This document shows, in pieces, positions 1 to 64,000 of a stretch of 64,000 bases of DNA. Within the stretch, counting starts at the first letter, position 1. Every line of letters starts with the position of its first letter. Made by a program: the position numbers and the translations under genes. The notes below the pieces were generated by a model, which saw nothing but the letters and a program-made list of their open reading frames with translations, did no database searches and was not told where the DNA came from. The stretch lies in NCBI GenBank assembly GCA_027459765.1, contig DAIDHD010000021.1:62001-126000 (forward strand), given 5' to 3'. Source of the DNA: Gammaproteobacteria bacterium. GTDB taxonomy: Bacteria; Pseudomonadota; Gammaproteobacteria; Steroidobacterales; Steroidobacteraceae.

Positions 1-58
1 TTTCGGTGTTTATGAAGGTATAAAAAGGCGGTTCGCAGTAAGTAATAGGCATTCCGAC

Positions 59-484
59 GTGGATATCGTCGACGAGAAGCTGCTCGCGGCCCTGAAGGAA
101 AACGCCCGCGCCTCGGTCGCCCGGCTCGCCCGGCTGGTGGGCCGGTCGCGCACCAGCGTGCAGAGCCGTCTCGCGCGGCTCGAGAAGGAGGGCGTCATCG
201 CCGGCTACTCGGTGCGCCTCGGCGCGCGGCACGACGCCGACGCGGTTCGCGCCCACGTCATGATCAAGGTCGGACCCAAGGAGGCGCGCTCCGTGACCGC
301 GAGCCTGCGCGCGATCCCGCAGGTCAGGGTGCTGCACGCCGTCAGCGGCGACGTGGATCTGATCGCCGTCGCCGGGGCCGCCTCCGTGGCCGACATGGAC
401 GAGGTCATCGACCGCATCGGCGAGCTCGCCGGGGTGGAGCGGACCACCTCCTCGATCATTCTGTCGACCAAGTTCGAGCGCTGA
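59..484 (+). CDS. Lrp/AsnC family transcriptional regulator
   Basis: A 141-residue DNA-binding regulator of the Lrp/AsnC family, usual length about 150. Residues 1-60 form the winged helix-turn-helix (ASVARLARLVGRSRTSVQSRL region). Residues 65-140 form the alpha/beta effector-binding domain that lets these proteins assemble as dimers and octamers. The start is GTG; no upstream in-frame ATG keeps the family N-terminus (DIVDEKLLAALKENAR). A TATAAA-like element lies at 20-25, but the upstream region is cut by the window edge. The ligand and target genes cannot be read from sequence. The following DUF3667 gene starts about 55 bases later on the same strand. The family call is secure; the regulon is unknown. 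Confidence 0.93.
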   Translation: MDIVDEKLLAALKENARASVARLARLVGRSRTSVQSRLARLEKEGVIAGYSVRLGARHDADAVRAHVMIKVGPKEARSVTASLRAIPQVRVLHAVSGDVDLIAVAGAASVADMDEVIDRIGELAGVERTTSSIILSTKFER

Positions 485-540
485 CGGCCGCGTCGCACGG
501 GCGCTGCGTAGGCACGCCGCCCTGCGGTAGCATCGCCAGC

Positions 541-1482
541 ATGCACGGCGCCTCCTCCAGCGATCACCCGGGCACTTGCGGCAATTGCGGCGCGCAGCTC
601 GTGGGGCCGTACTGCGCACAGTGCGGCCAGCACGCGCACGTCAGCGCGCGCAACCTCGCCGGTGTGATCCACGACGGCTGGCACGACCTGACCCACCTGG
701 ACGGCCGGCTGTGGCACACGCTCGGGCTGCTGCTCGGCCGGCCGGGGCGGCTGACGCTGGAGTACTTCGAGGAGCACCGCGCGCGCTATCTGCCGCCGGT
801 GCGGCTGTACCTGGTCCTGAGCGTGCTGTTCTTCGGTCTCGGTCTGTCGCTGCCGCACGGCGGAGTGCCGATCGTCGTGAAGCAGGATTCGAGCCCGGCG
901 GCGGCGAGCGCGCCGCAGGCGGCGCCGGGCGCGCAACGAACCTGGCGGCCGGCCGAGGACGAGGGCTTCGACCTCGGCGAGGTGGTCGACTGCGACAGTC
1001 TCAAGCTCGGCACGGGCAACGCCTTCGTGCGGGTGCTCGACCGCGCCTGCCGGCGCAACGCCGCGGACCACTGGCGCGAGCTGCCGCGGACCCTGGTGCA
1101 CAACATCCCGAAGATGATGTTCGTGTTCCTGCCGCTGATGGCGGCCGCCATGCTGCTGCTCTACTGGCGTCCGCGGCGCTTCTACGTCGAGCACCTGGTG
1201 TTCCTGTTGCACAACCACTCGGCCGTGTACCTGGCGTTCGCGCTCATGGCGGTGCTCGACGGCGTCGGCCGGCTGTGGCCGGCGATTGCGGCGGTGGTCT
1301 CGACGGTCTCCAGCCTGGGAATGCTGTACGTCGGGTGGTATCCGTATGCCGCCATGCGCCGCTTCTACGGCCAGGGGCGCGCCCTCACGCTGGTCAAGTA
1401 CGCGCTGCTCGCCGTCGTCTACGCCGTCTTTTCGGTCCTGACTCTCGGCGGCACCGCGCTGATCAGCGTGCTCGAGACTTGA
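541..1482 (+). CDS. DUF3667 zinc-ribbon membrane protein
   Basis: A 313-residue protein. The N-terminus holds a four-cysteine zinc ribbon (C13, C16, C25, C28: CGNC and CAQC pairs). A conserved HDGWHDLTHLDGRLWHT segment (about 40-60) and a Tyr/Arg-rich segment (YFEEHRARYLPP) follow, as in DUF3667 proteins. Hydrophobic helices lie near residues 80-100 and between about 195 and 310 (four or five segments). The central stretch (about 115-150) is low-complexity Ala/Pro and probably a loop. No function is known for the family; I infer an inner-membrane protein with a cytosolic zinc ribbon. Its last 20 bases overlap the end of the convergent sulfate permease gene. Confidence 0.85.
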   Translation: MHGASSSDHPGTCGNCGAQLVGPYCAQCGQHAHVSARNLAGVIHDGWHDLTHLDGRLWHTLGLLLGRPGRLTLEYFEEHRARYLPPVRLYLVLSVLFFGLGLSLPHGGVPIVVKQDSSPAAASAPQAAPGAQRTWRPAEDEGFDLGEVVDCDSLKLGTGNAFVRVLDRACRRNAADHWRELPRTLVHNIPKMMFVFLPLMAAAMLLLYWRPRRFYVEHLVFLLHNHSAVYLAFALMAVLDGVGRLWPAIAAVVSTVSSLGMLYVGWYPYAAMRRFYGQGRALTLVKYALLAVVYAVFSVLTLGGTALISVLET

Positions 1483-3145
1483 GAGGCGCGCCGGCGGCGC
1501 GGGCGCGCTCCAGCGCCTCGTCCAGGCTCGCCGCGACGTTGTGGGCGCCGAGGTGCGCGAGCACGCCGGCGCGTTCGAGCTTGCGCAGCACGTTCGGCCG
1601 CACCTCCGCCAGCAGCACCGTGGCGCCGTGGCGCTTGAAGTCGGTGATGATCTCCTCGAGCGCGAGGATGCCGGTGGCATCCACGAAAGGCACGTTGCCC
1701 ATGCGCAGCACGAGCGTCGTGGCGGGACGGTGGATGTGCGCCAGCGTGCGCTCCAGCTTCTCCGCGGCGGCGAAGAAGAAGGGTCCGTCGATCCGATACA
1801 CCGTGACGCCGGCGACCGTCGCGGCCGGCTGGGCCGTCACGGCCTCGGCCTGTGCCGCGGCGGGTGGCGCGGCCGAACCCTCGCCGGCCGGTTCGACGGC
1901 GACGGTGTCCGCCATGCGGCGCATGAACAGCAGCGAGGCGAGGATCACGCCGACGTTCACCGCCACCACCAGATCGACGAATACGGTGAGCAGCAGCGTG
2001 ATCGCCAGCACGAGCGCATCGGGGCGTGGCGCCGAGCGCAGCAAGCGCACGACGTGGCCGATCTGGCTCATGTTCCAGGCCACCACGAACAGGATGGCGG
2101 AGAGCGCACACAGCGGGATTGCGCCGGCGAGCGGGGCGAGCAGCAGGATCACCAGCACCAGCAGCCCCGAGTGCACCAGCGCGGCGAGCGGGCTGGTGGC
2201 GCCGTTGCGGATGTTGGTGGCGGTGCGGGCGATGGCGCCGGTGGCGGCGAAGCCGCCGAGCAGCGGCGCCACCATGTTGGCGATGCCCTGGCCGATCAAC
2301 TCCTGATTGGAGTCGTGGCGCGTGCCGGCCATGCCGTCGGCCACCACCGCGGAGAGCAGCGACTCGATGGCGCCGAGCAGGGCGATCGTGAACGCGGGGC
2401 CGACCAGCGAGAGCGCCTCCGCGGCGCTGACGGCGGGGAAGGACGGCAGCGGCAGGCTCCTCGGGATGCCGCCGAAGGTGCTGCCGATGGTGGCGACGCC
2501 GTCGAAGTGGAACACCGCCTGCAGGGTGGTCACCACCACCAGCGCCACCAGAGGCGCCGGCACGCGCCGGCAAAGGGGCGCACCCACGGTGAGGATGGCG
2601 AGGGCGGTCAGCGCGAGGCCGGTGGTCGCCGGCCGCAGCGTCGGCGCCGCCCGCAGCAACGCCCACAAGTGCTCGTGGAAGTGCAGCCCCGAGGGCGCCG
2701 GAGCGAGGCCGAAGAAATCCTTCCACTGGCCGACGAAGATGATTACGCCAATGCCGGCGGTGAAGCCCGCGATCACCGGCTCGGGGATGAACTTGATCAC
2801 CGCGCCCAGGCGCGCGGCGCCGAACACGACCAGGATGGCGCCCGCGAGCAGCGTCGCGAACTGCAGTCCGGCGACCCCGTGCTGCGCGGTGATCACCGAG
2901 AGCACGGCGATGAACGCGCCGGTGGGTCCGGATATCTGCACCCGCGTGCCGCCGAACACGGCGGTCAGCGCCGCGGCGACGATCGCCGTGTACAGGCCCT
3001 GTTCCGGGCGTGCGCCGCTGGCGATGGCGAAGGCCATGGCGAGCGGCAGGGCAACCACCCCGACGATGGCGCCGGCGAGCAGGTTGTTGGCCAGATGGCG
3101 GCGCGACCACAGGCCCGCCGCCTTCGCTTCGAGGAGCGCGATCAT
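1463..3145 (-). CDS. SulP family anion (sulfate/bicarbonate) permease with STAS domain
   Basis: A 560-residue SLC26/SulP transporter. About 10-12 membrane helices span residues 20-400, with the signature ISGPTGAFIAV near residue 70. The C-terminal STAS domain (about 440-545) contains PFVDATGILALEEI, the STAS core where other family members carry the phosphorylatable or nucleotide-contact residue. Members move sulfate, bicarbonate or dicarboxylates across the inner membrane; the substrate here cannot be decided. No carbonic anhydrase gene flanks it, which weakens but does not exclude a bicarbonate role. An Ala/Pro-rich insert of about 30 residues sits between the membrane part and STAS. It diverges from mtnA across a 96-base gap. 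Confidence 0.93.
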   Translation of the reverse strand: MIALLEAKAAGLWSRRHLANNLLAGAIVGVVALPLAMAFAIASGARPEQGLYTAIVAAALTAVFGGTRVQISGPTGAFIAVLSVITAQHGVAGLQFATLLAGAILVVFGAARLGAVIKFIPEPVIAGFTAGIGVIIFVGQWKDFFGLAPAPSGLHFHEHLWALLRAAPTLRPATTGLALTALAILTVGAPLCRRVPAPLVALVVVTTLQAVFHFDGVATIGSTFGGIPRSLPLPSFPAVSAAEALSLVGPAFTIALLGAIESLLSAVVADGMAGTRHDSNQELIGQGIANMVAPLLGGFAATGAIARTATNIRNGATSPLAALVHSGLLVLVILLLAPLAGAIPLCALSAILFVVAWNMSQIGHVVRLLRSAPRPDALVLAITLLLTVFVDLVVAVNVGVILASLLFMRRMADTVAVEPAGEGSAAPPAAAQAEAVTAQPAATVAGVTVYRIDGPFFFAAAEKLERTLAHIHRPATTLVLRMGNVPFVDATGILALEEIITDFKRHGATVLLAEVRPNVLRKLERAGVLAHLGAHNVAASLDEALERARAAGAPLKSRAR

Positions 3146-3241
3146 GCGTCATGGTATCGGCTGCGTCCGGCGCTAGGCCACTGCGGATTCCCCTTAGGCG
3201 AGAGTCGAGTCCGGTAATATGCCGGCAATGCGAGTGCGAGC

Positions 3242-4333
3242 ATGAAGATCGAGGGCCGGTCCTACCGCACGATCATGGCCACCGATGCCGGTACGGTGCG
3301 GGTGATCGACCAGTCGCGGCTGCCATTCGAGTTCGCCTTCCGGGAACTCGCGACCGCCGCCGACGCGGCTCGCGCCATCCGCGACATGGTGGTGCGCGGC
3401 GCGCCGCTGATAGGCGCGACCGCGGCGTACGGCCTCGCGCTCGCCGTCCGCGAGGATCCGTCGGACGCCCGGATCGAGGAGGCGGCGCGGCTGCTGTGCG
3501 CGACGCGGCCCACGGCCCACAACCTCGCCTGGGCGCTGGCCACCCTGCGCACGGCGCTCGCAGGCGTACCGCCCGCGTCGCGCCCGGACATCGCCTGGCG
3601 CGAGGCCGCCCGCATCTGCGATGCCGACGTGGCGCAGTGTCGCGCCATCGGCGAGCACGGCCTGTCGATCCTCAAGGAGCTCTGGCGCCGGTGCGCGCGC
3701 CCGCTCAACGTGCTCACCCACTGCAACGCCGGCTGGCTGGCCTGCGTCGATTGGGGCACGGCGCTCGCGCCGGTGTACCGCGCGCACGACGAGGGAGTGC
3801 CGCTGCACGTGTGGGTCGACGAGACGCGGCCGCGCAACCAGGGCGCGTCGCTCACGGCCTTCGAGCTCGCGGCACACGGGGTTCGGCACACCGTGATCGC
3901 GGACAATCTCGGCGGCCACCTCATGCAGACCGGTCGGGTGGACGTGGTCATCTTCGGTGCCGACCGGGTGAGCGCCAACGGCGACGTCTGCAACAAAGTG
4001 GGCAGCTACCTGAAGGCGCTGGCGGCGCACGACAACGGCATACCCTGCTACGCCGCTCTGCCCGAGAGCACGATCGACTGGACGCTGCAGAGCGGTGCGC
4101 AGATCCCCATCGAGGAACGCGCCGCGCGCGAGCTCACGCACATCACCGGGCTCGGGCCGACCGGCACTCTGGAGACGGTGCAGGTCGTGCCGTCCTCGAG
4201 CCCGGCGTTGAACCTCGCCTTCGATGTGACGCCGGCGCGCCTGCTCAGCGGGCTCGTCACCGAGCGCGGCGTGTGTGCGGCATCGCGCACGGGCCTCCTC
4301 GGGCTGTATCCGGAGCGGCGGGCGGCATCGTGA
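3242..4333 (+). CDS. mtnA: S-methyl-5-thioribose-1-phosphate isomerase
   Basis: A 363-residue cytosolic isomerase converting 5-methylthioribose-1-phosphate to 5-methylthioribulose-1-phosphate. Catalytic Cys161 (THCNAGWLA) and Asp241 (FGADRVSANGDV) match the pair known in the Bacillus enzyme (C160/D240). The loop RGAPLIGATAAYGLAL (about residue 55) and the CNKVGSY segment are also intact. Length matches the family. It is the first gene of a four-gene cluster; its stop overlaps the aldolase start as GTGA. The neighbours indicate it acts in 5-methylthioadenosine or 5-deoxyadenosine salvage. A TAATAT -10-like element lies at 3215-3220 with no convincing -35. Confidence 0.97.
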   Translation: MKIEGRSYRTIMATDAGTVRVIDQSRLPFEFAFRELATAADAARAIRDMVVRGAPLIGATAAYGLALAVREDPSDARIEEAARLLCATRPTAHNLAWALATLRTALAGVPPASRPDIAWREAARICDADVAQCRAIGEHGLSILKELWRRCARPLNVLTHCNAGWLACVDWGTALAPVYRAHDEGVPLHVWVDETRPRNQGASLTAFELAAHGVRHTVIADNLGGHLMQTGRVDVVIFGADRVSANGDVCNKVGSYLKALAAHDNGIPCYAALPESTIDWTLQSGAQIPIEERAARELTHITGLGPTGTLETVQVVPSSSPALNLAFDVTPARLLSGLVTERGVCAASRTGLLGLYPERRAAS

Positions 4334-5025
4334 GCACCGTGGATCGCGACACGGCGATGCGGGTCGCGGTGATCGCCGCGTGCCGGGATCTCGCGAGCCG
4401 CGGTCTGGTGCAGGGCAAGGCCGGCAACGTGGCGGTACGGCGCGACGCGCGCCACTTCTTCGTCAGTCCCACGGGCATGGCTTACGCGAACCTCGAGCCC
4501 GAGGACGTGCCGCTGGTCGAACTCGACGGCCGCTGGTACGGGCGCCGGCGTCCGTCCAGCGAGTGGCGCATGCACCGTGACGTGCTGCGACGGCGGCCCG
4601 AGGTCGGCGCAGTGGTGCACACGCACTCGCGCGAGGCGACCGCACTCGCCTGCACGGGGCGCGGCATTCCGGCGTTCCACTACATGGTGGCGGTGGCCGG
4701 CGGCGAGGACCTGCGCTGCGCCCCCTATCACACCTTCGGCAGCCAGGCGCTCTCGGACGCCGCGCTCGCGGCACTCGAGGGGCGCCGCGCCTGCCTGCTC
4801 GCGAACCACGGCGTCGTCGCCGTCGGCGCGGACCTCGACGCGGCGGTCGGTCTCGCGGCGGAGGTCGAGGAGCTCGCGGCGCAGTACCGGCTGGCGCTCG
4901 GCCTGGGAGGCGTGCGCCTGCTCGATGGCGCGGAAATGGCGCGAGTGATCGATAAGTTTCGCACCTACGGAACGCAGCGCACGGAAGATGCGGAACTCGT
5001 TCACTGCGGAGAGCTTCCCCGATGA
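4330..5025 (+). CDS. Class II aldolase, probable methylthioribulose-1-phosphate aldolase of the DHAP shunt
   Basis: A 231-residue class II (zinc) aldolase of the fuculose/ribulose phosphate aldolase family. Zinc ligands are H97 and H99 (VVHTHS) and H160 (NHGV). The catalytic Glu is E78 (SSEWRMH). Placement between mtnA and mtnK matches the DHAP shunt known from Rhodospirillum rubrum and pathogenic E. coli. There, 5-(methylthio)ribulose-1-phosphate is split to dihydroxyacetone phosphate and (methylthio)acetaldehyde. Alternative: MtnB dehydratase of the methionine salvage pathway. No mtnC, mtnD or mtnW/X gene is nearby, which favours the aldolase. The GTG start overlaps the mtnA stop; the end overlaps the mtnK ATG by four bases. 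Confidence 0.88.
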   Translation: MSTVDRDTAMRVAVIAACRDLASRGLVQGKAGNVAVRRDARHFFVSPTGMAYANLEPEDVPLVELDGRWYGRRRPSSEWRMHRDVLRRRPEVGAVVHTHSREATALACTGRGIPAFHYMVAVAGGEDLRCAPYHTFGSQALSDAALAALEGRRACLLANHGVVAVGADLDAAVGLAAEVEELAAQYRLALGLGGVRLLDGAEMARVIDKFRTYGTQRTEDAELVHCGELPR

Positions 5026-6293
5026 GCGAGCCTGCCGCGCGGGATGAATACCGGCCGCTCGACGCGGCACGCCTGCGCGCGTGGCTCGCCGGCCTGCCGG
5101 CACGAGAGGCGCTCGGCGGCGATCCGGGCGATTGGCGCGTGCGCGAGATCGGGGACGGCAACCTGAACCTGGTGTTCATCGTCGAGGGGCCCGCCGGCGC
5201 GCTGTGCGTGAAGCAGGCGCTGCCGTACGTACGCGTGGCCGGGCCGTCCTGGCCCATGACGCCCTCGCGGGCGGCTTTCGAGTGGGCCTACTTCGAGACC
5301 GTGGCGCCGTACGTCGGCGCCGCGATCCCGCGAATGCACCACTTCGACCCCCAGTCCTATTGCATCGTCATGGAGTGCCTCGCCGAGCACGTGATCCTGC
5401 GTCGTGGACTGATGCAGGCGCGCCGCTTCGAGCGGGCTGCGGGCGACGTCGGCACGTACGTGGCGCGCGCCTGCTTCCACACCTCGGACCTGGCCCTGCC
5501 CGTGGAGCGCAAAATGCAGTCGGTGGCGCGCTTCGCCGGCAATCACGATCTGGTGCGCATCACGGTGGACCTGGTGTTCACCGATCCGTACCGCGAGGCG
5601 GCGCGCAACCGCCACACTTCCCCGCAACTCGACGACGCCGTGCAGGCGTTGCGCGCCGACGACGCCGTCAAGATCGCGGCGGCGAGGCTCGGCGCGAAAT
5701 TCCTGACCGAGGCGCAGGCGCTCATTCACGGCGACCTGCACTCGGGATCGGTCATGGTGAGCGTGGACGAGACCCGGATCATCGATCCGGAGTTCGCCTT
5801 CTACGGTCCCATCGGCTTCGATTTGGGAGCGTTCCTCGCCAACCTGCTGCTCAACTGGTACGCGCTCGACGGGCTCGTGCCGGACCTCGAGGCGCGCGCG
5901 GCGCAGCGGCTGTGGCTCACCGAGCAGATGCGCTCGTTCTGGAACTCCTTCAGCGACTGCTTTCTCGGCCTGTGGCGCGGCACCGTTGCGGTCGGCGACG
6001 CCTTCCCCGCATCGACCTTCGCCGATCCGGGCGCCGCGGCGGCGCTGGATGCGCAACGCCGCGCGTACGTCGAGGCGCTGTTCGCCGACATGCTCGGCTT
6101 CGCGGCCTGCAAGATGATCCGGCGAATCGTCGGTTTTGCGCACGTCGCCGACCTGGAGAGCATCGCCGATCCGCAGCGGCGCGCGGCGTGCGAGCGGGCG
6201 GCCCTCGCGCTCGCGCGGCGACTGCTGGCGTGCCCGCGGGAATTTCGCCGCATCGACGACCTGATCGACGCGGTGGCCCAGGCGCGCGCGTGA
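5022..6293 (+). CDS. mtnK: S-methyl-5-thioribose kinase
   Basis: A 423-residue protein-kinase-fold enzyme that phosphorylates 5-methylthioribose at O1 with ATP, supplying the MtnA substrate. Visible motifs are the glycine-rich loop EIGDGNLNLVF (about 43-53), the catalytic HGDLHSGSVM (H236, D238) and the metal-binding DPEFAFYGPIGFD. The last is characteristic of MTR kinases and separates them from choline kinases. Length fits the family (about 400). Presence of MtnK implies that methylthioribose comes from a nucleosidase or from outside, because a phosphorylase would bypass the kinase. Neither gene is in this window. The stop overlaps the next gene's GTG start. Confidence 0.96.
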   Translation: MSEPAARDEYRPLDAARLRAWLAGLPAREALGGDPGDWRVREIGDGNLNLVFIVEGPAGALCVKQALPYVRVAGPSWPMTPSRAAFEWAYFETVAPYVGAAIPRMHHFDPQSYCIVMECLAEHVILRRGLMQARRFERAAGDVGTYVARACFHTSDLALPVERKMQSVARFAGNHDLVRITVDLVFTDPYREAARNRHTSPQLDDAVQALRADDAVKIAAARLGAKFLTEAQALIHGDLHSGSVMVSVDETRIIDPEFAFYGPIGFDLGAFLANLLLNWYALDGLVPDLEARAAQRLWLTEQMRSFWNSFSDCFLGLWRGTVAVGDAFPASTFADPGAAAALDAQRRAYVEALFADMLGFAACKMIRRIVGFAHVADLESIADPQRRAACERAALALARRLLACPREFRRIDDLIDAVAQARA

Positions 6294-9200
6294 ACACCCT
6301 GCCCGCGTCATTCACGCTGTCGAGCCCCGCCGGGTTGCGGGTCGAGGCCAATGGCAACGGTTCGCTGCGGCGCTTCGACGCCGCCGACGTGAGTCTTGCG
6401 CTGTTCCCGGGCAATGAGTTCGAGGCCGGACCGGCGAACGTGCATTTGCGCCGCCTCGACGGCACGCCCGTGTCCACGCCGCTGATCGGGCCACAGAGTC
6501 CGACGCGTTTCACGGCGGACCCGGCGCGCGCTGCGCTGCTCGGCTCGGGGCGCTGGCAGGGTATCGCGTATCGCATCGCGCTCGTGCTCGCGCGCGACGC
6601 GCCGGCGTGGTTCTGGCAGGTGGAACTGCACAACGAGACCGCGACGCCGCTGCGGGTCGATCTCACGTACGCGCAGGATCTGGCGCTGGCATCCTACTTC
6701 GCGGTGCGGCTCAACGAGTACTACGTCAGCCAGTACCTGGACCACACGGCGCTACGGCACCCGGAGCGGGGGTTCGCGATCGCGACCCGCCAGAACCAGG
6801 CCGTCGAGGGACGATTTCCCTGGTCGCTGATCGGCTCACTGCGCGAAGGTGTGGGTTATGCCACCGACGCGCTCCAGTTCCACGGTCTGGCGGCCCGCGC
6901 GGGTGCGCCGCTGCCGGGCCTCGCCGCCGACCTGCCGTCGTGCCGGCGGCAGCACGAGCACGCGCTCGCGGTGATCCGTGACGCGGCGTTGTGCATCGAG
7001 CCCGGAGCGCGGCAGTCCGCGGGCTTCTTCGGGCTGTATCTGCCGGATCACCCCACGGCGACCACGGCCGAGGATGCGCAGCGCATCGCCGACGTGCTGC
7101 GGCTGCCCGAGGCGGCTCTGCCGCGCACCCCGGTCTGGACGGCTTGTCGGTGGCCTGGTCCACCGTCGCCGGGGGAGCAGCCGCCGTCGCCATTCGACCC
7201 GGCCGCGGCGCTCGCGGCGCACGAACTGCAAGAGCATGAGCTGGCGGCACTGTTCCCCGGGCCCTGGCGGCAGGTCGAGCGCGACGACCAAGGTCGGATC
7301 CTGTCCTTCTTCCACGGCGACGGCTGCCACGTGGTGTTGCGCGCCAAGGAGTTGGCGGTGCTGCGTCCGCACGGGCACATCCTGCGCGGTGGCGCCGGCG
7401 TCACGCCGGACGAGAGCGCACTCACCTCGACCGTGTGGATGGCGGGGACGTTCCACTCGATGCTCACCCAGGGACACGTCGGCATCAATCGCTTCCTGTC
7501 CACGGTACACGGGTATCTCGGCTGGTTCCGCTCGCAGGGTCTGCGTCTGTTCGTCGAGGTCGACTCGGGCTGGCGCCTGCTCGACGTGCCGTCGGCATTC
7601 TCCATGACGCCGGACGCGTGCCGCTGGTTCTACCGGCACGCGTCGGGTCTCATCGAGGTACGATCCGCGGCCGCTGCGTCGCCCTGCGAGCTGACTCTCG
7701 CGGTCAGCGTGCGCGAGGGCCCGCCGGCGCGTCTGCGACTGTCGCACCACATCGCGTTCGGCGGTGACGACGGTGCCGTGCGCGGCGGCGTGCACTGGCG
7801 CCGCGACGGTGCCACCGTCGTGATCGCGCCGCCGCCGGACAGCGAAATCTGGCGCCGCTTTCCGCAAGGCGATTTCACGCTGACTCCTTCATCCGTCACG
7901 CGCGTGACGGCCGTGGGGGGCGACGAGCTGCTCTGGCCGGATGGTCGCTCACGCGGCGAGCCTCATCTCTGCCTGGAACTCGCGCCCGCGCGCGAAGCCG
8001 CCCTGACCATTCGCGGGCGGCTGATCGCACCGCCAGGGACGCCGGCGCCGGGCAGCGCCGAAGGTGCGGCGGTGCCGGCGCTCGCCACCGGCGCGGATCC
8101 GGCGGCGGCGTTCGCGCCGGTCGCGGACATCCTGCCCTGGTTCACGCACGACGCCTGGGTGCACTTCCTGGCGCCGCGGGGGCTGGAACAATACTCCGGC
8201 GGCGGCTGGGGTACGCGCGACGTCTGTCAGGGGCCGGTGGAAATGCTGCTCGCCACCGGACGGCTCGCGGCGCTGCGCGATCTCGTGCTCACGGTGATGC
8301 GGGCGCAGAACCCGGATGGCGACTGGCCGCAGTGGTTCACCTTCTTCGAGCGCGACCGCGGGATTCGCGCCGCCGACGCGCACGGCGACGTGGTGTTCTG
8401 GCCGCTGCTGGCCCTGGCGCAGTACCTGATTGCGTCCGGCGATGCGGGGCTGCTCGAGGTGTCGGTGCCGTTCTTCGATCCACGCGGGCCGGACGCGGGC
8501 GAACCGGCGACGGTGTGGCAGCACGTCGAGCGCGCGTTCGCGCTGATCGAGCGGCGGTCGGTCGCCGGCAGCGCGCTGCCGGCCTATGGCAACGGCGACT
8601 GGAACGATTCGCTGCAGCCGGTCGATCCGCGCATGCGCGATCACCTCGCCAGCGCCTGGACGGCGACGCTGGCGGCGCAGACGTGCACGACGCTGGCACG
8701 GGCGCTGCGCCGGGCGGCGCGCCACGCCGAGGCCGACGCGTTCGCCGCCCGGGCCGCGCGCATCGCGCGCGACTTCCGCGCCGTGTTCATCGCGGACGGC
8801 GTGCTCGCCGGTTACGCGTCCTTCGAGGACGGCGGGCGGCTCGACTGGCTGCTACACCCGCGTGACGGCCGTACCGGCATTCGCTTCAGCGCCCTCGCCA
8901 TGATTCACGCAATCCTCGAGGATCTGCTCACGCCGGAGGAAGCGCGTGCGCACCTGGCGCTGATCGCCACACACCTGTCCGGTCCCGACGGTGTGCGCCT
9001 GTTCGACCGGCCGATGGCTTATCACGGCGGCCCGCAGCGGGTGTTCCAGCGCGCCGAGAGCGCGTCGTTCTTCGGCCGCGAGATCGGCCTCATGTACACC
9101 CACGCGCACTTGCGCCACGCGCAGGCGCTCGCGCACGTCGGCGACGCCGAGGGCTTCTGGCGCGGTCTGTGCCTGGCGAATCCGGTGGGCATCCGTGCCC

Positions 9201-9673
9201 TCGTGCCGAGTGCCACGTTGCGTCAGGCGAACTGTTACTTCTCGAGCTCCGACGCGGCGTTCGCGGATCGCGCGCAGGCGAGCGCAGAGTACGCTCGTGT
9301 GAATGCCGGCACGATTCCGCTGGAGGGAGGTTGGCGCGTCTACTCCAGTGGTCCGGGGATCGCCGTCGGCCTCGTCGTGCGCCGCCTGCTCGGGCTGGAT
9401 CTGGAGGCGGGCAGTTTGCACCTCGATCCGGTGATGCCGGCGCGGCTCGACGGTCTCAAGGTGGCGACCGGGCTGCTCGGCCGGCTACTCCAGGTGACCT
9501 ATCGTGTCGGTGCGGGCGGCTGCGGGTTGAACCGGGTGACTTTCAACGGCGTCGCGCTGCCCGTCACGCCGGACACGCACGCGCATCGCCGTGGCGGAGG
9601 GCGCGTGGAGCTGTCGAGCCTCGACGCTGGCTGGCGCGAGGGTGTCAACGAACTCTGCGTGGAAGTGGGCTGA
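6290..9673 (+). CDS. GH94 phosphorylase, 1,2-beta-oligoglucan phosphorylase-like
   Basis: A 1127-residue enzyme with no signal peptide, so cytosolic. The N-terminal half is a beta-sandwich region typical of GH94 enzymes. The C-terminal half (about 610-1050) is the (alpha/alpha)6 barrel, with GGWGTRDVCQGPVE near 640 and GNGDWNDSLQ (D770/D773), the segment that carries the GH94 general acid. The length (over 1100) and the TRD-QGP motif resemble long 1,2-beta-oligoglucan (sophorooligosaccharide) phosphorylases rather than cellobiose phosphorylases (about 800). These cleave with phosphate to give glucose-1-phosphate. The exact linkage cannot be read. Translational overlap with mtnK puts it in the methylthioribose operon, an unexpected partner. 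Confidence 0.82.
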   Translation: MNTLPASFTLSSPAGLRVEANGNGSLRRFDAADVSLALFPGNEFEAGPANVHLRRLDGTPVSTPLIGPQSPTRFTADPARAALLGSGRWQGIAYRIALVLARDAPAWFWQVELHNETATPLRVDLTYAQDLALASYFAVRLNEYYVSQYLDHTALRHPERGFAIATRQNQAVEGRFPWSLIGSLREGVGYATDALQFHGLAARAGAPLPGLAADLPSCRRQHEHALAVIRDAALCIEPGARQSAGFFGLYLPDHPTATTAEDAQRIADVLRLPEAALPRTPVWTACRWPGPPSPGEQPPSPFDPAAALAAHELQEHELAALFPGPWRQVERDDQGRILSFFHGDGCHVVLRAKELAVLRPHGHILRGGAGVTPDESALTSTVWMAGTFHSMLTQGHVGINRFLSTVHGYLGWFRSQGLRLFVEVDSGWRLLDVPSAFSMTPDACRWFYRHASGLIEVRSAAAASPCELTLAVSVREGPPARLRLSHHIAFGGDDGAVRGGVHWRRDGATVVIAPPPDSEIWRRFPQGDFTLTPSSVTRVTAVGGDELLWPDGRSRGEPHLCLELAPAREAALTIRGRLIAPPGTPAPGSAEGAAVPALATGADPAAAFAPVADILPWFTHDAWVHFLAPRGLEQYSGGGWGTRDVCQGPVEMLLATGRLAALRDLVLTVMRAQNPDGDWPQWFTFFERDRGIRAADAHGDVVFWPLLALAQYLIASGDAGLLEVSVPFFDPRGPDAGEPATVWQHVERAFALIERRSVAGSALPAYGNGDWNDSLQPVDPRMRDHLASAWTATLAAQTCTTLARALRRAARHAEADAFAARAARIARDFRAVFIADGVLAGYASFEDGGRLDWLLHPRDGRTGIRFSALAMIHAILEDLLTPEEARAHLALIATHLSGPDGVRLFDRPMAYHGGPQRVFQRAESASFFGREIGLMYTHAHLRHAQALAHVGDAEGFWRGLCLANPVGIRALVPSATLRQANCYFSSSDAAFADRAQASAEYARVNAGTIPLEGGWRVYSSGPGIAVGLVVRRLLGLDLEAGSLHLDPVMPARLDGLKVATGLLGRLLQVTYRVGAGGCGLNRVTFNGVALPVTPDTHAHRRGGGRVELSSLDAGWREGVNELCVEVG

Positions 9674-9956
9674 GGCCCCGGCACGGGCGCCTTCGGCGGC
9701 AGGAAAATTAAAAAACGGCGCGGGCCTCATTGAAGCGGCCCGCGCCGCCGGGATATCGCGCCAGCGGGGGAGTTGGCTGGCTTGCTGGCGCGAATGGCTC
9801 CTAAAGCTGCTCTTTCGAGCCGTGGCGCGTCCGTCGCGACCACGGATTCATATTGCCAAAGAGATCGGCATGTGCAGCGGATGCTTTATCACTCCCAATG
9901 CAATTTTTTTCACTTGACAGAAAATTTAATAATCCCAGCGGGCTCCGGGTGGGCCT
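9674..9956. other. Intergenic region (283 b) between GH94 gene and APC permease gene
   Basis: No coding sequence is supported on either strand. It holds the strong hairpin at 9716-9747, a second imperfect hairpin at 9820-9845 (10-bp stem, one bulge, no T-run), and an AT-rich stretch at 9885-9935 with T8 and A4 runs. A TTGACA hexamer sits at 9914-9919, but no -10 lies 16-18 bases downstream. The patch is markedly richer in AT than its flanks. Confidence 0.6.
9703..9747 (-). terminator. Intrinsic terminator for leftward transcription
   Basis: A perfect 11-bp stem (9716-9726 with 9737-9747, 10-base loop) is flanked at 9703-9715 by an A-rich run. On the minus strand this reads as a GC stem followed by TTTTTAATTTT. 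It can therefore end the leftward PQQ dehydrogenase-permease transcript, about 210 bases after the permease stop. On the plus strand no T-run follows, so it is not an obvious terminator for the GH94 operon. Confidence 0.8.
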
Positions 9957-11348
9957 TCAGGCGGCCGAGGATGCGGCGCGGCGCGGCTGCCGCAGGCGCT
10001 TGACCGTGGCGTAGGCGGCGATCGCGACGGCCAGGGTCACCAGGCTCGCCTTGAAATCCTGCTGCAGACTCGGCGTGAAGGCCATCGCCACCAGCACCGC
10101 CGCCATGCCCGCGATGGCCGCGTAGCTCAGCCAGGGGAACAGCCACATGCGCACCGCCGGCAGCGCCCTGCCGGCGCGCTCGAGCCGGCGGCGCAGGGCG
10201 ATCTGTGCCACCGCGATGGTCATGTACACGAACACGATCAGCGCGCCCGATGAACTCACCAGGAAGTCGAACACCGCCTGCGGGGCCTCGGTGGCGGCGA
10301 GGATGCCGAGGAACCCGGCGAGCGCCCCCATGAGCACCGATCCGGTGGGCACGCGGCGCCGATTCAGGCGCACGAGCCACGCCGGCGCGTCGCCACGGTC
10401 GGCGAGGATGAACAGCACCCGCGAGCTGACGTAGAAGGCGGAGTTCATGCAGGAGAGCACCGCGGTCAGGATGATCACCGTCATGATCGCCCCCGCCCAC
10501 GGAACGTGCATCGCGTCGAGCGCCAGCGTGAACGGCGACTCGCCGGAGCGCACGCTGTTCCACGGTATGACCGAGACGATCAGGAACAGCGACAGCACGT
10601 AGAACAGCAGGATGCGGCCGATCACCGCCGAGCTCATGCGTGCCACCGCGCGGCCCGGCTCGGCGGATTCGGCGGCGGCGATGGTGGTGATCTCGGCGCC
10701 GGTCATGGCGAAGAACACGGTCGGCACCGCCGCCAGCACCGCGATCCAGCCGTGCGGCGTGAAGCCGCCGTGCGCGGTCAGGTTCGCGAAGGTCGTGCCC
10801 TGCGGGCCGACCCAGCCGAACGCGAAGGCGCTCGCGATCGCGATGAAGGCCAGGATGGCGGCGACCTTGATGGAGGCGAACCAGAACTCGAACTCCGCGT
10901 AGGAGCGCGCCGACATGAGATTCACGCCGGTCATCACGGCCATCAGGCCAAGACCGATGGGCAGCGGCGGCAGCGGCAGCCAGAGCTTCAGTATCTTCGC
11001 GCCGGCGATCGCCTCCACGGGCACCACCAGCACCCAGAAGTACCAGTACAGCCAGCCCACCACGAAGCCTGCGCCGTCGCCGAGGCCGGCGCGCGCGAAT
11101 TCGGTGAACGAGCGTACCGCCGGCAGGGCCATCGCCATTTCCGCGAGCATGCGCATGACGAGCAGGATCAGCAGTCCGGTGATCGCGTAGCTGATGAAGC
11201 AGGCCGGTCCGCCGGCGAGTATCGAGGTGCTGCTGCTGACGAACAGGCCCGCGCCGATGATCCCGCCGATGGAGATCATGGTCAGGTGCCGTCCGCGCAG
11301 GGAACGGGACAATTCGCGCTGCTGCGCGTCGGTGGGCATTGCGGTCAT
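9957..11348 (-). CDS. APC family amino acid permease
   Basis: A 463-residue inner-membrane transporter of the amino acid-polyamine-organocation superfamily, AAT branch (GabP/ProY/AnsP type). About twelve helices are visible. The N-terminal signature SIGGIIGAGLFV (about 27-38) forms the unwound substrate-binding helix 1. GAEITTIAAAESAEP near 220 is the helix 6 signature of the family. The substrate is an amino acid or GABA; sequence alone cannot choose. It follows the PQQ dehydrogenase gene with a 25-base gap, so the two are probably co-transcribed. Starts at 11348 and 11339 are both possible; I chose the first. Confidence 0.93.
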   Translation of the reverse strand: MTAMPTDAQQRELSRSLRGRHLTMISIGGIIGAGLFVSSSTSILAGGPACFISYAITGLLILLVMRMLAEMAMALPAVRSFTEFARAGLGDGAGFVVGWLYWYFWVLVVPVEAIAGAKILKLWLPLPPLPIGLGLMAVMTGVNLMSARSYAEFEFWFASIKVAAILAFIAIASAFAFGWVGPQGTTFANLTAHGGFTPHGWIAVLAAVPTVFFAMTGAEITTIAAAESAEPGRAVARMSSAVIGRILLFYVLSLFLIVSVIPWNSVRSGESPFTLALDAMHVPWAGAIMTVIILTAVLSCMNSAFYVSSRVLFILADRGDAPAWLVRLNRRRVPTGSVLMGALAGFLGILAATEAPQAVFDFLVSSSGALIVFVYMTIAVAQIALRRRLERAGRALPAVRMWLFPWLSYAAIAGMAAVLVAMAFTPSLQQDFKASLVTLAVAIAAYATVKRLRQPRRAASSAA

Positions 11349-11373
11349 CGGGTCGCTCGGCTCCGGTGAATGA

Positions 11374-13629
11374 TCAGTCGTGTCGTGCGGCGTCGCGCGA
11401 TGCGGCCGCCGCCTGCTGTTCGCGATAGGCGCGCCAGCTCTCGTGGATGATGTAGGCGTGCACGTCCTCTACGTCGCGTTCGGAGAGCAGGTCGCCGAAC
11501 CCTTCCATGCCGGTGGGCGCGACCAGACCGCCGAGCACGATGTCCTTGAATGCGGCGTGCAGGCCGGCGTCGAGGCGGCGCAGGTCGGGTGTCGTGCTCA
11601 AGCCGAGCACGTGGCAGCGCGAGCACTCGGCGACGAACACCACTTCCCCCGCGGCGATGCGCTGCGGATCGGCGCTGTCCGGCGGGGGCTGCGGCACCTT
11701 GGGTACGACGCGCGCGGGCGGCGCGGGCACGGGTCCGCCGCCGAGCTTGAAGGCGATGATGCGATTGGTGTTCTCGTGCGCGGTCGCGGCGCTGCCCGGC
11801 GGGATGGTGCCGACGGTGATGCCGGCGCCGCCGTAGCCGACCTGTACCGCGACGTATTGCTCGCCGCCCGCCACGTAGGTCGTGGGCGCCGCCATGATGT
11901 GGCTGCCGGTCTCGATGGTGGCGAGCACCCGGCCGCTGTCGGCCGCGTAAACCCAAAGTCCGCCGCTGCCGCGGCCCTGGAACACGAGGTTGCCGGCGGT
12001 CGACATCACGCCACCGTCGTAGCCGCGCGTGCCGCTCGAGGTCTCGTGTTCCCACACCGTGCGCTTCGCCACCGGGTCCCAGGCCCGCAGCACCTCGCGC
12101 ACCGGATCGACGCGCCGCGAGGCCAGGATCTCGCGCCGGCTCGGCAACGGTCCGAACAGGTGTTCGAGGTCGGCGGCGTCGTAGGTGTCGTCGGGAATGA
12201 TGCCCTGTACGGTGAAGAAGCCGTCCAGGAACTTCACCGAACCGCCGTTGTGCAGCAGGTCGATCCAAACCGCCGGTGCGTCGATGACCGGGATGTAGAC
12301 CAGGCCGGTGTCGCGATCGAAGGACATCGGGTTCCAGGTGTGCCCGCCCGCCCACGAGGGATAGACGTTGCGCGGCCGCTGGTACCAGTTCGCCTGCGGC
12401 GTCACCCGCGGCCGACCCGTCTTCGGGTCGACTCCGGAGGCCCAGTTCACGTAGGTGTACGGCGCCGCGCTCAGGAGTTCGCCGGTGTGCCGGTCGAGCA
12501 CGTAGTAAAAGCCGTTCTTGGAGGCCTGCATGACGACCTGCCGGGTGTGGCCGCCGAGTTCGATGTCCGCCAGCACGAGCTTCTGCACCGAGTCGTAGTC
12601 CCAGCTGTCCCGCGGCGTGGTCTGGTAGTACCACGCGAGCCGACCGGTGTCGGCGTGCACGGCGAGGATCGATGCGGTGTAGAGACTGTCGAGGTGGTGC
12701 GGCCCGAGCAGCCGCAGGTCGTAGGGCGCGGCGTTGGCGGTGCCGAAATAAACGAGTCCCGACGCGGCGTCGTAGGCGAACCCGTCCCAGGCCGTGCCGC
12801 CGCCCTGGTACTCGGCGCTGCGGCCCGCGTCCCAGGTCTTCGCCGCCGCGGCGAGCTCTGGATTCTCGAGCGGTTTGCCGGGGGCCGGCGGCACGGTGAA
12901 GAAACGCCACTTGAGCGCGCCGGTGTCGAGGTCGTAGGCCGACACGTAGCCGCGCACGCCACCGTGGCCCATGTCCGCGCCGCCATTGCCGATCACCACC
13001 ACGTGGCCCGCGATCTGCGGCGCGCCCGTGCTGGAGTAGGGCATCGAGTGATCGACGATGGTGTCCGCCGACCATAGCGGACGTCCCGTGGCCGCATCGA
13101 GCGCGTGCAGTCGGCCGTCGACGGCGGCGACGTATACCCGGCCGCGCCAAACGGCGACGCCGCGATTGACGAGATCGCAGCAGGGGTGCCGGGCGGCGGC
13201 GTAGCGCGGGTGGGGATCGAAGCGCCAGAGCTCGCGCCCGGTGGCCGCGTCCACCGCGTACACGTACCCCCAGGTGCCCGAGGTGTACATCACGCCGTCG
13301 ATCACGACGGGCGTCGCCTCCTGCCCGCGTTGCGGGTTGCCGAGGTCGTAGCTCCAGGCGAAGCCGAGGCGCGCGACGTTGTGCTCGTCGATGAGCTTGA
13401 GCGGCGAGTAGTAGCTGCCGTTGGCGTCGCGCCCGCCGGTGAACCAGTTCTGCGGCTCGGCGTCGGCGTGGGCGAGCCGGCTCTCGTCCACCCAACCGGC
13501 GGTCGGCGCGGCGGCCGGTGTGGCGGCCAACGTGGCCAGGCACGGCATCACGGCGACGCTCAGCGCCAGGGCCGGCAGCGGCACGCGGCCCGCGGGCGTT
13601 CGACCACCTCGACCAGTTCGCATCCCCAT
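11374..13629 (-). CDS. PQQ-dependent quinohemoprotein alcohol dehydrogenase (type II)
   Basis: A 751-residue periplasmic enzyme with an N-terminal signal peptide (about 1-40). An eight-bladed PQQ propeller (about 50-640) carries the vicinal disulfide C150-C151 (HPCCDLVNRG). A C-terminal cytochrome c domain holds C669-x-x-C672-H673. It oxidises a primary alcohol or related substrate and passes electrons through PQQ and heme c. The catalytic segment is W343-D344-Y345-D346: D344 is the expected catalytic/metal-ligand Asp, and an Asp two residues later is the signature used to predict lanthanide use in XoxF/PedH-type enzymes. The start has a GGAGG ribosome site 9 bases upstream. PQQ synthesis genes are not in this window. 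Confidence 0.93.
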   Translation of the reverse strand: MGMRTGRGGRTPAGRVPLPALALSVAVMPCLATLAATPAAAPTAGWVDESRLAHADAEPQNWFTGGRDANGSYYSPLKLIDEHNVARLGFAWSYDLGNPQRGQEATPVVIDGVMYTSGTWGYVYAVDAATGRELWRFDPHPRYAAARHPCCDLVNRGVAVWRGRVYVAAVDGRLHALDAATGRPLWSADTIVDHSMPYSSTGAPQIAGHVVVIGNGGADMGHGGVRGYVSAYDLDTGALKWRFFTVPPAPGKPLENPELAAAAKTWDAGRSAEYQGGGTAWDGFAYDAASGLVYFGTANAAPYDLRLLGPHHLDSLYTASILAVHADTGRLAWYYQTTPRDSWDYDSVQKLVLADIELGGHTRQVVMQASKNGFYYVLDRHTGELLSAAPYTYVNWASGVDPKTGRPRVTPQANWYQRPRNVYPSWAGGHTWNPMSFDRDTGLVYIPVIDAPAVWIDLLHNGGSVKFLDGFFTVQGIIPDDTYDAADLEHLFGPLPSRREILASRRVDPVREVLRAWDPVAKRTVWEHETSSGTRGYDGGVMSTAGNLVFQGRGSGGLWVYAADSGRVLATIETGSHIMAAPTTYVAGGEQYVAVQVGYGGAGITVGTIPPGSAATAHENTNRIIAFKLGGGPVPAPPARVVPKVPQPPPDSADPQRIAAGEVVFVAECSRCHVLGLSTTPDLRRLDAGLHAAFKDIVLGGLVAPTGMEGFGDLLSERDVEDVHAYIIHESWRAYREQQAAAASRDAARHD

Positions 13630-13719
13630 GACGACCAGCCTCCATTGAGCTCCCACGCACGAGCTTAGCGGACTGGGCTGGTCGAGGATATGTCGGCGCG
13701 CCGGCCGCGGCGGTTCTCG

Positions 13720-13725
13720 TATACT
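13720..13725 (+). promoter_or_regulatory. Putative -10 element before the retropepsin-TPR gene
   Basis: TATACT lies 26 bases before the ATG at 13751. A GGGAG ribosome-binding site sits 8 bases before that start. No good -35 is seen at the right distance, so the promoter call is tentative. Confidence 0.4.
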
Positions 13726-13750
13726 CGGGTCGGCTGAGGGAGATTCGTAC

Positions 13751-15700
13751 ATGAACGACACAGGGAGATCGTGGCGCCGGTCCGGCGCCGCGCGGGTGCT
13801 GCTGGGCGCGATCGTGTCCGGCGCGGCGACGATGGCAACGGCCGGAGACTGCAAGTTCTCGCGCCTGGCCGAGATTCCGATCACGATGAACGGAACGCGC
13901 CCGCTCATCGACACCCGGATCGACGGCCGCGAAGCGAGCTTCCTCATCGACAGTGGCGCGTTCTACAGCGTCATCAGCCGCGCGACGGCCGACCAATACG
14001 CATTGCACCTTCGTCCGGCGCCGACGGGCATGTACATGATCGGGCTCGGGGGGCGGGTCGAACTCCAGATCGCCACGGTCAAGGACTTCTCGCTGGCCGG
14101 CATTCCCGTGCGTAATGTGGAGTTCCTGGTGGGCGGCAGCGAGGTGGGTTCGGGGGCCGCCGGCTTGATCGGCCAGAACCTGCTGTCGCACTTCGACGTC
14201 GAGTACGATCTTGCCCACGGCGCCCTGCGCCTGTTTCGGGCCGAGAGCTGCAGCAAGCGCATGCTCGCCTACTGGGTCGCACCGGGGCAGTCGTACTCGA
14301 CCATGTCCATCGAGTGGCCGACGCCGCGGCAGCCGCACACCGTGGGCGTCGGCTATCTGAACGGAACCCGAATCGATATCACATTCGACACGGGCGCGGC
14401 CGTCTCTCTGCTATCGCGGCACGCGGCCGCGCGGGCGGGCCTGCGGCCGGACTCGCCGGGGGTCGTGGATGCCGGGTACATGCACGGTCTCGGCAACGCG
14501 ATGGAAAAAACCTACGTCGGCACGTTCGACAGCTTCAAGGTCGGCGACGACGAGGAGATCCAGCACGCCCGGCTGCGCTTCATCGACAGCGATCTGCCGG
14601 TTGGCGACATGCTGCTGGGGGCGGACTTCTTCCTCTCGCACCGGATCATGGTCGCGAACAGCCAGCACCGGCTGTACGTGACCTACAACGGCGGTCCGGT
14701 ATTCGACCTGCGGACACGCCCCGCGTCGGCACCCCCCGTGACGACCTCGTCGGAGACTCCCGCCGTGGCCCCGGCGCAGACCGCTGCCGCGGCTGCGCCG
14801 CCCGCCGCCGCGCCGGCTGCGACCAGCGATGGCGCTGGCGGCGAGCGCGCGGCCGGCGATACCCTCGATGCGGCGGGATTCGCGCGCCGCGGCGTCGCCG
14901 AATCGGCGCGCAACGATCTGGCCGCCGCCATCGCCGATCTGACGCGCGCATGCGAACTCGACGCGGCCGTGGCCGAATACCGCTATCAGCGCGGCGTCGC
15001 ATATTGGAAGAGTCGCGATCCCGCCCGCGCCAAGGCGGATTTCGACCGCGCACTCGAGTTGCGTGCCGATTACCTTCCGGCGCTGATCGCGCGCGCGCAG
15101 CTGGCGCTCGGCCGCGGTGATCGGCAGGCCGCCGCACGGGATCTGGCGGCCGCCGAGGCCGCGGCGCCGCGCCAGGCCGATCAGCGACTGGCGCTCGCCG
15201 AATTGGATCTGCGTGCCGACCGTGCCGCGGCGGCGGTGGCCGATCTCGATGACTGGATACCCGAGCACCGCGTCGACAGCCGCCGGGGCGGCGCCCTGCT
15301 GTGGCGCTGCGTGGCGCGCGCGCAGGCGGGGTCGGCGCTCGATGGAGCGATCGACGATTGTGGGGGCATCATTAAGCACTCGCCCGCGGGCTCGCCCGCC
15401 CAGCGTGCGGCATTACAGTCGCGCGGCCTCGTGCGTCTGCGCCAGGGTCGGTACGCGGACGCGCTCGAGGACTACGACCACGCCTTGAAGAACGACACCG
15501 ACCCGTCCGCGTGGGCGTTGTACGGGCGCGGGGTGGCGGAGCTGCGTACCGGCAAGCCCGACGCCGGCCGCGCCGACATCTCCGCCGCGCAAAAGCGTTG
15601 GCCTGAGGTCGCCGCACGCTTCCAGGAGATGGGCCTCGTCCCCGAGGGGCTGGCGCCCGCCGACCCGGACACGCAGGCGGCCGATCCCCAGGCGCACTAG
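13751..15700 (+). CDS. Exported double retropepsin-like aspartic protease with C-terminal TPR domain
   Basis: A 649-residue protein with a signal peptide (about 1-32). Two retropepsin-like halves follow: D67-S68-G69 in FLIDSGAF (about 38-165) and D213-T214-G215 in TFDTGAAV (about 180-310). Each half ends with the second conserved element of the fold (GLIGQNLLSHFDVEYDL and MLLGADFFLSHRIMV). Retropepsins normally work as homodimers, one Asp per chain; two halves in one chain could form an intramolecular pseudo-dimer. After an Ala/Pro linker (about 325-360), residues 370-640 are tetratricopeptide-like repeats. The substrate is unknown. It is followed by a paralogue without TPRs. Confidence 0.85.
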   Translation: MNDTGRSWRRSGAARVLLGAIVSGAATMATAGDCKFSRLAEIPITMNGTRPLIDTRIDGREASFLIDSGAFYSVISRATADQYALHLRPAPTGMYMIGLGGRVELQIATVKDFSLAGIPVRNVEFLVGGSEVGSGAAGLIGQNLLSHFDVEYDLAHGALRLFRAESCSKRMLAYWVAPGQSYSTMSIEWPTPRQPHTVGVGYLNGTRIDITFDTGAAVSLLSRHAAARAGLRPDSPGVVDAGYMHGLGNAMEKTYVGTFDSFKVGDDEEIQHARLRFIDSDLPVGDMLLGADFFLSHRIMVANSQHRLYVTYNGGPVFDLRTRPASAPPVTTSSETPAVAPAQTAAAAAPPAAAPAATSDGAGGERAAGDTLDAAGFARRGVAESARNDLAAAIADLTRACELDAAVAEYRYQRGVAYWKSRDPARAKADFDRALELRADYLPALIARAQLALGRGDRQAAARDLAAAEAAAPRQADQRLALAELDLRADRAAAAVADLDDWIPEHRVDSRRGGALLWRCVARAQAGSALDGAIDDCGGIIKHSPAGSPAQRAALQSRGLVRLRQGRYADALEDYDHALKNDTDPSAWALYGRGVAELRTGKPDAGRADISAAQKRWPEVAARFQEMGLVPEGLAPADPDTQAADPQAH

Positions 15701-15764
15701 GGAACTTCGCGCGCGGCGGGAGCGTCCATTGAGCAAGAGGCAGGGTCGCCTCGGGAGAGGGTTC

Positions 15765-16862
15765 ATGGATCGAAGCGGCGGGTGGCGCATCGCGGCCGGG
15801 GTGTTCTGGCTACTGGCCGCGATTTGCGGCGAGGCCCGCGCCGCGGGTGAAGCGGCGTGCCGCCTCGAACCGGCGTTCGACCTGCCGGTAACGCTGCTGC
15901 ACGGTGAGCCCACCGTCGAGGCGAGCATCGGCGCCCGGCCGGTGCGTTTCCTGCTCGACAGCGGCGACGGCTTCAGTCGCATGACGGAGGAGGCGCGGCG
16001 CGCCTACGGCTTGCGCGAGCGATCGAGCTACCGTCGGGATTCGTACCTGGGCTGGCAGGCCAACGGCTGGATCCCGCCCGCCGGCAATGTCGCGGCACCC
16101 GACCTGATTTTCGCCCAGGGCCTCGGTCTCGATGGCCGGACTCTCAAGCACGCCGTATTCCTGGTCGGGCGGGCGCCCGCGGGGACGGTGGGCGCGCTCG
16201 GCCAGAGTCTTCTGCAGAACTTCGACGTCGAATACGACCTGCCGCACGGTCGCGTGCGCTTGTTTCGCACGCAAGGCTGCAAGGACTGGTCGCTCGCCTA
16301 CTGGTCGCATGCCGGTGCGCCGGACGCGCACTACTCGTTGCTGCCGCTGGAGTGGAGCTGGCCCAATTTCCCCTACACCCGCTCCCGCATCGACGTGGGG
16401 GGCGTGTCGCTGCACGTGCTGCTCGATTCCGCCATGAACGCCTCGTTCGTCACCCTGCCGGCGGCGGCCAGCCTCGGCCTGAAACCCGGCCACGGGGGAT
16501 TGATCCGCACCGAGCGTCGGGCCTGCTATCGGGGCGTGTGTTCGGTGTCGGCGTTCCGGTTCGTGGCGCCCTCGATGGACGTCGGCGATGCCGAAACCGT
16601 GCGCGGTGCGCGCCTGTACGCGGCCGACATCCGGCTCGTCCAGGACGACATGGTCCTGGGCCTCGACTTCCTCGCCGCGCACCGCGTGTTCGTGGCCAAC
16701 TCCCAGCACCGCATGTACGTCGCCTACGAGGGCGGTCCCGTGTTCGGTCCGGCACGGGTGTCGGTGCGCGCACCCGACCGCGAACTTCCGGCGCAGCCGG
16801 TGATGGCGGCAACCCCCGCCGACGGTGCAGAATCCCTGGCGGACGCCGTCCCCACGCCCTGA
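15765..16862 (+). CDS. Exported double retropepsin-like protein, second half catalytically degenerate
   Basis: A 365-residue paralogue of the preceding gene, with a signal peptide (about 1-27). The first half keeps D65-S66-G67 (FLLDSGDGF). The second half reads D221-S222-A223 (VLLDSAMNA), losing the glycine of the DT/SG triad. Shared blocks include FDVEYDL and a HRVFVANSQHRMYV segment, nearly identical to its neighbour. It lacks the TPR tail. The ATG at 15765 is preceded by GGGAGAGG; a longer reading from TTG 15729 is less likely. It may be a non-catalytic partner, or active only through the first half. Periplasmic location is inferred from the signal peptide. Confidence 0.8.
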   Translation: MDRSGGWRIAAGVFWLLAAICGEARAAGEAACRLEPAFDLPVTLLHGEPTVEASIGARPVRFLLDSGDGFSRMTEEARRAYGLRERSSYRRDSYLGWQANGWIPPAGNVAAPDLIFAQGLGLDGRTLKHAVFLVGRAPAGTVGALGQSLLQNFDVEYDLPHGRVRLFRTQGCKDWSLAYWSHAGAPDAHYSLLPLEWSWPNFPYTRSRIDVGGVSLHVLLDSAMNASFVTLPAAASLGLKPGHGGLIRTERRACYRGVCSVSAFRFVAPSMDVGDAETVRGARLYAADIRLVQDDMVLGLDFLAAHRVFVANSQHRMYVAYEGGPVFGPARVSVRAPDRELPAQPVMAATPADGAESLADAVPTP

Positions 16863-16936
16863 CCTCCCGGCCGCGCACACGTCGCCGGGCGGCGCGGCGG
16901 CGGCCGGTCGCGAACGCGCGGGCAGCGAGGATCGTG

Positions 16937-18064
16937 ATGTTTCTGGAAACCGAGGACTTCCGGGCGGCGGCGCGGCGGCGGGTGCCGCGCGCCATATTCG
17001 ACTATGCGGACGGCGGCTCGTACGCGGAACGCACCCTGAGGCGCAATGCCGCCGACTTGGACGCGCTGTCGTTCCGACAACGGGTCATGATCGACGTCTC
17101 CCGCGTCGAACTCGCCACCACGCTCGCCGGGTCGGCCGCCAGCATGCCGCTCGCGATTGCGCCCACCGGTCTTGCGGGCATGTTCCATCCGGCCGGCGAG
17201 ATCCACGGCGCGCGCGCCGCCGCCGCCGCCGGCATCCCGTTCTGCCTGAGCACCATGTCGATCTGCTCGATCGAGGACGTGCGTGCGGCCACCGATCAGC
17301 CGTTCTGGTTCCAGCAGTATCTGATGCGTGACCGCGGCTTCAATCGCGAGTTGATCGACAGGGCGCTCGCGGCTCGTTGTTCGGCGCTGGTGCTCACGCT
17401 CGACCTGCAGGTGCAGGGCGAGCGGCGGCGCGATCCGCGCAACGGCCTGACCGTGCCGCCTCGCGTCACGTTGCGCAACCTGCTCGACGTGGCGAGCAAG
17501 CCGCGCTGGGCGGCGGGCGTGCTCTTCGGCCGCTACCGCACCTTCGGCAACCTCGCCGGCCGGATCGGCGGCGCGAGCGGCATTCGCACCCTCGCCGAGT
17601 GGATCGCCACACAGTTCGATCCGGCGGCCAATTGGCACGACGTCGCCTGGGTGCGCGAGCGCTGGCCCGGCAAGCTCATCCTCAAGGGCGTGCTCGACCC
17701 CGAGGACGCGCGTCTCGCCGCGGCTGCGGGCGCCGACGCCATCGTGGTCTCGAACCACGGCGGTCGGCAGCTCGACGGCGCTCCGTCCAGCATCGCGGCG
17801 CTGCCCCGCGTCGTCGCCGCCGTGGACGGCCGCTGCGAGGTCCTGTTCGACGGCGGCGTCCGTTCCGGACAGGACGTCGCCAAGGCGCTTGCGCTCGGCG
17901 CACGCGGCGCACTCATCGGCAAGAGCTACCTGTACGCGCTCGCCGCCGACGGCGGGCGCGGCGTCGCGCGCCTGCTCGAGATCCTGCGCGCCGAACTCCG
18001 GGTGACGCTCGCCCTCACCGGCACCACCGGCGTGGCGCAGGCCGGACCGCACATCCTCTGCTGA
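16937..18064 (+). CDS. FMN-dependent alpha-hydroxy acid dehydrogenase (L-lactate dehydrogenase type)
   Basis: A 375-residue TIM-barrel flavoprotein of the LldD/glycolate oxidase family. The active-site block SNHGGRQLDGAPS contains the catalytic base His. The FMN phosphate site is FDGGVRSGQDVAKALALGARG, and the N-terminal FDYADGGSYAERT segment is typical. It probably oxidises L-lactate (or L-mandelate/glycolate) to the 2-oxo acid, feeding electrons to quinone at the inner membrane. The ATG at 16937 has a GTG immediately before it as an alternative start. It lies 75 bases after the aspartic protease gene, possibly as a separate unit. No lactate permease or regulator accompanies it. Confidence 0.93.
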   Translation: MFLETEDFRAAARRRVPRAIFDYADGGSYAERTLRRNAADLDALSFRQRVMIDVSRVELATTLAGSAASMPLAIAPTGLAGMFHPAGEIHGARAAAAAGIPFCLSTMSICSIEDVRAATDQPFWFQQYLMRDRGFNRELIDRALAARCSALVLTLDLQVQGERRRDPRNGLTVPPRVTLRNLLDVASKPRWAAGVLFGRYRTFGNLAGRIGGASGIRTLAEWIATQFDPAANWHDVAWVRERWPGKLILKGVLDPEDARLAAAAGADAIVVSNHGGRQLDGAPSSIAALPRVVAAVDGRCEVLFDGGVRSGQDVAKALALGARGALIGKSYLYALAADGGRGVARLLEILRAELRVTLALTGTTGVAQAGPHILC

Positions 18065-18240
18065 ACCTCCGCCCGCGAGCGCGGCGCCGATTCGCGGCGC
18101 CCAGTCGACTCGTGGCAACTACGTAATCCTCTCGGCGCAAATCCGGAAAGGCGCACCGCCCGCGCGCCGGTAGCATCCGGCCTCGTGCATGCCGCGCCGC
18201 GCGGTGGGCGTGCGCGCCCTCGAACCACACGGATCAGCCG
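18065..18240. other. Intergenic region before the cbb3 oxidase operon
   Basis: 176 bases without a gene. I looked for an FNR/Anr box (TTGAT-N4-ATCAA), which often controls ccoN operons, and found none close to consensus. Only GC-rich inverted repeats of a few bases are present (around 18140-18215). A weak ribosome site (GGA) precedes the ccoN ATG. Confidence 0.5.
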
Positions 18241-19674
18241 ATGAGCGACATCAAGACTCAAGAGACCTACAACGACACCGTGGTGCGGCAGTTCGCCATC
18301 ATGACGGTGGTCTGGGGCATCGTCGGCATGGCCGTCGGCGTGCTCTGCGCCGCACAGCTGTACTGGCCGGCGCTGAACTTCGACATCCCGTGGCTGACCT
18401 ACAGTCGCATCCGGCCGCTGCACACCAACGCGGTCATCTTCGCCTTCGGCGGCTGCGCGCTGATCGGCACCTCGTTCCACGTGGCGCAGCGCACCTGCCA
18501 CGTCAGGCTCTATTCCGACAGGCTCGCCGCCTTCGTCTTCTGGGGCTGGCAGGTGGTGATCCTCGCGGCGGCCGTGTCGCTGCCGCTCGGCATGACGCAG
18601 GGCAAGGAGTACGCCGAACTCGAGTGGCCGATCGACCTGCTGATCACGGTGGTGTGGGTCGCCTACGCCGTGGTCTTCTTCGGCACGCTCGCCGTGCGGC
18701 GGGTGCGGCACATCTACGTCGCGAACTGGTTCTACGGCGCCTTCATCGTCACCATCGCCGTGCTGCACATCTTCAACAATCTCGCCATCCCGGTGAGTTT
18801 CACCAAGTCCTACGTGATCTATTCGGGCGTGGTCGACGCGATGATGCAGTGGTGGTACGGGCACAACGCGGTGGGCTTCTTCCTGACGGCCGGATTCCTC
18901 GGAATGATGTACTACTTCGTACCGAAGCAGGCGCAGCGACCGATCTATTCCTACCGCCTGTCGGTGGTGCACTTCTGGGCGCTGATCTCGGTGTACATGT
19001 GGGCGGGCCCCCACCACCTGCACTACACGTCGCTGCCCGACTGGGTGCAGTCCATCGGCATGGCCTTCTCGATCCTGCTCCTCGCGCCCTCCTGGGGCGG
19101 CATGATCAACGGAATCATGACCCTGTCGGGCGCGTGGCACAAACTGCGCACCGATCCGATCCTCAAGTTCATGATCACCTCGCTCTCGTTCTACGGCATG
19201 TCGACGTTCGAGGGCCCGATGATGTCCATCAAGACCGTGAACGCGCTCTCCCACTACACCGACTGGGGAATCGCGCACGTGCACTCCGGCGCGCTCGGCT
19301 GGGTGGCCATGATGACCATCGGCTCGATGTATTACCTGATCCCTCGCCTCTACAACCGCGCCGAGATGTACAGCGTCAGGCTGATCGACGTGCACTTCTG
19401 GACCTCCACCATCGGCGTGGTGCTGTACATCGCCTCGATGTGGTCGGCGGGGGTGATGCAGGGGCTCATGTGGCGTGCGTTCAACGCCGACGGCACCCTC
19501 ACCTACAGCTTCGTCGAGGGCGTCAAGGCGACCTACCCGTTCTATCTGGTGCGCTTCGCGGGCGGCACGTTGTTCCTCGTGGGCATGCTGATCATGGCCT
19601 ACAACGTCTGGATGACCGTGCGCGACGAGAAACCCGCGCCGGTGCGTGTGATGCCGGCGGCGGCGGGAGTCTGA
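18241..19674 (+). CDS. ccoN: cbb3-type cytochrome c oxidase subunit I
   Basis: A 477-residue catalytic subunit of the high-affinity cbb3 terminal oxidase (heme b, heme b3-CuB), inner membrane, twelve helices. Metal-ligand histidines are visible in [10 protein letters not shown] (low-spin heme), [12 protein letters not shown] (CuB ligand helix), GPHHLHYT (CuB pair) and HVHSGALGW (heme ligands near residue 345). Length is normal. It reduces O2 to water at micro-oxic concentrations using electrons from CcoO and CcoP. It is the first gene of an operon running through ccoO, Q, P, G, a short fixH-like gene, I and S. No FNR-type site is recognisable upstream. Confidence 0.98.
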
Positions 19675-19678
19675 GGTC

Positions 19679-20287
19679 ATGAGTCACGAAACGGTCGAGA
19701 AGCGCGCCGGACTGCTCACGGTGCTCATCGTGGCGGTCATCAGCGTCGGCGGTCTCATCGAGATCGTGCCGCTCGCCGCGAGCGCCGCCAAGTCCCAGGG
19801 CGGGATCGCGATCACGCCGCGCACGGCCCTGCAACAGGCGGGATTCGACATCTACGTGCGCGAGGGCTGCTACGTCTGCCACTCACAGCAGATCCGCCCG
19901 TTCCGCAGCGAGACCGAGCGCTACGGACCCTACTCGGTGGCCGCCGAGTCGCAGTACGACCACCCGTTCGAGTTCGGCTCGAAGCGCACCGGCCCGGATC
20001 TCGCGCGCGTCGGCGGGCGCTACAGCGACGATTGGCACAGGGTGCACCTGCACAACCCGCGCGACGTGGTGCCGGAGTCGAACATGCCCGGCTACCCCTG
20101 GCTCGCCACGGCGTCGCTCGACGGCGAGCTCATGCAGCGCAAGCTGCGGGTGCTGCGCTGGCTCGGCACGCCGTACAGCGATGCAGACATCGCCGGTGCG
20201 CCCGCGGCGGTCGCCGGCAAGACCGAGCTCGACGCGCTGATCGCCTACCTGCAGTCGCTCGGGCTGGCGCGGCCGCGCGGCTCGTGA
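19679..20287 (+). CDS. ccoO: cbb3-type cytochrome c oxidase subunit II
   Basis: A 202-residue monoheme c subunit anchored by one N-terminal helix (about 11-35). The heme c site is C64-Y-V-C67-H68 ([13 protein letters not shown]). The segment [22 protein letters not shown] is typical of CcoO, and a methionine axial ligand is likely in NMPGYPW. It relays electrons from CcoP to CcoN. It follows ccoN with a four-base gap. Length is near the usual 200-240. Confidence 0.98.
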
Positions 20288-20321
20288 TCTCGAGGAGTAT
20301 CGCCGTGATGGAGTATCTGCC

Positions 20322-20507
20322 GTGAATGCCTTGTGGTTGAACGTCCTGCGCGACACGGTCACCGTGGCGCTGTTCGCGCTCTTCGTGGCGCTCGTCCTCG
20401 ACACCTGGCGACCGCGTCGGCGCAAGGATCTGGACGCCGCCGCCGCGCTCGTCTTCGACGCCGAGGACGAGCGCGGCGCAGGCTCCGCCGGGGAGCGGAC
20501 CCGATGA
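20322..20507 (+). CDS. ccoQ: cbb3 oxidase small subunit CcoQ
   Basis: A 61-residue protein with one membrane helix (about 8-27: VTVALFALFVALVL) and an Arg-rich then acidic cytosolic tail, as in CcoQ/FixQ. The family stabilises the cbb3 complex. The start is GTG, preceded by a GGAG site 8 bases upstream. Its TGA overlaps the ccoP ATG. Position between ccoO and ccoP is diagnostic; sequence conservation in this family is low. Confidence 0.9.
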   Translation: MNALWLNVLRDTVTVALFALFVALVLDTWRPRRRKDLDAAAALVFDAEDERGAGSAGERTR

Positions 20508-21421
20508 TGACCCCGGGCTTGAGCGTGATCATCGCCATCGTGTCGATCCTGAACGTGGTGGGTTGCGGCTGGCTGATCTGGTGGACCGCCCGCCGGCGTC
20601 CCGACGAGGTGTCGCAGGGCGAGGTCATCGACCACGTGTGGGACGGCGACCTGCGCGAGCGCAACAACCCGATGCCGCGCTGGTGGCTGATCCTGTTCTT
20701 CGCCTCCATCGGCTTCTGCCTGCTGTACTTCGCTCTCTACCCCGCGCTCGGCACCTTCGGCAATCTGCTGCACTGGAGCAAGGCCTCCCAGTACGAGGCC
20801 GAGATGACCGCGGCGCGGCGTGAATACGCTCCCGTCTACGCGGCGTTCGCAGGCCGCAGCGTCGAGGATCTGTCCAAGGACCCGCGGGCGCTCGCGCTCG
20901 GCCACAGCCTGTTCGCGAACAACTGCGTGCAGTGCCACGGGTCGGACGCGCGCGGCGCACGCGGCTTCCCCAACCTCACCGATCAGGACTGGCTCTACGG
21001 GGGCACGCCGGACCGGATCGTCGAGACCATCACCAATGGCCGTGAGGGCGTCATGCCTGCGCTCGGCGAAGTGCTCGGCCCGCAGGGAGTCACCGAGGTG
21101 GTGGCGTACGTGCGTTCGCTGAGCGGCGCGCAAGCCGCGCCGGCCCTGATCGAGGCGGGACGCGCCCGCTTCGTCCTCTGCGCCGCCTGCCACGGGGCGG
21201 ATGCCAAGGGAAATCAGGCGATCGGCGCCCCAAACCTGTCCGACGACATCTGGTTGTACGGCGGTTCGGAGGCCACCGTGCGCCAGACGGTGACCTACGG
21301 TCGGCACGGCCAGATGCCGAGCCACCGCTGGCTGGGTGAGGACCGGATCCGTCTGCTCGCGGCGTACGTCTACAGTCTGTCGCACGGGGGTGGCACGCCC
21401 GCGGTCGCCGGCACGCCGTGA
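20504..21421 (+). CDS. ccoP: cbb3-type cytochrome c oxidase subunit III (diheme)
   Basis: A 305-residue diheme cytochrome c subunit. Two membrane helices (about 5-28 and 60-80) are joined by the conserved VWDGDLRERNNPMPRWW loop. Two heme c sites follow: C141-V-Q-C144-H145 and C226-A-A-C229-H230, each with the downstream WLYGG repeat. It accepts electrons from periplasmic cytochromes and passes them to CcoO. The two-helix form is typical of proteobacteria with the long CcoP N-terminus. The start was chosen at the first of two adjacent ATGs because it overlaps the ccoQ stop. Confidence 0.98.
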   Translation: MMTPGLSVIIAIVSILNVVGCGWLIWWTARRRPDEVSQGEVIDHVWDGDLRERNNPMPRWWLILFFASIGFCLLYFALYPALGTFGNLLHWSKASQYEAEMTAARREYAPVYAAFAGRSVEDLSKDPRALALGHSLFANNCVQCHGSDARGARGFPNLTDQDWLYGGTPDRIVETITNGREGVMPALGEVLGPQGVTEVVAYVRSLSGAQAAPALIEAGRARFVLCAACHGADAKGNQAIGAPNLSDDIWLYGGSEATVRQTVTYGRHGQMPSHRWLGEDRIRLLAAYVYSLSHGGGTPAVAGTP

Positions 21422-21434
21422 ACGAGGGCGTATC

Positions 21435-21710
21435 GTGAGCCAGTCGGTCCGCATCCACGCCGGCGTGGTGCTCTGGTCGTCGTTCCTCGCCGGTGCGGTC
21501 GCGAGCGTGGTGTTCTTCGCCGCGGTCGATCCGGCGCTGCTGCGCGACGCGGGTCCGCGGGTGTTCGACGGACTCGACCGCGAAGCGGGGTACGCGCTCG
21601 GCTTCCTGTTTCTGTGGGCGGTGGGTGCCGTGGCGAGCGCGCTCGCCGTGTTCCTGGTGCGCACCGCGCGTGCGGAGAGCGGCGGGAACGCGTCCGGGGA
21701 CGGGCCGTGA
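21435..21710 (+). CDS. Small two-helix membrane protein in the cco operon
   Basis: A 91-residue hypothetical protein with two hydrophobic segments (about 7-28 and 51-73), joined by an acidic/Arg loop. It lies between ccoP (13 bases upstream) and ccoG, overlapping the ccoG GTG start by four bases, so it is certainly in the operon. I do not recognise the family. It has no Cys, and no His except near residue 7, so it is unlikely to bind heme. A role in cbb3 assembly or stability is inferred from position only. Confidence 0.75.
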   Translation: MSQSVRIHAGVVLWSSFLAGAVASVVFFAAVDPALLRDAGPRVFDGLDREAGYALGFLFLWAVGAVASALAVFLVRTARAESGGNASGDGP

Positions 21711-23125
21711 AGGCCGGGGAACCGCTCGCGCATGCCGCGGATTCGGCGGCCGAGCCGATGTACGCGGCGGCCGTCAAGATCTACCCGCGCGAGGTGAGCG
21801 GACGCTTCGCGCGCCTGCGCAACGTCGCGGTGGTGGTGCTGCTGGGGCTGTACTACTCGGTGGCGTGGCTGACGTGGAACGGCCGCCAGGCGCTGCTGTT
21901 CGACCTGCCGGCACGCAAGTTCTACGTCTTCGGGCTGACGCTCTGGCCGCAGGACTTCTGGTACATGGCGCTGCTGATGATCATCGCGGCGCTGTCGCTG
22001 TTCTTCTTCACCGCGCTCGCCGGGCGCGTCTTCTGCGGCTACGCGTGCCCGCAGACCGTGTGGACCGAGGCCTTCCTCTGGATCGAGCGGCTGACCGAGG
22101 GGCCGCGACAGCGACGGATGCGCCTCGACGCGGGACCGTGGACGCTCGAGAAGCTGTTGCGCAAGGGTGGCAAGCAGCTGCTCTGGCTCGCGTTCGCGCT
22201 GTACACGGGTTTCACCTTCGTCGGCTACTTCATGCCGATCCGCTCGATCACCAGCGCGGCGCTCGGCGGCACACTGGGGCCGTGGGCCACGTTCTGGATC
22301 GGTCTGTACTCGCTCGCCACGTACGGCAACGCCGGCTACCTGCGCGAGCAGGTCTGCAAGTACATGTGTCCGTACGCGCGCTTCCAGAGCGCCATGTTCG
22401 ACAAGGACACGCTGGTGATCGCCTACGACACCGGCCGCGGCGAGCCTCGTGGCGCGCGCCGCCGCGGCACGGACGCGCACGCCGCGGGACTCGGCGATTG
22501 CATCGACTGCACCCTCTGCGTGCAGGTGTGCCCGACCGGCATCGACATCCGCAAGGGCCTGCAGTACGAGTGCATCGCCTGCGCGGCGTGCATCGACGCT
22601 TGCGACGACGTGATGGACAAGATGCGCGCGCCGCGCGGCTTGATCCGCTACACCTCCGAGAACGCGGTGAGCGGCCGTTCGCTGCCGCGCGTGCGCGGGC
22701 GACTGCTCGTGTACGGCGGACTGCTCGGGGCGGCCGCCACGGCCATCGTGGTCTCGCTCGCCACGCGCACGCCGCTGCTGCTCGACGTGATCCGGGATCG
22801 CAACGCCCTGTACCGCGAGGTGCGCGGCGACCGCATCGAGAACGCCTATTCGGTGAAGGTGATCAACGAGGACGACCGCGCGCACCGCTACCTCATCCAG
22901 GCGGAAGGCTTCGATGGCCTGCAGCTGGCCGCCCCGGCCGCGCCGGTCGAGGTGGCCGCGGAGTCCGTGGCGACCGTGCCGGTGCGCCTGCAGGCGCCGA
23001 GCGAGCGCGCGGCCGGCGTGCACCCGATCCGCCTGCGCGTCGTCGCCCTCGATGGCGCCGACTTCGAACGCGTCGAGAAGACCCGCTTCATAGGTCCGGT
23101 CGAGGAGGAGCACGCCCATGACTGA
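21707..23125 (+). CDS. ccoG: cbb3 oxidase assembly protein, iron-sulfur copper reductase CcoG
   Basis: A 472-residue membrane iron-sulfur protein (FixG/CcoG/RdxA). Several helices are followed by two [4Fe-4S] motifs: CIDCTLCVQVCP and CIACAACIDACD. FCGYACPQTVWTE supplies the conserved cysteine pair linked to copper handling. The C-terminal 110 residues form an Ig-like periplasmic domain. CcoG is known to reduce Cu(II) for delivery to the cbb3 active site. The GTG start overlaps the previous stop. The protein ends with the short fixH-like start inside its last codons. Confidence 0.96.
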   Translation: MKAGEPLAHAADSAAEPMYAAAVKIYPREVSGRFARLRNVAVVVLLGLYYSVAWLTWNGRQALLFDLPARKFYVFGLTLWPQDFWYMALLMIIAALSLFFFTALAGRVFCGYACPQTVWTEAFLWIERLTEGPRQRRMRLDAGPWTLEKLLRKGGKQLLWLAFALYTGFTFVGYFMPIRSITSAALGGTLGPWATFWIGLYSLATYGNAGYLREQVCKYMCPYARFQSAMFDKDTLVIAYDTGRGEPRGARRRGTDAHAAGLGDCIDCTLCVQVCPTGIDIRKGLQYECIACAACIDACDDVMDKMRAPRGLIRYTSENAVSGRSLPRVRGRLLVYGGLLGAAATAIVVSLATRTPLLLDVIRDRNALYREVRGDRIENAYSVKVINEDDRAHRYLIQAEGFDGLQLAAPAAPVEVAAESVATVPVRLQAPSERAAGVHPIRLRVVALDGADFERVEKTRFIGPVEEEHAHD

Positions 23126-23288
23126 GTCACGCCGCGCCGGGGAGTCGGCCGCGCCCTGGTACCGCCACCTCTGGCCGTGGATAGTCATCGGCCTGGTCGG
23201 CAGCGCGGTGGTCGGCAGTCTCACGAGCGCGTATCTCGCCGTACACACGGACGACGTCGTGCTCGAGCACGCCGATGCCTCCAACTGA
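23118..23288 (+). CDS. Very short FixH/CcoH-like membrane protein
   Basis: A 56-residue protein consisting of the FixH-type N-terminus (APWYRHLWPWIVIGLVG, about 12-28) and a single membrane helix to about residue 42, followed by 14 residues ending at a stop. Known FixH proteins are about 150 residues and continue with a periplasmic domain; that part is absent here. The ATG lies 8 bases inside ccoG and the 3' end runs 14 bases into ccoI. Position ccoG-fixH-ccoI matches the canonical order. It may be a natural minimal CcoH-like form that supports cbb3 assembly through the helix alone. Confidence 0.8.
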   Translation: MTESRRAGESAAPWYRHLWPWIVIGLVGSAVVGSLTSAYLAVHTDDVVLEHADASN

Positions 23289-25749
23289 GACCCCGGTCTG
23301 CTTCCACTGCGGCTCGGCTCTGCCGGCGGGTGCCACCGTGATGGCCACGCTGGAGGGCGAGCCGCGCGAGTTCTGTTGCGCCGGTTGCGAGACCGCGGCG
23401 CGCTTCATCCTCGCCCAGGGGCTGGGCGGCTATTACGCCTTTCGCGCGCCGTCCGCGCCTGCGCCCGGGCGTGCGCGTGACTGGTCGGCCTTCGATCGCG
23501 CCGAGGCCCGGCGCCGTTACACCCATCTGCGCGCCGACGGGCGCAGCGAGGTCAGCCTGCGGGTGGACGGAATGCACTGCGCGGCCTGTGCGTGGCTGAT
23601 CGAGCGCGGCCTGGAACGTCTGCCGGGCGCGCAGGCGGCCCACGTCGACGTCACCGGCGCCCGTGTGGAGCTCGCGTACGACGCCGACCGGCTGCCGCTC
23701 AGCCGCGTGCTCGCCACGCTCGAGCAACTCGGCTTTCAGCCGCGACCGCTCGCATTCGGGAACGCCGACACGGGCGAGGACGCGCAGCGGCGCGCGGCGC
23801 TACGCCGGCTCGGAATCGCAGGCATCGGCATGATGCAGGTGATGACCTACGCGGGTTCGCTGTACGCGGGCGCCTGGCACGGCATGTCGCCGGCGCTCGA
23901 GGCGCTGTTCCGCTGGGTGAGCCTGCTGGTGGCGACGCCGGTGGTCACCTACGCCGCCGCGCCCTTCTTCCTCGGTGCCTGGCGCAGCCTGCGCGCCGGC
24001 ACGCTCGGCATGGACGTGCCGGTCGCACTCTCGATCGCCGCCGCCTACGCCGCCAGCCTGTGGGCGACCGTGACCGGCACGGGCACGGTGTACTTCGACT
24101 CGGTGGTCATGTTCACCTTCTTTCTCACGCTCGGCCGCTTCGTCGAGCAGTCGGTGCGCCAGCGTGCGGGCGAACGTCAGGAGGCCGTGGCCCGCCTGTT
24201 GCCGGAGGCGGCGCTGCGCCTGTTGCCGGACGGCGGCGGCGAACGGGTGCTGCCCGAGGAGTTGGCGGTCGGCGATCTGATCCGCGTGCGTCCCGGCGAG
24301 CGCGCGCCCGCGGACGGCGAAGTGGTGGAGGGCGGCAGTGAATTCGACGAGTCGTTGCTCACCGGCGAGTCCGCGCCGCGCGTCAAGGGCGCCGGCGCGA
24401 CGGTGGCCGCAGGCACGTTGAATCTGCGCAACGCGCTCGACCTGCGCGTAACGCGCTCCGGCCAGGATACGACGCTCGCGGCCGCGGCCCGCCTGCTGGC
24501 GCGCGCACGCGCCGAGCGTCCTGGCGTGGCGGCGACCGCGGATGCGGTGGCGACGTGGTTCGTGGGGGGCGTGCTGCTGATCGCAGCCGCCGTCGGCGTG
24601 TACTGGAGCCTGGTCGATACGCCGCGGGCGTTCCCTGCCGTGCTCGCCGTGCTGGTGGTCACCTGTCCGTGCGCGTTGTCGCTGGCGACGCCGGCGGCGC
24701 TCGCCGCCGCCGCCGACCGGCTCGCGCACGCGGGAGTCTGGGTCGTGCGTGGGCGCGCCGTCGAGACGCTGGCGCGCACCGATGCGGCGGTGTTCGACAA
24801 GACCGGCACCCTGACACGCGGCACACCGAGGCTGGTGCGCGTCGAATTGCTGGCCGCCGACGCGCCGCCGGCCGACGCGCCCGACGCCGAAAGGCAGAGG
24901 CAGCACTGGCTCGCCATCGCGGCCGGCATGGAGCGCCGCTCCGAGCATCCGATGGCGCGGGCCTTCGCGGAGGCCGCCGCGCGCGACGACGTCGCACACG
25001 TGCGCAACGTCGCCGGCGCCGGCATCGCCGCCACCGTGGGCGGCCGCTCCTATCGCCTGGGCCGTGCGGAATTCGCCGCGCCGGGCGCATTCTGGCGCCC
25101 GCGTGTGTCGGACGACGAGTCCTTGGTGGTGCTCGGTGACGCCACCGGGCCGCTGGCCGCGTTCGTGCTCACCGACGCGGTTCGGGCCGACGCCGCCGCG
25201 ACGCTGCGCGCGCTCGCACGGCGCGGGCTGCGGGTGGAGATTGCGAGCGGTGACCGCACCGAAGTGGTGGCGGCGGTGGCGCAGCGCCTCGGCGTGGACA
25301 GCGCCGCCGGTGACCTGTCGCCGGCCGAAAAGCTCGCCACCGTTCGGCGCCTGCAGCGCCAAGGCCGCGTCGTCACCGTGATCGGCGACGGAGTGAACGA
25401 CGCCCCCGTGCTCGCGGGCGCGGACGTCTCGGTGGCCGTCGGCGGCGGCACCGACCTGGCGAAGGTCAGCGCCGACCTGGTGCTGCTCGGCGATCGTCTG
25501 GAGCCGCTGGCCGACGCCGTCGACGTGGCGCGACGGACGATGCGGATCGTGCGCGAGAACCTCGCCTGGGCCGTGCTCTACAACGCCGTCGCCGTGCCGC
25601 TCGCCGCGAGCGGTCACCTGGCGCCGTGGCTCGCCGCGCTCGGCATGTCCGCGAGTTCGCTGCTGGTCGTCTGCAACGCGTTGCGCCTGCGCGCGCGGCC
25701 GGCGGCGGCGTTCGCGTCGGGGTGTACGACGGCGCCGGCGGTGGCATGA
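23275..25749 (+). CDS. ccoI: Copper-exporting P1B-type ATPase for cbb3 assembly
   Basis: An 824-residue P1B ATPase (FixI/CcoI/CopA2 type). The N-terminal metal-binding region has C9/C12 and FCCAGC (C34, C35, C38); the HMA domain has GMHCAAC (C102/C105). The membrane copper path is C464-P-C466, and the phosphorylated Asp is D508 (DKTGTLT). The SEHPMARAF (HP motif) and GDGVNDAPVLAGADVSVA hinge segments are intact. It moves copper to the periplasm for CuB of CcoN. The reading start overlaps the preceding short gene by 14 bases; the stop overlaps ccoS. Confidence 0.96.
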   Translation: MPPTETPVCFHCGSALPAGATVMATLEGEPREFCCAGCETAARFILAQGLGGYYAFRAPSAPAPGRARDWSAFDRAEARRRYTHLRADGRSEVSLRVDGMHCAACAWLIERGLERLPGAQAAHVDVTGARVELAYDADRLPLSRVLATLEQLGFQPRPLAFGNADTGEDAQRRAALRRLGIAGIGMMQVMTYAGSLYAGAWHGMSPALEALFRWVSLLVATPVVTYAAAPFFLGAWRSLRAGTLGMDVPVALSIAAAYAASLWATVTGTGTVYFDSVVMFTFFLTLGRFVEQSVRQRAGERQEAVARLLPEAALRLLPDGGGERVLPEELAVGDLIRVRPGERAPADGEVVEGGSEFDESLLTGESAPRVKGAGATVAAGTLNLRNALDLRVTRSGQDTTLAAAARLLARARAERPGVAATADAVATWFVGGVLLIAAAVGVYWSLVDTPRAFPAVLAVLVVTCPCALSLATPAALAAAADRLAHAGVWVVRGRAVETLARTDAAVFDKTGTLTRGTPRLVRVELLAADAPPADAPDAERQRQHWLAIAAGMERRSEHPMARAFAEAAARDDVAHVRNVAGAGIAATVGGRSYRLGRAEFAAPGAFWRPRVSDDESLVVLGDATGPLAAFVLTDAVRADAAATLRALARRGLRVEIASGDRTEVVAAVAQRLGVDSAAGDLSPAEKLATVRRLQRQGRVVTVIGDGVNDAPVLAGADVSVAVGGGTDLAKVSADLVLLGDRLEPLADAVDVARRTMRIVRENLAWAVLYNAVAVPLAASGHLAPWLAALGMSASSLLVVCNALRLRARPAAAFASGCTTAPAVA

Positions 25750-25895
25750 ACATTCTGTTCCTGCTCATCCCGCTCGGTCTCATGGTGCTGGCGGCCATGG
25801 TGGCCGCCTTCCTGTGGGCCGTTCGTCGCGGCCAGTTCGAGGATATGGAACAAGCCGCCGTGCGCATCCTCCTGGACGAGGACCGCGCGCCGTGA
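25746..25895 (+). CDS. ccoS: cbb3 oxidase maturation protein CcoS
   Basis: A 49-residue single-helix protein (NILFLLIPLGLMVLAAMVAAFLWAV) with the conserved cytosolic GQFEDMEQAA-RIL-DED pattern of CcoS/FixS. It is needed for cofactor insertion into cbb3 oxidase. ATGA overlap with ccoI and GTGA overlap with the next gene place it firmly in the operon. Confidence 0.96.
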   Translation: MNILFLLIPLGLMVLAAMVAAFLWAVRRGQFEDMEQAAVRILLDEDRAP

Positions 25896-26656
25896 GCCTG
25901 TGGTCGCTGCTCGCCGCGTTCGCGGCGGGGGCGCTCGGCAGCGGCCACTGTGTGCTGATGTGCGGCGGCGTAGCCACCGCCATCGGCGCGGCCCGGCGCG
26001 GCGGCGACGGGGCAGGAGCTGCGGCCGGCGGACCGGGCACGATGCTCCTCGTGCACGCCGGACGCCTCGGCGGCTACGCCGCGTTCGGCGCGCTCGCCGG
26101 CCTTCTCGGGCTCGCGCCGACGCTGCTGGCCGGGCCCCGCAGCGCGCCGTTCGTGCACGCCGTCGCGGGCATGCGTCTGGCCGCCGCCTTGCTCGTGGTC
26201 GGCATCGGCGCACGGTTGGTGGCGGCCCGCTCCGGTGGCCCGCGCTGGCTGCGCGCGCCGGAACGGTGGGGTGCCGCGCTCTGGCGCCGACTGGCGCCGC
26301 GCGCCGGCGCCTGGGTGCCCGCGAGTCCGATTGCGCGCACGCTCTGTCTCGGCGCGCTCTGGGCGTGCATGCCCTGCGGGCTCGTGTACACCGTGTATCT
26401 GGCGGCGGCGGTTTCCGGCGGTCCGGCCGCGGGCGCGGCGCTCGCCGCGAGCTTCGGGATGGGCACCTTGCCGGCGTTGCTGGGCCTCGGCTGGTTCGGC
26501 CGGCGCGCCGGCACTCCGGGCCCGGCGGCGGCGCGGGCCGTGGGTGCGATCCTGATCGCCGGCGGCGCGTGGACCGCAGTCGCCCCGCTTGCGGTGCTTG
26601 CCGGCGGTGCGCCTTTCTCCGCGGGGGTTGCGGCGTACTGCCGCGCCGTCTTTTAG
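25892..26656 (+). CDS. TauE/SafE (UreH/DsbD-like) family membrane protein
   Basis: A 254-residue membrane protein with about six helices. Two cysteine-bearing motifs stand out: GHCVLMCGG (about 17-25) and ACMPCGLVY (about 150-158). These resemble the paired cysteines of DsbD/CcdA-like thiol transporters and of the UreH/SafE proteins found next to ccoS in many gammaproteobacteria. It is usually annotated as a sulfite exporter. The context instead suggests a role in metal or thiol supply for cbb3 assembly, which is inference. The GTG start overlaps the ccoS stop. The last four bases overlap the convergent BLUF gene. Confidence 0.85.
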   Translation: MSLWSLLAAFAAGALGSGHCVLMCGGVATAIGAARRGGDGAGAAAGGPGTMLLVHAGRLGGYAAFGALAGLLGLAPTLLAGPRSAPFVHAVAGMRLAAALLVVGIGARLVAARSGGPRWLRAPERWGAALWRRLAPRAGAWVPASPIARTLCLGALWACMPCGLVYTVYLAAAVSGGPAAGAALAASFGMGTLPALLGLGWFGRRAGTPGPAAARAVGAILIAGGAWTAVAPLAVLAGGAPFSAGVAAYCRAVF

Positions 26657-27969
26657 TGGCGCCCGGGTGCCGGCGGGTGCGTCAGCTCGCGGGAGCGTTC
26701 GGCCGCACGCGCATAACGCTGACGCTGCAGACCGGCGTCCAGCAGCCGCTTCGCGGTCGGCACGATGTCCAACACCGACATGCAGGCCGCGTCCGCGCCC
26801 ACTTCGCGCCACGCCCCCGGCCGTTCGAAGAACACGCGTCCGGCGACGATCACGGCGAGCGCGGGATTGCAGGAGGCCGCCTGGATGGTGCCCACCAGCG
26901 AGCGCAGTTGTTCGATCGAGCGCTGGCGGCTCGATGCCGCGCTCGAGGCGAGGTTGACCACGTCGAACCAACGGTCGCGGACCAGCGCCGCGAGCCCGCG
27001 TGCGCCGGCCGGGAACTCGCAGCTCACGTCCCAGCCGTCGCGCCAGAACAGCTCCGAGATCATGGCCGCGCCGAGGCCGTGCGGGTCGCCCGGCGTGGGC
27101 GCGACGAGCACCGAGCGCGCCGTGCGCGACACGTCGGCCGGGTCGCGGGGAAATGTCGAGCTCACGCGCCGTACTTCGGTCTGCAGGCGCACGAGGCTCA
27201 GCGTCACGTGTATGTCGGCGATGTCGTCGGCGTCGCCACGCGTGCCGAGACAGCGAGCGGCTGGCTCGAACACCTCGCGATACAGTGCCTCGAGGCTCGC
27301 CCCGGCGCCGATGAGCCGGTCCACGTAGGCCGAGATCGCCGCGCCGTCCACGGCCTGCAGCAGGTCCGCGAGTTCGTCGCCGGCCGTGGCGTCGGCGTGC
27401 CAGATGCGCGCCGACGACGTCAGCGGCGGCGCGAGCGCGAGTTGCGGCGGCAGGATCAGGGCGCCGCGGCGCGGATCCCCCGCGTACAGCCGGGCGAGCC
27501 GCGGCAGCACGTTGTTCGAGAACACGTCGTCCCAGGCGCCGTCCGCGAGCATCGCCGGGCGCGATTGCAGCCGGCGCAGCACCTCCGTGGGCCTGGTCGC
27601 CGCCGCCAGATGTGAATCGATGGGGCCCCGCGGCCGCCGCGCAAGGCTCATGTCCCAGCGGGAAAAGAACCGCTGCGGCACCACCTCACGGCGCAGCACC
27701 TCGACTTGCTGATGGCGCGGGTCGCGGCGAATCGAGTCCCACACCCGGTTCAGGCCCATTTCAGGCCCTTCGATCCATTGGAAGAAACGGCCCTGGTCGT
27801 AGATGAGCAGGCCGGTGACCCCTTCGCGGCGATTGCGCGACTGGGCGGCACGCAGGAGCTGGTCCATGTCCTCGGGACCTGGCTCGCGGCTCGCGAGGCT
27901 CCGATAGGCGAGCACCGATACGGGCCCGGAATAATCGCGCGATTGCGCTCGAGGCTCGGCCGCCGACAT
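26653..27969 (-). CDS. AppA-like BLUF photoreceptor with C-terminal SCHIC/B12-binding-like domain
   Basis: A 438-residue protein. Residues 15-110 are a BLUF (FAD blue-light sensor) domain with all key residues: Y22, N46, Q64, W105 and M107. These are offset by one from AppA of Rhodobacter sphaeroides (Y21, N45, Q63, W104, M106), and short blocks such as YRSLA, FFQW and EG are shared. Residues 205-270 form a helical bundle, then a Rossmann-like domain begins at about 285 with D295-x-H297-x-x-G300, the cobalamin-binding DxHxxG pattern. In AppA this region is the SCHIC domain that binds heme. The protein probably integrates blue light with heme, redox or cobalamin state. The ATG was chosen over an upstream GTG (28005) because the numbering then matches AppA. 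Confidence 0.86.
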   Translation of the reverse strand: MSAAEPRAQSRDYSGPVSVLAYRSLASREPGPEDMDQLLRAAQSRNRREGVTGLLIYDQGRFFQWIEGPEMGLNRVWDSIRRDPRHQQVEVLRREVVPQRFFSRWDMSLARRPRGPIDSHLAAATRPTEVLRRLQSRPAMLADGAWDDVFSNNVLPRLARLYAGDPRRGALILPPQLALAPPLTSSARIWHADATAGDELADLLQAVDGAAISAYVDRLIGAGASLEALYREVFEPAARCLGTRGDADDIADIHVTLSLVRLQTEVRRVSSTFPRDPADVSRTARSVLVAPTPGDPHGLGAAMISELFWRDGWDVSCEFPAGARGLAALVRDRWFDVVNLASSAASSRQRSIEQLRSLVGTIQAASCNPALAVIVAGRVFFERPGAWREVGADAACMSVLDIVPTAKRLLDAGLQRQRYARAAERSRELTHPPAPGRH

Positions 27970-28245
27970 GGAGATCTCGCAACTCCCGTTGAGGGTGCAA
28001 TCCACCCTCGCACCGCGTCGAAAGAGTCTCAGCCTCGCGACAACGCGGCGTCAAGGCCGCAGAGCGGTCGTGAAAAAGCGCGCGGCGGCCGTGCCAACGC
28101 GATTTCGTCTCGGATTACTTGGGGTTACCGAGCGATGACAGAGTGCAAGCGAAGTCGGCACCCCGGTGATATATCAAGTTAAATCGTTAATAGTCCGCCT
28201 GGTGGTTTGCCGCGCGGCTCCGCGATGGCCAGCGAGTGACGAGGT
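27970..28245. other. Intergenic region upstream of the BLUF gene
   Basis: 276 bases with no supported gene. It contains a perfect 10-base palindrome TGATATATCA at 28167-28176 inside an AT-rich patch (28165-28195), unlike the GC-rich surroundings. This could be the promoter/operator of the BLUF gene, about 200 bases upstream of its start. The half-site spacing is too short for an FNR box. A GC-rich palindrome GCCGCGCGGC lies near 28210. Confidence 0.5.
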
Positions 28246-28638
28246 CTAGAGATCCGAGACTCCGAACCGGGCCAGGCCCTGGTTGATGCCGGGCGGATCG
28301 AGCACGCTCAAATCGAGCGGCAGCGGCGTACCGATCCAGTCCGCGTCGCGCGTGTGGTCCGCGAGGTCGTCCAGAGTCAGAGGATGCACGAGCACCGTCA
28401 GGCCGGCGTTGGCCAGGCGCGGCCGCACGACCGCCAACAGGGCCTGCCGAAAGTGCAATTCGAACTGCGGCAGCGGGTGCGGACCCAGCGGGGCATCGCG
28501 CAGTTCCCCGACGAACGCCAGCGGCCAGCTTCCACTGGCGCGCGCCGCGAGCAGTTCCTCGCGCAAGCGGACCGCAAGGTCTCGCGAACGCGCATCGTAG
28601 TAGACGTGGGCGTGGTACGGATCGTCGGGCGCGGCCAT
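28246..28638 (-). CDS. DOPA 4,5-dioxygenase family protein
   Basis: A 130-residue protein of the small DOPA-dioxygenase family. Conserved elements are YHAHVYYD (about 8-15) with two His, LGPHPLPQFELHF (mid-protein), VLVHPLTLDDLADHT and GTPLPLDL. Members use a metal to cleave catechol rings extradiol, but most bacterial copies have no tested substrate. The ATG at 28638 has a GGAG site 7 bases upstream, better than the upstream ATG at 28674. It lies 37 bases after apbE on the same strand, so the two are probably one transcript under the divergent Fur-type promoter region. Confidence 0.85.
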   Translation of the reverse strand: MAAPDDPYHAHVYYDARSRDLAVRLREELLAARASGSWPLAFVGELRDAPLGPHPLPQFELHFRQALLAVVRPRLANAGLTVLVHPLTLDDLADHTRDADWIGTPLPLDLSVLDPPGINQGLARFGVSDL

Positions 28639-28675
28639 CGGAGCACTCCAGGCGGACTGTGACAGCGGCCGCATC

Positions 28676-29452
28676 TTAGCGCACGCGCGTCGCCGCGAAC
28701 TGCGTCAGCAGGCTTGCGGCAAAGCAGGCATCGACGCACAGCACGCACTTGGTCAGCGCATCGGCGGTGGCCGCGTCGGCAGCGATCACGCAGGCTTCGC
28801 CGGCGATCGGCCGCAGCGGTTCACCGCGACGGTAGTAGCCGCGGTGTTCGGCGGGCGCGTCGAGCGCGCGCGTGTCGCTGGACGCGACCGCGGCCGCGCG
28901 CAGTTCGAGGGGCTGCTCGGTGCCGCCGAGGCGCACGACGATGGTGCGCGGCGCGTCGCCGAACACCGCAAGGTCCCCGCCCGCATTGACGAGGCCTGCG
29001 CTGCAGCCGGCCGTGCGCAGCGCCCGCAGCGCGAGGTCCACGGCGAATCCCTTGCCGATGCCGCCGAAATCGATGCGCAGCGGCGAGCGCTTGTACACCG
29101 TGCAGCCGCCGTCCGCGGCGGCTGCAAAGACGACCTCGGTGAGTCCGCCCGGTTCGTCCGGCAGGCACGGATCGAAGGCCCCGCCGGAAGCTTCGTGCAG
29201 CCGCCGGCATAGCGGCCACAGCGAGGCGAACTCCTCGCCGAGCGCCAAGGCCACGCCCGGAGGGGCGGCATTCAAGGCGGCCAGTTCACTGCCCGGGCGC
29301 GTCGGATGCAGGCGGGTGTCGATGCGCGCGATCGCGGCCAGTGCGGCGCGGATGCCGGTATCCACCGTCCACATGTCGGGCGCGCAGGCCTCCACGGCGA
29401 CCAGCGTACCGAGTGCGACGCTGAGGCGAGTCGCCTGGGCGGGGTATGGCAT
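28676..29452 (-). CDS. apbE: FAD:protein FMN transferase
   Basis: A 258-residue flavin transferase that attaches FMN from FAD covalently to a Thr in a (S/T)GAT motif of target proteins. The signature DFGGIGKGFAVD (about 133-144), VNAGGDLAVFG and the C-terminal ATADALTKC segment (ADA-T-type) are present. It lacks a clear lipoprotein or cleavable signal at the chosen ATG, although a hydrophobic N-terminus is absent in some cytosolic ApbE forms. The most likely substrate is the divergently encoded FMN-binding protein, which has SGAT. The promoter region is shared with that gene and carries a Fur-box-like palindrome. Confidence 0.94.
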   Translation of the reverse strand: MPYPAQATRLSVALGTLVAVEACAPDMWTVDTGIRAALAAIARIDTRLHPTRPGSELAALNAAPPGVALALGEEFASLWPLCRRLHEASGGAFDPCLPDEPGGLTEVVFAAAADGGCTVYKRSPLRIDFGGIGKGFAVDLALRALRTAGCSAGLVNAGGDLAVFGDAPRTIVVRLGGTEQPLELRAAAVASSDTRALDAPAEHRGYYRRGEPLRPIAGEACVIAADAATADALTKCVLCVDACFAASLLTQFAATRVR

Positions 29453-29475
29453 CGACACTTGCCTCGCAGCTAAAT

Positions 29476-29505
29476 TTGAACGAGAATGATTCGCATTCCT
29501 ATTGT
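29476..29505 (+). promoter_or_regulatory. Promoter with embedded Fur-box-like palindrome
   Basis: TTGAAC (29476-29481), an 18-base spacer and TATTGT (29500-29505) form a sigma-70-like promoter reading right. Within the spacer is the perfect inverted repeat GAATG-ATTCG-CATTC (29484-29498), close to Fur operators (core AATGAT...CATT). Fur-Fe binding here would block the promoter. The same site lies between the divergent apbE start (29452) and the FMN-binding gene (29528), so both could be iron-repressed. Binding itself is inferred. Confidence 0.75.
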
Positions 29506-29527
29506 ACATGACTTCGCGAGAACAGCC

Positions 29528-30100
29528 ATGTCCGCACCTGCCTGGCCCGCCGCCGTGATGTTCGCCGCGCTCGCGCCCGTCACGCCGGTGGTGTGTGCCG
29601 CGGACTATCTCTCGGTCGACGCGGCCCGCGCCGCGATCTTTCCGCAGGCGGACGCGTTCGAGGAGATCGCACTCGCTCTCGATCCCGCGCAGCGCGCGGC
29701 GCTGCTTGCGCGCGCCGGCCCGCAGCCGGTGCACGGGGTCATACGCGTGTTTCGCGCCACTCGCGCCGGTGTGCTGCTGGGACACGTGTTCATCGATGAA
29801 GTGATCGGGAGACAGAGCCTGATTGGCTATGCGCTGGGCATCGATGCGCAGGGGGCGATCGGCGAGCTTGCGATCATGGCCTACCGCGAGAGCCACGGCG
29901 GCGAGATCCGCAATGCCGCGTGGCGCGCGCAATTCGCTCATCGCAACGACCTCGCGCAGCTCGAGTTCCGCAAGGACATCAAGAACATCTCCGGCGCCAC
30001 ACTGTCCTGCGAGCACGTCACCCAGGGCGTGCGTTGGCTGCTGGCGCTGTGGCAGACGGCGTTCTCCGCGCACGCGGGCACACCCGCCGCGCGCGGCTGA
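29528..30100 (+). CDS. Periplasmic FMN-binding domain protein (flavinylated)
   Basis: A 190-residue protein with a signal peptide (about 1-22). An FMN-binding domain ends in KDIKNISGATLSC: S155-G156-A157-T158, where T158 is the predicted covalent FMN site added by ApbE. Such domains occur in NqrC, RnfG and periplasmic electron carriers. An ATG at 29486 lies inside the Fur-like palindrome and upstream of the -10, so it cannot be the start of a transcript from this promoter. It precedes a small His-rich membrane protein and diverges from apbE. An iron-regulated extracytoplasmic electron-transfer role, such as ferric reduction, is inferred. Confidence 0.88.
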   Translation: MSAPAWPAAVMFAALAPVTPVVCAADYLSVDAARAAIFPQADAFEEIALALDPAQRAALLARAGPQPVHGVIRVFRATRAGVLLGHVFIDEVIGRQSLIGYALGIDAQGAIGELAIMAYRESHGGEIRNAAWRAQFAHRNDLAQLEFRKDIKNISGATLSCEHVTQGVRWLLALWQTAFSAHAGTPAARG

Positions 30101-30113
30101 GCGGAGCCACGGC

Positions 30114-30557
30114 TTGTCGAAGCCATTGCGTCTGCTGAGCTATGCGATTCTCGGCCCGTTGTGGGCCAGTGGTTGTCTGTGGCTGGTGCTGGACCGCTAC
30201 GCCGCGCGCAGCGGCCCATTCGGGTCCGAACCGCATCCGCTCGCGGCGCCCGTGCTGCTCGCACACGGCGTGCTCGCGTTGGCTGCGACCTACCTGCTCG
30301 GCTGGGTGTCCGCGCGGCACGCGGCGCGCTGGTGGCCGCGCCGGGCGCGGCGCATCAGCGGCGCGGCGTTCGCCGCCGTGCTCGCCGCCCTGGGACTGTC
30401 GGGCTTCGCGCTATTTTTCCTGACGGAGGAACACTGGCAGCGGCTGGCGGCGCTCACCCACGACGCTCTCGGGCTCGCCGTCACCGCGCTCGGTGTTCAG
30501 CACGGCTGTCCGGCGAGTCCTCGCGACATGCGCAGCGCCGTTTCGCGGCCCTGGTAG
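30114..30557 (+). CDS. Small membrane protein, possible cytochrome b-like electron carrier
   Basis: A 147-residue membrane protein with four hydrophobic segments (about 7-27, 42-65, 79-103, 110-128). Histidines lie in or at the ends of helices (LLAHGVLAL, SARHAAR, THDALGLAVTALGVQHG), reminiscent of DUF4405-type cytochrome b proteins found with flavinylated proteins. The TTG start has a GGAG site 7 bases upstream and lies 13 bases after the FMN-binding gene. I infer that it passes electrons across the membrane to the FMN protein. The last 61 bases overlap the convergent acetyltransferase gene, so the final 20 residues are antisense to that gene. Confidence 0.7.
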   Translation: MSKPLRLLSYAILGPLWASGCLWLVLDRYAARSGPFGSEPHPLAAPVLLAHGVLALAATYLLGWVSARHAARWWPRRARRISGAAFAAVLAALGLSGFALFFLTEEHWQRLAALTHDALGLAVTALGVQHGCPASPRDMRSAVSRPW

Positions 30558-30967
30558 TAGCCCGGCACCTCGCCGCGGCAGACGAAGCCCAAACGTTCGT
30601 AGAACGCGCGGGCGCCGGCGTTGCCGGCACGCAGCTCCAGGTCGATCCGGAACACGCCGGCCGCAACGGCGGTGGTCTCGAGCCAGTGCAGCAGGCGCCG
30701 GCCGATGCCCTGCCGGCGGTGGGCTTCCGCCACCGCCAACAGGTTCAGGTGCGCGACCTCGTCGCCGAATTGCATGATGGCGAACGCCGCGAGTTCGCTT
30801 CCGCGGCGTGCCACCACCACGGAATTCTCGCGGCCCGTGATGAAGCGGTGCACGCGGGCCGGCGTCCACGACCACCCGAGGCCCCGTTCGATGGCGTCGC
30901 GCGACATCTCGGCAATTTCGCGCGCCTCGCCGGGCCGCGCCAGCCCCATCACCACCAGTTGCGGCAC
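30497..30967 (-). CDS. GNAT family N-acetyltransferase (RimI-like)
   Basis: A 156-residue acetyltransferase using acetyl-CoA. The acetyl-CoA loop is AHRRQGIGRRLLHW (about 85-98). LNLLAVAEAHR precedes it, and GNAGARAFYERLGF gives the beta5-alpha4 signature seen in RimI-type enzymes. The substrate (protein N-terminus or small amine) is not evident. The GTG start has GGGGAG six bases upstream, just 17 bases after the proline iminopeptidase stop, so the two are co-transcribed. It overlaps the opposing membrane protein gene by 61 bases. Confidence 0.87.
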   Translation of the reverse strand: MPQLVVMGLARPGEAREIAEMSRDAIERGLGWSWTPARVHRFITGRENSVVVARRGSELAAFAIMQFGDEVAHLNLLAVAEAHRRQGIGRRLLHWLETTAVAAGVFRIDLELRAGNAGARAFYERLGFVCRGEVPGYYQGRETALRMSRGLAGQPC

Positions 30968-30984
30968 GCCGTGCTCCCCGACGT

Positions 30985-32214
30985 TCAGCGGTCCCGATAG
31001 CGGTCGGTGGCGAGCACCAGCTCGTGCACGTTGCCCGGCTCGAATGCCGAGTGGCCGGCGTCGGGCACCAGGCGGAAGTCCGCCTCCGGCCACACGCGGT
31101 GCAGATCCCAGGCGCTGCGCGCCGGGCAGACCACGTCGTAGCGTCCCTGCACGATGGTGGCCGGGATGTGGCGGATGCGCGCCACGTCGTCGAGCAACTG
31201 GGATTCGCTGCGCAGGAAACCGCGATTGACGAAGTAGTGGCACTCGATACGCGCCACCGCGAGCGCGAAGTCCTCCTCGCCCCACTTCTTCACGTTGTCC
31301 TGATTGACGTGCAGGAAGCTCGTCGAGGCCTCCCACACGGACCAGGCGCGCGCCGCGGCGAGCGCGGCCCGCCGGTCGTTGCCGGTGAGCAGGCGATAGT
31401 AGGCGCTCAGATAGTCGTCGCGATCGTCGGGCGGAATGACGTCGCGATAGGCCTCCCACTGATCCGGGAATATCTCCGAGGCGCCGTGCTGGTACATCCA
31501 GCGAATTTCCTGGTAGCGCAACAGGAATATGCCGCGCAGCACGAGTTCGGTGACGCGTTCGGGATGCGCTTCCGAATAGGCGAGCGCGAGCGTGCTGCCC
31601 CAGGAGCCGCCGAACACCAGCCAGCGCTCGATTCCCAGGTGCTTACGCAGCCGCTCGATGTCGGCCACCAGGTGCCAGGTGGTGTTCTCGATCAGGCTGG
31701 CGCTCGGCCGGCTGCGCCCGCAGCCGCGCTGGTCGAACACCACGATGCGGTAGTGCTGCGGATCGAAGAATCGGCGCGCGCGCTTGTCGGAACCCGCGCC
31801 CGGGCCGCCGTGCAGGAACACGGCCGGCTTGCCGGCCGGATTGCCGCACTCTTCGTAATAGATCTCGTGCACGTCGGAGACGCGCAGGTAGCCCTGCCGG
31901 TAAGGCTCGATGGCCGGATACAGATCGCGTCGCGCCGCGGCGGCCGGCAGGCTCGAGCGCGCGCGGCCGGGACTCGTACCGCCGCGGTTGGCGCCGGCCG
32001 CGGGCCGCTTGGCCGCGGGCCGCTTGGCTGCGGGCCGCTTCACTGCGGGTTGCTTGGCCGCCGCACTGCGCTTCGACACCTTGGCTGGCGACTTGCGTGC
32101 GGCCGCGGCGCGCACGCTCGTGGCGCGCTTCGCTGCCGAAGCCGTCTTTCCCCCCGCGCTCTTGGATCCCTGCGTCCGCGACCGGCCGGCCGCGGCGCCT
32201 TTCTTCTTCTTCAT
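30985..32214 (-). CDS. pip: Proline iminopeptidase with Lys/Ala/Pro-rich N-terminal tail
   Basis: A 409-residue protein. Residues 95-409 are a complete prolyl aminopeptidase (family S33): HGGPGAGSD oxyanion loop, nucleophile Ser in GGSWGS, Asp in GRYDVVCP and His in AGHSAF. It removes N-terminal proline from peptides. Residues 1-90 are an unusual basic, low-complexity tail (Lys, Ala, Arg, Pro) with repeated AAKRP units, like histone H1 or AlgP tails. Known enzymes of this type (about 315 residues) lack it. The ATG at 32214 has AGGA seven bases upstream; a GTG at 32238 is a weaker alternative. It follows the HIT gene closely. Confidence 0.92.
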   Translation of the reverse strand: MKKKKGAAAGRSRTQGSKSAGGKTASAAKRATSVRAAAARKSPAKVSKRSAAAKQPAVKRPAAKRPAAKRPAAGANRGGTSPGRARSSLPAAAARRDLYPAIEPYRQGYLRVSDVHEIYYEECGNPAGKPAVFLHGGPGAGSDKRARRFFDPQHYRIVVFDQRGCGRSRPSASLIENTTWHLVADIERLRKHLGIERWLVFGGSWGSTLALAYSEAHPERVTELVLRGIFLLRYQEIRWMYQHGASEIFPDQWEAYRDVIPPDDRDDYLSAYYRLLTGNDRRAALAAARAWSVWEASTSFLHVNQDNVKKWGEEDFALAVARIECHYFVNRGFLRSESQLLDDVARIRHIPATIVQGRYDVVCPARSAWDLHRVWPEADFRLVPDAGHSAFEPGNVHELVLATDRYRDR

Positions 32215-32238
32215 CGCTCGTTCCTCTGTATCGTCCAC

Positions 32239-32592
32239 TCAAAGCGAGGCGCGCTGCAACAACGGCCCCAGGGGCCGTCCGCCGAGCACGTGCAGGTGCA
32301 GGTGATAGACCTCCTGCCCGCTGTCCGGATTGCAATTGACGATCAGCCGGTAGCCACTCTTGGCGATACCATGCTGGCGCGCGAGATCCCGGGCGACGAT
32401 GACCATGTGGCCGATCAAGGATTCGTCCTCGTCGGCGATGTCGTCCGCGGTCGGAATGACCTTGTTCGGCACCACGAGAATGTGTACCGGCGCAGCAGGC
32501 CGGATGTCGAGGAAAGCCGTGACCCGCGCGTCGCGATGCACCACGGTCGCCGGCAACTCGCCCGCGATGATCTTCTCGAACAGCGTCGGCAT
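32239..32592 (-). CDS. HIT family nucleotide phosphoramidase (HinT-like)
   Basis: A 117-residue histidine triad protein. The motif VYHLHLHVLGGRPLG carries the HxHxH triad that hydrolyses AMP-N bonds. MPTLFEKIIAGELPA and VPNKVIPTADDI are typical of HinT/HIT dimers. Length matches. It is the first gene of a leftward set with pip and the acetyltransferase, and diverges from feoA across a 196-base region. Confidence 0.95.
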   Translation of the reverse strand: MPTLFEKIIAGELPATVVHRDARVTAFLDIRPAAPVHILVVPNKVIPTADDIADEDESLIGHMVIVARDLARQHGIAKSGYRLIVNCNPDSGQEVYHLHLHVLGGRPLGPLLQRASL

Positions 32593-32689
32593 GATCGGCA
32601 ACCGCCTCGTTCGTGGTGAAGCGCCAAGAGTAGCAGGAACGCAGCGCCTGCCCAGAGTGCCCCGGGGGAATGGCGGGCCGGAGTCGGTC

Positions 32690-32721
32690 GGGTCGGGTGG
32701 GAGTGGTGGGCAGGGGAGGGG
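32690..32721 (+). other. Potential G-quadruplex tract
   Basis: Six runs of three or four G on the plus strand with short spacers (GGG-2-GGG-1-GGG-6-GGG-2-GGGG-1-GGGG), about 35 bases upstream of the feoA Fur-like site. The pattern meets the usual G3 quadruplex rule several times over. Any regulatory effect is speculative. Confidence 0.55.
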
Positions 32722-32755
32722 CAGGTGAGCATGAATAGGCTCGCCGCACCGATGG

Positions 32756-32776
32756 TAATGGGAATGATTCTCATAT
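32756..32776 (+). promoter_or_regulatory. Fur-box-like operator upstream of feoAB
   Basis: TAATGGGAATGATTCTCATAT resembles the Fur operator: core AATGAT followed by TCAT in inverted orientation. It lies 12 bases before the feoA ATG and overlaps a TATAGA -10-like element (32774-32779). Iron repression of feoAB by Fur is well known, which supports the call. Confidence 0.75.
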
Positions 32777-32788
32777 AGAATCCACCCC

Positions 32789-33091
32789 ATGCCAGAGCCA
32801 ACACCGTTCGCTGCCACCGAGTCCGCCACCGACCTCGCCCTCACCGATCTGCCGCTCGGCACGCCGGCACGGGTGCTCGGCCTGCGCATGGCCCACGCGG
32901 AGGCGCCCGCCGAGCTGCACAAGCGGCTGGCCGAACTCGGCTTCCTGCCGGGCGAAGCGGTGCGCGTCGTCGCGCGGGGCTTTCTTTCGCGCGAGCCGCT
33001 CGCGGTGCGCATCGGCACCGGGACCTTCGCGCTGCGACGCTTCGAGGCAGCCTGCGTTCGTGTGACCTTGGAGCCGGTGCTCGCGGGCTGA
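32789..33091 (+). CDS. feoA: Ferrous iron transport protein A
   Basis: A 100-residue protein with an SH3-like FeoA domain (about 17-95): LPLGTPARVLGL, KRLAELGFLPGEAVRVV, REPLAVRIGTGTFALRRFEA. FeoA is a cytosolic partner of the FeoB Fe(II) transporter. The N-terminal 15 residues are a short extension. It is preceded by a Fur-like site and followed by feoB after five bases. The ribosome-binding site is weak. Confidence 0.95.
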   Translation: MPEPTPFAATESATDLALTDLPLGTPARVLGLRMAHAEAPAELHKRLAELGFLPGEAVRVVARGFLSREPLAVRIGTGTFALRRFEAACVRVTLEPVLAG

Positions 33092-33096
33092 CGCGC

Positions 33097-34971
33097 ATGG
33101 AGACTTCCGCTACGGCACGGACTCCGCTGATCGCGTTGGTGGGCAATCCCAACTGCGGAAAGACGGCGCTGTTCAACGTGCTCACCGGCAGTCGCCAGAA
33201 GGTCGCGAATTACGCCGGGGTGACCGTGGAGCGCAAGGAGGGCAGCTTCGTCACGCCCGGCGGCCGCCGCCTGCGCGTGCTGGATCTACCGGGTGCGTAC
33301 AGCCTGGATCCCGTCACGCCCGACGAGCAGGTCACCGCCGACGTGCTGCTCGGCCGCCGTGCGGGCGAGGCGCCCCCGGACCTCGTCGTCTGCGTCACCG
33401 ATGCGTCGAATCTGCGCCAGAACCTGCGCCTGGTGCTCAGCTTGAAGCGCCTCGGCCTGCCGCTGGTGGTGGCGCTCAACATGGCCGACATCGCGCGCCG
33501 CAAGGGCATCCTGGTCGACGCGCAACGCCTGGCGCGCGAGCTCGGCGTGCCGGTGGTGGAGACCGTGGGGGTGAAGGCCTCCGGTGTGCGCGCGCTGGCA
33601 GAAGCACTCGACCGGATCTCGATACCGGAGTCGCGTCCGAACGCATCCTGGCAACCGCTGACGGCGGCCGAGGTCGCGCACGATCAGGCCGAGGTGCGCC
33701 GGCTGCTCGCCGCGGTCGACGGTGATCGCGCCGACGGCGTGACGTTGAGCGACCGCGTCGACGCGGTGGTGCTGCACCCGCTGCTCGGGCCGCTGATCCT
33801 CGCCACCATCCTGTTCCTGGTGTTCCAGGCCGTGTTCGCGTGGGCACAGTGGCCGATGGACGCGATCAAGAACGGCGTCGCCGCGCTGGCCGCGACGCTC
33901 GCGACCCATCTGCCGGCGAGCGCGTTCAAGGACCTGCTGGTCAACGGGGTCCTCGCCGGCCTCGGCAGCGTGCTGGTGTTCCTGCCGCAGATCCTGATCC
34001 TGTTCTTCTTCATCCTCCTGCTCGAGGACTCGGGCTACCTGCCGCGCGCCGCGTTCCTGCTCGACCGCATCATGGGCAGCGTCGGACTCTCCGGGCGGGC
34101 CTTCATCCCGCTGCTGTCCAGCTTCGCCTGCGCCATCCCCGGCATCATGGCCACGCGCACCATCCAGAATCCGCGCGACCGGCTCGCGACCATCATGATC
34201 GCGCCGCTCATGACCTGTTCGGCGCGCCTGCCGGTGTACGCTCTGATCATCGGCGCCTTCATTCCCGAGCGGCGGGTTTGGGGCGTGCTGGAGCTGCAGG
34301 GGCTGGTGCTGTTCGCGCTCTACGTCGCGGGAGTCGTGAGCGCGATGGGCGTCGCCTACGTGCTCAAGCGCGGCGGCGGTCGCGGCCGCTTCCAGGCGCT
34401 GTTGCTCGAGCTGCCCGCCTACCATTGGCCGAACCTGCGCAATCTCGCGCTCGGCCTGTGGCAGCGCGTGGAGATCTTCCTGACGCGAGTCGGCACCATC
34501 ATCCTCGCACTGATGGTGATTCTATGGGCCTTGAGTTCGTTCCCGGCGCCACCCGCGGGCGCCACCGGGCCCGCCATTCAGTACAGCATCGCAGGTCGAC
34601 TGGGCGCGGGGCTCGCGGTGCTTTTGGCGCCCGTCGGCTTCAACTGGCAAATCGCGGTCGCGCTGGTGCCGGGCCTTGCGGCCCGCGAAGTCGCCGTCGG
34701 CGCCCTCGGCACGGTGTATGCGCTGTCGGCGAGCGGCGCCGACGTGAGCGACGCCCTGACGCCCATCATCGCCCGGTCCTGGAGTCTCGCGACCGCCTTG
34801 TCGCTGCTCGCCTGGTACGTGTTCGCGCCGCAGTGTCTGTCGACGCTCGCCACCGTGCGCCGCGAGACCGGCAGCTGGCGCTATCCTCTGATCATGGCGG
34901 CCTACATGTTCGCACTGGCGTACGCAGGGTCCTGGATCACCTACCGCGTGGCGTCGGGGTTCGGCGCATGA
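33097..34971 (+). CDS. feoB: Ferrous iron transporter B
   Basis: A 624-residue Fe(II) transporter. The N-terminal G domain has GNPNCGKT (P-loop, G1), VTVE (G2 region), DLPG (G3) and NMAD (G4). A helical regulatory segment and about nine membrane helices follow (230-615), with the Gate motifs around FACAIPGIMATRTI and MTCSARLPVY. The cysteines in these segments are implicated in iron passage. It is shorter than E. coli FeoB (773) but similar to other FeoBs of about 610-650. Operon partners are feoA and a Cys-rich small protein. Confidence 0.98.
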   Translation: METSATARTPLIALVGNPNCGKTALFNVLTGSRQKVANYAGVTVERKEGSFVTPGGRRLRVLDLPGAYSLDPVTPDEQVTADVLLGRRAGEAPPDLVVCVTDASNLRQNLRLVLSLKRLGLPLVVALNMADIARRKGILVDAQRLARELGVPVVETVGVKASGVRALAEALDRISIPESRPNASWQPLTAAEVAHDQAEVRRLLAAVDGDRADGVTLSDRVDAVVLHPLLGPLILATILFLVFQAVFAWAQWPMDAIKNGVAALAATLATHLPASAFKDLLVNGVLAGLGSVLVFLPQILILFFFILLLEDSGYLPRAAFLLDRIMGSVGLSGRAFIPLLSSFACAIPGIMATRTIQNPRDRLATIMIAPLMTCSARLPVYALIIGAFIPERRVWGVLELQGLVLFALYVAGVVSAMGVAYVLKRGGGRGRFQALLLELPAYHWPNLRNLALGLWQRVEIFLTRVGTIILALMVILWALSSFPAPPAGATGPAIQYSIAGRLGAGLAVLLAPVGFNWQIAVALVPGLAAREVAVGALGTVYALSASGADVSDALTPIIARSWSLATALSLLAWYVFAPQCLSTLATVRRETGSWRYPLIMAAYMFALAYAGSWITYRVASGFGA

Positions 34972-34987
34972 TTCTTCGGAGAACGGC

Positions 34988-35272
34988 GTGAGCTTCTGGC
35001 TGGATCGCCTCGTGGTCGGCGCGCTGGTCGCGTTCAGTGTCGGCTACGCCGCGCTCGCGCTCGGGCCGCGCGGGTGGCGGCGGCGGCTGTACGTGTCGGC
35101 CGCCGCGTTCGCCGCTCGGCTCTCCTGGCTGCCCGGCGCTGCCACCCTCGGCGCGCGACTTGCGCGCGCGTCGCAGGCCGGCGGTTGCGGCGGCTGCGGC
35201 TCCTGCGCCGATTCGCGGCCTCCGGCCGCCGGCGAGACGCGGGTCGCGGTCTCGCGCATCGGCCGCCGCTGA
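34988..35272 (+). CDS. Cys-rich small membrane protein of the feo operon
   Basis: A 94-residue protein with a membrane helix (about 7-26), a basic stretch, a second mildly hydrophobic segment and a Gly/Cys cluster GGCGGCGSC near residue 67. Position directly after feoB (16 bases) matches FeoC or FeoB-associated Cys-rich proteins, and short proteins of the DUF6587 type found there in gammaproteobacteria. The cysteines might bind iron or an Fe-S cluster; this is inferred. The start is GTG. Confidence 0.8.
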   Translation: MSFWLDRLVVGALVAFSVGYAALALGPRGWRRRLYVSAAAFAARLSWLPGAATLGARLARASQAGGCGGCGSCADSRPPAAGETRVAVSRIGRR

Positions 35273-35284
35273 AGCATCAGCGGC
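35265..35284. terminator. Bidirectional hairpin covering both convergent stop codons
   Basis: An 8-bp perfect stem (35265-35272 with 35277-35284) and a 4-base loop include the stop of the feo-operon small protein and the stop of the opposing enoyl-CoA hydratase gene. No T-run follows on either strand, so it may be a weak terminator or an mRNA 3'-end protector. Confidence 0.4.
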
Positions 35285-36080
35285 CGCGAAATCGCGGCGG
35301 CCGCTTCTCGTGGAATGCGCGTACGCCCTCGGCGAAATCCTCGCTGTCCGCAAGCGCCGCCTGCGCGCGTGCCTCCAGGTCGAGCTGCGCGTCGAGCGAC
35401 TCCAGGGGCGGGCGGTTGAGCGCGGCCTTGATCTGCGCCAGCGCGCGCGTCGGACCCGCGGCGAGCCGCGTCGCGAGCGCAAGCGCGGTGGACGCGAGCG
35501 CGTCGTCCTCGACACAAGCCCAGATCAATCCCCAGGAGGCGGCGTCGGCTGCGCTGAGCGGCTCGCCGAGCATCGCCAGCCCCTTCGCGCGGGCGGTGCC
35601 GATGGCGCGCGGCAGGTGGAAGGTACCGCCGAGATCGGGCAACAGGCCCAAGCGGGGGGCGAACAGCTGCACGAAAGTGGCCGAACGCGCGGCGAGCACC
35701 AGGTCGCCCACCAGCGCCAGATTGGCGCCGGCGCCCGCGGCGACGCCGTTTACGGCCACGACCACGGGAACCGGCAGCGAGTGCCAGGCACTTACCATGG
35801 GATTGAAGTGCCGGGCGAGGCTGCCGCCGACACGTTCGCCGCGGCCGGTGTCGCCGCCGGTGAGCAGGGTCTCGTCGGCGAGATCCGCGCCCGAGCAGAA
35901 TCCCCGCCCTCGGCCGGTGAGCAGCACCGCGCGCACGTCCGGGTCGGCCGAGATCTGCGCCGCGGCGGCACGCAATTCGTCGACCAGCGGGCGGTCCAGT
36001 GCGTTGAGACGTTCGGGACGATCGAGCGTGACGCACGCGACCGCGTCGCTGCGCTCGAAGGACAGGCGGGTGTAGGACAT
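35277..36080 (-). CDS. Enoyl-CoA hydratase/isomerase family protein (PaaG-like)
   Basis: A 267-residue crotonase-fold protein. The oxyanion-hole segments are GFCSGADLA (about 60-68) and NGVAAGAGANLALVGDLVLA (about 107-126). The acid residue is Asp in LLPDLGGTFHLPR, as in PaaG-type epoxyphenylacetyl-CoA isomerases; a second Glu typical of hydratases is not evident at that position. It probably acts on an acyl-CoA in fatty acid or aromatic breakdown. No other catabolic genes adjoin it, so the pathway is unknown. Confidence 0.92.
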   Translation of the reverse strand: MSYTRLSFERSDAVACVTLDRPERLNALDRPLVDELRAAAAQISADPDVRAVLLTGRGRGFCSGADLADETLLTGGDTGRGERVGGSLARHFNPMVSAWHSLPVPVVVAVNGVAAGAGANLALVGDLVLAARSATFVQLFAPRLGLLPDLGGTFHLPRAIGTARAKGLAMLGEPLSAADAASWGLIWACVEDDALASTALALATRLAAGPTRALAQIKAALNRPPLESLDAQLDLEARAQAALADSEDFAEGVRAFHEKRPPRFRGR

Positions 36081-36151
36081 GCGCGGGCGCCTCGGCTGGC
36101 ATGGGCCCGAACCGGTGCGCGCTCGCGGCGGTTCGGTACCCGGGCTTCAAG

Positions 36152-36157
36152 TATAAT
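36152..36157 (+). promoter_or_regulatory. Putative -10 element for the nitronate monooxygenase gene
   Basis: TATAAT matches the sigma-70 -10 consensus exactly and lies 59 bases before the ATG at 36217. The -35 region (around 36129-36134, CGGTTC) is poor. Confidence 0.5.
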
Positions 36158-36216
36158 CCGGGCCGCAGCGCGCTCGCCGGCGCGCCACTCCCTGCACCCG
36201 AGGCCGCGCAACGCCC

Positions 36217-37188
36217 ATGCCCATTCCAGCCATCATCGCCGACAACGTGCGACTGCCGGTGATCGGCGCGCCGATGTTCATCGTCTCGACGCCGCGGCTC
36301 GTCATAGAACAGTGCAAGGCGGGCATCGTCGGCTCGTTTCCGGCCCTCAATGCCCGTCCCGCCGCCCAGCTCGACGACTGGCTGGCCCAAATCACCGCGG
36401 AACTCGCCGCCCACCGGCGCGCCCACCCCGGCGCGAAGGTCGCGCCGTTCGCGGTCAATCAGATCGTGCACGCGAGCAACGACCGGCTGGAACACGACCT
36501 CGAGCTGTGCGTGAAGCACCGCGTCCCCATCGTCATCACCAGTCTGCGTCCGCCGGCCGAAGTGGTCGCGGCCGTGCACGCGTACGGCGGCATCGTGTTC
36601 CACGACGTCATCAACCGGCGGCACGCCGAGAAGGCCGCGGAGCAGGGCGTCGACGGCATCGTCGCCGTGTGCGCGGGCGCCGGCGGCCACGCGGGCCGGC
36701 TGAGTCCGTTCGCGCTGGTCAAGGAGATCCGCGAGTTCTACCGCGGCACGCTGATACTGTCCGGCGCCATGAGCAGCGGCGCGGACGTGCTCGCGGCGCG
36801 CGCTCTCGGCGCCGATCTCGCATATCTCGGCACGAGGTTCATCGCCACCGCCGAGGCGAACGCGAGCGACGAGTACAAGCGCATGCTGGTCGAGGCGCGC
36901 GCCGAGGACATCGTGTACACCTCGCTGTTCAGCGGAGTCCCGGGCAACTACCTCAAGGCGAGCGTTGCGCGCACGGGACTCGATCCGGACGCGCTGCCGG
37001 AGGGCGACAAGCGCTCCATGGACTTTCGCGCCGTGTCGCGCGAGGGAACCGAACTCAAGGCCTGGAAGGACATCTGGAGCGCGGGACAGAGCGTGAGCGG
37101 CATCGGCTCCGTCGAGCCGGTCGCGGCGCTGGTCGATCGCCTGGCGCACGAATACGCCGCCGCGCTTTCGCGTGTGAACGGCAACTAG
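36217..37188 (+). CDS. Nitronate monooxygenase family flavoprotein
   Basis: A 323-residue TIM-barrel FMN protein of the 2-nitropropane dioxygenase/nitronate monooxygenase family. Visible features are LPVIGAPMFIVSTPRLV at the N-terminus, GAGGHAGRLSPFALV (FMN phosphate site) and GADLAYLGTRFIAT (second phosphate-binding element). Members oxidise alkyl nitronates such as propionate-3-nitronate, but many homologues have other or unknown substrates. It sits upstream of holA, where lptE lies in many gammaproteobacteria. Confidence 0.9.
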   Translation: MPIPAIIADNVRLPVIGAPMFIVSTPRLVIEQCKAGIVGSFPALNARPAAQLDDWLAQITAELAAHRRAHPGAKVAPFAVNQIVHASNDRLEHDLELCVKHRVPIVITSLRPPAEVVAAVHAYGGIVFHDVINRRHAEKAAEQGVDGIVAVCAGAGGHAGRLSPFALVKEIREFYRGTLILSGAMSSGADVLAARALGADLAYLGTRFIATAEANASDEYKRMLVEARAEDIVYTSLFSGVPGNYLKASVARTGLDPDALPEGDKRSMDFRAVSREGTELKAWKDIWSAGQSVSGIGSVEPVAALVDRLAHEYAAALSRVNGN

Positions 37189-37233
37189 CGTGCGGCAATT
37201 CGCCTTCCGACGGCCCGCGGGCGCCGCGCGACC

Positions 37234-38256
37234 ATGCGAGTGAGTCTCGAACAACTTCCCGCGGCGCTGCGCCGGGGGCTCGGCACGACCTATCTGGTCT
37301 CGGGTGACGAACCGCTGCTGGTGGGCGAGGCGGCGGACGCCGTGCGTGCGGCGGCCCGCGCCGCGGGCTACGTCGAGCGCAGCGTATTCTTCGTGGAGCG
37401 CGGGTTCTCGTGGGACGAGTTGCGGGGTGCGACCCAGTCGCTGTCGCTGTTCGCCGAGCGGCGGCTGTTCGAGCTGCGCATGCCGTCCGGCAAGCCCGAC
37501 AAGGGCGCGGCGCTGCTCGAGCAGATCGCGGTCCGGCCCCCGCCCGACGCGGTGCTCCTCATCCTCACCGACCAGCTCGACAAGAAGGCGAGCGATGCCG
37601 CCTGGGTGCGCGCGGTGGAGGCCCATGGCGTGTGGGTGACGGTGCGCGCCGTGGATGCGCAAGCGCTGCCCGGCTGGCTGCGCGCGCGCGCGGCCGCGCT
37701 CGGCGTGGAGCTGGAAGCGGAGGCCGCGGAACTCATCTGCGAACGCGTGGAGGGCAACCTCCTCGCCGCGCAGCAGGAACTGGAGACCCTGCGCCTGCTT
37801 GCGGACGGCCGGCCGATCGGCCCTGAACTCGTGCTGCGGACGGTCGGTAGCAGCGCCCGCTACGACGTGTTCCAGCTCGCGGAGGCTGCCGCAGCCGGCG
37901 ACGCCGAGCGGACGCTGCGCGTGCTGGTCGGGCTGAAGAGCGAGGGCGCGGAGCCGACGCTGGCGTTGTGGGCGCTCGCGCGCGAGATCCGCGGGCTGTG
38001 GCAGGCGCGCGAGCGCAATCGCAACCGCTCGAGCACGCGCGGCAGCGGCTGGAACCTCGCGGCGACGCCCTCGCAGCGCGCGCTCTCGCGCATGAACCGG
38101 CTGCCGCTCGGCCGGCTGCTGCTGCAGGCGAGCCGGGTGGATCGAATCGTCAAGGGCGTCGAGCACGGCGACGCCTGGAGCGCGCTCACGGGCCTCGCGG
38201 CTGCGCTCGCCGGCGCTTTGCAAGCGACAAACGAATCAGGCAGGGTAGTGAAATGA
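37234..38256 (+). CDS. holA: DNA polymerase III delta subunit
   Basis: A 340-residue clamp-loader subunit that opens the sliding clamp. It has an AAA-like fold without a P-loop. Typical segments are YLVSGDEPLLVGEAADAVR (about 20-38), the LFAERRLFELRMPSGKPDK strand-loop and LICERVEGNLLAAQQELETLRLL (about 167-189). Length is normal. It heads the conserved set holA-nadD-rsfS-rlmH; the stop overlaps the nadD ATG as ATGA. Confidence 0.96.
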   Translation: MRVSLEQLPAALRRGLGTTYLVSGDEPLLVGEAADAVRAAARAAGYVERSVFFVERGFSWDELRGATQSLSLFAERRLFELRMPSGKPDKGAALLEQIAVRPPPDAVLLILTDQLDKKASDAAWVRAVEAHGVWVTVRAVDAQALPGWLRARAAALGVELEAEAAELICERVEGNLLAAQQELETLRLLADGRPIGPELVLRTVGSSARYDVFQLAEAAAAGDAERTLRVLVGLKSEGAEPTLALWALAREIRGLWQARERNRNRSSTRGSGWNLAATPSQRALSRMNRLPLGRLLLQASRVDRIVKGVEHGDAWSALTGLAAALAGALQATNESGRVVK

Positions 38257-38900
38257 ATCCGATGGGAATCTTCGGCGGCACGTTCGATCCGATCCACTAC
38301 GCGCACTTGCGCACCGCGTTCGAGCTGCAACAGGCCCTGCGTCTGAAGGAGATTCGATTCCTGCCGGCCGGCAATCCGCCGCACCGCGAGCGCCCGGTCG
38401 CCGACCCCCAGCTGCGGCTGCGCATGGTGCAGCTCGCCACCGAGGGACAGCCCGGGTTCGTGGTCGACGACCGCGAGGTGCGCAAGGCGGGGCCGTCGTA
38501 CTCCGTGGAGACGCTGGCCGAGCTGCGGCACGAGTATCCGGACCGAAGTCTCTGCCTGATCGTGGGCATGGACGCGTTTCTCAGCCTGCCCAAGTGGCAC
38601 CAGTGGCAGGACCTGCTGCAACTCGCCCACCTCGTCGTGGCGCACCGGCCGGGTTGGCGGGCGCCGAGCATGGGGCCGCTGGGCGAGCTGCTGGTCGACC
38701 GCGGCACCGGCCGGATCGGCGATCTGCACGAACAGAAGGCCGGCTGCATCTACATCCACGCGGTGACGCAGCTCGAGATTTCCTCCACCGAGGTGCGCCA
38801 GCTGATCGCCATGGGCCGGGACCCGCGCTTCCTCATGCCGGATTCGGTGCGTAAACTGCTGCTGGAGACGCAAGTCTACGCAAAACCGCGGAACACCTAG
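38253..38900 (+). CDS. nadD: Nicotinate-nucleotide adenylyltransferase
   Basis: A 215-residue enzyme that joins ATP and nicotinate mononucleotide to deamido-NAD in NAD synthesis. The nucleotidyltransferase signature GIFGGTFDPIHYAHL (H18) and the C-terminal ISSTEVRQLI (SSTxxR motif) are intact. LPAGNPPHRER and GMDAFLSLPKWH are typical of NadD. It is translationally coupled to holA, and its TAG overlaps the next GTG by one base. Confidence 0.97.
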   Translation: MNPMGIFGGTFDPIHYAHLRTAFELQQALRLKEIRFLPAGNPPHRERPVADPQLRLRMVQLATEGQPGFVVDDREVRKAGPSYSVETLAELRHEYPDRSLCLIVGMDAFLSLPKWHQWQDLLQLAHLVVAHRPGWRAPSMGPLGELLVDRGTGRIGDLHEQKAGCIYIHAVTQLEISSTEVRQLIAMGRDPRFLMPDSVRKLLLETQVYAKPRNT

Positions 38901-39433
38901 TGCAAGCCAAGACTCCCAAGACCAAGACCAGGACCGGGACCGCCGCGGCCAAGAAGCGCGCCGGCGCCACCGCCAGCACCAAGCCCAAGTCCGCCCGCGC
39001 GGCGCGCGTCAAGCCGCCGGCGGCGGCGCCGACCGCGACCGCCGGCGAGTCGCCGCCGAAGCGGCGCAGGTCCGCGGCGGCCAAGGCCTCCACTCCGGCC
39101 GCCCTGCGGGTCGCGCTGGCCGCGCTCGAGGACATGAAGGCGGTCGACGTCAAGGCGCTCGACGTGCGCGGCATGACCGACGTCTCGGATTACATGGTCA
39201 TCGCCAGCGGCACCTCCGACCGTCACGTGCGCTCGATGGCGCAGCGCGTGGTGGAGAAGGCCAAGGAGGCTGGTTACCGCCCGCACGGCGTCGAGGGCCA
39301 GCAGGACGGCAATTGGGTGCTCATCGACCTGTCGGACGTGATCGTGCACGTGATGCTGCCCAAGGCGCGCGAGTTCTACGCGCTCGAGAAGCTGTGGGAT
39401 CTGTCCGAGGCGCAGCGCACGGCGCGTCCTTGA
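38900..39433 (+). CDS. rsfS: Ribosome silencing factor with basic N-terminal extension
   Basis: A 177-residue protein. Residues 70-175 are the complete RsfS/Iojap domain (ALEDMKAVDVKALDVRGMTD, SGTSDRHVRSMAQRV, EGQQDGNWVLIDLSDVIVHVM). It binds ribosomal protein uL14 and blocks subunit joining in starvation. Residues 1-65 are Lys/Ala/Pro/Thr-rich low complexity, absent from the usual forms of 105-130 residues. The GTG at 38900 overlaps the nadD stop; an internal GTG or ATG could yield a short form, e.g. near the domain start at ATG 39136. Confidence 0.93.
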   Translation: MQAKTPKTKTRTGTAAAKKRAGATASTKPKSARAARVKPPAAAPTATAGESPPKRRRSAAAKASTPAALRVALAALEDMKAVDVKALDVRGMTDVSDYMVIASGTSDRHVRSMAQRVVEKAKEAGYRPHGVEGQQDGNWVLIDLSDVIVHVMLPKAREFYALEKLWDLSEAQRTARP

Positions 39434-39449
39434 GCCGCCGGAGGCGGCG

Positions 39450-39920
39450 ATGAAGCTGCGGCTGATCGCCGCGGGCACGCGCATGCCCGCCTGGGTCGAG
39501 ACGGGCTTTCGCGAGTACCAGAAGCGACTGCGCACGCCGTTCTCCCTCGAACTGCTCGAAGTGCCGGTGGCCACGCGGCGTGGCGGCGAGGATCCCGGGC
39601 GCGCCGTGGCGCGCGAGGGCGCCGCGATGCTCGCGCTGCTCGGGCGCGACGACCACGTGGTGACGCTGGAAATCGAGGCTCCCGCCATGAGCACGGCCAG
39701 CCTCGCCGCCTGGCTCGCCGAGCGCGCGCGCGACGCCCGGCCGCTCGCGCTGCTCATCGGTGGACCGGACGGCCTGGCGCCGCAGGTGCGGGCGCGCGCC
39801 GATCGGCGCTGGTCGCTCTCGCCGCTGACGCTGCCGCACGCCCTGGTGCGCGTGATCGTCGCCGAGCAGATCTACCGGGCGGCGAGCCTGCTCGCCGGAC
39901 ACCCCTACCACCGCGCCTGA
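39450..39920 (+). CDS. rlmH: 23S rRNA pseudouridine-1915 N3-methyltransferase
   Basis: A 156-residue SPOUT methyltransferase. KLRLIAAGTRMPAWVETGFREYQKR at the N-terminus, the SAM-binding knot LIGGPDGLAPQVRARAD and the C-terminal LPHALVRVIVAEQIYRA are all present. It methylates pseudouridine 1915 in helix 69 of 23S rRNA. Canonical position after rsfS. Confidence 0.97.
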   Translation: MKLRLIAAGTRMPAWVETGFREYQKRLRTPFSLELLEVPVATRRGGEDPGRAVAREGAAMLALLGRDDHVVTLEIEAPAMSTASLAAWLAERARDARPLALLIGGPDGLAPQVRARADRRWSLSPLTLPHALVRVIVAEQIYRAASLLAGHPYHRA

Positions 39921-39984
39921 CGGGCCACGTCCGCCACGGGCGTAGGTGCGCGTAAAACGGCCTGCGGTTCGGTATCCTCGCGGG

Positions 39985-40587
39985 ATGACCGCGCAATTCG
40001 TCTGGCTGGCCTCGATATCACCCCGGCGGCGCGAGCTGCTGCGCCAGATCGGCGTGCCGTTCCGCACCCTCGACGTCGCGGTCGACGAGCGTGCCGGGCC
40101 GTCCGAGTCGCCGGAGGGCTACGTCACCCGCGTGGCCGAGGCGAAGGCGCTCGACGGGCGCGCGCGCGCCGGGGGCGAGACGCCGGTGATCGCCGCCGAC
40201 ACGGCCGTCGTGCTCGACGGACGCATCCTCGGCAAGCCGGCCGACGCCGCGGACGGGCAGCGCATGCTGCTCGCGCTGGGCGGACGTTCGCACCAGGTGC
40301 TGACGGCCGTGGCGGTGCTCTCGCCGCAGGGCATGGAGACCGCGCTCAGCCGCAGCCGGGTGACCTTTCGCGCCATCGGCGCCGACGAGGCGCGGGCCTA
40401 CTGGGAAACCGGCGAGCCGTGCGACAAGGCGGGCGGCTATGCGATCCAGGGCGCGGCCGCCGTGTTCGTGGCCGACCTCGAGGGCAGCTTCTCGGGCGTC
40501 ATGGGCCTGCCCTTGTTCGAGGCGGCGGCGCTGCTGGAACGCGCCGGCGTGCCGCGCTGGCGCACCGACGCCGCCACGTCCGCGTGA
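39985..40587 (+). CDS. Maf family nucleoside triphosphate pyrophosphatase
   Basis: A 200-residue Maf/YhdE-type enzyme that hydrolyses dTTP/UTP or related non-canonical nucleotides. [16 protein letters not shown] (Ser/Arg signature), [18 protein letters not shown] (Asp of the active site) and [14 protein letters not shown] are intact. The ATG at 39985 gives the standard N-terminus; an upstream ATG at 39946 adds 13 unlikely residues. Its stop overlaps the GTG of rng, the usual neighbour. Confidence 0.95.
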
Positions 40588-42053
40588 GCACCGAGATCCT
40601 CATCAACGCGAGCTCCCACGAGGCGCGCGCCGCGGTCGTGGACAATGGCGTGCTGCAGGAGCTGTTCCTCGAGCGGGCGAGCCGCCGCGGGCTGATCAGC
40701 AACATCTACAAGGGACGGGTTTCGCGCGTGCTGCCGGGCATGCAGGCCGCGTTCGTGGAGATCGGACTGGAGCGCACGGCGTTCCTGCACGCATCCGACA
40801 TCGTCGATCCGCGGCACGCGGACACGGGCATCGAGCCGCCGCGAACCGACAACATCCGGGCGCTGGTCGCGGAGGGCAACGAGATCCTGGTGCAGGTGGT
40901 CAAGGATCCGCTCGGCACCAAGGGGGCGCGCCTGACGACCTACGTCACGCTGCCCTCCCGGTACCTCGTGTACATGCCGCAGGGCAGCGGCATCGGCGTG
41001 TCGGCGCGCATCGAGAACGAGGCGGAGCGCGAGCGGTTGCGCTCGGCCGTGCAGGACGGCCTGCAAGCGGGCGAGCACGCCGGCTTCATCGTGCGTACCG
41101 CGGCCGAGGACGCGCCGGCGGAGGCGCTGCGCGCGGACATGCAGTTCCTGCGCAAGCTCTGGCTGGTGGTGCGCGAGCGGGGCCTGCGCACGCGCGCGGG
41201 CGAGCTCGTGCACGCGGACCTGCCGCTGCACCTGCGCGTGCTGCGCGACCTGCTGCGCCCGGACGTGGAGCGGGTGCTGGTCGACCAGGCCGCCGCACAC
41301 CGCGACATGCAGGAGTTTGCGAGCACCTTCATGCCCGACGCGCTGCCGCGCATCGAGCTTTACCGCGAGCCGCGCCCGATCTTCGAATTGCACCACGTCG
41401 AGGAGGAGATCCAGAAGGCCCTGGAACGCAAGGTGCCCCTGAAGTCGGGAGGCCACCTCGTCATCGACCAGACCGAGGCGATGACCACCATCGACGTGAA
41501 CACCGGCGCCTTCGTCGGACATCGCAACCTCGAGGAGACGATCTTCCGCACGAACCTCGAGGCGGCGGTGGCGATCGCGCGGCAGCTGCGCCTGCGCAAC
41601 CTCGGTGGAATCATCATCATCGACTTCATCGACATGGAGGAGGCCGAGCACCGCCGCCAGGTGCTGCAGGCGCTCGAAAAGGCGCTCAGGGACGACCACG
41701 TCAAGAGCAGCATCTCCTCGGTGTCGCCGCTGGGGCTCGTCGAGATGACGCGCAAGCGCACCCGCGAGAGCCTGGAGCACTGGCTCTGCGAGCCCTGCCC
41801 CACCTGCGAGGGGCGCGGCTTCGTCAAGACCGCGGAGACCGTGTGCTACGAGGTGTTTCGCGAGATAGTCCGCCAGGCACGCCAGTTCGAGTGCCAGCAA
41901 CTCATGGTCCTCGCCCACCAGGACGTCATCGAGCGGCTGCTCGACGAGGAGTCCGCGGCGCTCGGCGAACTGGAGCTCGTGGTCGGCAAGCCGATTCGCC
42001 TGCAGACCGAGGCCCTGTACACGGTGGACCAATACGACGTCGTGCTGATGTAG
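40584..42053 (+). CDS. rng: Ribonuclease G
   Basis: A 489-residue endoribonuclease (CafA) for 16S rRNA 5' maturation and mRNA decay. N-terminal S1 domain (about 35-125: [27 protein letters not shown]), 5'-sensor, then the DNase I-like catalytic core with [12 protein letters not shown] and [10 protein letters not shown], whose Asp residues bind Mg. The Zn-link cysteines are in [12 protein letters not shown]. Length matches RNase G and is far shorter than RNase E. Coupled to maf by GTGA; its TAG is followed with zero gap by the yhdP ATG. Confidence 0.97.
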
Positions 42054-45000
42054 ATGTCGCTGCGTCGTCTCGGCAAGTGGCTGCTGGCCACCATCGCGCT
42101 GCTGCTGCTGCTGCTGGGCACGGCCATGCTGGGCCTGAAAATCGCGCTGGACCGCGTGCCGAGCTACCAGGCCGAGATCGAAGACTGGGTGCACCGGCAG
42201 ATCGGATTCCACATCGCCTTCGCCGCCGTACAGCCGAAGCTTCGCTGGTACGGGCCGGAGCTGTACCTGGACCGTCTCGAGCTGCGTTCACGCGACGGCG
42301 AGCGGGTGCTGGCGCGCGCGGCCGGCGGCCGAGTCGCGGTCGACGTCTGGCGGCTGATCGCCAGCGGCAAGCTGCTCGCCGGCCGCGTCGAACTCGACGC
42401 CCCGAACCTCGCCATCACCCGGATAGACCAGAACCACTTCGCGATCGCCTCCGACATCGTGCTCGGCGAGCAGGGCGCGGGCGCCGAAACGCTCACGCTG
42501 CAGGATCTGCCCGCCGGCACGCTCGCCATTCGCGGCGGCGTGGTCAGGCTGCTCGGCTGGAATCCGGCGCTGCCGCGGCTGACGCTGCGCGGCGTGAATC
42601 TCGATCTGCGCCGCGACGGCGACGGCGTGACGCTGGCGGCGACGGCGCGCCTGCCGGACGCGCTCGGCGGCGGCGTGAGCGCCAGCGGCGCGGCGCGCGG
42701 CCTCGGCCAGCTCCCGACGCTGTCGTGGAATGCGACCGTCGCGGCGCGCGACGTGTCGATCGCCGGCTGGAGCCAGTTCCTGCCGGAGTACGTCAAGCAC
42801 CTGGAGGCAGGCCGCGCGAGCCTGCGCCTGAGCGCGCGCGGCGAGTCGGGCTCCCTCGCGCGCGCCGACCTGGAATTCGCGGCCCAGGGCGTGGTCGCGC
42901 GCCTCACCGACGAGCCGAGCACGCGCTTCGACCAGATCGGCGGCACGCTCACCCTCACGCACGGCGGTGACCGCTGGACGCTGATCGGCCGCGACATCCG
43001 CACGCAGCGCGCCGGTCACGCCGATCCGACCACGGAATTCGACGTCACCTGGCGCGGCGGCGGGACGGGAGCGCTCGACGTTCGCGCGCGCGCGAGCTAC
43101 CTGCGCGCGGAGGCCTTGCTGCCGCTCGCCGGCGCGCTGCCCGACAAGGCGCTGCGCGATCGGCTGCGGGAGATCGAGCCGAGCGGCGAGTGGATCGACA
43201 CGCGTCTGCAACTCGCCCGCGCCGCAGCCGACGAGCCGCTCCGATTCAGCATCTCGGCCCGCTTGCGCGACGTCGGCTTCGCGCCCCTGGGCCGCGCGCC
43301 GGGGCTGCGCGGCCTGTCCGGGTCGGTCGTGGGCAACGAGACCGCCGGTCGGGTGGACCTCGACGCCCGCCAGGCGACCTTCGACTGGGCGGCGCAATTT
43401 CCGAAGACCGTGCCGATCGATTCGCTCGGCGCCACCGTGTACTGGGCGCGCGATGCCGGCGGCATCCTGATCGCGAGCAGTGACGTCCGAATGGAGAACC
43501 GCGACGCCGCGCTCACGGCCAAATTCGCATGGCGGCAGCCGAGCGACGGCTCCTCGCCGCGGCTCACCCTGGCCGCTCGCGTGCAGCGTGGCGACGTGGC
43601 GGCGGCTCCCAACTACCTGCCGCGGCAGCACATCGCGCCGCACGCCCTCGATTGGCTGAACCACGCCTTCGTCGCCGGCACGGTGACCCACGCCGAGGCG
43701 GTGTTCGACGGTCCCGTGAGGAGCTTTCCGTTCCGTGACGGCGGCGGCACGTTCGTCGCGCGCCTCGAACTTCGCGGCGGCGTGCTCGATTATTTCCACG
43801 GCTGGCCGCGCATCGAGCAACTCGATTGCGAAGCGGAATTCCGCAACGCCGGCCTGACCGTGCATGCCACCGGCGGAAGGATCGGGCCTTTGCCGATCGC
43901 GGCGGCACAAGCGCGCTTCGAGGACTTCAAGAACGGCGAGCTCAGCGTCGACGGCACCGCGCGCGGCGACGCCGTGCAGGCGCTCGGGTATCTGCGCGCC
44001 ACGCCGCTCGACGCGATGACCGACGGCGCCTTCTCCGCGGTCGACGCGCGCGGTCCGGTGCAGGCGGAGGTGCATCTCTTCTTCCCGTTCAAGGAATTCG
44101 CCAAACGCCGGGTGCTGGTGCGCACCCGTCTCGACGGCGTCAGCGTCAATCCGACGGGCACAGCGCTCGCCGCCAGCGACCTCGTCGGCGAAGCCGACGT
44201 GGACGGTGCGCGCGTGTCGCGGGCGGACGTGCGCGGCAGTCTGCTCGGCGGCGCCTTCCAGATGCAGGCGCACGCGTCGCGGCGGCGCGCGTCCACGCGC
44301 ACCGCGCTCGATTTTCGCGGCAGCTTCAATGGCGACGCGCTGCGCGCCGCGCTCGGACTGCCGACGGGCGTCGCGCTCGGTGGCGAGACCGATTGGCGCG
44401 CGGCGCTGCGGATCGCGCCCGATCCGGCGCGCGAGCGCACGCTGCGTCTGTCGAGCACGCTCGAGGGGCTCGCCGTCGGGCTGCCCGCGCCCCTGTTCAA
44501 GCCGGCGGACGACGCCTGGCCGACGCAGGTCGAGGTCCACTGGCCCGCCGGCGGCGCAGTTCAGGTGCGCGCCGTGCTCGGCTCGGTGGGGCGTGCGGCG
44601 GCCGATCTGCAGCGTGACGGCGCCGGTCTGCGACTGGTGCGCGCGGCGCTGAACTTCGGGCCCGGCGAGGCCGTCTTCAGCGATTCACAGGTGCTCGCGG
44701 TGGGCGGCAGCGTCGAGCAACTCGATCTCGGCGGCTGGCTGCGTTTCGCGGCCGCCGCCAAGGGCGGCAAGCCGATGGAGGCCTATCTTCGCACCGCCGA
44801 TGCGGACGTTCGGCGCCTCGATTACCTGGGAGAGCGTTTCCGCGACCTGCACGTGCACCTGCAGACCGGCGATGAGGGGCTCTCGATCGGGATCGAAGGC
44901 CCTGACGCGAGCGGGCGCGTGACGGTGCCGCCCGCGGACGATGCGGCGCGACCGTGGCGAATCGAGTTCACGCGGCTGCGGTTCGCCGATGCGCCCGCGG

Positions 45001-45911
45001 GCGCCGATGCGGCCGGCGGCGGGGCGGCCGGCGCCGGGCCCGGAGCGGACGTCCCCGATCCGCGCGCCGTGCCGGCGATCGATTTCCACGTCGCCGACCT
45101 GACCTGGAACGATCGGCACATCGGCGACGCACGTGCCATCCTGCGCCGCGCCGAGGACGGGATCACCGCACCGGAGATCCGGCTCACCGGCGCGAGCTTC
45201 TCCGTGAGCGCGCAAGGCGATTGGCGCGGCAAGGCTCCCGGCGCGGGCCACCTGTCGGGCGCCCTGACCAGCACCGACGTCGACGATACGCTGCGCCAGC
45301 TCGGCTTCGCCGACGTGATCACCGCCAAATCCGGGCGCCTGGACTTCGCGCTCGACTGGCCCGGCGCGCCCACGGCCGACGCGCTGACGCGCGCCAAGGG
45401 GCGGGTGCAGGTCGCGCTCGACGACGGTCAGATCGTCGGGCTCAAGCCCGGCGCGGGCAGGCTCCTGGGGCTCGCCAGCGTCGCGGAGCTCAAGCGGCGC
45501 CTCAGCCTCGACTTCAGCGACCTGACCGACAAGGGGCTCGCGTTCGACACGGTTCGCGGCACCTTCGATCTGCGCAACGGCGACGCCTACACCGACGACC
45601 TGCTCGTGAAGGGGCCGGCGGCGGAAATCGGGCTGATCGGACGGGTCGGCCTCAAGAACCGCGACTACGACCAAACCGCGGTGGTCACCGGCAGCATCGG
45701 CAATTCGCTGCCCCTCGCGGCCTTCGCGGGCGGACCGGTGATCGGCACGGCGGTGCTGCTGTTCACCCAGGTCTTCAAACAGCCGCTGCGCGGGCTGGCG
45801 CGAGGCTATTATCGAATCACCGGAAGCTGGGATAATCCGGTGGTGGAGCGCATCAAGGGCAGCGAGGCGCCGGCCGCGGAATCGTCCAAGAGTGACGCGA
45901 AGCCGCATTGA
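42054..45911 (+). CDS. yhdP: YhdP family AsmA-like phospholipid transport protein
   Basis: A 1285-residue envelope protein. One N-terminal membrane helix (about 9-29) is followed by a long periplasmic repeating-groove (DUF3971) region and a C-terminal AsmA-like domain (about 1080-1270: GRVQVALDDGQIVGLKPGAGRLLGLAS, GLAFDTVRGTFDLRNGDAYT). YhdP, TamB and YdbH are redundant bridges moving phospholipids from inner to outer membrane in E. coli. Length matches (E. coli YhdP 1266). The ATG directly abuts the rng stop (TAGATG), so translation is coupled. Confidence 0.95.
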   Translation: MSLRRLGKWLLATIALLLLLLGTAMLGLKIALDRVPSYQAEIEDWVHRQIGFHIAFAAVQPKLRWYGPELYLDRLELRSRDGERVLARAAGGRVAVDVWRLIASGKLLAGRVELDAPNLAITRIDQNHFAIASDIVLGEQGAGAETLTLQDLPAGTLAIRGGVVRLLGWNPALPRLTLRGVNLDLRRDGDGVTLAATARLPDALGGGVSASGAARGLGQLPTLSWNATVAARDVSIAGWSQFLPEYVKHLEAGRASLRLSARGESGSLARADLEFAAQGVVARLTDEPSTRFDQIGGTLTLTHGGDRWTLIGRDIRTQRAGHADPTTEFDVTWRGGGTGALDVRARASYLRAEALLPLAGALPDKALRDRLREIEPSGEWIDTRLQLARAAADEPLRFSISARLRDVGFAPLGRAPGLRGLSGSVVGNETAGRVDLDARQATFDWAAQFPKTVPIDSLGATVYWARDAGGILIASSDVRMENRDAALTAKFAWRQPSDGSSPRLTLAARVQRGDVAAAPNYLPRQHIAPHALDWLNHAFVAGTVTHAEAVFDGPVRSFPFRDGGGTFVARLELRGGVLDYFHGWPRIEQLDCEAEFRNAGLTVHATGGRIGPLPIAAAQARFEDFKNGELSVDGTARGDAVQALGYLRATPLDAMTDGAFSAVDARGPVQAEVHLFFPFKEFAKRRVLVRTRLDGVSVNPTGTALAASDLVGEADVDGARVSRADVRGSLLGGAFQMQAHASRRRASTRTALDFRGSFNGDALRAALGLPTGVALGGETDWRAALRIAPDPARERTLRLSSTLEGLAVGLPAPLFKPADDAWPTQVEVHWPAGGAVQVRAVLGSVGRAAADLQRDGAGLRLVRAALNFGPGEAVFSDSQVLAVGGSVEQLDLGGWLRFAAAAKGGKPMEAYLRTADADVRRLDYLGERFRDLHVHLQTGDEGLSIGIEGPDASGRVTVPPADDAARPWRIEFTRLRFADAPAGADAAGGGAAGAGPGADVPDPRAVPAIDFHVADLTWNDRHIGDARAILRRAEDGITAPEIRLTGASFSVSAQGDWRGKAPGAGHLSGALTSTDVDDTLRQLGFADVITAKSGRLDFALDWPGAPTADALTRAKGRVQVALDDGQIVGLKPGAGRLLGLASVAELKRRLSLDFSDLTDKGLAFDTVRGTFDLRNGDAYTDDLLVKGPAAEIGLIGRVGLKNRDYDQTAVVTGSIGNSLPLAAFAGGPVIGTAVLLFTQVFKQPLRGLARGYYRITGSWDNPVVERIKGSEAPAAESSKSDAKPH

Positions 45912-45968
45912 CGGCCGTGCCGCGCGGCCGACGGGCGCCGGGTCAGGGCAACGGAACGAAGAGAGTAC

Positions 45969-46808
45969 ATGGGTAGAGTAGCCGCGATTCAAATGACCTC
46001 GGGCCACGTCGTGGCCGACAATCTGCGCGCCGCCGGCCAGTTGCTGCGCGCGGCGAAGGAGGCGGGCGCCGACATTGCCTGCCTGCCCGAGAACTTCTCC
46101 TTCATCGGCCTCAAGGACGCGGACAAGCTGGCGGCGGCCGAGAGCGAGGGCGAGGGACCGGCGCAGGATTTCCTCGCCGCCACCGCGCGTGAATTGTCGC
46201 TGTGGATCCTCGGGGGTACCGTGCCGCTGCGCAGCGGCGCCGCCGGGCGGGTCGCGAACGCCTCGCTGCTGTTCGACGATCGCGGCGCGCGCGTGGCGCG
46301 CTACGACAAGATTCACCTGTTCGACGTGACCATCCCGGGTCGCGACGAGCAATACCGCGAATCGGCGCACGTGGTCGCGGGACTCGAGACCGTCGTGGCG
46401 GACACCCCCGTCGGGCGTCTCGGGATGTCCGTCTGCTACGACATGCGCTTCCCGGAACTCTATCGCGAGCTCGTGGCCCGCGGCGCCGAGTGGCTGGCCA
46501 TGCCGGCCGCGTTCACCGTGCCGACCGGTCGTGCTCACTGGGAGACGCTGCTGCGCGCGCGCGCGATCGAGAATCTCTGCTACGTGGTGGCCCCGGCGCA
46601 GTCCGGCACGCACACGAGCGGTCGCGAGACGTACGGCGACTCGCTGATCGTCGATTACTGGGGACAGGTGACCGCGCGCATGCCCAAGGGCAGCGGCGTG
46701 ATCGTCGCCGAGTTCGACCTCGTCCGGCAGGCCGAGACGCGCGCGCGCTTCCCCGCGCTCGACAACCGCCGGCTCGGTATGCCCGTCGCGGGCGCGGTGA
46801 GCGCGTGA
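45969..46808 (+). CDS. Carbon-nitrogen hydrolase (Nit2/omega-amidase-like)
   Basis: A 279-residue nitrilase-superfamily amidase. The catalytic triad is E41 (CLPENFSF), Lys in YDKIHLFDV (about 113) and C156 ([15 protein letters not shown]). The segment resembles Nit1/Nit2 proteins, which hydrolyse deaminated glutathione or omega-amides such as 2-oxoglutaramate. Position between yhdP and tldD is conserved in many gammaproteobacteria. Its stop overlaps the tldD GTG. Confidence 0.93.
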
Positions 46809-48265
46809 GCGCGGTGGTGGCGGGTGGCGCATCCGCGCTGGTGATCGCCGAGGACGCGATCCTGCGGCCCTCCGGGCTCGACGAGGGCCGTCTCTCGGAC
46901 GTGCTCGGGTCGCTGATGAGCCGCGGCGTGGATTATGCCGACCTCTACTTCCAGCTCTCCCGCGAGGAGTCCTGGGCGCTGGAGGACGGCATCGTCAAGG
47001 AAGGATCGCACTCCATCGAGCAGGGCGTCGGGGTGCGTGCGCTGGCCGGCGAGAAGACCGGCTTCGCCTACACCGACGAGGTGCTGCAACCGGCGCTGCT
47101 GGAGGCTTCGAGCGCCGCCAAGGCGATCGCGCGCAGCGGCGCAAGCGGAGCGGTCCACGCCTGGCAGCGACCCTCCACGCACCGCCTGTACCTGCCGCTC
47201 GATCCGCTGGAAACCGTGCGCGACGACGAGAAGGTGGCCTGCCTGATGCGCATCGACACCGAGACGCGCCGCATCGATCCGCGGGTCAAGCGGGTCATGG
47301 CGTCGCTGGCGGCGGTGCACGAGGTGGTGCTGATCGCGGCGAGCGACGGCACCTTCGCGGCCGACGTGCGTCCGCTGGTGCGCCTCAATGTGTCGGTCAT
47401 CGTCGAGCAGAACGGCCGCCGCGAGCAGGGATACAGCGGCGGCGGCGGACGATTCGGGCTCGACGAGCTGCTGCGCGGCGAGGCGCCGCTCGAGCACGCG
47501 CGCGAGGCGGTGCGCCAGGCGCTGGTGAACCTGGAAGCCACCGCTGCGCCCGCGGGACCCATGACCGTGGTGCTGGGCGCCGGCTGGCCGGGCATCCTGC
47601 TGCACGAGGCCATCGGCCACGGACTGGAGGGCGACTTCAACCGCAAGGGCACCTCGGCGTTCTCGAACCGCATCGGCCAGAAGGTGGCGGCGGACGAAAT
47701 CACGGTGGTCGACGACGGCACCATCGACCGTCGCCGTGGTTCCCTCAATGTCGACGACGAAGGCACGCCGACCCGCTGCACCGTGCTGATCGAGAACGGC
47801 GTCCTGCGCGGCTACCTGCAGGACAAGCTGAACGCGCGCCTGATGGGCCAGCAGCCGACCGGCAACGGCCGACGCGAGTCCTTCGCGCACATGACCTTGC
47901 CGCGCATGACCAACACCTACATGCGCGCCGGCACGCGCGCGCCGGAGGAGATCATCGCCTCGGTGAAGAAGGGCCTCTACGCCGTGAATTTCGGCGGCGG
48001 CCAGGTGGACATCACGTCGGGCAAGTTCGTCTTCTCGGCGAGCGAGGCCTACCTCATCGAGAACGGCCGCGTCGGTGCGCCGGTGAAGGGAGCCACGCTC
48101 ATCGGCAACGGGCCGGACGTGCTGACTCGGGTGAGCATGGTCGGCAACGACATGCGCCTCGACGCCGGGGTGGGCACCTGCGGCAAGGAAGGCCAATCCG
48201 TGCCCGTCGGCGTCGGCCAGCCGACGCTGCGCGTCGACGGACTGACGGTGGGCGGTACCGCCTGA
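46805..48265 (+). CDS. tldD: Metalloprotease TldD
   Basis: A 486-residue subunit of the TldD/TldE (PmbA) protease. The zinc motif H267-E-A-I-G-H272 ([13 protein letters not shown]) is intact. [24 protein letters not shown] and the C-terminal [17 protein letters not shown] are conserved. It degrades unfolded peptides and matures some RiPP precursors together with PmbA, which is encoded about 4.7 kb downstream. The GTG start overlaps the amidase stop. Confidence 0.97.
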
Positions 48266-48293
48266 GCCGACAGGGGTCCGGCCGGCGCGCCGG

Positions 48294-49175
48294 TCAGTCC
48301 GCGGGCGGTTCGGGCCGAAGCGTGACTCGCGTCTCCGCGGCCAGCAGGTGCAGTGCGACCGCGGCGAACACGACCGTGCCGCCCACCAAGGTGCTTCGCG
48401 CCGGCGTTTCACCGAACACCAGCCACACCCAGAGCGGCGCGAGCGGCGCGTCGAGCGCGCCTATGAGCGCGGTCTCGATCGGCGGCAGGCGGCGCGCGCC
48501 GAGCGTGAAGAGCGGCAGGCCGATGGCGAAGTTGACGACGCCGAAGCCCGCGGCGAGCGCGAGGTCGCGGCCGCTCGCCGCGAGCGGCGAGCCGAGCGGC
48601 CAGGACACCGCCGCGCTCAGCAGCGACGCCAGCGCCGCGGTCAAAAGGATGGGCACCTGCGGGAAGCTGCGCGCGACCACCGTGGTCACCGCCATGGTGA
48701 TGGTCATGCCGAGCGCGAGAAGGTCGCCGACCAGCCCGCCGCGGCCGCCGAAGCCCACCATGACCGCCACCCCGGCGAGCGCGATCAGGCTCGCGAGCAC
48801 GGCGCTGGAGGCCGGCTTCTCGCGCAGCACCCGCCAACCCACCACCGCGGCCAGGAACGGCGCCGTCGCGTAGATCACCGCGACGTTGGCGACCGAGGTG
48901 CGCTCGAGCGCGGCCAGGTAGAAGGTCATGCCGGCGGCGGATTGCACGACGAACATCCAGCCCATCGCGCCCATGGCCCGCAGCCGTGTCCAGGCGGTGC
49001 GCTCGGGCATGAAAGGCAGGATCGCCGCGAGACCGACGGCGCCGAACAGACCGCGCCAGGCTTGCAGCGTCCAGCCGTCGATGTGAACCGCGCGGGTGAA
49101 CAGGCCGCCCAGGCTCCACGCGAGCGCCGACGCGCTCACGTACAACACTCCCAACCGGTGACCGGCGCGGCTCAT
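48294..49175 (-). CDS. DMT superfamily transporter (two EamA domains)
   Basis: A 293-residue inner-membrane protein with ten helices in two EamA repeats (about 8-140 and 150-285). PxxA-type and helix 4 signatures (VANVAVIYATAPFLAAVVGW) are typical of drug/metabolite exporters of the RhaT/YdcZ-like families. The exported compound is unknown. The ATG at 49175 gives the expected N-terminus; upstream in-frame codons to 49304 add a non-hydrophobic stretch. It converges with tldD over a 28-base gap. Confidence 0.9.
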   Translation of the reverse strand: MSRAGHRLGVLYVSASALAWSLGGLFTRAVHIDGWTLQAWRGLFGAVGLAAILPFMPERTAWTRLRAMGAMGWMFVVQSAAGMTFYLAALERTSVANVAVIYATAPFLAAVVGWRVLREKPASSAVLASLIALAGVAVMVGFGGRGGLVGDLLALGMTITMAVTTVVARSFPQVPILLTAALASLLSAAVSWPLGSPLAASGRDLALAAGFGVVNFAIGLPLFTLGARRLPPIETALIGALDAPLAPLWVWLVFGETPARSTLVGGTVVFAAVALHLLAAETRVTLRPEPPAD

Positions 49176-49348
49176 GGACTGCGGCTTCCCCGTGATGCAC
49201 CTCGAGAATCCGAGGGGCGCGCATTGTGCCACGGCGCCGCCGTTGGACATAAGATTCGCCGGTCGCGCGGAGCGTGAGCGCCGTCGCGGAGCCCGGGACG
49301 CCATTCCCGTTAGCCTCAGCGGGCGGGATCATCCGCGCAGGAGGCGAC
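49176..49348. other. Intergenic region between DMT transporter and small protein
   Basis: 173 bases. It ends in a very strong ribosome-binding site (AGGAGG, 49339-49344) for the gene at 49349. No clear sigma-70 promoter is seen in either direction. Confidence 0.4.
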
Positions 49349-49513
49349 ATGACGGACGACACGCTGACCGGAGAGTTTCAGGTCGATTTGCCGCGGGATC
49401 TGCTGGCGGCGGCAACCCGCCCGCCCCGGCGCAAGGGAGAGGAATACCGCGTCGAGACCTGGCGGCCCTCGTGGCTGACCCGTCTGTCGGAGCTGCTCGT
49501 CGGCAAGGATTGA
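49349..49513 (+). CDS. Small hypothetical protein
   Basis: A 54-residue soluble protein with an acidic N-terminus (TDDTLTGEFQVDLPRDLL) and a basic-aromatic C-terminus (RVETWRPSWLTRLSELLVGKD). The strong AGGAGG site four bases before the ATG is the main reason to believe it. I do not recognise the family and see no membrane segment or motif. It stands alone between convergent/divergent neighbours. Confidence 0.6.
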   Translation: MTDDTLTGEFQVDLPRDLLAAATRPPRRKGEEYRVETWRPSWLTRLSELLVGKD

Positions 49514-49525
49514 GCCGGCGAGGGT

Positions 49526-50728
49526 CTACTCGGCCGCGCTCGGCTCCCGCGGCGGCCGCTCGTCGACGTACATGATCTCGTGCTGGCCGATCTGCACGAC
49601 GTCGCCGTCGTTCAAGTGGTGCTTGCGCACGCGCCGCGACTGCACGTAGATGCCATTGGTGCTGTTCAGGTCCTCGATCGTGCAGGCGTCCCGCTGGGTG
49701 ACGATCTGACAGTGGTGGCGGCTGATGTACTTGCTGTCGATCTGTAGATCGTTGTCGGGGGTCCGGCCGATCACGAGACGTCCGGGGTGCAACTCGCGTT
49801 CGATGACGGTGCGGCCTTCGCTCGCGAGCAGTATCCGGCCGAGCGGCTGGCCCGTGGTCGGAGCGGAGTCCGCCCGCGCCGGCGTCGGTGCTGCGCGCAG
49901 GCGACTGGTGCGCGACGCGTGCTCCTCCCACTGCAACTCGCGCAGTGCCGCCTGCAGATCTTCGGCCGTGACCAGGTCGCGATCCGACCCGAATGCCGCC
50001 ATCATCGCGGTGTCGCACAACGTGTTGATGAGCCGGGGCACGCCGCCCGTCTGTTGGTAGATCGTCGGGTAGGTCTCCTCGGCGAATATGCGTCGCCCCT
50101 GCGAACCGGCCACTTCGAGGCGGTGGTCCACGTAGGCCGTGGTCTCGGCCGGCGACAGCGCGGTGAGGTGGAAGCGCAGCCGCACCCGCTGCGTCAGCTG
50201 ACGCAGTTCCGCCGAGTCGAGCTTGTCGTTGAGTTCGGGCTGGCCGGCGAGGATGATCCGCAGCGTCTTGTCGCGTGCCGTCTCGATGCCCGAGAGCATG
50301 CGGACCTCCTCGAGCACGCGGTAGCTCAGGTTCTGCGCCTCGTCGACGATGAGCAGCACCTTGCGGCCGGCGGCGTGCTGTTCCATCAGGAACTGGTTGA
50401 GGGTCGACAGCACCTCGGGCTTGCGCATGTTGAACGGCGAGAATCCGAACTGCACCAGGACGGTCTGCAGGAATGCGGTCGGCGACAGCTGAGTCTGGTT
50501 AATCTGCGCGACCACCACGTCCCCCTGCAGTTCGCGCAGGAAGGTCTCGATGAGCGTGGTCTTGCCGGCGCCGATCTCGCCCGTGATCACCACGAACCCG
50601 TCGTTGAACCAGATCGTCGACTCCATGTACGCCTTGGCGCGCGCATGGTGCTTGCTCAGGTACAGGAACTGCGGATCCGGGCTCAGCCGAAACGGCAGGT
50701 CGTGCAGCTTGAAGAGTTCTAGGTACAT
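49526..50728 (-). CDS. GspA/ExeA-like AAA ATPase fused to an FHA domain
   Basis: A 400-residue protein. Residues 1-270 are an ExeA/GspA-type AAA ATPase: Walker A G50-EIGAGKTT-58, Walker B LLIVDEAQN (D129/E130), the AGQPELNDKL sensor region and GGVPRLINTLCD. Residues 300-385 are a forkhead-associated domain (GRTPDNDLQIDSKYISRHHCQI, DLNSTNGIYVQ) that reads phosphothreonine. ExeA-type proteins bind peptidoglycan to help assemble type II secretion rings; here the peptidoglycan-binding part is replaced by FHA. No secretion genes are nearby. Function is inferred to be phospho-regulated. Confidence 0.88.
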   Translation of the reverse strand: MYLELFKLHDLPFRLSPDPQFLYLSKHHARAKAYMESTIWFNDGFVVITGEIGAGKTTLIETFLRELQGDVVVAQINQTQLSPTAFLQTVLVQFGFSPFNMRKPEVLSTLNQFLMEQHAAGRKVLLIVDEAQNLSYRVLEEVRMLSGIETARDKTLRIILAGQPELNDKLDSAELRQLTQRVRLRFHLTALSPAETTAYVDHRLEVAGSQGRRIFAEETYPTIYQQTGGVPRLINTLCDTAMMAAFGSDRDLVTAEDLQAALRELQWEEHASRTSRLRAAPTPARADSAPTTGQPLGRILLASEGRTVIERELHPGRLVIGRTPDNDLQIDSKYISRHHCQIVTQRDACTIEDLNSTNGIYVQSRRVRKHHLNDGDVVQIGQHEIMYVDERPPREPSAAE

Positions 50729-50771
50729 GGCGTGAATCCGTTCACGGATCTCGAGGGGACGCCGGCGGCCG

Positions 50772-51869
50772 TCAGCTCCATTCGATCGATCTCAGGGCCT
50801 GCTGCAGGACCCGGTTACGTTCCGTGGCCGTCTTGCGCAGGATGGTGCAGTGTCCGACCTTGCGGCCCGGCCGCGGTTCCTTGCCGTAGTCGTGGAACGC
50901 AAGTCCCTCCAGCGCGAGCAGCCGGTCGCGGTCGGGTACCCGGCCGAGGAAATTGATCATCGCCGCGTGCCCCAGCGGGCGCGTGCTGCCGAGCGGCATG
51001 CCGCAGATCGCGCGCAGGTGGTTCTCGAACTGGCTGGTGACGCAGCCTTCGATGGTCCAGTGTCCCGAATTGTGCACGCGCGGCGCCATTTCATTGGCCA
51101 CCAGCCTGCCCTTGACCACGAAGAACTCGATCGTCAGCACGCCGACGTAGGACAGGGCCGACATCACGCGCTTCAGGTAGGTGCGCGCGGTGCGTTCGAG
51201 CGCGGCGTTCGCATGAGGCGCCACGCTGTAACGCAGGATTCCGCCGCCGTGGGTATTGGCGGCGAGCGGGTAATAGACGATCTCGCCGCGCACGGAGCGC
51301 GCGCCGACGATCGACACCTCCCGGGAGAAATCCTGGAACCGTTCGTAGATGAGGCCCGCGCCGCCCATCCGCGACCAGGCGACGTCGACGTCATCCGGGG
51401 TGCGTATGACGAACTGGCCCTTGCCGTCGTAGCCGAGCCGCCGGGTCTTGAGAACGCCGGGCAGGCCGAGCTTGCGGGTCGCGGCGAGCAGCTGCGCCTC
51501 GTCGTCGACGGCGGCGTGCGCGGCGACCGGGATGCGCAGGCGCGAGAACAGCGCCTTCTCCGCCAGCCGGTCCTGGGAGGCTTCCAGCGCGGCCCGCGGC
51601 GGCCGGATCGACGTGGTGCCCTCGAGCGGCGCGAGCGCCGATCCTGGAACGTTCTCCCAGTCGAAGGTGAGCACGTCGCTGCGCGAGGCGAGATCGGCGA
51701 GGCGGGCGGGATCGTCCAGGTCGCCGATCAGGATCGGTGCGACCTGCGCGCCGGGGGAGTCCGCCGCACGGTCGAGGAACGTGCAGCGCACGCCGAGCGG
51801 GTATCCGGCCAGGGCCATCATCTGGCCGAGCTGGCCGGCGCCGACGATGCCGACGCGCATGCGGCTCAA
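50772..51869 (-). CDS. purK: 5-(carboxyamino)imidazole ribonucleotide synthase
   Basis: A 365-residue ATP-grasp enzyme that carboxylates AIR with bicarbonate and ATP to N5-CAIR in purine synthesis. The N-terminal [35 protein letters not shown] (ATP lid) and [22 protein letters not shown] segments are diagnostic. It overlaps purE by four bases (ATGA), the two acting in sequence. Confidence 0.98.
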
Positions 51870-52357
51870 GGCTGCCGCGGGTCCGGCTTGGCCAGCACCG
51901 CCTCGGTCTGAGCCGCTCGAAAGGCGTCGAGCGCGGCGCGCACCGGTGCCGATTCGACGGCGAGAATGGCGGCGGCGAACAACGCCGCGTTCTTGGCGCC
52001 GGCGGGGCCGATGGCGAAGGTCGCCACGGGCACGCCTCCCGGCATCTGCGCGATCGACAGCAGCGAATCGATGCCCTTAAGGGCCTTGGACTGCACCGGC
52101 ACGCCGAGCACCGGGACCGAGGTCTTCGCCGCCAGCATGCCCGGCAGGTGCGCGGCGCCGCCGGCGCCGGCGATGATGGCCTTCAGGCCGCGCGCCCGCG
52201 CGCTCTGCGCGTACTCGAACATCAGGTCCGGGGTGCGGTGCGCCGACACCACGCGCACCTCGTGCGCGATGCCGAGCGAGGCGAGCAAATGCGCCGACTC
52301 CTGCATGGTTTCCCAGTCGGACGTAGAGCCCATGACGATGCCGACGAGGCTGCTCAT
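51866..52357 (-). CDS. purE: N5-carboxyaminoimidazole ribonucleotide mutase
   Basis: A 163-residue mutase converting N5-CAIR to [39 protein letters not shown] (with the catalytic His) and [17 protein letters not shown] are intact. Presence of purK beside it shows the two-step class I route. It follows darP on the same strand by 19 bases. Confidence 0.98.
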
Positions 52358-52376
52358 CGCACTAGTCTACCAAAGG

Positions 52377-52877
52377 CTATTCGAATAGCCGCCTCAAGTG
52401 AGCGAACAGCTCGCGCGAAGCCGCCTGGGCGCCGTTGCCGGAGGCGCCGGCCGCGCGCCGCAGCAGCGCACGCAGCCCGTCGGCGTCCGCCTTCGGCCGC
52501 TCGCGCAGCAGTTCCTCGAGCGCCCCGTCCGGCTCGCGCAGCAGCCGGTCCCGCCAGCGCTCGATCTCCTGGAAGCGGCGCACCTCGACGTCGTGCCGCC
52601 GCTTGCGCTCGGCGAGCCTGGCGCGAATCGGTTCGGGATCGGTCTTGCGCATGAGCTTGCCGATGTACTGGCGCTGCCTGAGGCGGGCGCCGTTCGAGCT
52701 CATGCGCTTCAGGGCGCCGATCGCATCGCGCAGGTTCTCCGGCAATTCGAGCGCGGCGAGTTCCTCGTCGGGCAGGTCCGCCAGCTCCACGCCGAGGTCC
52801 TGCAGTGCCGTCGCCTCGCGTTTGCGCGCGCTCTTGCTGGGCGGCTCTTCCGGTTCGTTCGAATTCATGTTGCCCAT
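52377..52877 (-). CDS. darP: Ribosome biogenesis factor DarP (YjgA/DUF615)
   Basis: A 166-residue helical protein. PSKSARKREATALQDLGVELADL at the N-terminus and the KRMSSNGARLRQRQYIGKLMRKTD core are typical of DUF615. DarP binds pre-50S particles and aids maturation of the peptidyl transferase region. ATGs at 52877 and 52868 are equally plausible starts. It diverges from pmbA across 63 bases, the usual partner. Confidence 0.94.
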   Translation of the reverse strand: MGNMNSNEPEEPPSKSARKREATALQDLGVELADLPDEELAALELPENLRDAIGALKRMSSNGARLRQRQYIGKLMRKTDPEPIRARLAERKRRHDVEVRRFQEIERWRDRLLREPDGALEELLRERPKADADGLRALLRRAAGASGNGAQAASRELFAHLRRLFE

Positions 52878-52940
52878 GCTACACCGAAGGTCGGTAAAAT
52901 CCGGCGGCGAAATCCCTTCACAGCAGGAATCCGCCAGCAC

Positions 52941-54299
52941 ATGTCGACCGCCGTCGATTCCCACCGGCCCTCCCGGCCGTCGCCGAGCGACCTCGCCACG
53001 ATCATCGAGCGCGCCCTCGAAGAGGCGCGTTCACGCGGCGCCTCGCAGGCCGAGGCCGCCGTCAGCCAGGACACCGGTCTGTCGGTGAGCGTGCGCCTCG
53101 GCGAGGTCGAGACGCTGGAGCACCAGCGGGACCGCAGCATGGGCGTCACGGTCTACTTCGGTGCGCGCAAGGGCTCGGCGAGCACCGCGGATTTCTCGCC
53201 CGAAGCCGTGCGCGCCACCGTCGCCAAGGCGTGCAGCATCGCCCGCTTCACGGCGGAGGACGAATACGCGGGGCTCGCCGATGCGGCGTTGATGGCGAAG
53301 TCGCCGCCCGACCTCGACTTGCACCACCCCTGGGCGATCGGCGCCGACGGCGCCATCGAGATCGCGCGCGCCTGCGAGTCGGCCGCGCTCGCGGCCGACC
53401 CGCGCATCAACAATTCCGAGGGCGCCTCCGTCTCCACGCACGAGGGACTGCACGTCTACGGCAACAGTCACGGATTCATCGGCGGCTATCCGACCAGCTC
53501 GCACAGCGTCAGCTGCGTCGTGCTCGCCGGCTCGGGCGACGACATGCAGCGCGACTACTGGTACACGAGCGCGCGCGACTGGCGCGACCTCGAGGATCCG
53601 CAGAGCGTCGGACGGGAGAGCGCGCGCCGCACCGTGTCGCGACTCGGCCCGCGCCGGCTGGCGACGCGGCGCGCTCCCGTGCTGTTCGCGCCCGAACTGG
53701 CGCGTGGCGTGGTGGGGCACTTCACCGCCGCGATTCGCGGCAGCAGCCAGTATCGCGAGTCGTCGTTCCTGCTCGGCTGCGCCGGGGAGTCGGTGTTCCC
53801 GCGCGGATTTTGCATTGCGGAGCGGCCCCACCTGCACAAGGGAATTGCCAGCGCGCCATTCGACGACGAGGGCGTCGCGACCCGCGACCGGGAACTGGTG
53901 GTCGACGGGGTCGTGGAGGGCTACATCCTGTCGAGCTATTCGGCGCGTCGCCTCGGCCTGCCCACCACCGGCAATGCCGGCGGCGCGCACAATCTGATCG
54001 TGCGGCCGACGCTCCAGGGCGGCTTGCCGGCCATGCTCGCGCGGCTCGGCACCGGCCTGCTGGTCACGGAGCTCATGGGGCAGGGCGTCAATCCGGTGAC
54101 GGGCGACTATTCGCGCGGCGCGGCCGGCTTCTGGGTCGAAGGCGGCGAGATTCGCCACCCGGTGGCCGAGATCACCATCGCCGGCAATCTCAAGGACATG
54201 TACGCGCGCATTCTCGCGGTGGGCGACGACGTCGACACGCGCGGCGGCACGCGCGTGGGATCTCTCCTGATCGAAGAGATGACGATCGCCGGAGAGTGA
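52941..54299 (+). CDS. pmbA: TldE/PmbA metalloprotease-family subunit
   Basis: A 452-residue partner of TldD; it lacks the HExxxH zinc motif, as expected for the family. Conserved blocks include RDRSMGVTVYFGARKGSASTADFS (about 55-78), NAGGAHNLIV and ELMGQGVNPVTGDYSRGAAGFWVEGGE near the C-terminus. Together with TldD it degrades labile proteins and processes certain peptide natural products. Confidence 0.97.
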   Translation: MSTAVDSHRPSRPSPSDLATIIERALEEARSRGASQAEAAVSQDTGLSVSVRLGEVETLEHQRDRSMGVTVYFGARKGSASTADFSPEAVRATVAKACSIARFTAEDEYAGLADAALMAKSPPDLDLHHPWAIGADGAIEIARACESAALAADPRINNSEGASVSTHEGLHVYGNSHGFIGGYPTSSHSVSCVVLAGSGDDMQRDYWYTSARDWRDLEDPQSVGRESARRTVSRLGPRRLATRRAPVLFAPELARGVVGHFTAAIRGSSQYRESSFLLGCAGESVFPRGFCIAERPHLHKGIASAPFDDEGVATRDRELVVDGVVEGYILSSYSARRLGLPTTGNAGGAHNLIVRPTLQGGLPAMLARLGTGLLVTELMGQGVNPVTGDYSRGAAGFWVEGGEIRHPVAEITIAGNLKDMYARILAVGDDVDTRGGTRVGSLLIEEMTIAGE

Positions 54300-54315
54300 C
54301 GCGGCGAGCGGCGGA

Positions 54316-55629
54316 TCAGCCGTCGGACATCAGATCCTGGACGCGGCGCCCGCCCAGCCGCGCGCGCACCGCCTCTTCCGCCGTTTGCACCACCGCGGCC
54401 GCCGTGGCGCTCGGGCCGGACGCGGGCGCCAAGGCCTGACGTCCGTCGTCGCCCGGCGCCCCGCGCGCCGCCTCGAGGACCTCGGCGACACCGATGCTCT
54501 GCGGTGCGCGCGCCGGCAGCCACTCGCCACGGTCGGTGCGCGCGACCAGTCCGGCTCGCTCCAGGCGATCGAGCGCCGCGCTCACCGTCTGCACCGGCAG
54601 GTCCAGTTCCGCGGCGAGGCGCGCGGCATCCGCAAGACCGCCGCCGGCCGAGTGCCGGCGGGCGAGCGCGATCATGGCGGCGAGCGCCGCGCGTTCTGCG
54701 GCGCGGCCGTGCGCGACGGTGCTCTGGCGGCCCGGGCGCAGGCACTGCGGGAATTGCACGTAGAAGGCGAGCTGGGCGCCGATGAACAGTATCAGCCAGC
54801 TCACGTACACCCAGACGAGCGTGCTGAGGAGTATCGCGAACCCCGTGTACACCGCCATCAGCTGTGACGAATACACCAGGAAGGCGGTGAACGCGCGCCC
54901 GACGATGGCCCAGAGAACGCCCGCTGCCACGCCCCCGGTGAGTGCGGCTCGCGGGTCGACGCGCGTGTTGGGCACGAACACGTACATCGAGGTGAACACG
55001 GCGGTGACCACGACGGTCGGCACCAGCCTGCCGATGGCGGTGGCGAGCCAGGACAGCGCCGGCATCGTGCCGATCCACTGTGCCAGGGGGCCGTGAGCCG
55101 CCGCCGCGAGCAGCCCGAGCGTGGCGGCGAACAGGATCGGTGCGAGCACGATGGCGCCGAGATACTCGACCAGCCGGCGTCCCATCCCGCGCGGCCGGTC
55201 GATGCGCCAGACGACGTTGAAGCTCGCCTCGACCTTCTGGATGGTGCTGATCACCGTGTACAGCAGGAACACCAAGCCGACCGAGCCGAGCACGTCGCCG
55301 CGCACGTTGGCCACGAACTGCAGCACCGCCGTGCTGAGCTGGTCGCCCGCGGCGCCGACCGGGCGGAAGAATTCGCGCAGCAGGAGCTGCGGGTTGCCGC
55401 GGGCTCCGAGGCCCTTCAGCACCGAGAAGCTGAAGGCGAGCAGCGGCACGATGGAGAGCAGCGTGGTGTAGGCGAGACTGGTGGCGCGCACGCTCAAATC
55501 GCCGGTCATCCAGTCGCGCAGCACGGCCGCCGGGTAGCGCAGCAGGCGCAGCACCGGTCCCCAGGGCGGCGGCAACGATCGCGACCGGACGAAGATGCCC
55601 GTTTCCAGGCGTTCGACGAAACTCACCAT
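54316..55629 (-). CDS. YihY/UPF0761 membrane protein with C-terminal winged-helix domain
   Basis: A 437-residue protein. Six membrane helices form the YihY (formerly RNase BN) domain (about 25-275), with SLAYTTLLSIVPLLAF and WVYVSWLILFIGAQLAFY as family marks. Residues 300-380 read as a winged helix-turn-helix (DAARLAAELDLPVQTVSAALDRLERAGLV). A polar tail follows. The family is not a ribonuclease; its function is unknown. The ATG at 55629 was preferred over an upstream start at 55665 because the earlier residues look non-conserved. Confidence 0.88.
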   Translation of the reverse strand: MVSFVERLETGIFVRSRSLPPPWGPVLRLLRYPAAVLRDWMTGDLSVRATSLAYTTLLSIVPLLAFSFSVLKGLGARGNPQLLLREFFRPVGAAGDQLSTAVLQFVANVRGDVLGSVGLVFLLYTVISTIQKVEASFNVVWRIDRPRGMGRRLVEYLGAIVLAPILFAATLGLLAAAAHGPLAQWIGTMPALSWLATAIGRLVPTVVVTAVFTSMYVFVPNTRVDPRAALTGGVAAGVLWAIVGRAFTAFLVYSSQLMAVYTGFAILLSTLVWVYVSWLILFIGAQLAFYVQFPQCLRPGRQSTVAHGRAAERAALAAMIALARRHSAGGGLADAARLAAELDLPVQTVSAALDRLERAGLVARTDRGEWLPARAPQSIGVAEVLEAARGAPGDDGRQALAPASGPSATAAAVVQTAEEAVRARLGGRRVQDLMSDG

Positions 55630-55690
55630 CGCGGCACAGTTACACGGGCGTTGCGGCCGTGGCAAGGCGCGTCGGGCGCCACGCGGTGAT

Positions 55691-56590
55691 TCAGCCGGTC
55701 AGCAGCCGCAGCGCCTCGAGATAGTTCGCGCTGGTGCGTGCGATCACGTCCGGCGGCAGGCGCGGCGCCGGCGGCCTCTTGTCCCAGTCCAGGGACTCGA
55801 GGTAGTCGCGCACGAATTGCTTGTCGAAACTCGGCGGACTCGATCCCGGCCGGTAGGAGACGGCCGGCCAGAAGCGCGAGGAGTCGGGCGTCAGCACTTC
55901 GTCGATCAGCGTGAGCCGCCCTTCCTGATCGAGGCCGAACTCGAACTTGGTGTCGGCGATGATGATGCCGCGCGCGCGCGCGTGCTCCGCCGCGAAGCGG
56001 TAGATCTCGAGCGACACGCGGCGGATCTCCTGCGCGAGATCACGGCCCACCAGCGCGACGATGGCATCGAAATCGATGTTCTCGTCGTGCTGCCCGGCCG
56101 GCGCCTTGGAGGCGGGCGTGAAAATCGGCTCCGGCAGGCGGTCGGCCATGACCAGTCCCGCCGGCAGCTCGATGCCGCACACGCTGCCCGTGCGCTGATA
56201 GTCCTTGAAGCCCGAGCCGATCAGGTAACCGCGCACCACCGCCTCGAGCGGCAGCGCGCGCAGCTTCTTCACCACCATCGACCGGCCGACGAGCGCGGCG
56301 CGCTCGCCCGGGTCGGCCACCACGTCCTCCAGACGCAGACTCGACAGGTGGTTCGGCACGATGTGGCGGGTGCGGTCGAACCAGAACAGGGAGACCTGGG
56401 TCAGCACCTCGCCCTTGCGCGGTATCGGATCCGACATCACCACGTCGAACGCGGACAGACGGTCGGTGGTCACGATCAGCAGGTGCCGTGCATCGACCTC
56501 GTAGATGTCGCGCACCTTGCCCTGGTGCACCTTCTTGAGGCCGCCGACGTGCGATTCGAACATCGGTGCAGACGGGTTTGCGCTGTCCAT
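55691..56590 (-). CDS. purC: SAICAR synthase
   Basis: A 299-residue phosphoribosylaminoimidazole-succinocarboxamide synthase of the longer (yeast-like/Xanthomonas-type) class. [40 protein letters not shown] and IADTKFEFG are diagnostic. It joins CAIR with aspartate using ATP. It lies about 4 kb from purE/purK on the same strand but separate. Confidence 0.97.
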
Positions 56591-56671
56591 CGGTGGCCTG
56601 CCGGTCGGCTGTTACCATTGCCAGAGTGAGCCGCCGATTCTGGCGGCAGTGGCAGCCCAGGTCAAACACAC

Positions 56672-57490
56672 ATGGGGTGGACGGGAAAGATCATCGGTGC
56701 CCTGATCGGCTTCGCGGCGACCCACAGCCCCTGGGGGGCGTTGCTGGGCGCGGCGATAGGGCATGCCCTCGACAGCGCCGGCACTGCGCGCGGCGGCGGC
56801 GGGTACGGTGGCGGTGGTTACGGCAGCGGCCGGGGGCGCGACGGCGTGCGCGCGGTCTCGGCGCTGTTCTTCCGCACCACCTTCGAGGTCATGGGGCGGG
56901 TGGCGAAGTCGGACGGCCGGGTCTCCGAGGCCGAGATCGCGGCGGCGCGGGCGCTGATGCGGGAACTCGCGCTCGGGCCGCGCGACGTCGAGGCCGCCAT
57001 CGCCTGCTTCCGGACCGGCAAGGCCGCCGAGTACGACGCCGCAGCCGCCGCCGACGCGCTGCGCGCGGCCTGCGTCGACCGTCCGGATCTGCTGCGCGCG
57101 TTCCTCGAACTGCAGCTGCGCGCTGCGCTCGCGGGCAACGGCCTGTCGCCGCCGGCGCGCACGCTGCTCGCCACCATCGCCGCGAGACTCGGTTTCGGCG
57201 CGATCGAGTTCGCGCAACTGGAGTCGCTGGCGCGCGCCCGCCAGCGCGGCGACGCGCGCGGCGCTCGGCGCGCGCCCGTGCTCGCGGATTGCTACCGCGA
57301 ACTCGACGTCGCCGAATCGAGCAGCGATCAGGAAGTGGTCAAGGCCTATCGGCGCCAGATGAGCCGGCATCACCCGGACAAGCTGGTGGCCAAGGGCCTG
57401 CCGGAGTCGATGGCGCAAATCGCCAAGGAGAAGACGCAGCGCATTCAGGAGGCCTACGAGGCCATCCGGTTGGCGCGCGGAATGCGCTGA
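56672..57490 (+). CDS. djlA: DjlA-like co-chaperone (TerB + DnaJ domains)
   Basis: A 272-residue type III J protein. A membrane-interacting N-terminus rich in small residues (about 5-32) precedes a Gly/Tyr linker. A TerB domain (about 65-185: [19 protein letters not shown]) and a C-terminal J domain (about 200-270) with HPD in RHHPDKL follow. DjlA stimulates DnaK ATPase at the inner membrane. Length matches E. coli DjlA (271). Confidence 0.95.
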
Positions 57491-57527
57491 CGCGGGTGGG
57501 ACGGTGCTCGACCCGCGACTTCGGGTC

Positions 57528-57590
57528 GGCGCCGGTGACGCGGGTTGCGGCGCCGGTGACGTGGGTTGCTGTGCCGGTGATACCATGGCG
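57528..57590 (+). repeat. Tandem 21-bp repeat, about three copies
   Basis: Units at 57528-57548, 57549-57569 (one mismatch) and a decayed third at 57570-57590 share GCCGGTGA. The unit length is a multiple of three and the frame stays open into rpe, so it could encode an optional N-terminal extension of seven-residue repeats (AAPVTRV-type). It fills the gap between djlA and rpe. Confidence 0.75.
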
Positions 57591-57591
57591 C

Positions 57592-58266
57592 ATGGACCCC
57601 GTCATCGCGCCTTCCATTCTGTCGGCGGACTTCGCCCGCCTCGGCGACGACGTGCGCGCAGTCCTCGCGGCAGGCGCGGACTGGGTGCACTTCGACGTGA
57701 TGGACAACCATTACGTGCCCAATCTGACCATCGGTCCGCTGGTGTGCGAGGCGCTGCGCAAGGCAGGAATCGGCGCGCCCATCGACGTGCACCTCATGGT
57801 GTCGCCCGTGGACGCGCTGGTGCCGGAATTCGCGAAGGCCGGCGCGACCCGCATCAGCTTCCACCCGGAGGCGACGCAGCACGTCGACCGCACCATCCGC
57901 CTGATTCGCGACCACGGTGCGAGCCCCGGTCTGGTCTTCAATCCGGCGACGCCGCTCGACTGGCTGGATTACGTGATCGAGGAGATCGACATGGTGTTGC
58001 TGATGTCGGTGAACCCCGGCTTCGGCGGACAACAGTTCATCCCGCGGGTGCTCGGCAAGATCGCGGAGACGCGCGCGCGCATCGATTCCTCGGGGCGGGC
58101 GGTGAGGCTGGAGGTCGATGGAGGCGTGAAGGTGGACAACGTGGCGCGCATCGCCGCCGCCGGCGCCGACACCTTCGTCGCCGGGTCCGCGATATTCGGC
58201 AGCGCCGACTACGCGAAGACCATCGCCGAGATGCGCGCGCAGATCGCGCTCGGCCGGTCGCGCTGA
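57592..58266 (+). CDS. rpe: Ribulose-phosphate 3-epimerase
   Basis: A 224-residue TIM-barrel epimerase interconverting ribulose-5-phosphate and xylulose-5-phosphate. [31 protein letters not shown] (metal ligands His/Asp) and [14 protein letters not shown] are intact, as is the terminal [10 protein letters not shown] phosphate site. Length matches. The ATG follows a tandem repeat region and lacks a strong ribosome site. Confidence 0.97.
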
Positions 58267-58288
58267 CGCGCGCCGCGGCCGGCGCGCG

Positions 58289-59041
58289 TCAGTCCTCGTC
58301 GTCCTCGTCCTCGTCTTCGTCGTCCACGTCCGGACGCGCGTTCTTCACCGCGCCGCCAGCGCCGGACTTCACCGGCACGACGAGCGGACGAGTCTTGACC
58401 TTCGGTCGGGCGTTGAACACCACGATGGTCTTGCCGGTCGCGCGCAGCAGACCCTGTTCCTCGAGCACCTTGAGCACGCGTCCCGCCATCTCGCGCGAGC
58501 AGCCGACCAGTCGCGACAGCTCCTGGCGGCTGACCTTGATCTGCATGCCTTCCGGGTGGGTCATGGCGTCGGGCTCGCCGCACAGATCCATGATGGCGTG
58601 CGCGACGCGCCCCGTGACGTCGACGAATGCCAGATCGCCGAGCTTGCGATTGGTGCGGTCGAGCCGGGTCGCGAGCTGAGTCGCGAGTTCGAAGATCAGG
58701 CCGGGGCTCTCGGCCGCGATCTGCCGAAAGCGCGGGTAGGTCATCTCGGCGAGCTCGGATTGCTGGCGCGTGCGCACCCAGGCGCTGCGCGTGGGCTGTT
58801 CGTAGAACAGGCCCATCTCGCCGAAGAATTGTCCCTTGTTGAGGTAGGCGAGCACCATCTCGTTGCCGTCCTCGTCCTCGATCATCACCTCGACCGAACC
58901 GCTGATGATGTAGTAGAGAATGTCGGGAAGGTCGCCGGCGTGGATGATGACCGTCTTGGAAGGCACCGTGCGGATTCGGCAGTAGCTCAAGAACCGGTTT
59001 ATCGCCGGAATGTCGCTCAGGGCCTTGGCGCCTTCTTCCAT
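58289..59041 (-). CDS. clp: CRP/FNR family regulator, Clp-like
   Basis: A 250-residue regulator. The cyclic-nucleotide domain (about 10-125) has GEMGLFYEQPTRSAWVR (E75, R86, S87). The C-terminal winged helix (171-195) has SRQELSRLVGCSREMAGRVLKVLEE, close to CRP and Clp. In Xanthomonas the Clp gene lies beside coq7-rplM and responds to c-di-GMP; ligand choice here is undecided (cAMP or c-di-GMP). Residues 238-250 form an acidic tail (12 of 13 Asp/Glu) absent from CRP. A GGGAG site precedes the start. A possible self-binding inverted repeat lies at 59066-59082. Confidence 0.9.
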   Translation of the reverse strand: MEEGAKALSDIPAINRFLSYCRIRTVPSKTVIIHAGDLPDILYYIISGSVEVMIEDEDGNEMVLAYLNKGQFFGEMGLFYEQPTRSAWVRTRQQSELAEMTYPRFRQIAAESPGLIFELATQLATRLDRTNRKLGDLAFVDVTGRVAHAIMDLCGEPDAMTHPEGMQIKVSRQELSRLVGCSREMAGRVLKVLEEQGLLRATGKTIVVFNARPKVKTRPLVVPVKSGAGGAVKNARPDVDDEDEDEDDED

Positions 59042-59095
59042 GGTCTCTCCCTACAACTTGAGGCTGTGCGTTCTGCACGCACGATGCCGCACGTT

Positions 59096-59124
59096 GTATT
59101 ACATAAGTACCGGTATCGCAAGAA
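59096..59124 (-). promoter_or_regulatory. Putative promoter of the clp-like gene
   Basis: On the minus strand TTCTTG (59124-59119), 17 bases and TAATAC (59101-59096). The -35 is weak. Downstream, GTGCGT-TCTGC-ACGCAC (59066-59082) is an inverted repeat partly like a CRP/Clp half-site pair (TGTG...), perhaps for autoregulation. Confidence 0.45.
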
Positions 59125-59170
59125 CTATCCGGCCGCTCGCTGCGTCCGGCCGAGGCTCGCGGCGCCGGCC

Positions 59171-59812
59171 TCAGATCCAGTAGGCGCTGCGCGTCATCAC
59201 GCGACCGCCGAGGTGCATCAGTGCACGCACCGGCCGGGGCAGCCGGGTGCCGCCGAGGGACTCGGCGTTGGCCCCGTGTCGGGCCTCGTCGTGGGTCATC
59301 TGCGCAAGGATGGCACGGCTGCGCTGATCCTCGGCCGGCAGTCGCCCCAGGTGGTCGCGCAGGTGGTTCTCGACCTGAGCCTCGGTCTCGGTGATGAAGC
59401 CGAGGCTGCGGGCATCGCCGAGCGTTCCGGCGATGGCGCCGAGCGCGAAAGATCCCGCGTACCAGAGCGGGTTCAGCCAGCTGGTGCGTCCGCCGAGTTC
59501 ACCGAGCCTCGCTTCGCACCAGGCGAGGTGGTCCATCTCCTCGCGGGCGGCCTCGCGCAGACTCGCCTCGACCTGTGGATCGCGGGCGAAGATGGCCTGG
59601 CCGCGGTACAGGGCTTGGGCGGCGACTTCGCCCGAATGATTGACCCGCATCAGCCGGGCCGCTTCGCTGCGCTGCAACGCGGTCAGCTCCGGCTCCGGGG
59701 CCGTGCTCCCGGGCAGCGCCCGCGAGGCGTGCGCAGGCGCGGCTAACACCTTGATCGCCTTGTCTATTTCGCACAAGACGCGGTCGAGCGGTGTAAAACT
59801 TCGTGTGCTCAT
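59171..59812 (-). CDS. coq7: Demethoxyubiquinone hydroxylase
   Basis: A 213-residue di-iron enzyme that hydroxylates the ubiquinone precursor at C6 (the UbiF step done by COQ7). The two diiron ligand sets are [15 protein letters not shown]...[13 protein letters not shown] and [14 protein letters not shown]...[11 protein letters not shown], each with ExxH. The ATG gives the normal N-terminus. A TATAAT on the minus strand lies only 7-12 bases before it (59824-59819), so the mRNA may be nearly leaderless. The gene diverges from rplM. Confidence 0.96.
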
Positions 59813-59830
59813 CCGGACATTATATAATGT
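59800..59830. promoter_or_regulatory. Divergent promoter with palindromic -10 between coq7 and rplM
   Basis: ACATTATATAATGT (59817-59830) is a perfect 14-base palindrome giving a TATAAT on both strands. Rightward: TTCGTG (59800-59805), 17 bases, TATAAT (59823-59828), so the rplM leader would be about 155 bases. Leftward: TATAAT at 59824-59819, just before the coq7 ATG, with a poor -35. Confidence 0.65.
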
Positions 59831-59989
59831 ACCGGCGCGGAGCCCTGCCGAGGTATGGATTTTGGCCTTGGGCCCTGAGCCTGCTGCCGATCGACGGGGG
59901 GCTGGCATCGGAGCCCGACGTTCTGTAGACTTTCGCGCCTTTCGGTTTCGACCCAATTCACGAACGTCACGGAATTTCAGAACAAGCCC
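59831..59989 (+). other. Probable 5' leader of rplM-rpsI
   Basis: About 155 bases between the -10 and the L13 start, with no gene. Long leaders in ribosomal protein operons can carry an autogenous binding site; here GGCCTTGGGCCC around 59863-59876 can fold, but I cannot identify a specific binding structure. The ribosome site is weak. Confidence 0.4.
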
Positions 59990-60418
59990 ATGTACACCGT
60001 ATTCTCGAAGCCCGATGAAATTCGTGGCGATTGGTATGTGGTCGACGCGGCGGGCAAGACCCTCGGCCGCCTCGCCTCCGGCATCGCTCATCGGCTCAAG
60101 GGCAAGCACAAGCCGACCTACGCCCCGCACCAGGATCTCGGCGATCACATCGTGGTGATCAATGCCGGCGACGTGCGGGTCACGGGAGCGAAGCTGACCG
60201 ACAAGTTCTACCACCGGCACACGGGTTACGTCGGCAACCTGAAGAGCACCTCGCTCGGCAAGCTGCTGAAGGAACACCCGGAGCGCGCCATCGAATTCGC
60301 CGTCATCGGCATGCTGCCGAAGGGCCCGCTCGGCCGGCGCATGGCGCGCAAGCTGCACGTGTTCGGCGGCAAGGACCACCCGCACCAGGCGCAGCAGCCC
60401 AAGGCGCTCGACCTCTAA
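59990..60418 (+). CDS. rplM: 50S ribosomal protein L13
   Basis: A 142-residue protein identical in length to E. coli L13. [52 protein letters not shown] and [19 protein letters not shown] are diagnostic. An early assembly protein of the large subunit. Co-transcribed with rpsI after 25 bases. Confidence 0.99.
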
Positions 60419-60443
60419 CGTTTCACCAGGACACCGCACAGCC

Positions 60444-60848
60444 ATGGCATCGAATTCCGCCTCGAACGCTTTCTACGGCACCGGACGTCGCAAGACGTCG
60501 AGCGCCCGGGTGTACCTGCGCCCCGGCACCGGCCGGGTTTCCATCAACGGTCGCACCCTGGAAGAGTTCTTCGGCCGCGAAACCGGCCGGATGATCGTGC
60601 AGCAGCCCTTCGGCGCCGCGCAGCTCGACGGCAAGTTCGATGTGGACGTGCACGTGGCCGGCGGCGGCATCACCGGCCAGGCCGGCGCCATCCGGCTCGG
60701 CATCACGCGCGCGCTGATGGCCTACGACGAGACGCTGCGCTCGCCGCTGCGCCAGGCGGGCTTCGTGACCCGCGACGCGCGCGAAGTGGAGCGCAAGAAG
60801 GTCGGCCGCCGCAAGGCTCGCCGCGGCACCCAGTTCTCCAAGCGTTGA
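60444..60848 (+). CDS. rpsI: 30S ribosomal protein S9
   Basis: A 134-residue protein. [27 protein letters not shown] and the basic tail [17 protein letters not shown] that reaches the P-site tRNA are intact. Located after rplM as in nearly all bacteria. Confidence 0.99.
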
Positions 60849-60854
60849 TCGTAC

Positions 60855-60884
60855 CGGGGACCTTGTTTCGTCACGCAAGGGTCC
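60855..60884 (+). terminator. Hairpin after rpsI, weak terminator candidate
   Basis: GGGGACC-TTG and CAAGGGTCCC pair with one bulged base around a short loop. No T-run follows, so this may be a partial terminator or processing site between rpsI and the tRNA gene. Confidence 0.35.
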
Positions 60885-60902
60885 CTGTGGATCGAAGGGT
60901 TT

Positions 60903-60976
60903 TGGGGGATCGTCTAGCGGTAGGACAACGGACTCTGACTCCGTTTACCTAGGTTCGAATCCTAGTCCCCCAGCCA
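60903..60976 (+). tRNA. tRNA-Gln (anticodon CUG)
   Basis: A 74-base cloverleaf. The seven-pair acceptor stem (TGGGGGA with TCCCCCA), D arm TCTAGCGGTAGGA, anticodon loop CTCTGAC giving CUG for CAG codons, T loop TTCGAAT and an encoded CCA end are all present. It follows rpsI and is closed by a strong terminator. Confidence 0.97.
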
Positions 60977-60980
60977 AATC

Positions 60981-61007
60981 AAGGGCCCATTGACGTGGGC
61001 CCTTTTT
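60981..61007 (+). terminator. Rho-independent terminator after tRNA-Gln
   Basis: A nine-pair stem (60981-60989 with 60996-61004), 6-base loop and a T5 run. It ends the rplM-rpsI/tRNA transcript five bases after the CCA end. It lies just before the kup start, so kup needs read-through or another promoter. Confidence 0.92.
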
Positions 61008-61029
61008 CTTGACGGAACAGGCGAACACG

Positions 61030-62904
61030 ATGTCGGGCGAAGGCAAATCGGGTGCGCGCATCGCGCCGATGGCGCTCGGCGCGCTCGGCGTGGTGTTCGG
61101 CGACATCGGCACCAGTCCGCTCTACGCACTGTCGTCCTGTTTCACCGGGCCGCAACTCACCGTCACGCCGGACCACGTCCTGGGCGTGCTCTCCCTGGTC
61201 TTCTGGTCACTGGTGCTGGTCATCCTCGTGAAGTACGTCGGCGTGGTGCTCAACGCCGACAACAAGGGCGAGGGCGGCGTGCTCGCGCTCACTGCGCTCG
61301 TCATGAACACCGACCGGGTCAGTCCGCGCCGCAAGCTGTACGGAACGCTCGGCATCCTCGGCGCGTCGCTGTTCTTCGCGGACGGCGCGATTACCCCGGC
61401 GATCTCCGTGCTGAGCGCCGTGGAAGGGCTGCACGTGGCGGCGCCGGACGCGCAGATTCCGGTGTTGCCGATCACCGTCGTGGTCCTGATCGGGCTGTTC
61501 GTCATCCAGCGCCACGGCACCGGCTCGGTGGGCCGGGTATTCGGGCCGGTCATGCTCGGCTGGTTCCTGATACTGACGGTACTCGGGGTCGGCTGGATCG
61601 TGCGCGAGCCGGCCGTGCTCGGCGCACTGAATCCCGTGCGCGCGATCGGCATGCTCGCCCAGCACCAGGTCGGTGCGCTGGCGGTACTCGCCGGCGTATT
61701 CCTGACCGTCACCGGCGGCGAGGCGCTGTACGCCGACATGGGCCACTTCGGCAGACGGCCCATCCGGCTGAGCTGGTCGCTGGTCGTGATGCCGGCGCTG
61801 GTGCTCAACTACTTCGGTCAGGGGGCGTTGCTCATCGAGAATCCCGCCGCGGTGAGCAACCCGTTCTATCTCATGGCGCCCGCGTGGTCGTTGTACCCGA
61901 TGGTGATACTCGCCACCGCGGCCACGGTGATCGCCTCGCAGGCGGTGATCTCGGGGGTGTTCTCGGTGACCACCCAGGCGGTCAGCCTCGGACTCCTGCC
62001 GCGGGTGCGGGTCGAACACTCCTCGGCCGAGCACGCCGGACAGATCTACGTGCCCATCATGAATTGGCTCCTGCTCGCCGGCTGCCTCGCCCTGATCGTC
62101 GGCTTCGGGAGTTCGGCGGCACTCGCCGGCGCCTACGGACTCGCCGTCTCCGGTGCGATGACCATCGTCACGCCCCTGACCTTGAGCCTGATCAAGTCCC
62201 GCACCGGCAGCGAGAGCCGTCCCCTGCGCGCCGCGCTGTCGCTGCTCTTCGTGGTCGATCTCGCGTTCCTGCTCGCCAATCTGACCAAGTTGCAGGAGGG
62301 CGGATGGCTGCCGCTCAGCGCCGGTCTGACGTTCTACTGGATCATGCAGACCTGGCAGCGCGGCCGCGGCTCGCTGCTCACCCGCTTGCTGCGTGAACAG
62401 AAGCCGGTTCGGGACTTCCTCGAGGACCTGAAGCGCGATCCGCCCGTGCGGGTGCCGGGAACCGCGATCTTCCTGGACGCCAAGGCGTCCGGCGTGCCTC
62501 GCGCCCTGCTCAACAACATCAAGTTCAACCGGGTGATGCACGAGCACGTGGTGCTGCTCACCCTGGTGACGCGCGAAGAGCCGCGCATACCGCGGGCGAA
62601 GCGGCTGACGGTGACGCCGGTGTACGACGGGATCCTGCGCATCGTGGCGCAGTTCGGCTTCATGGAGAAGCCCGACGTGCTCGAGATCCTGCGCGACGCG
62701 GAAGCGCACGGCGTTCCCCACGATCCGGAGCACACCACGTTCTTCCTGAGCCGCGAGGAGCTCCTCCCGGGACAGCGCTCGGAATTGCCGCCGCTGCGCC
62801 GCCGGGCGTTCATGCAGATGGCGCGCAACGCCCAGGTGATCGCGGACTACTACGGCCTGCCGCCGAGCCGCGTCGTGGAGATCGGCACCCGAGTGGAGAT
62901 CTGA
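61030..62904 (+). CDS. kup: Low-affinity potassium transporter Kup
   Basis: A 624-residue K+/H+ symporter of the KUP/HAK family, about twelve helices (residues 12-450) and a C-terminal cytosolic domain. GVVFGDIGTSPLYAL near residue 20, ALTALVMNTD and TGGEALYADMGHFGRRPI are diagnostic. The ATG at 61030 was chosen: an earlier TTG (61009) lies at the terminator T-run and is unlikely. Length is normal (E. coli 622). Confidence 0.97.
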   Translation: MSGEGKSGARIAPMALGALGVVFGDIGTSPLYALSSCFTGPQLTVTPDHVLGVLSLVFWSLVLVILVKYVGVVLNADNKGEGGVLALTALVMNTDRVSPRRKLYGTLGILGASLFFADGAITPAISVLSAVEGLHVAAPDAQIPVLPITVVVLIGLFVIQRHGTGSVGRVFGPVMLGWFLILTVLGVGWIVREPAVLGALNPVRAIGMLAQHQVGALAVLAGVFLTVTGGEALYADMGHFGRRPIRLSWSLVVMPALVLNYFGQGALLIENPAAVSNPFYLMAPAWSLYPMVILATAATVIASQAVISGVFSVTTQAVSLGLLPRVRVEHSSAEHAGQIYVPIMNWLLLAGCLALIVGFGSSAALAGAYGLAVSGAMTIVTPLTLSLIKSRTGSESRPLRAALSLLFVVDLAFLLANLTKLQEGGWLPLSAGLTFYWIMQTWQRGRGSLLTRLLREQKPVRDFLEDLKRDPPVRVPGTAIFLDAKASGVPRALLNNIKFNRVMHEHVVLLTLVTREEPRIPRAKRLTVTPVYDGILRIVAQFGFMEKPDVLEILRDAEAHGVPHDPEHTTFFLSREELLPGQRSELPPLRRRAFMQMARNAQVIADYYGLPPSRVVEIGTRVEI

Positions 62905-62916
62905 GCCGGCCGCCGT

Positions 62917-63588
62917 TCAGCGGCGCGCCGGTTCGATGGTCTTGACGCCCGCGTCACCCGCGACGATCAGCACGTCGGCGCCGCGCCGCGCGAAGATGCC
63001 CACGGTCACCACCCCGGCGATACCGTCGAACGCGGCTTCCATGCCCGCCGGATCGTCGATGGGAAGATGGTGCACGTCGAGGATGACGTTGCCGTTGTCC
63101 GTCACCACCCCTTCGCGCCAGACCGGCTGCCCGCCGAGCTCGACGATGCGCCGCGCCACGTAGGAACGGGCCAGGGGAATGACCTCGACCGGCAATGGGA
63201 AGCGGCCCAGCCGCCCGACCAGCTTGGAATCATCGACGATGCAGACGAAGCGGTCCGAGGCCGCGGCGACGATCTTCTCGCGCGTCAACGCCGCGCCGCC
63301 GCCCTTGATGAGTTCGCCGCGCTCGGTCGCCTCGTCGGCCCCGTCCACGTAGAGGGCGAGGGGGCCCGCGGCATTGAGATCCAACAGCGGAATGCGCGCC
63401 GCCGCGAGGCGCTGCGAGGTGCGATCCGAACTGGAGACGGCGCCGGCGAGCGGGATGCGCCGCTCGACGATCTCCTCGATGAGTTGCTCGACCGTCGATC
63501 CGGTGCCGACGCCGAGCACCATGCCTTCTTCGATGTAGCGCGTGGCGGCGCGAGCCGCGAGACGCTTTTTTTCAGTGGACGTCGGAAT
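62917..63588 (-). CDS. rpiA: Ribose-5-phosphate isomerase A, non-canonical start
   Basis: About 223 residues if read from an ATT at 63588. [53 protein letters not shown] and [10 protein letters not shown] are complete RpiA motifs. It interconverts ribose-5-phosphate and ribulose-5-phosphate. The conserved N-terminal helix ([19 protein letters not shown]) is encoded upstream of the first in-frame ATG (63522), but no ATG, GTG or TTG lies in that frame between the helix and the hairpin. ATT (as in infC), or a -1 shift at an A7 run (63566-63572) from a GTG at 63629, could supply it; so could a sequence error. Confidence 0.85.
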
Positions 63589-63604
63589 GTTCGTACCCCA
63601 GAAA

Positions 63605-63634
63605 CAACTGTGCCCGCTTTCGCGGGCACAGTTG
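63605..63634 (-). terminator. Strong hairpin with GAAA loop after the Lys-rich peptide gene
   Basis: A perfect 13-bp stem (63605-63617 with 63622-63634), reading on the minus strand as CCCGC-GAAA-GCGGG at the tip. It begins 16 bases after the peptide stop. Only TTT follows, so it may be a partial terminator or a 5' stabiliser for the downstream rpiA message. Confidence 0.65.
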
Positions 63635-63649
63635 CTTAAGAAAGAAGGA

Positions 63650-63715
63650 TTACTTCTTCTTGGCGGCCTTCTTCTTGGCCACCTTCTTCTTCGCTTTCTT
63701 TGCTTTCGCTGCCAT
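63650..63715 (-). CDS. 21-residue Lys/Ala-rich basic peptide
   Basis: [11 protein letters not shown] then [10 protein letters not shown]: twelve Lys, seven Ala, one Val, one Met. It resembles the C-terminal tail of histone H1 or of AlgP/HC2-type bacterial proteins, but stands alone. Support: ATG and TAA in a compact frame, its own promoter (TTGTAA-16-TATACT) and a strong hairpin directly downstream. A GGAG lies about eight bases before the ATG. It could bind DNA, RNA or acidic polymers. Function is unknown; the lack of any other residue type makes chance possible but unlikely. Confidence 0.7.
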
Positions 63716-63750
63716 GTTGAAACTCCGTTGTCGGGTTAGTCCGGGGACCG

Positions 63751-63778
63751 AGTATATACACGATTATTTAATTTACAA
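63751..63778 (-). promoter_or_regulatory. Promoter of the Lys-rich peptide gene
   Basis: On the minus strand TTGTAA (63778-63773), 16 bases, TATACT (63756-63751), set in an AT-rich patch. The start site would be about 30 bases before the peptide ATG at 63715. It may also drive rpiA by read-through. Confidence 0.65.
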
Positions 63779-63828
63779 GCAATAAGTCGCCTTCGTTGCT
63801 TGCGCGTGCGTCGTCGTTGTGATCCACA

Positions 63829-64000
63829 TCACTCGAGCGACAGGATGAAGTCCCACTCGGTCCGACTCACCGGCGTCACCGACAAACGGTTGCCGCGCCT
63901 GAGTATGAGCATCTGCGCGAGCGCGCCGCCCGCGTGCGCTCGCAATTCGTCGAGCGAGATCACGCGAGCGAACTTGCGCACCAGCGCCACGTCCACCGCG
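63829..64000 (-). CDS. EVE domain-containing protein (partial, C-terminal end)
   Basis: The last 57 codons of a leftward gene cut by the window edge. The segment VDVALVRKFARVISLDEL then LAQMLILRRGNRLSVTPVS and WDFILSLE is the C-terminal part of the EVE fold (PUA-like; THYN1 homologues), which reads modified bases in nucleic acids. The 5' part lies beyond 64000. Confidence 0.88.
   Translation of the reverse strand, partial: AVDVALVRKFARVISLDELRAHAGGALAQMLILRRGNRLSVTPVSRTEWDFILSLE

Follow-up and report, generated by a model that had tools for sequence, protein, structure and literature searches.

An AppA-type BLUF-SCHIC protein with a cobalamin-type ligand motif in a gammaproteobacterial genome that carries PpsR and photosynthesis genes

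The window, by which we mean the whole 64,000-nucleotide stretch of gammaproteobacterial DNA that was analysed, encodes a protein in which a BLUF domain precedes a SCHIC domain, and its gene adjoins a set of cbb3 oxidase genes (Table 1). The plus-strand frame over the same interval is interrupted by a stop and the open reading frame is real on the minus strand. With the 450-aa form as query, Pfam places BLUF (cut-off 25) and AppA_SCHIC (32.8 bits, cut-off 28.6) above threshold, and leaves the B12-binding model (23.8 bits, cut-off 32.1) and AppA_4HB below it. Among solved proteins, AppA of R. sphaeroides gives the best full-length match, with residues 20-406 aligned to it (phmmer, 4hh1, E 6e-30). 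The AppA-like build proposed in the first-pass annotation is borne out. The key residues that it named, Y22, N46, Q64, W105, M107, D295, H297 and G300, are all at their stated positions, and the first four are invariant across the five fusion proteins considered below. We take the BLUF residues Y22, N46, Q64, W105 and M107 to be the counterparts of AppA Tyr21, Asn45, Gln63, Trp104 and Met106. The protein has four cysteines (240, 317, 367 and 396). Pfam matched no DNA-binding domain in it, MerR-type included, at E up to 0.1, and NCBIfam assigned it to no family. An AlphaFold model from a three-row alignment gave a mean pLDDT of 41.3 and a pTM of 0.26 and was left unused.

Table 1. Features of the sensor gene and the adjoining cbb3 genes, in window coordinates
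Feature	Position	Strand	Remarks
BLUF-SCHIC (AppA-type) gene	26653..27969	-	438 aa from ATG; alternative start GTG at 28005 gives 450 aa
BLUF domain, residues 20-107	27649..27912	-	Pfam PF04940, 87.8 bits; with Y22, N46, Q64, W105, M107
Putative four-helix-bundle cap region, residues 194-269	27163..27390	-	PF21961, 15 bits (cut-off 27); AppA-aligned stretch, which in AppA faces PpsR
SCHIC / B12-fold Rossmann part, residues 280-406	26752..27132	-	PF21966 AppA_SCHIC above cut-off
D295-P-H297-G-L-G300, cobalamin-type DxHxxG	27070..27087	-	Register of AerR His145, read with the available part of PMC9144470
ccoN, ccoO, ccoP of cbb3 oxidase	18241..21421	+	NCBIfam TIGR00780, TIGR00781, TIGR00782 above cut-off; context only
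ccoG-like, ccoI-like ATPase, DsbD_2-family membrane protein	21614..26656	+	

The adjacency of the sensor gene to a cbb3 operon, as first described, is confirmed by the NCBIfam assignments of ccoN, ccoO and ccoP and by the ccoG-like and ccoI-like genes that follow them. The last open reading frame of this stretch (25814-26656) overlaps the sensor frame tail to tail by 4 bp; the cbb3 genes and the sensor gene are convergent, not co-transcribed. The accompanying proposal, that the sensor controls respiration, had adjacency as its sole support, and among the fusion loci inspected a cco gene stands beside the fusion gene only in the window's genome. At the fusion locus of the relative G001 no cco gene was recognised when the translated ORFs of some 10 kb to the left and right were read by eye; by such reading its neighbours include glycoside-hydrolase-like and GST-like ORFs. 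Nor did Pfam find a cco gene among 10 near-neighbour proteins of the other three fusion loci, where the scanned neighbours were NMT1-type and one without match (two in G165), SSF, CN_hydrolase, Iso_dh and one without match (four in G538), and AbgT-type, PIN_4, RPE65-type and one without match (four in G498). In view of these loci, control of the cbb3 operon inferred from adjacency was rejected as unsupported. A respiration regulator, steering the adjoining cbb3 operon by blue light and heme or B12 apart from PpsR, is very unlikely: the convergent orientation and the fusion loci in which no cco gene was recognised argue against it, and because no DNA-binding domain was matched a partner would be required, for which PpsR is at hand. 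In its favor are the direct contact with cbb3 assembly genes and an R. rubrum PpaA/AerR-like protein that, in the available part of PMC10734443, acts beyond photosynthesis genes. An FNR-type scan gave 12 matches with two or fewer mismatches against 3.7 expected, a count reached in 0 of 100 shuffles; its sole match near the ccoN start begins at the start codon, and nothing was drawn from the scan.

Adjoining the sensor gene at 28246-30100 are a DOPA 4,5-dioxygenase-family ORF, an ApbE-family ORF and a divergent ORF with an FMN_bind domain, possibly a flavinylated electron-transfer set. At 32789-34971, about 5 kb past the sensor gene, lies a FeoB gene (TIGR00437, 476.8 bits), and the translation of a small ORF ahead of it reads as FeoA-like.

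The sensor gene lies off the contig that carries ppsR. The first-pass annotation had seen no photosynthesis genes or ppsR in the window, which holds for the whole of the window's contig (no reaction-centre match, and no PpsR match above cut-off), and had supposed a likely non-phototroph and thus a new setting for such a sensor. However, the search of the genome for ppsR, bch and puf genes, which had been set beforehand as the refuting check, found them. The window's genome (G000; 3.34 Mb, 94.9% complete) carries on its contig C48 the reaction-centre L/M genes (pufL/M), PpsR (13240-14568; 493 bits, cut-off 275) and, immediately upstream of ppsR in the same orientation, an AerR-like gene whose best solved match is AerR 7te2. 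A scan of 10 proteins of this contig identified bchN, bchB, bchY, bchZ, bchP, pufL and crtI-family genes. The reaction-centre, PpsR and bch genes led us to reject the non-phototroph setting, and because of them the organism is a potential bacteriochlorophyll phototroph. Seven of 40 relatives have a reaction centre; among 23 sampled genomes of the genus, reaction-centre genes occur in four (G000, G001, G002, G004) and the fusion in two. A reaction centre and PpsR accompany the fusion in all five fusion genomes, but they are also present in five of five comparison genomes picked for AerR-like genes, so their presence is nothing peculiar to the fusion.

All six Q-linker residues listed in the available part of PMC9144470 as universally conserved and facing the AerR/SCHIC helix are found in the PpsR of the window's genome. 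Of 11 PpsR loci scanned, eight have the exact six-residue pattern, that of the window's genome among them, and it is missing from L005, L008 and L009, the last of which is a partial gene; the pattern does not tell AppA-type partners apart from AerR ones. On the SCHIC side, the docking residue Q112 is kept in all seven AppA-type rows of the alignment described below, T105 in five of them, window included, and S109 (as given in the available part of PMC9144470) is V in the window protein and S in three of the seven. Exact sites of the PpsR pattern TGT-N12-ACA number three in the window and three on C48, both at chance level, and none lies upstream of the sensor gene or ccoN in a scan that, at these counts, has no power; two one-mismatch sites upstream of the sensor gene are figures without a control. 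Near the crt genes on C48 there is also a cytochrome P450-like ORF (L109:4616-6001), which is below all NCBIfam cut-offs. In a further genome two PpsR-like genes lie within 4 kb of each other (G651:C1, 1405115-1406458 and 1410407-1411657), the second scoring 262.9 against a cut-off of 275.4 bits.

BLUF-SCHIC fusions are rare. Both domains are matched in one gene, at E up to 1e-3, in two of 60 relatives; the other surveys found the fusion in two of 369 genomes of the class (1e-20), four of 398 sampled genomes of the phylum (1e-12), one of 250 from the order of G165 (1e-18), two of 318 from the class of G538 (1e-30) and one of 196 from the window's order (1e-30). The surveys overlap and scored the best few candidates per genome; over all of them the fusion genomes number five (G000, G001, G165, G498 and G538). 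The fetched loci contain 84 SCHIC ORFs, 68 of them distinct and five of these with BLUF, according to a scripted check that covered the loci fetched before the surveys of the G538 class and the window's order and that fusions among weak matches could escape. Three fusion genomes belong to the window's class and two to a different one within the phylum, presumably the Alphaproteobacteria. G001, which we take as the metagenome-assembled genome "Gammaproteobacteria bacterium isolate bog_1200" (L039), has a fusion orthologue. In the plasmid collection 49 records matched, none with one place covering 80% of the query. Unfused neighbours also exist: an AerR-type SCHIC gene (2877703-2878455) and a short BLUF gene (2879247-2879552) are about 0.8 kb apart in L047 (G441:C1), and there is a similar pair in G558:C23 (379188-379829 and 378186-378470). 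These are possible split counterparts of the fusion.

The ligand site was read from an alignment of 70 SCHIC rows, the 68 distinct ORFs together with AppA 4heh and AerR 7te2, none dropped, at the columns named in the available part of PMC9144470. Seven rows are AppA-type, namely six fusions (R. sphaeroides AppA included) and a paralogue on contig C57 of the window's genome, and 63 are AerR-like. The motif histidine column (H145) is H in 69 of the 70 rows, that is in 63 of 63 AerR-like and six of seven AppA-type rows, and the window motif is therefore not a matter of chance; the sole exception is R. sphaeroides AppA, which has P in this column and H two columns earlier. D/ExHxxG is likewise present in every AppA-type row except R. 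sphaeroides AppA, and all five fusions found here, that of the window included, place the histidine at the B12 position, together with D/E and G. The cobalamin-type pattern noticed at first pass is thus in B12 register in the window protein and missing from AppA itself. A cobalamin riboswitch occurs in five of five fusion genomes but also in eight of 14 controls, and is a weak indication.

The rest of the site is different. The W94 column is W in 63 of 63 AerR-like rows versus four of seven AppA-type rows (window G, G001 a gap, AppA L), and the F101 column is F in 61 of 63 versus none of seven, with E in four, D in two, window included, and R in AppA. The stretch from the T189 to the G220 column is 30-32 residues long in all 63 AerR-like rows versus 35-36 in all seven AppA-type rows, and T189 is A in the window protein. 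The first G of the GG motif (219), kept in 60 of 63 AerR-like rows, is A in the window protein, D in G001, D in the C57 paralogue, R in G165 and G in G498, G538 and AppA. The window protein thus combines a lower-ligand motif of B12 type with an upper face and loop of AppA type.

These columns bear on two alternatives. The window protein might be an AppA differing in detail only, a BLUF and heme sensor whose H297 is a heme ligand slightly shifted in position and in which cobalamin plays no part; this is the heme branch of our best explanation and a serious candidate, though we put it short of even. The AppA-type long loop in all seven rows, the G and D in the cap columns and the A in the GG motif all fit such a protein, and PpaA/AerR proteins were reportedly described as heme-binding by Moskvin in 2010. 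The histidine tells another way, since the AppA heme ligand His284 precedes the B12 ligand position by two residues (PMC9144470, available part), whereas five fusions have H in B12 register with D/E and G; cobalamin binding, moreover, is reported for PpaA (Vermeulen and Bauer 2015, cited in the available part of PMC10890935). On the heme side, the longer loop of AppA is proposed in the available part of PMC9144470 to hinder cobalamin. The other alternative is a BLUF sensor with a cofactor-free SCHIC part that serves only as a dock for PpsR. The D/E-H-G triad, kept in all five fusions across two classes of the phylum, is hard to explain without a ligand and makes this unlikely, even if substitutions affect both caps, T189 and the first G of GG in the window protein and there is a precedent in R. 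rubrum HP1, a family member described in the available part of PMC10734443 as unlikely to bind cobalamin or heme and yet controlling photosynthesis.

In a SCHIC tree built without the loop columns, the six fusion rows and the C57 paralogue form one side of a branch with support of 92/94, which is below the tool's 95/80 mark, from a bootstrap that had not settled and with R. sphaeroides AppA as a very long branch. Without R. sphaeroides AppA the other six rows still form one side of a branch (SH-aLRT 89, quick tree). The C57 paralogue (L036, G000:C57:29389-30087; L106:9399-10154) groups with the window protein and G001 at 99/96, and this grouping suggests that it derives from the window's fusion gene and lacks BLUF. 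It is a stand-alone SCHIC protein of 252 aa that shares 49% identity with window-protein residues 186-419. It has the AppA-type loop, ExHxxG and W94 but no BLUF domain, and its neighbours read from their translations as an efflux-type outer membrane protein-like and a porin-like protein. In a BLUF tree of 25 rows from the fetched loci the fusions are not one clade (two changes), but a tree constrained to keep them together is not rejected (AU p 0.107), and a single fusion event is not decided. A second BLUF protein encoded in the window's genome, a short one (L001, G000:C50:26080-26358), groups with other short BLUF proteins next to the AppA BLUF.

We consider it probable that the window protein is an AppA-type antirepressor of PpsR in a gammaproteobacterium with a bacteriochlorophyll photosynthesis cluster, sensing light by a flavin and a tetrapyrrole at H297. 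What the sequence shows is the gene with its two domains and the motif and, in the same genome, photosynthesis genes and a PpsR that has the listed docking residues; we infer that the protein binds a flavin, a tetrapyrrole and PpsR, and in which direction it exerts control. The BLUF domain would bind FAD and sense blue light, the cap and the Rossmann part would hold the tetrapyrrole through H297, and the SCHIC part would bind at the Q-linker helix of PpsR. The strength of PpsR repression at the photosynthesis cluster would then depend both on light and on the tetrapyrrole or redox state, resulting in tuned derepression. Weighing against this reading are the SCHIC branch support short of the tool's mark, the BLUF tree without a fusion clade, V at the S109 column, the location of the gene off the ppsR contig and the lack of a C-terminal cysteine cluster. 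By our estimates cobalamin comes near an even chance, heme with H297 as ligand is a strong second choice, and the absence of both is improbable. The ligand motif speaks for B12, whereas the changed GG, the loop and the lack of a W94/F101 cap speak against a normal B12 pocket. The two-cofactor idea of the first-pass annotation survives as a testable possibility. A bolder version, which we find conceivable but rather doubtful, is a single-chain dual photoreceptor in which the BLUF flavin and a light-sensitive cobalamin both act on PpsR; on that view R. sphaeroides AppA would be a derived member, having gone from B12 to heme, and window-type proteins would be its cobalamin-bearing relatives.

AppA was called "specific from C. 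sphaeroides" in 2023 (PMC10734443), it was proposed that AppA was possibly born of a duplication of the AerR gene in R. sphaeroides (PMC6199135), and the gammaproteobacterium Congregibacter is described as having no appA, only BLUF genes, one of them near ppsR (PMC2654016), just as R. capsulatus and D. shibae are described as having no AppA (PMC10890935), each in the available part of the source. The literature searched, as represented by such partial texts, yielded no AppA other than that of R. sphaeroides and no BLUF-SCHIC protein whose ligand is of B12 type; an earlier description of either is possible. The AppA-type fusions described here span two classes, their SCHIC parts group with AppA at a support below the tool's mark, and the B12 ligand motif is present in all of these AppA-type proteins except R. 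sphaeroides AppA. The transition from a B12 domain to a heme sensor becomes a directly testable question with these proteins.

Known systems resemble the window protein to different degrees. CarH shares with it the concept of light sensing by a B12 fold (PMC9144470, available part), but the window protein has no matched DNA-binding domain. The AerR/PpaA proteins, B12-binding co-regulators of PpsR/CrtJ, share the D/ExHxxG lower-ligand histidine, G148, G220 and the fold family; they differ in having no BLUF domain, a shorter loop and the W94/F101 caps, whereas the window protein has BLUF and neither cap, and a separate AerR-like gene stands beside ppsR in the window's genome. LdaP of Dinoroseobacter shibae, which presumably has no SCHIC part, uses LOV where the window protein uses BLUF. 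It is, like the proposed function here, a flavin-based blue-light antirepressor of PpsR (PMC10890935, available part). The closest system is AppA of R. (Cereibacter) sphaeroides, which shares the succession of BLUF, a cap (putative in the window protein) and SCHIC within a single chain, every BLUF key residue, the longer loop, the lack of an F101 cap and a PpsR in the genome. AppA differs in having G-H-K-P-I-L, and using His284, where the window protein has DxHxxG, in having R rather than D at the F101 column, and in its C-terminal cysteine cluster, a Cys-rich tail in the available part of PMC4844311, that is missing in the window protein, which for its part comes from a gammaproteobacterium.
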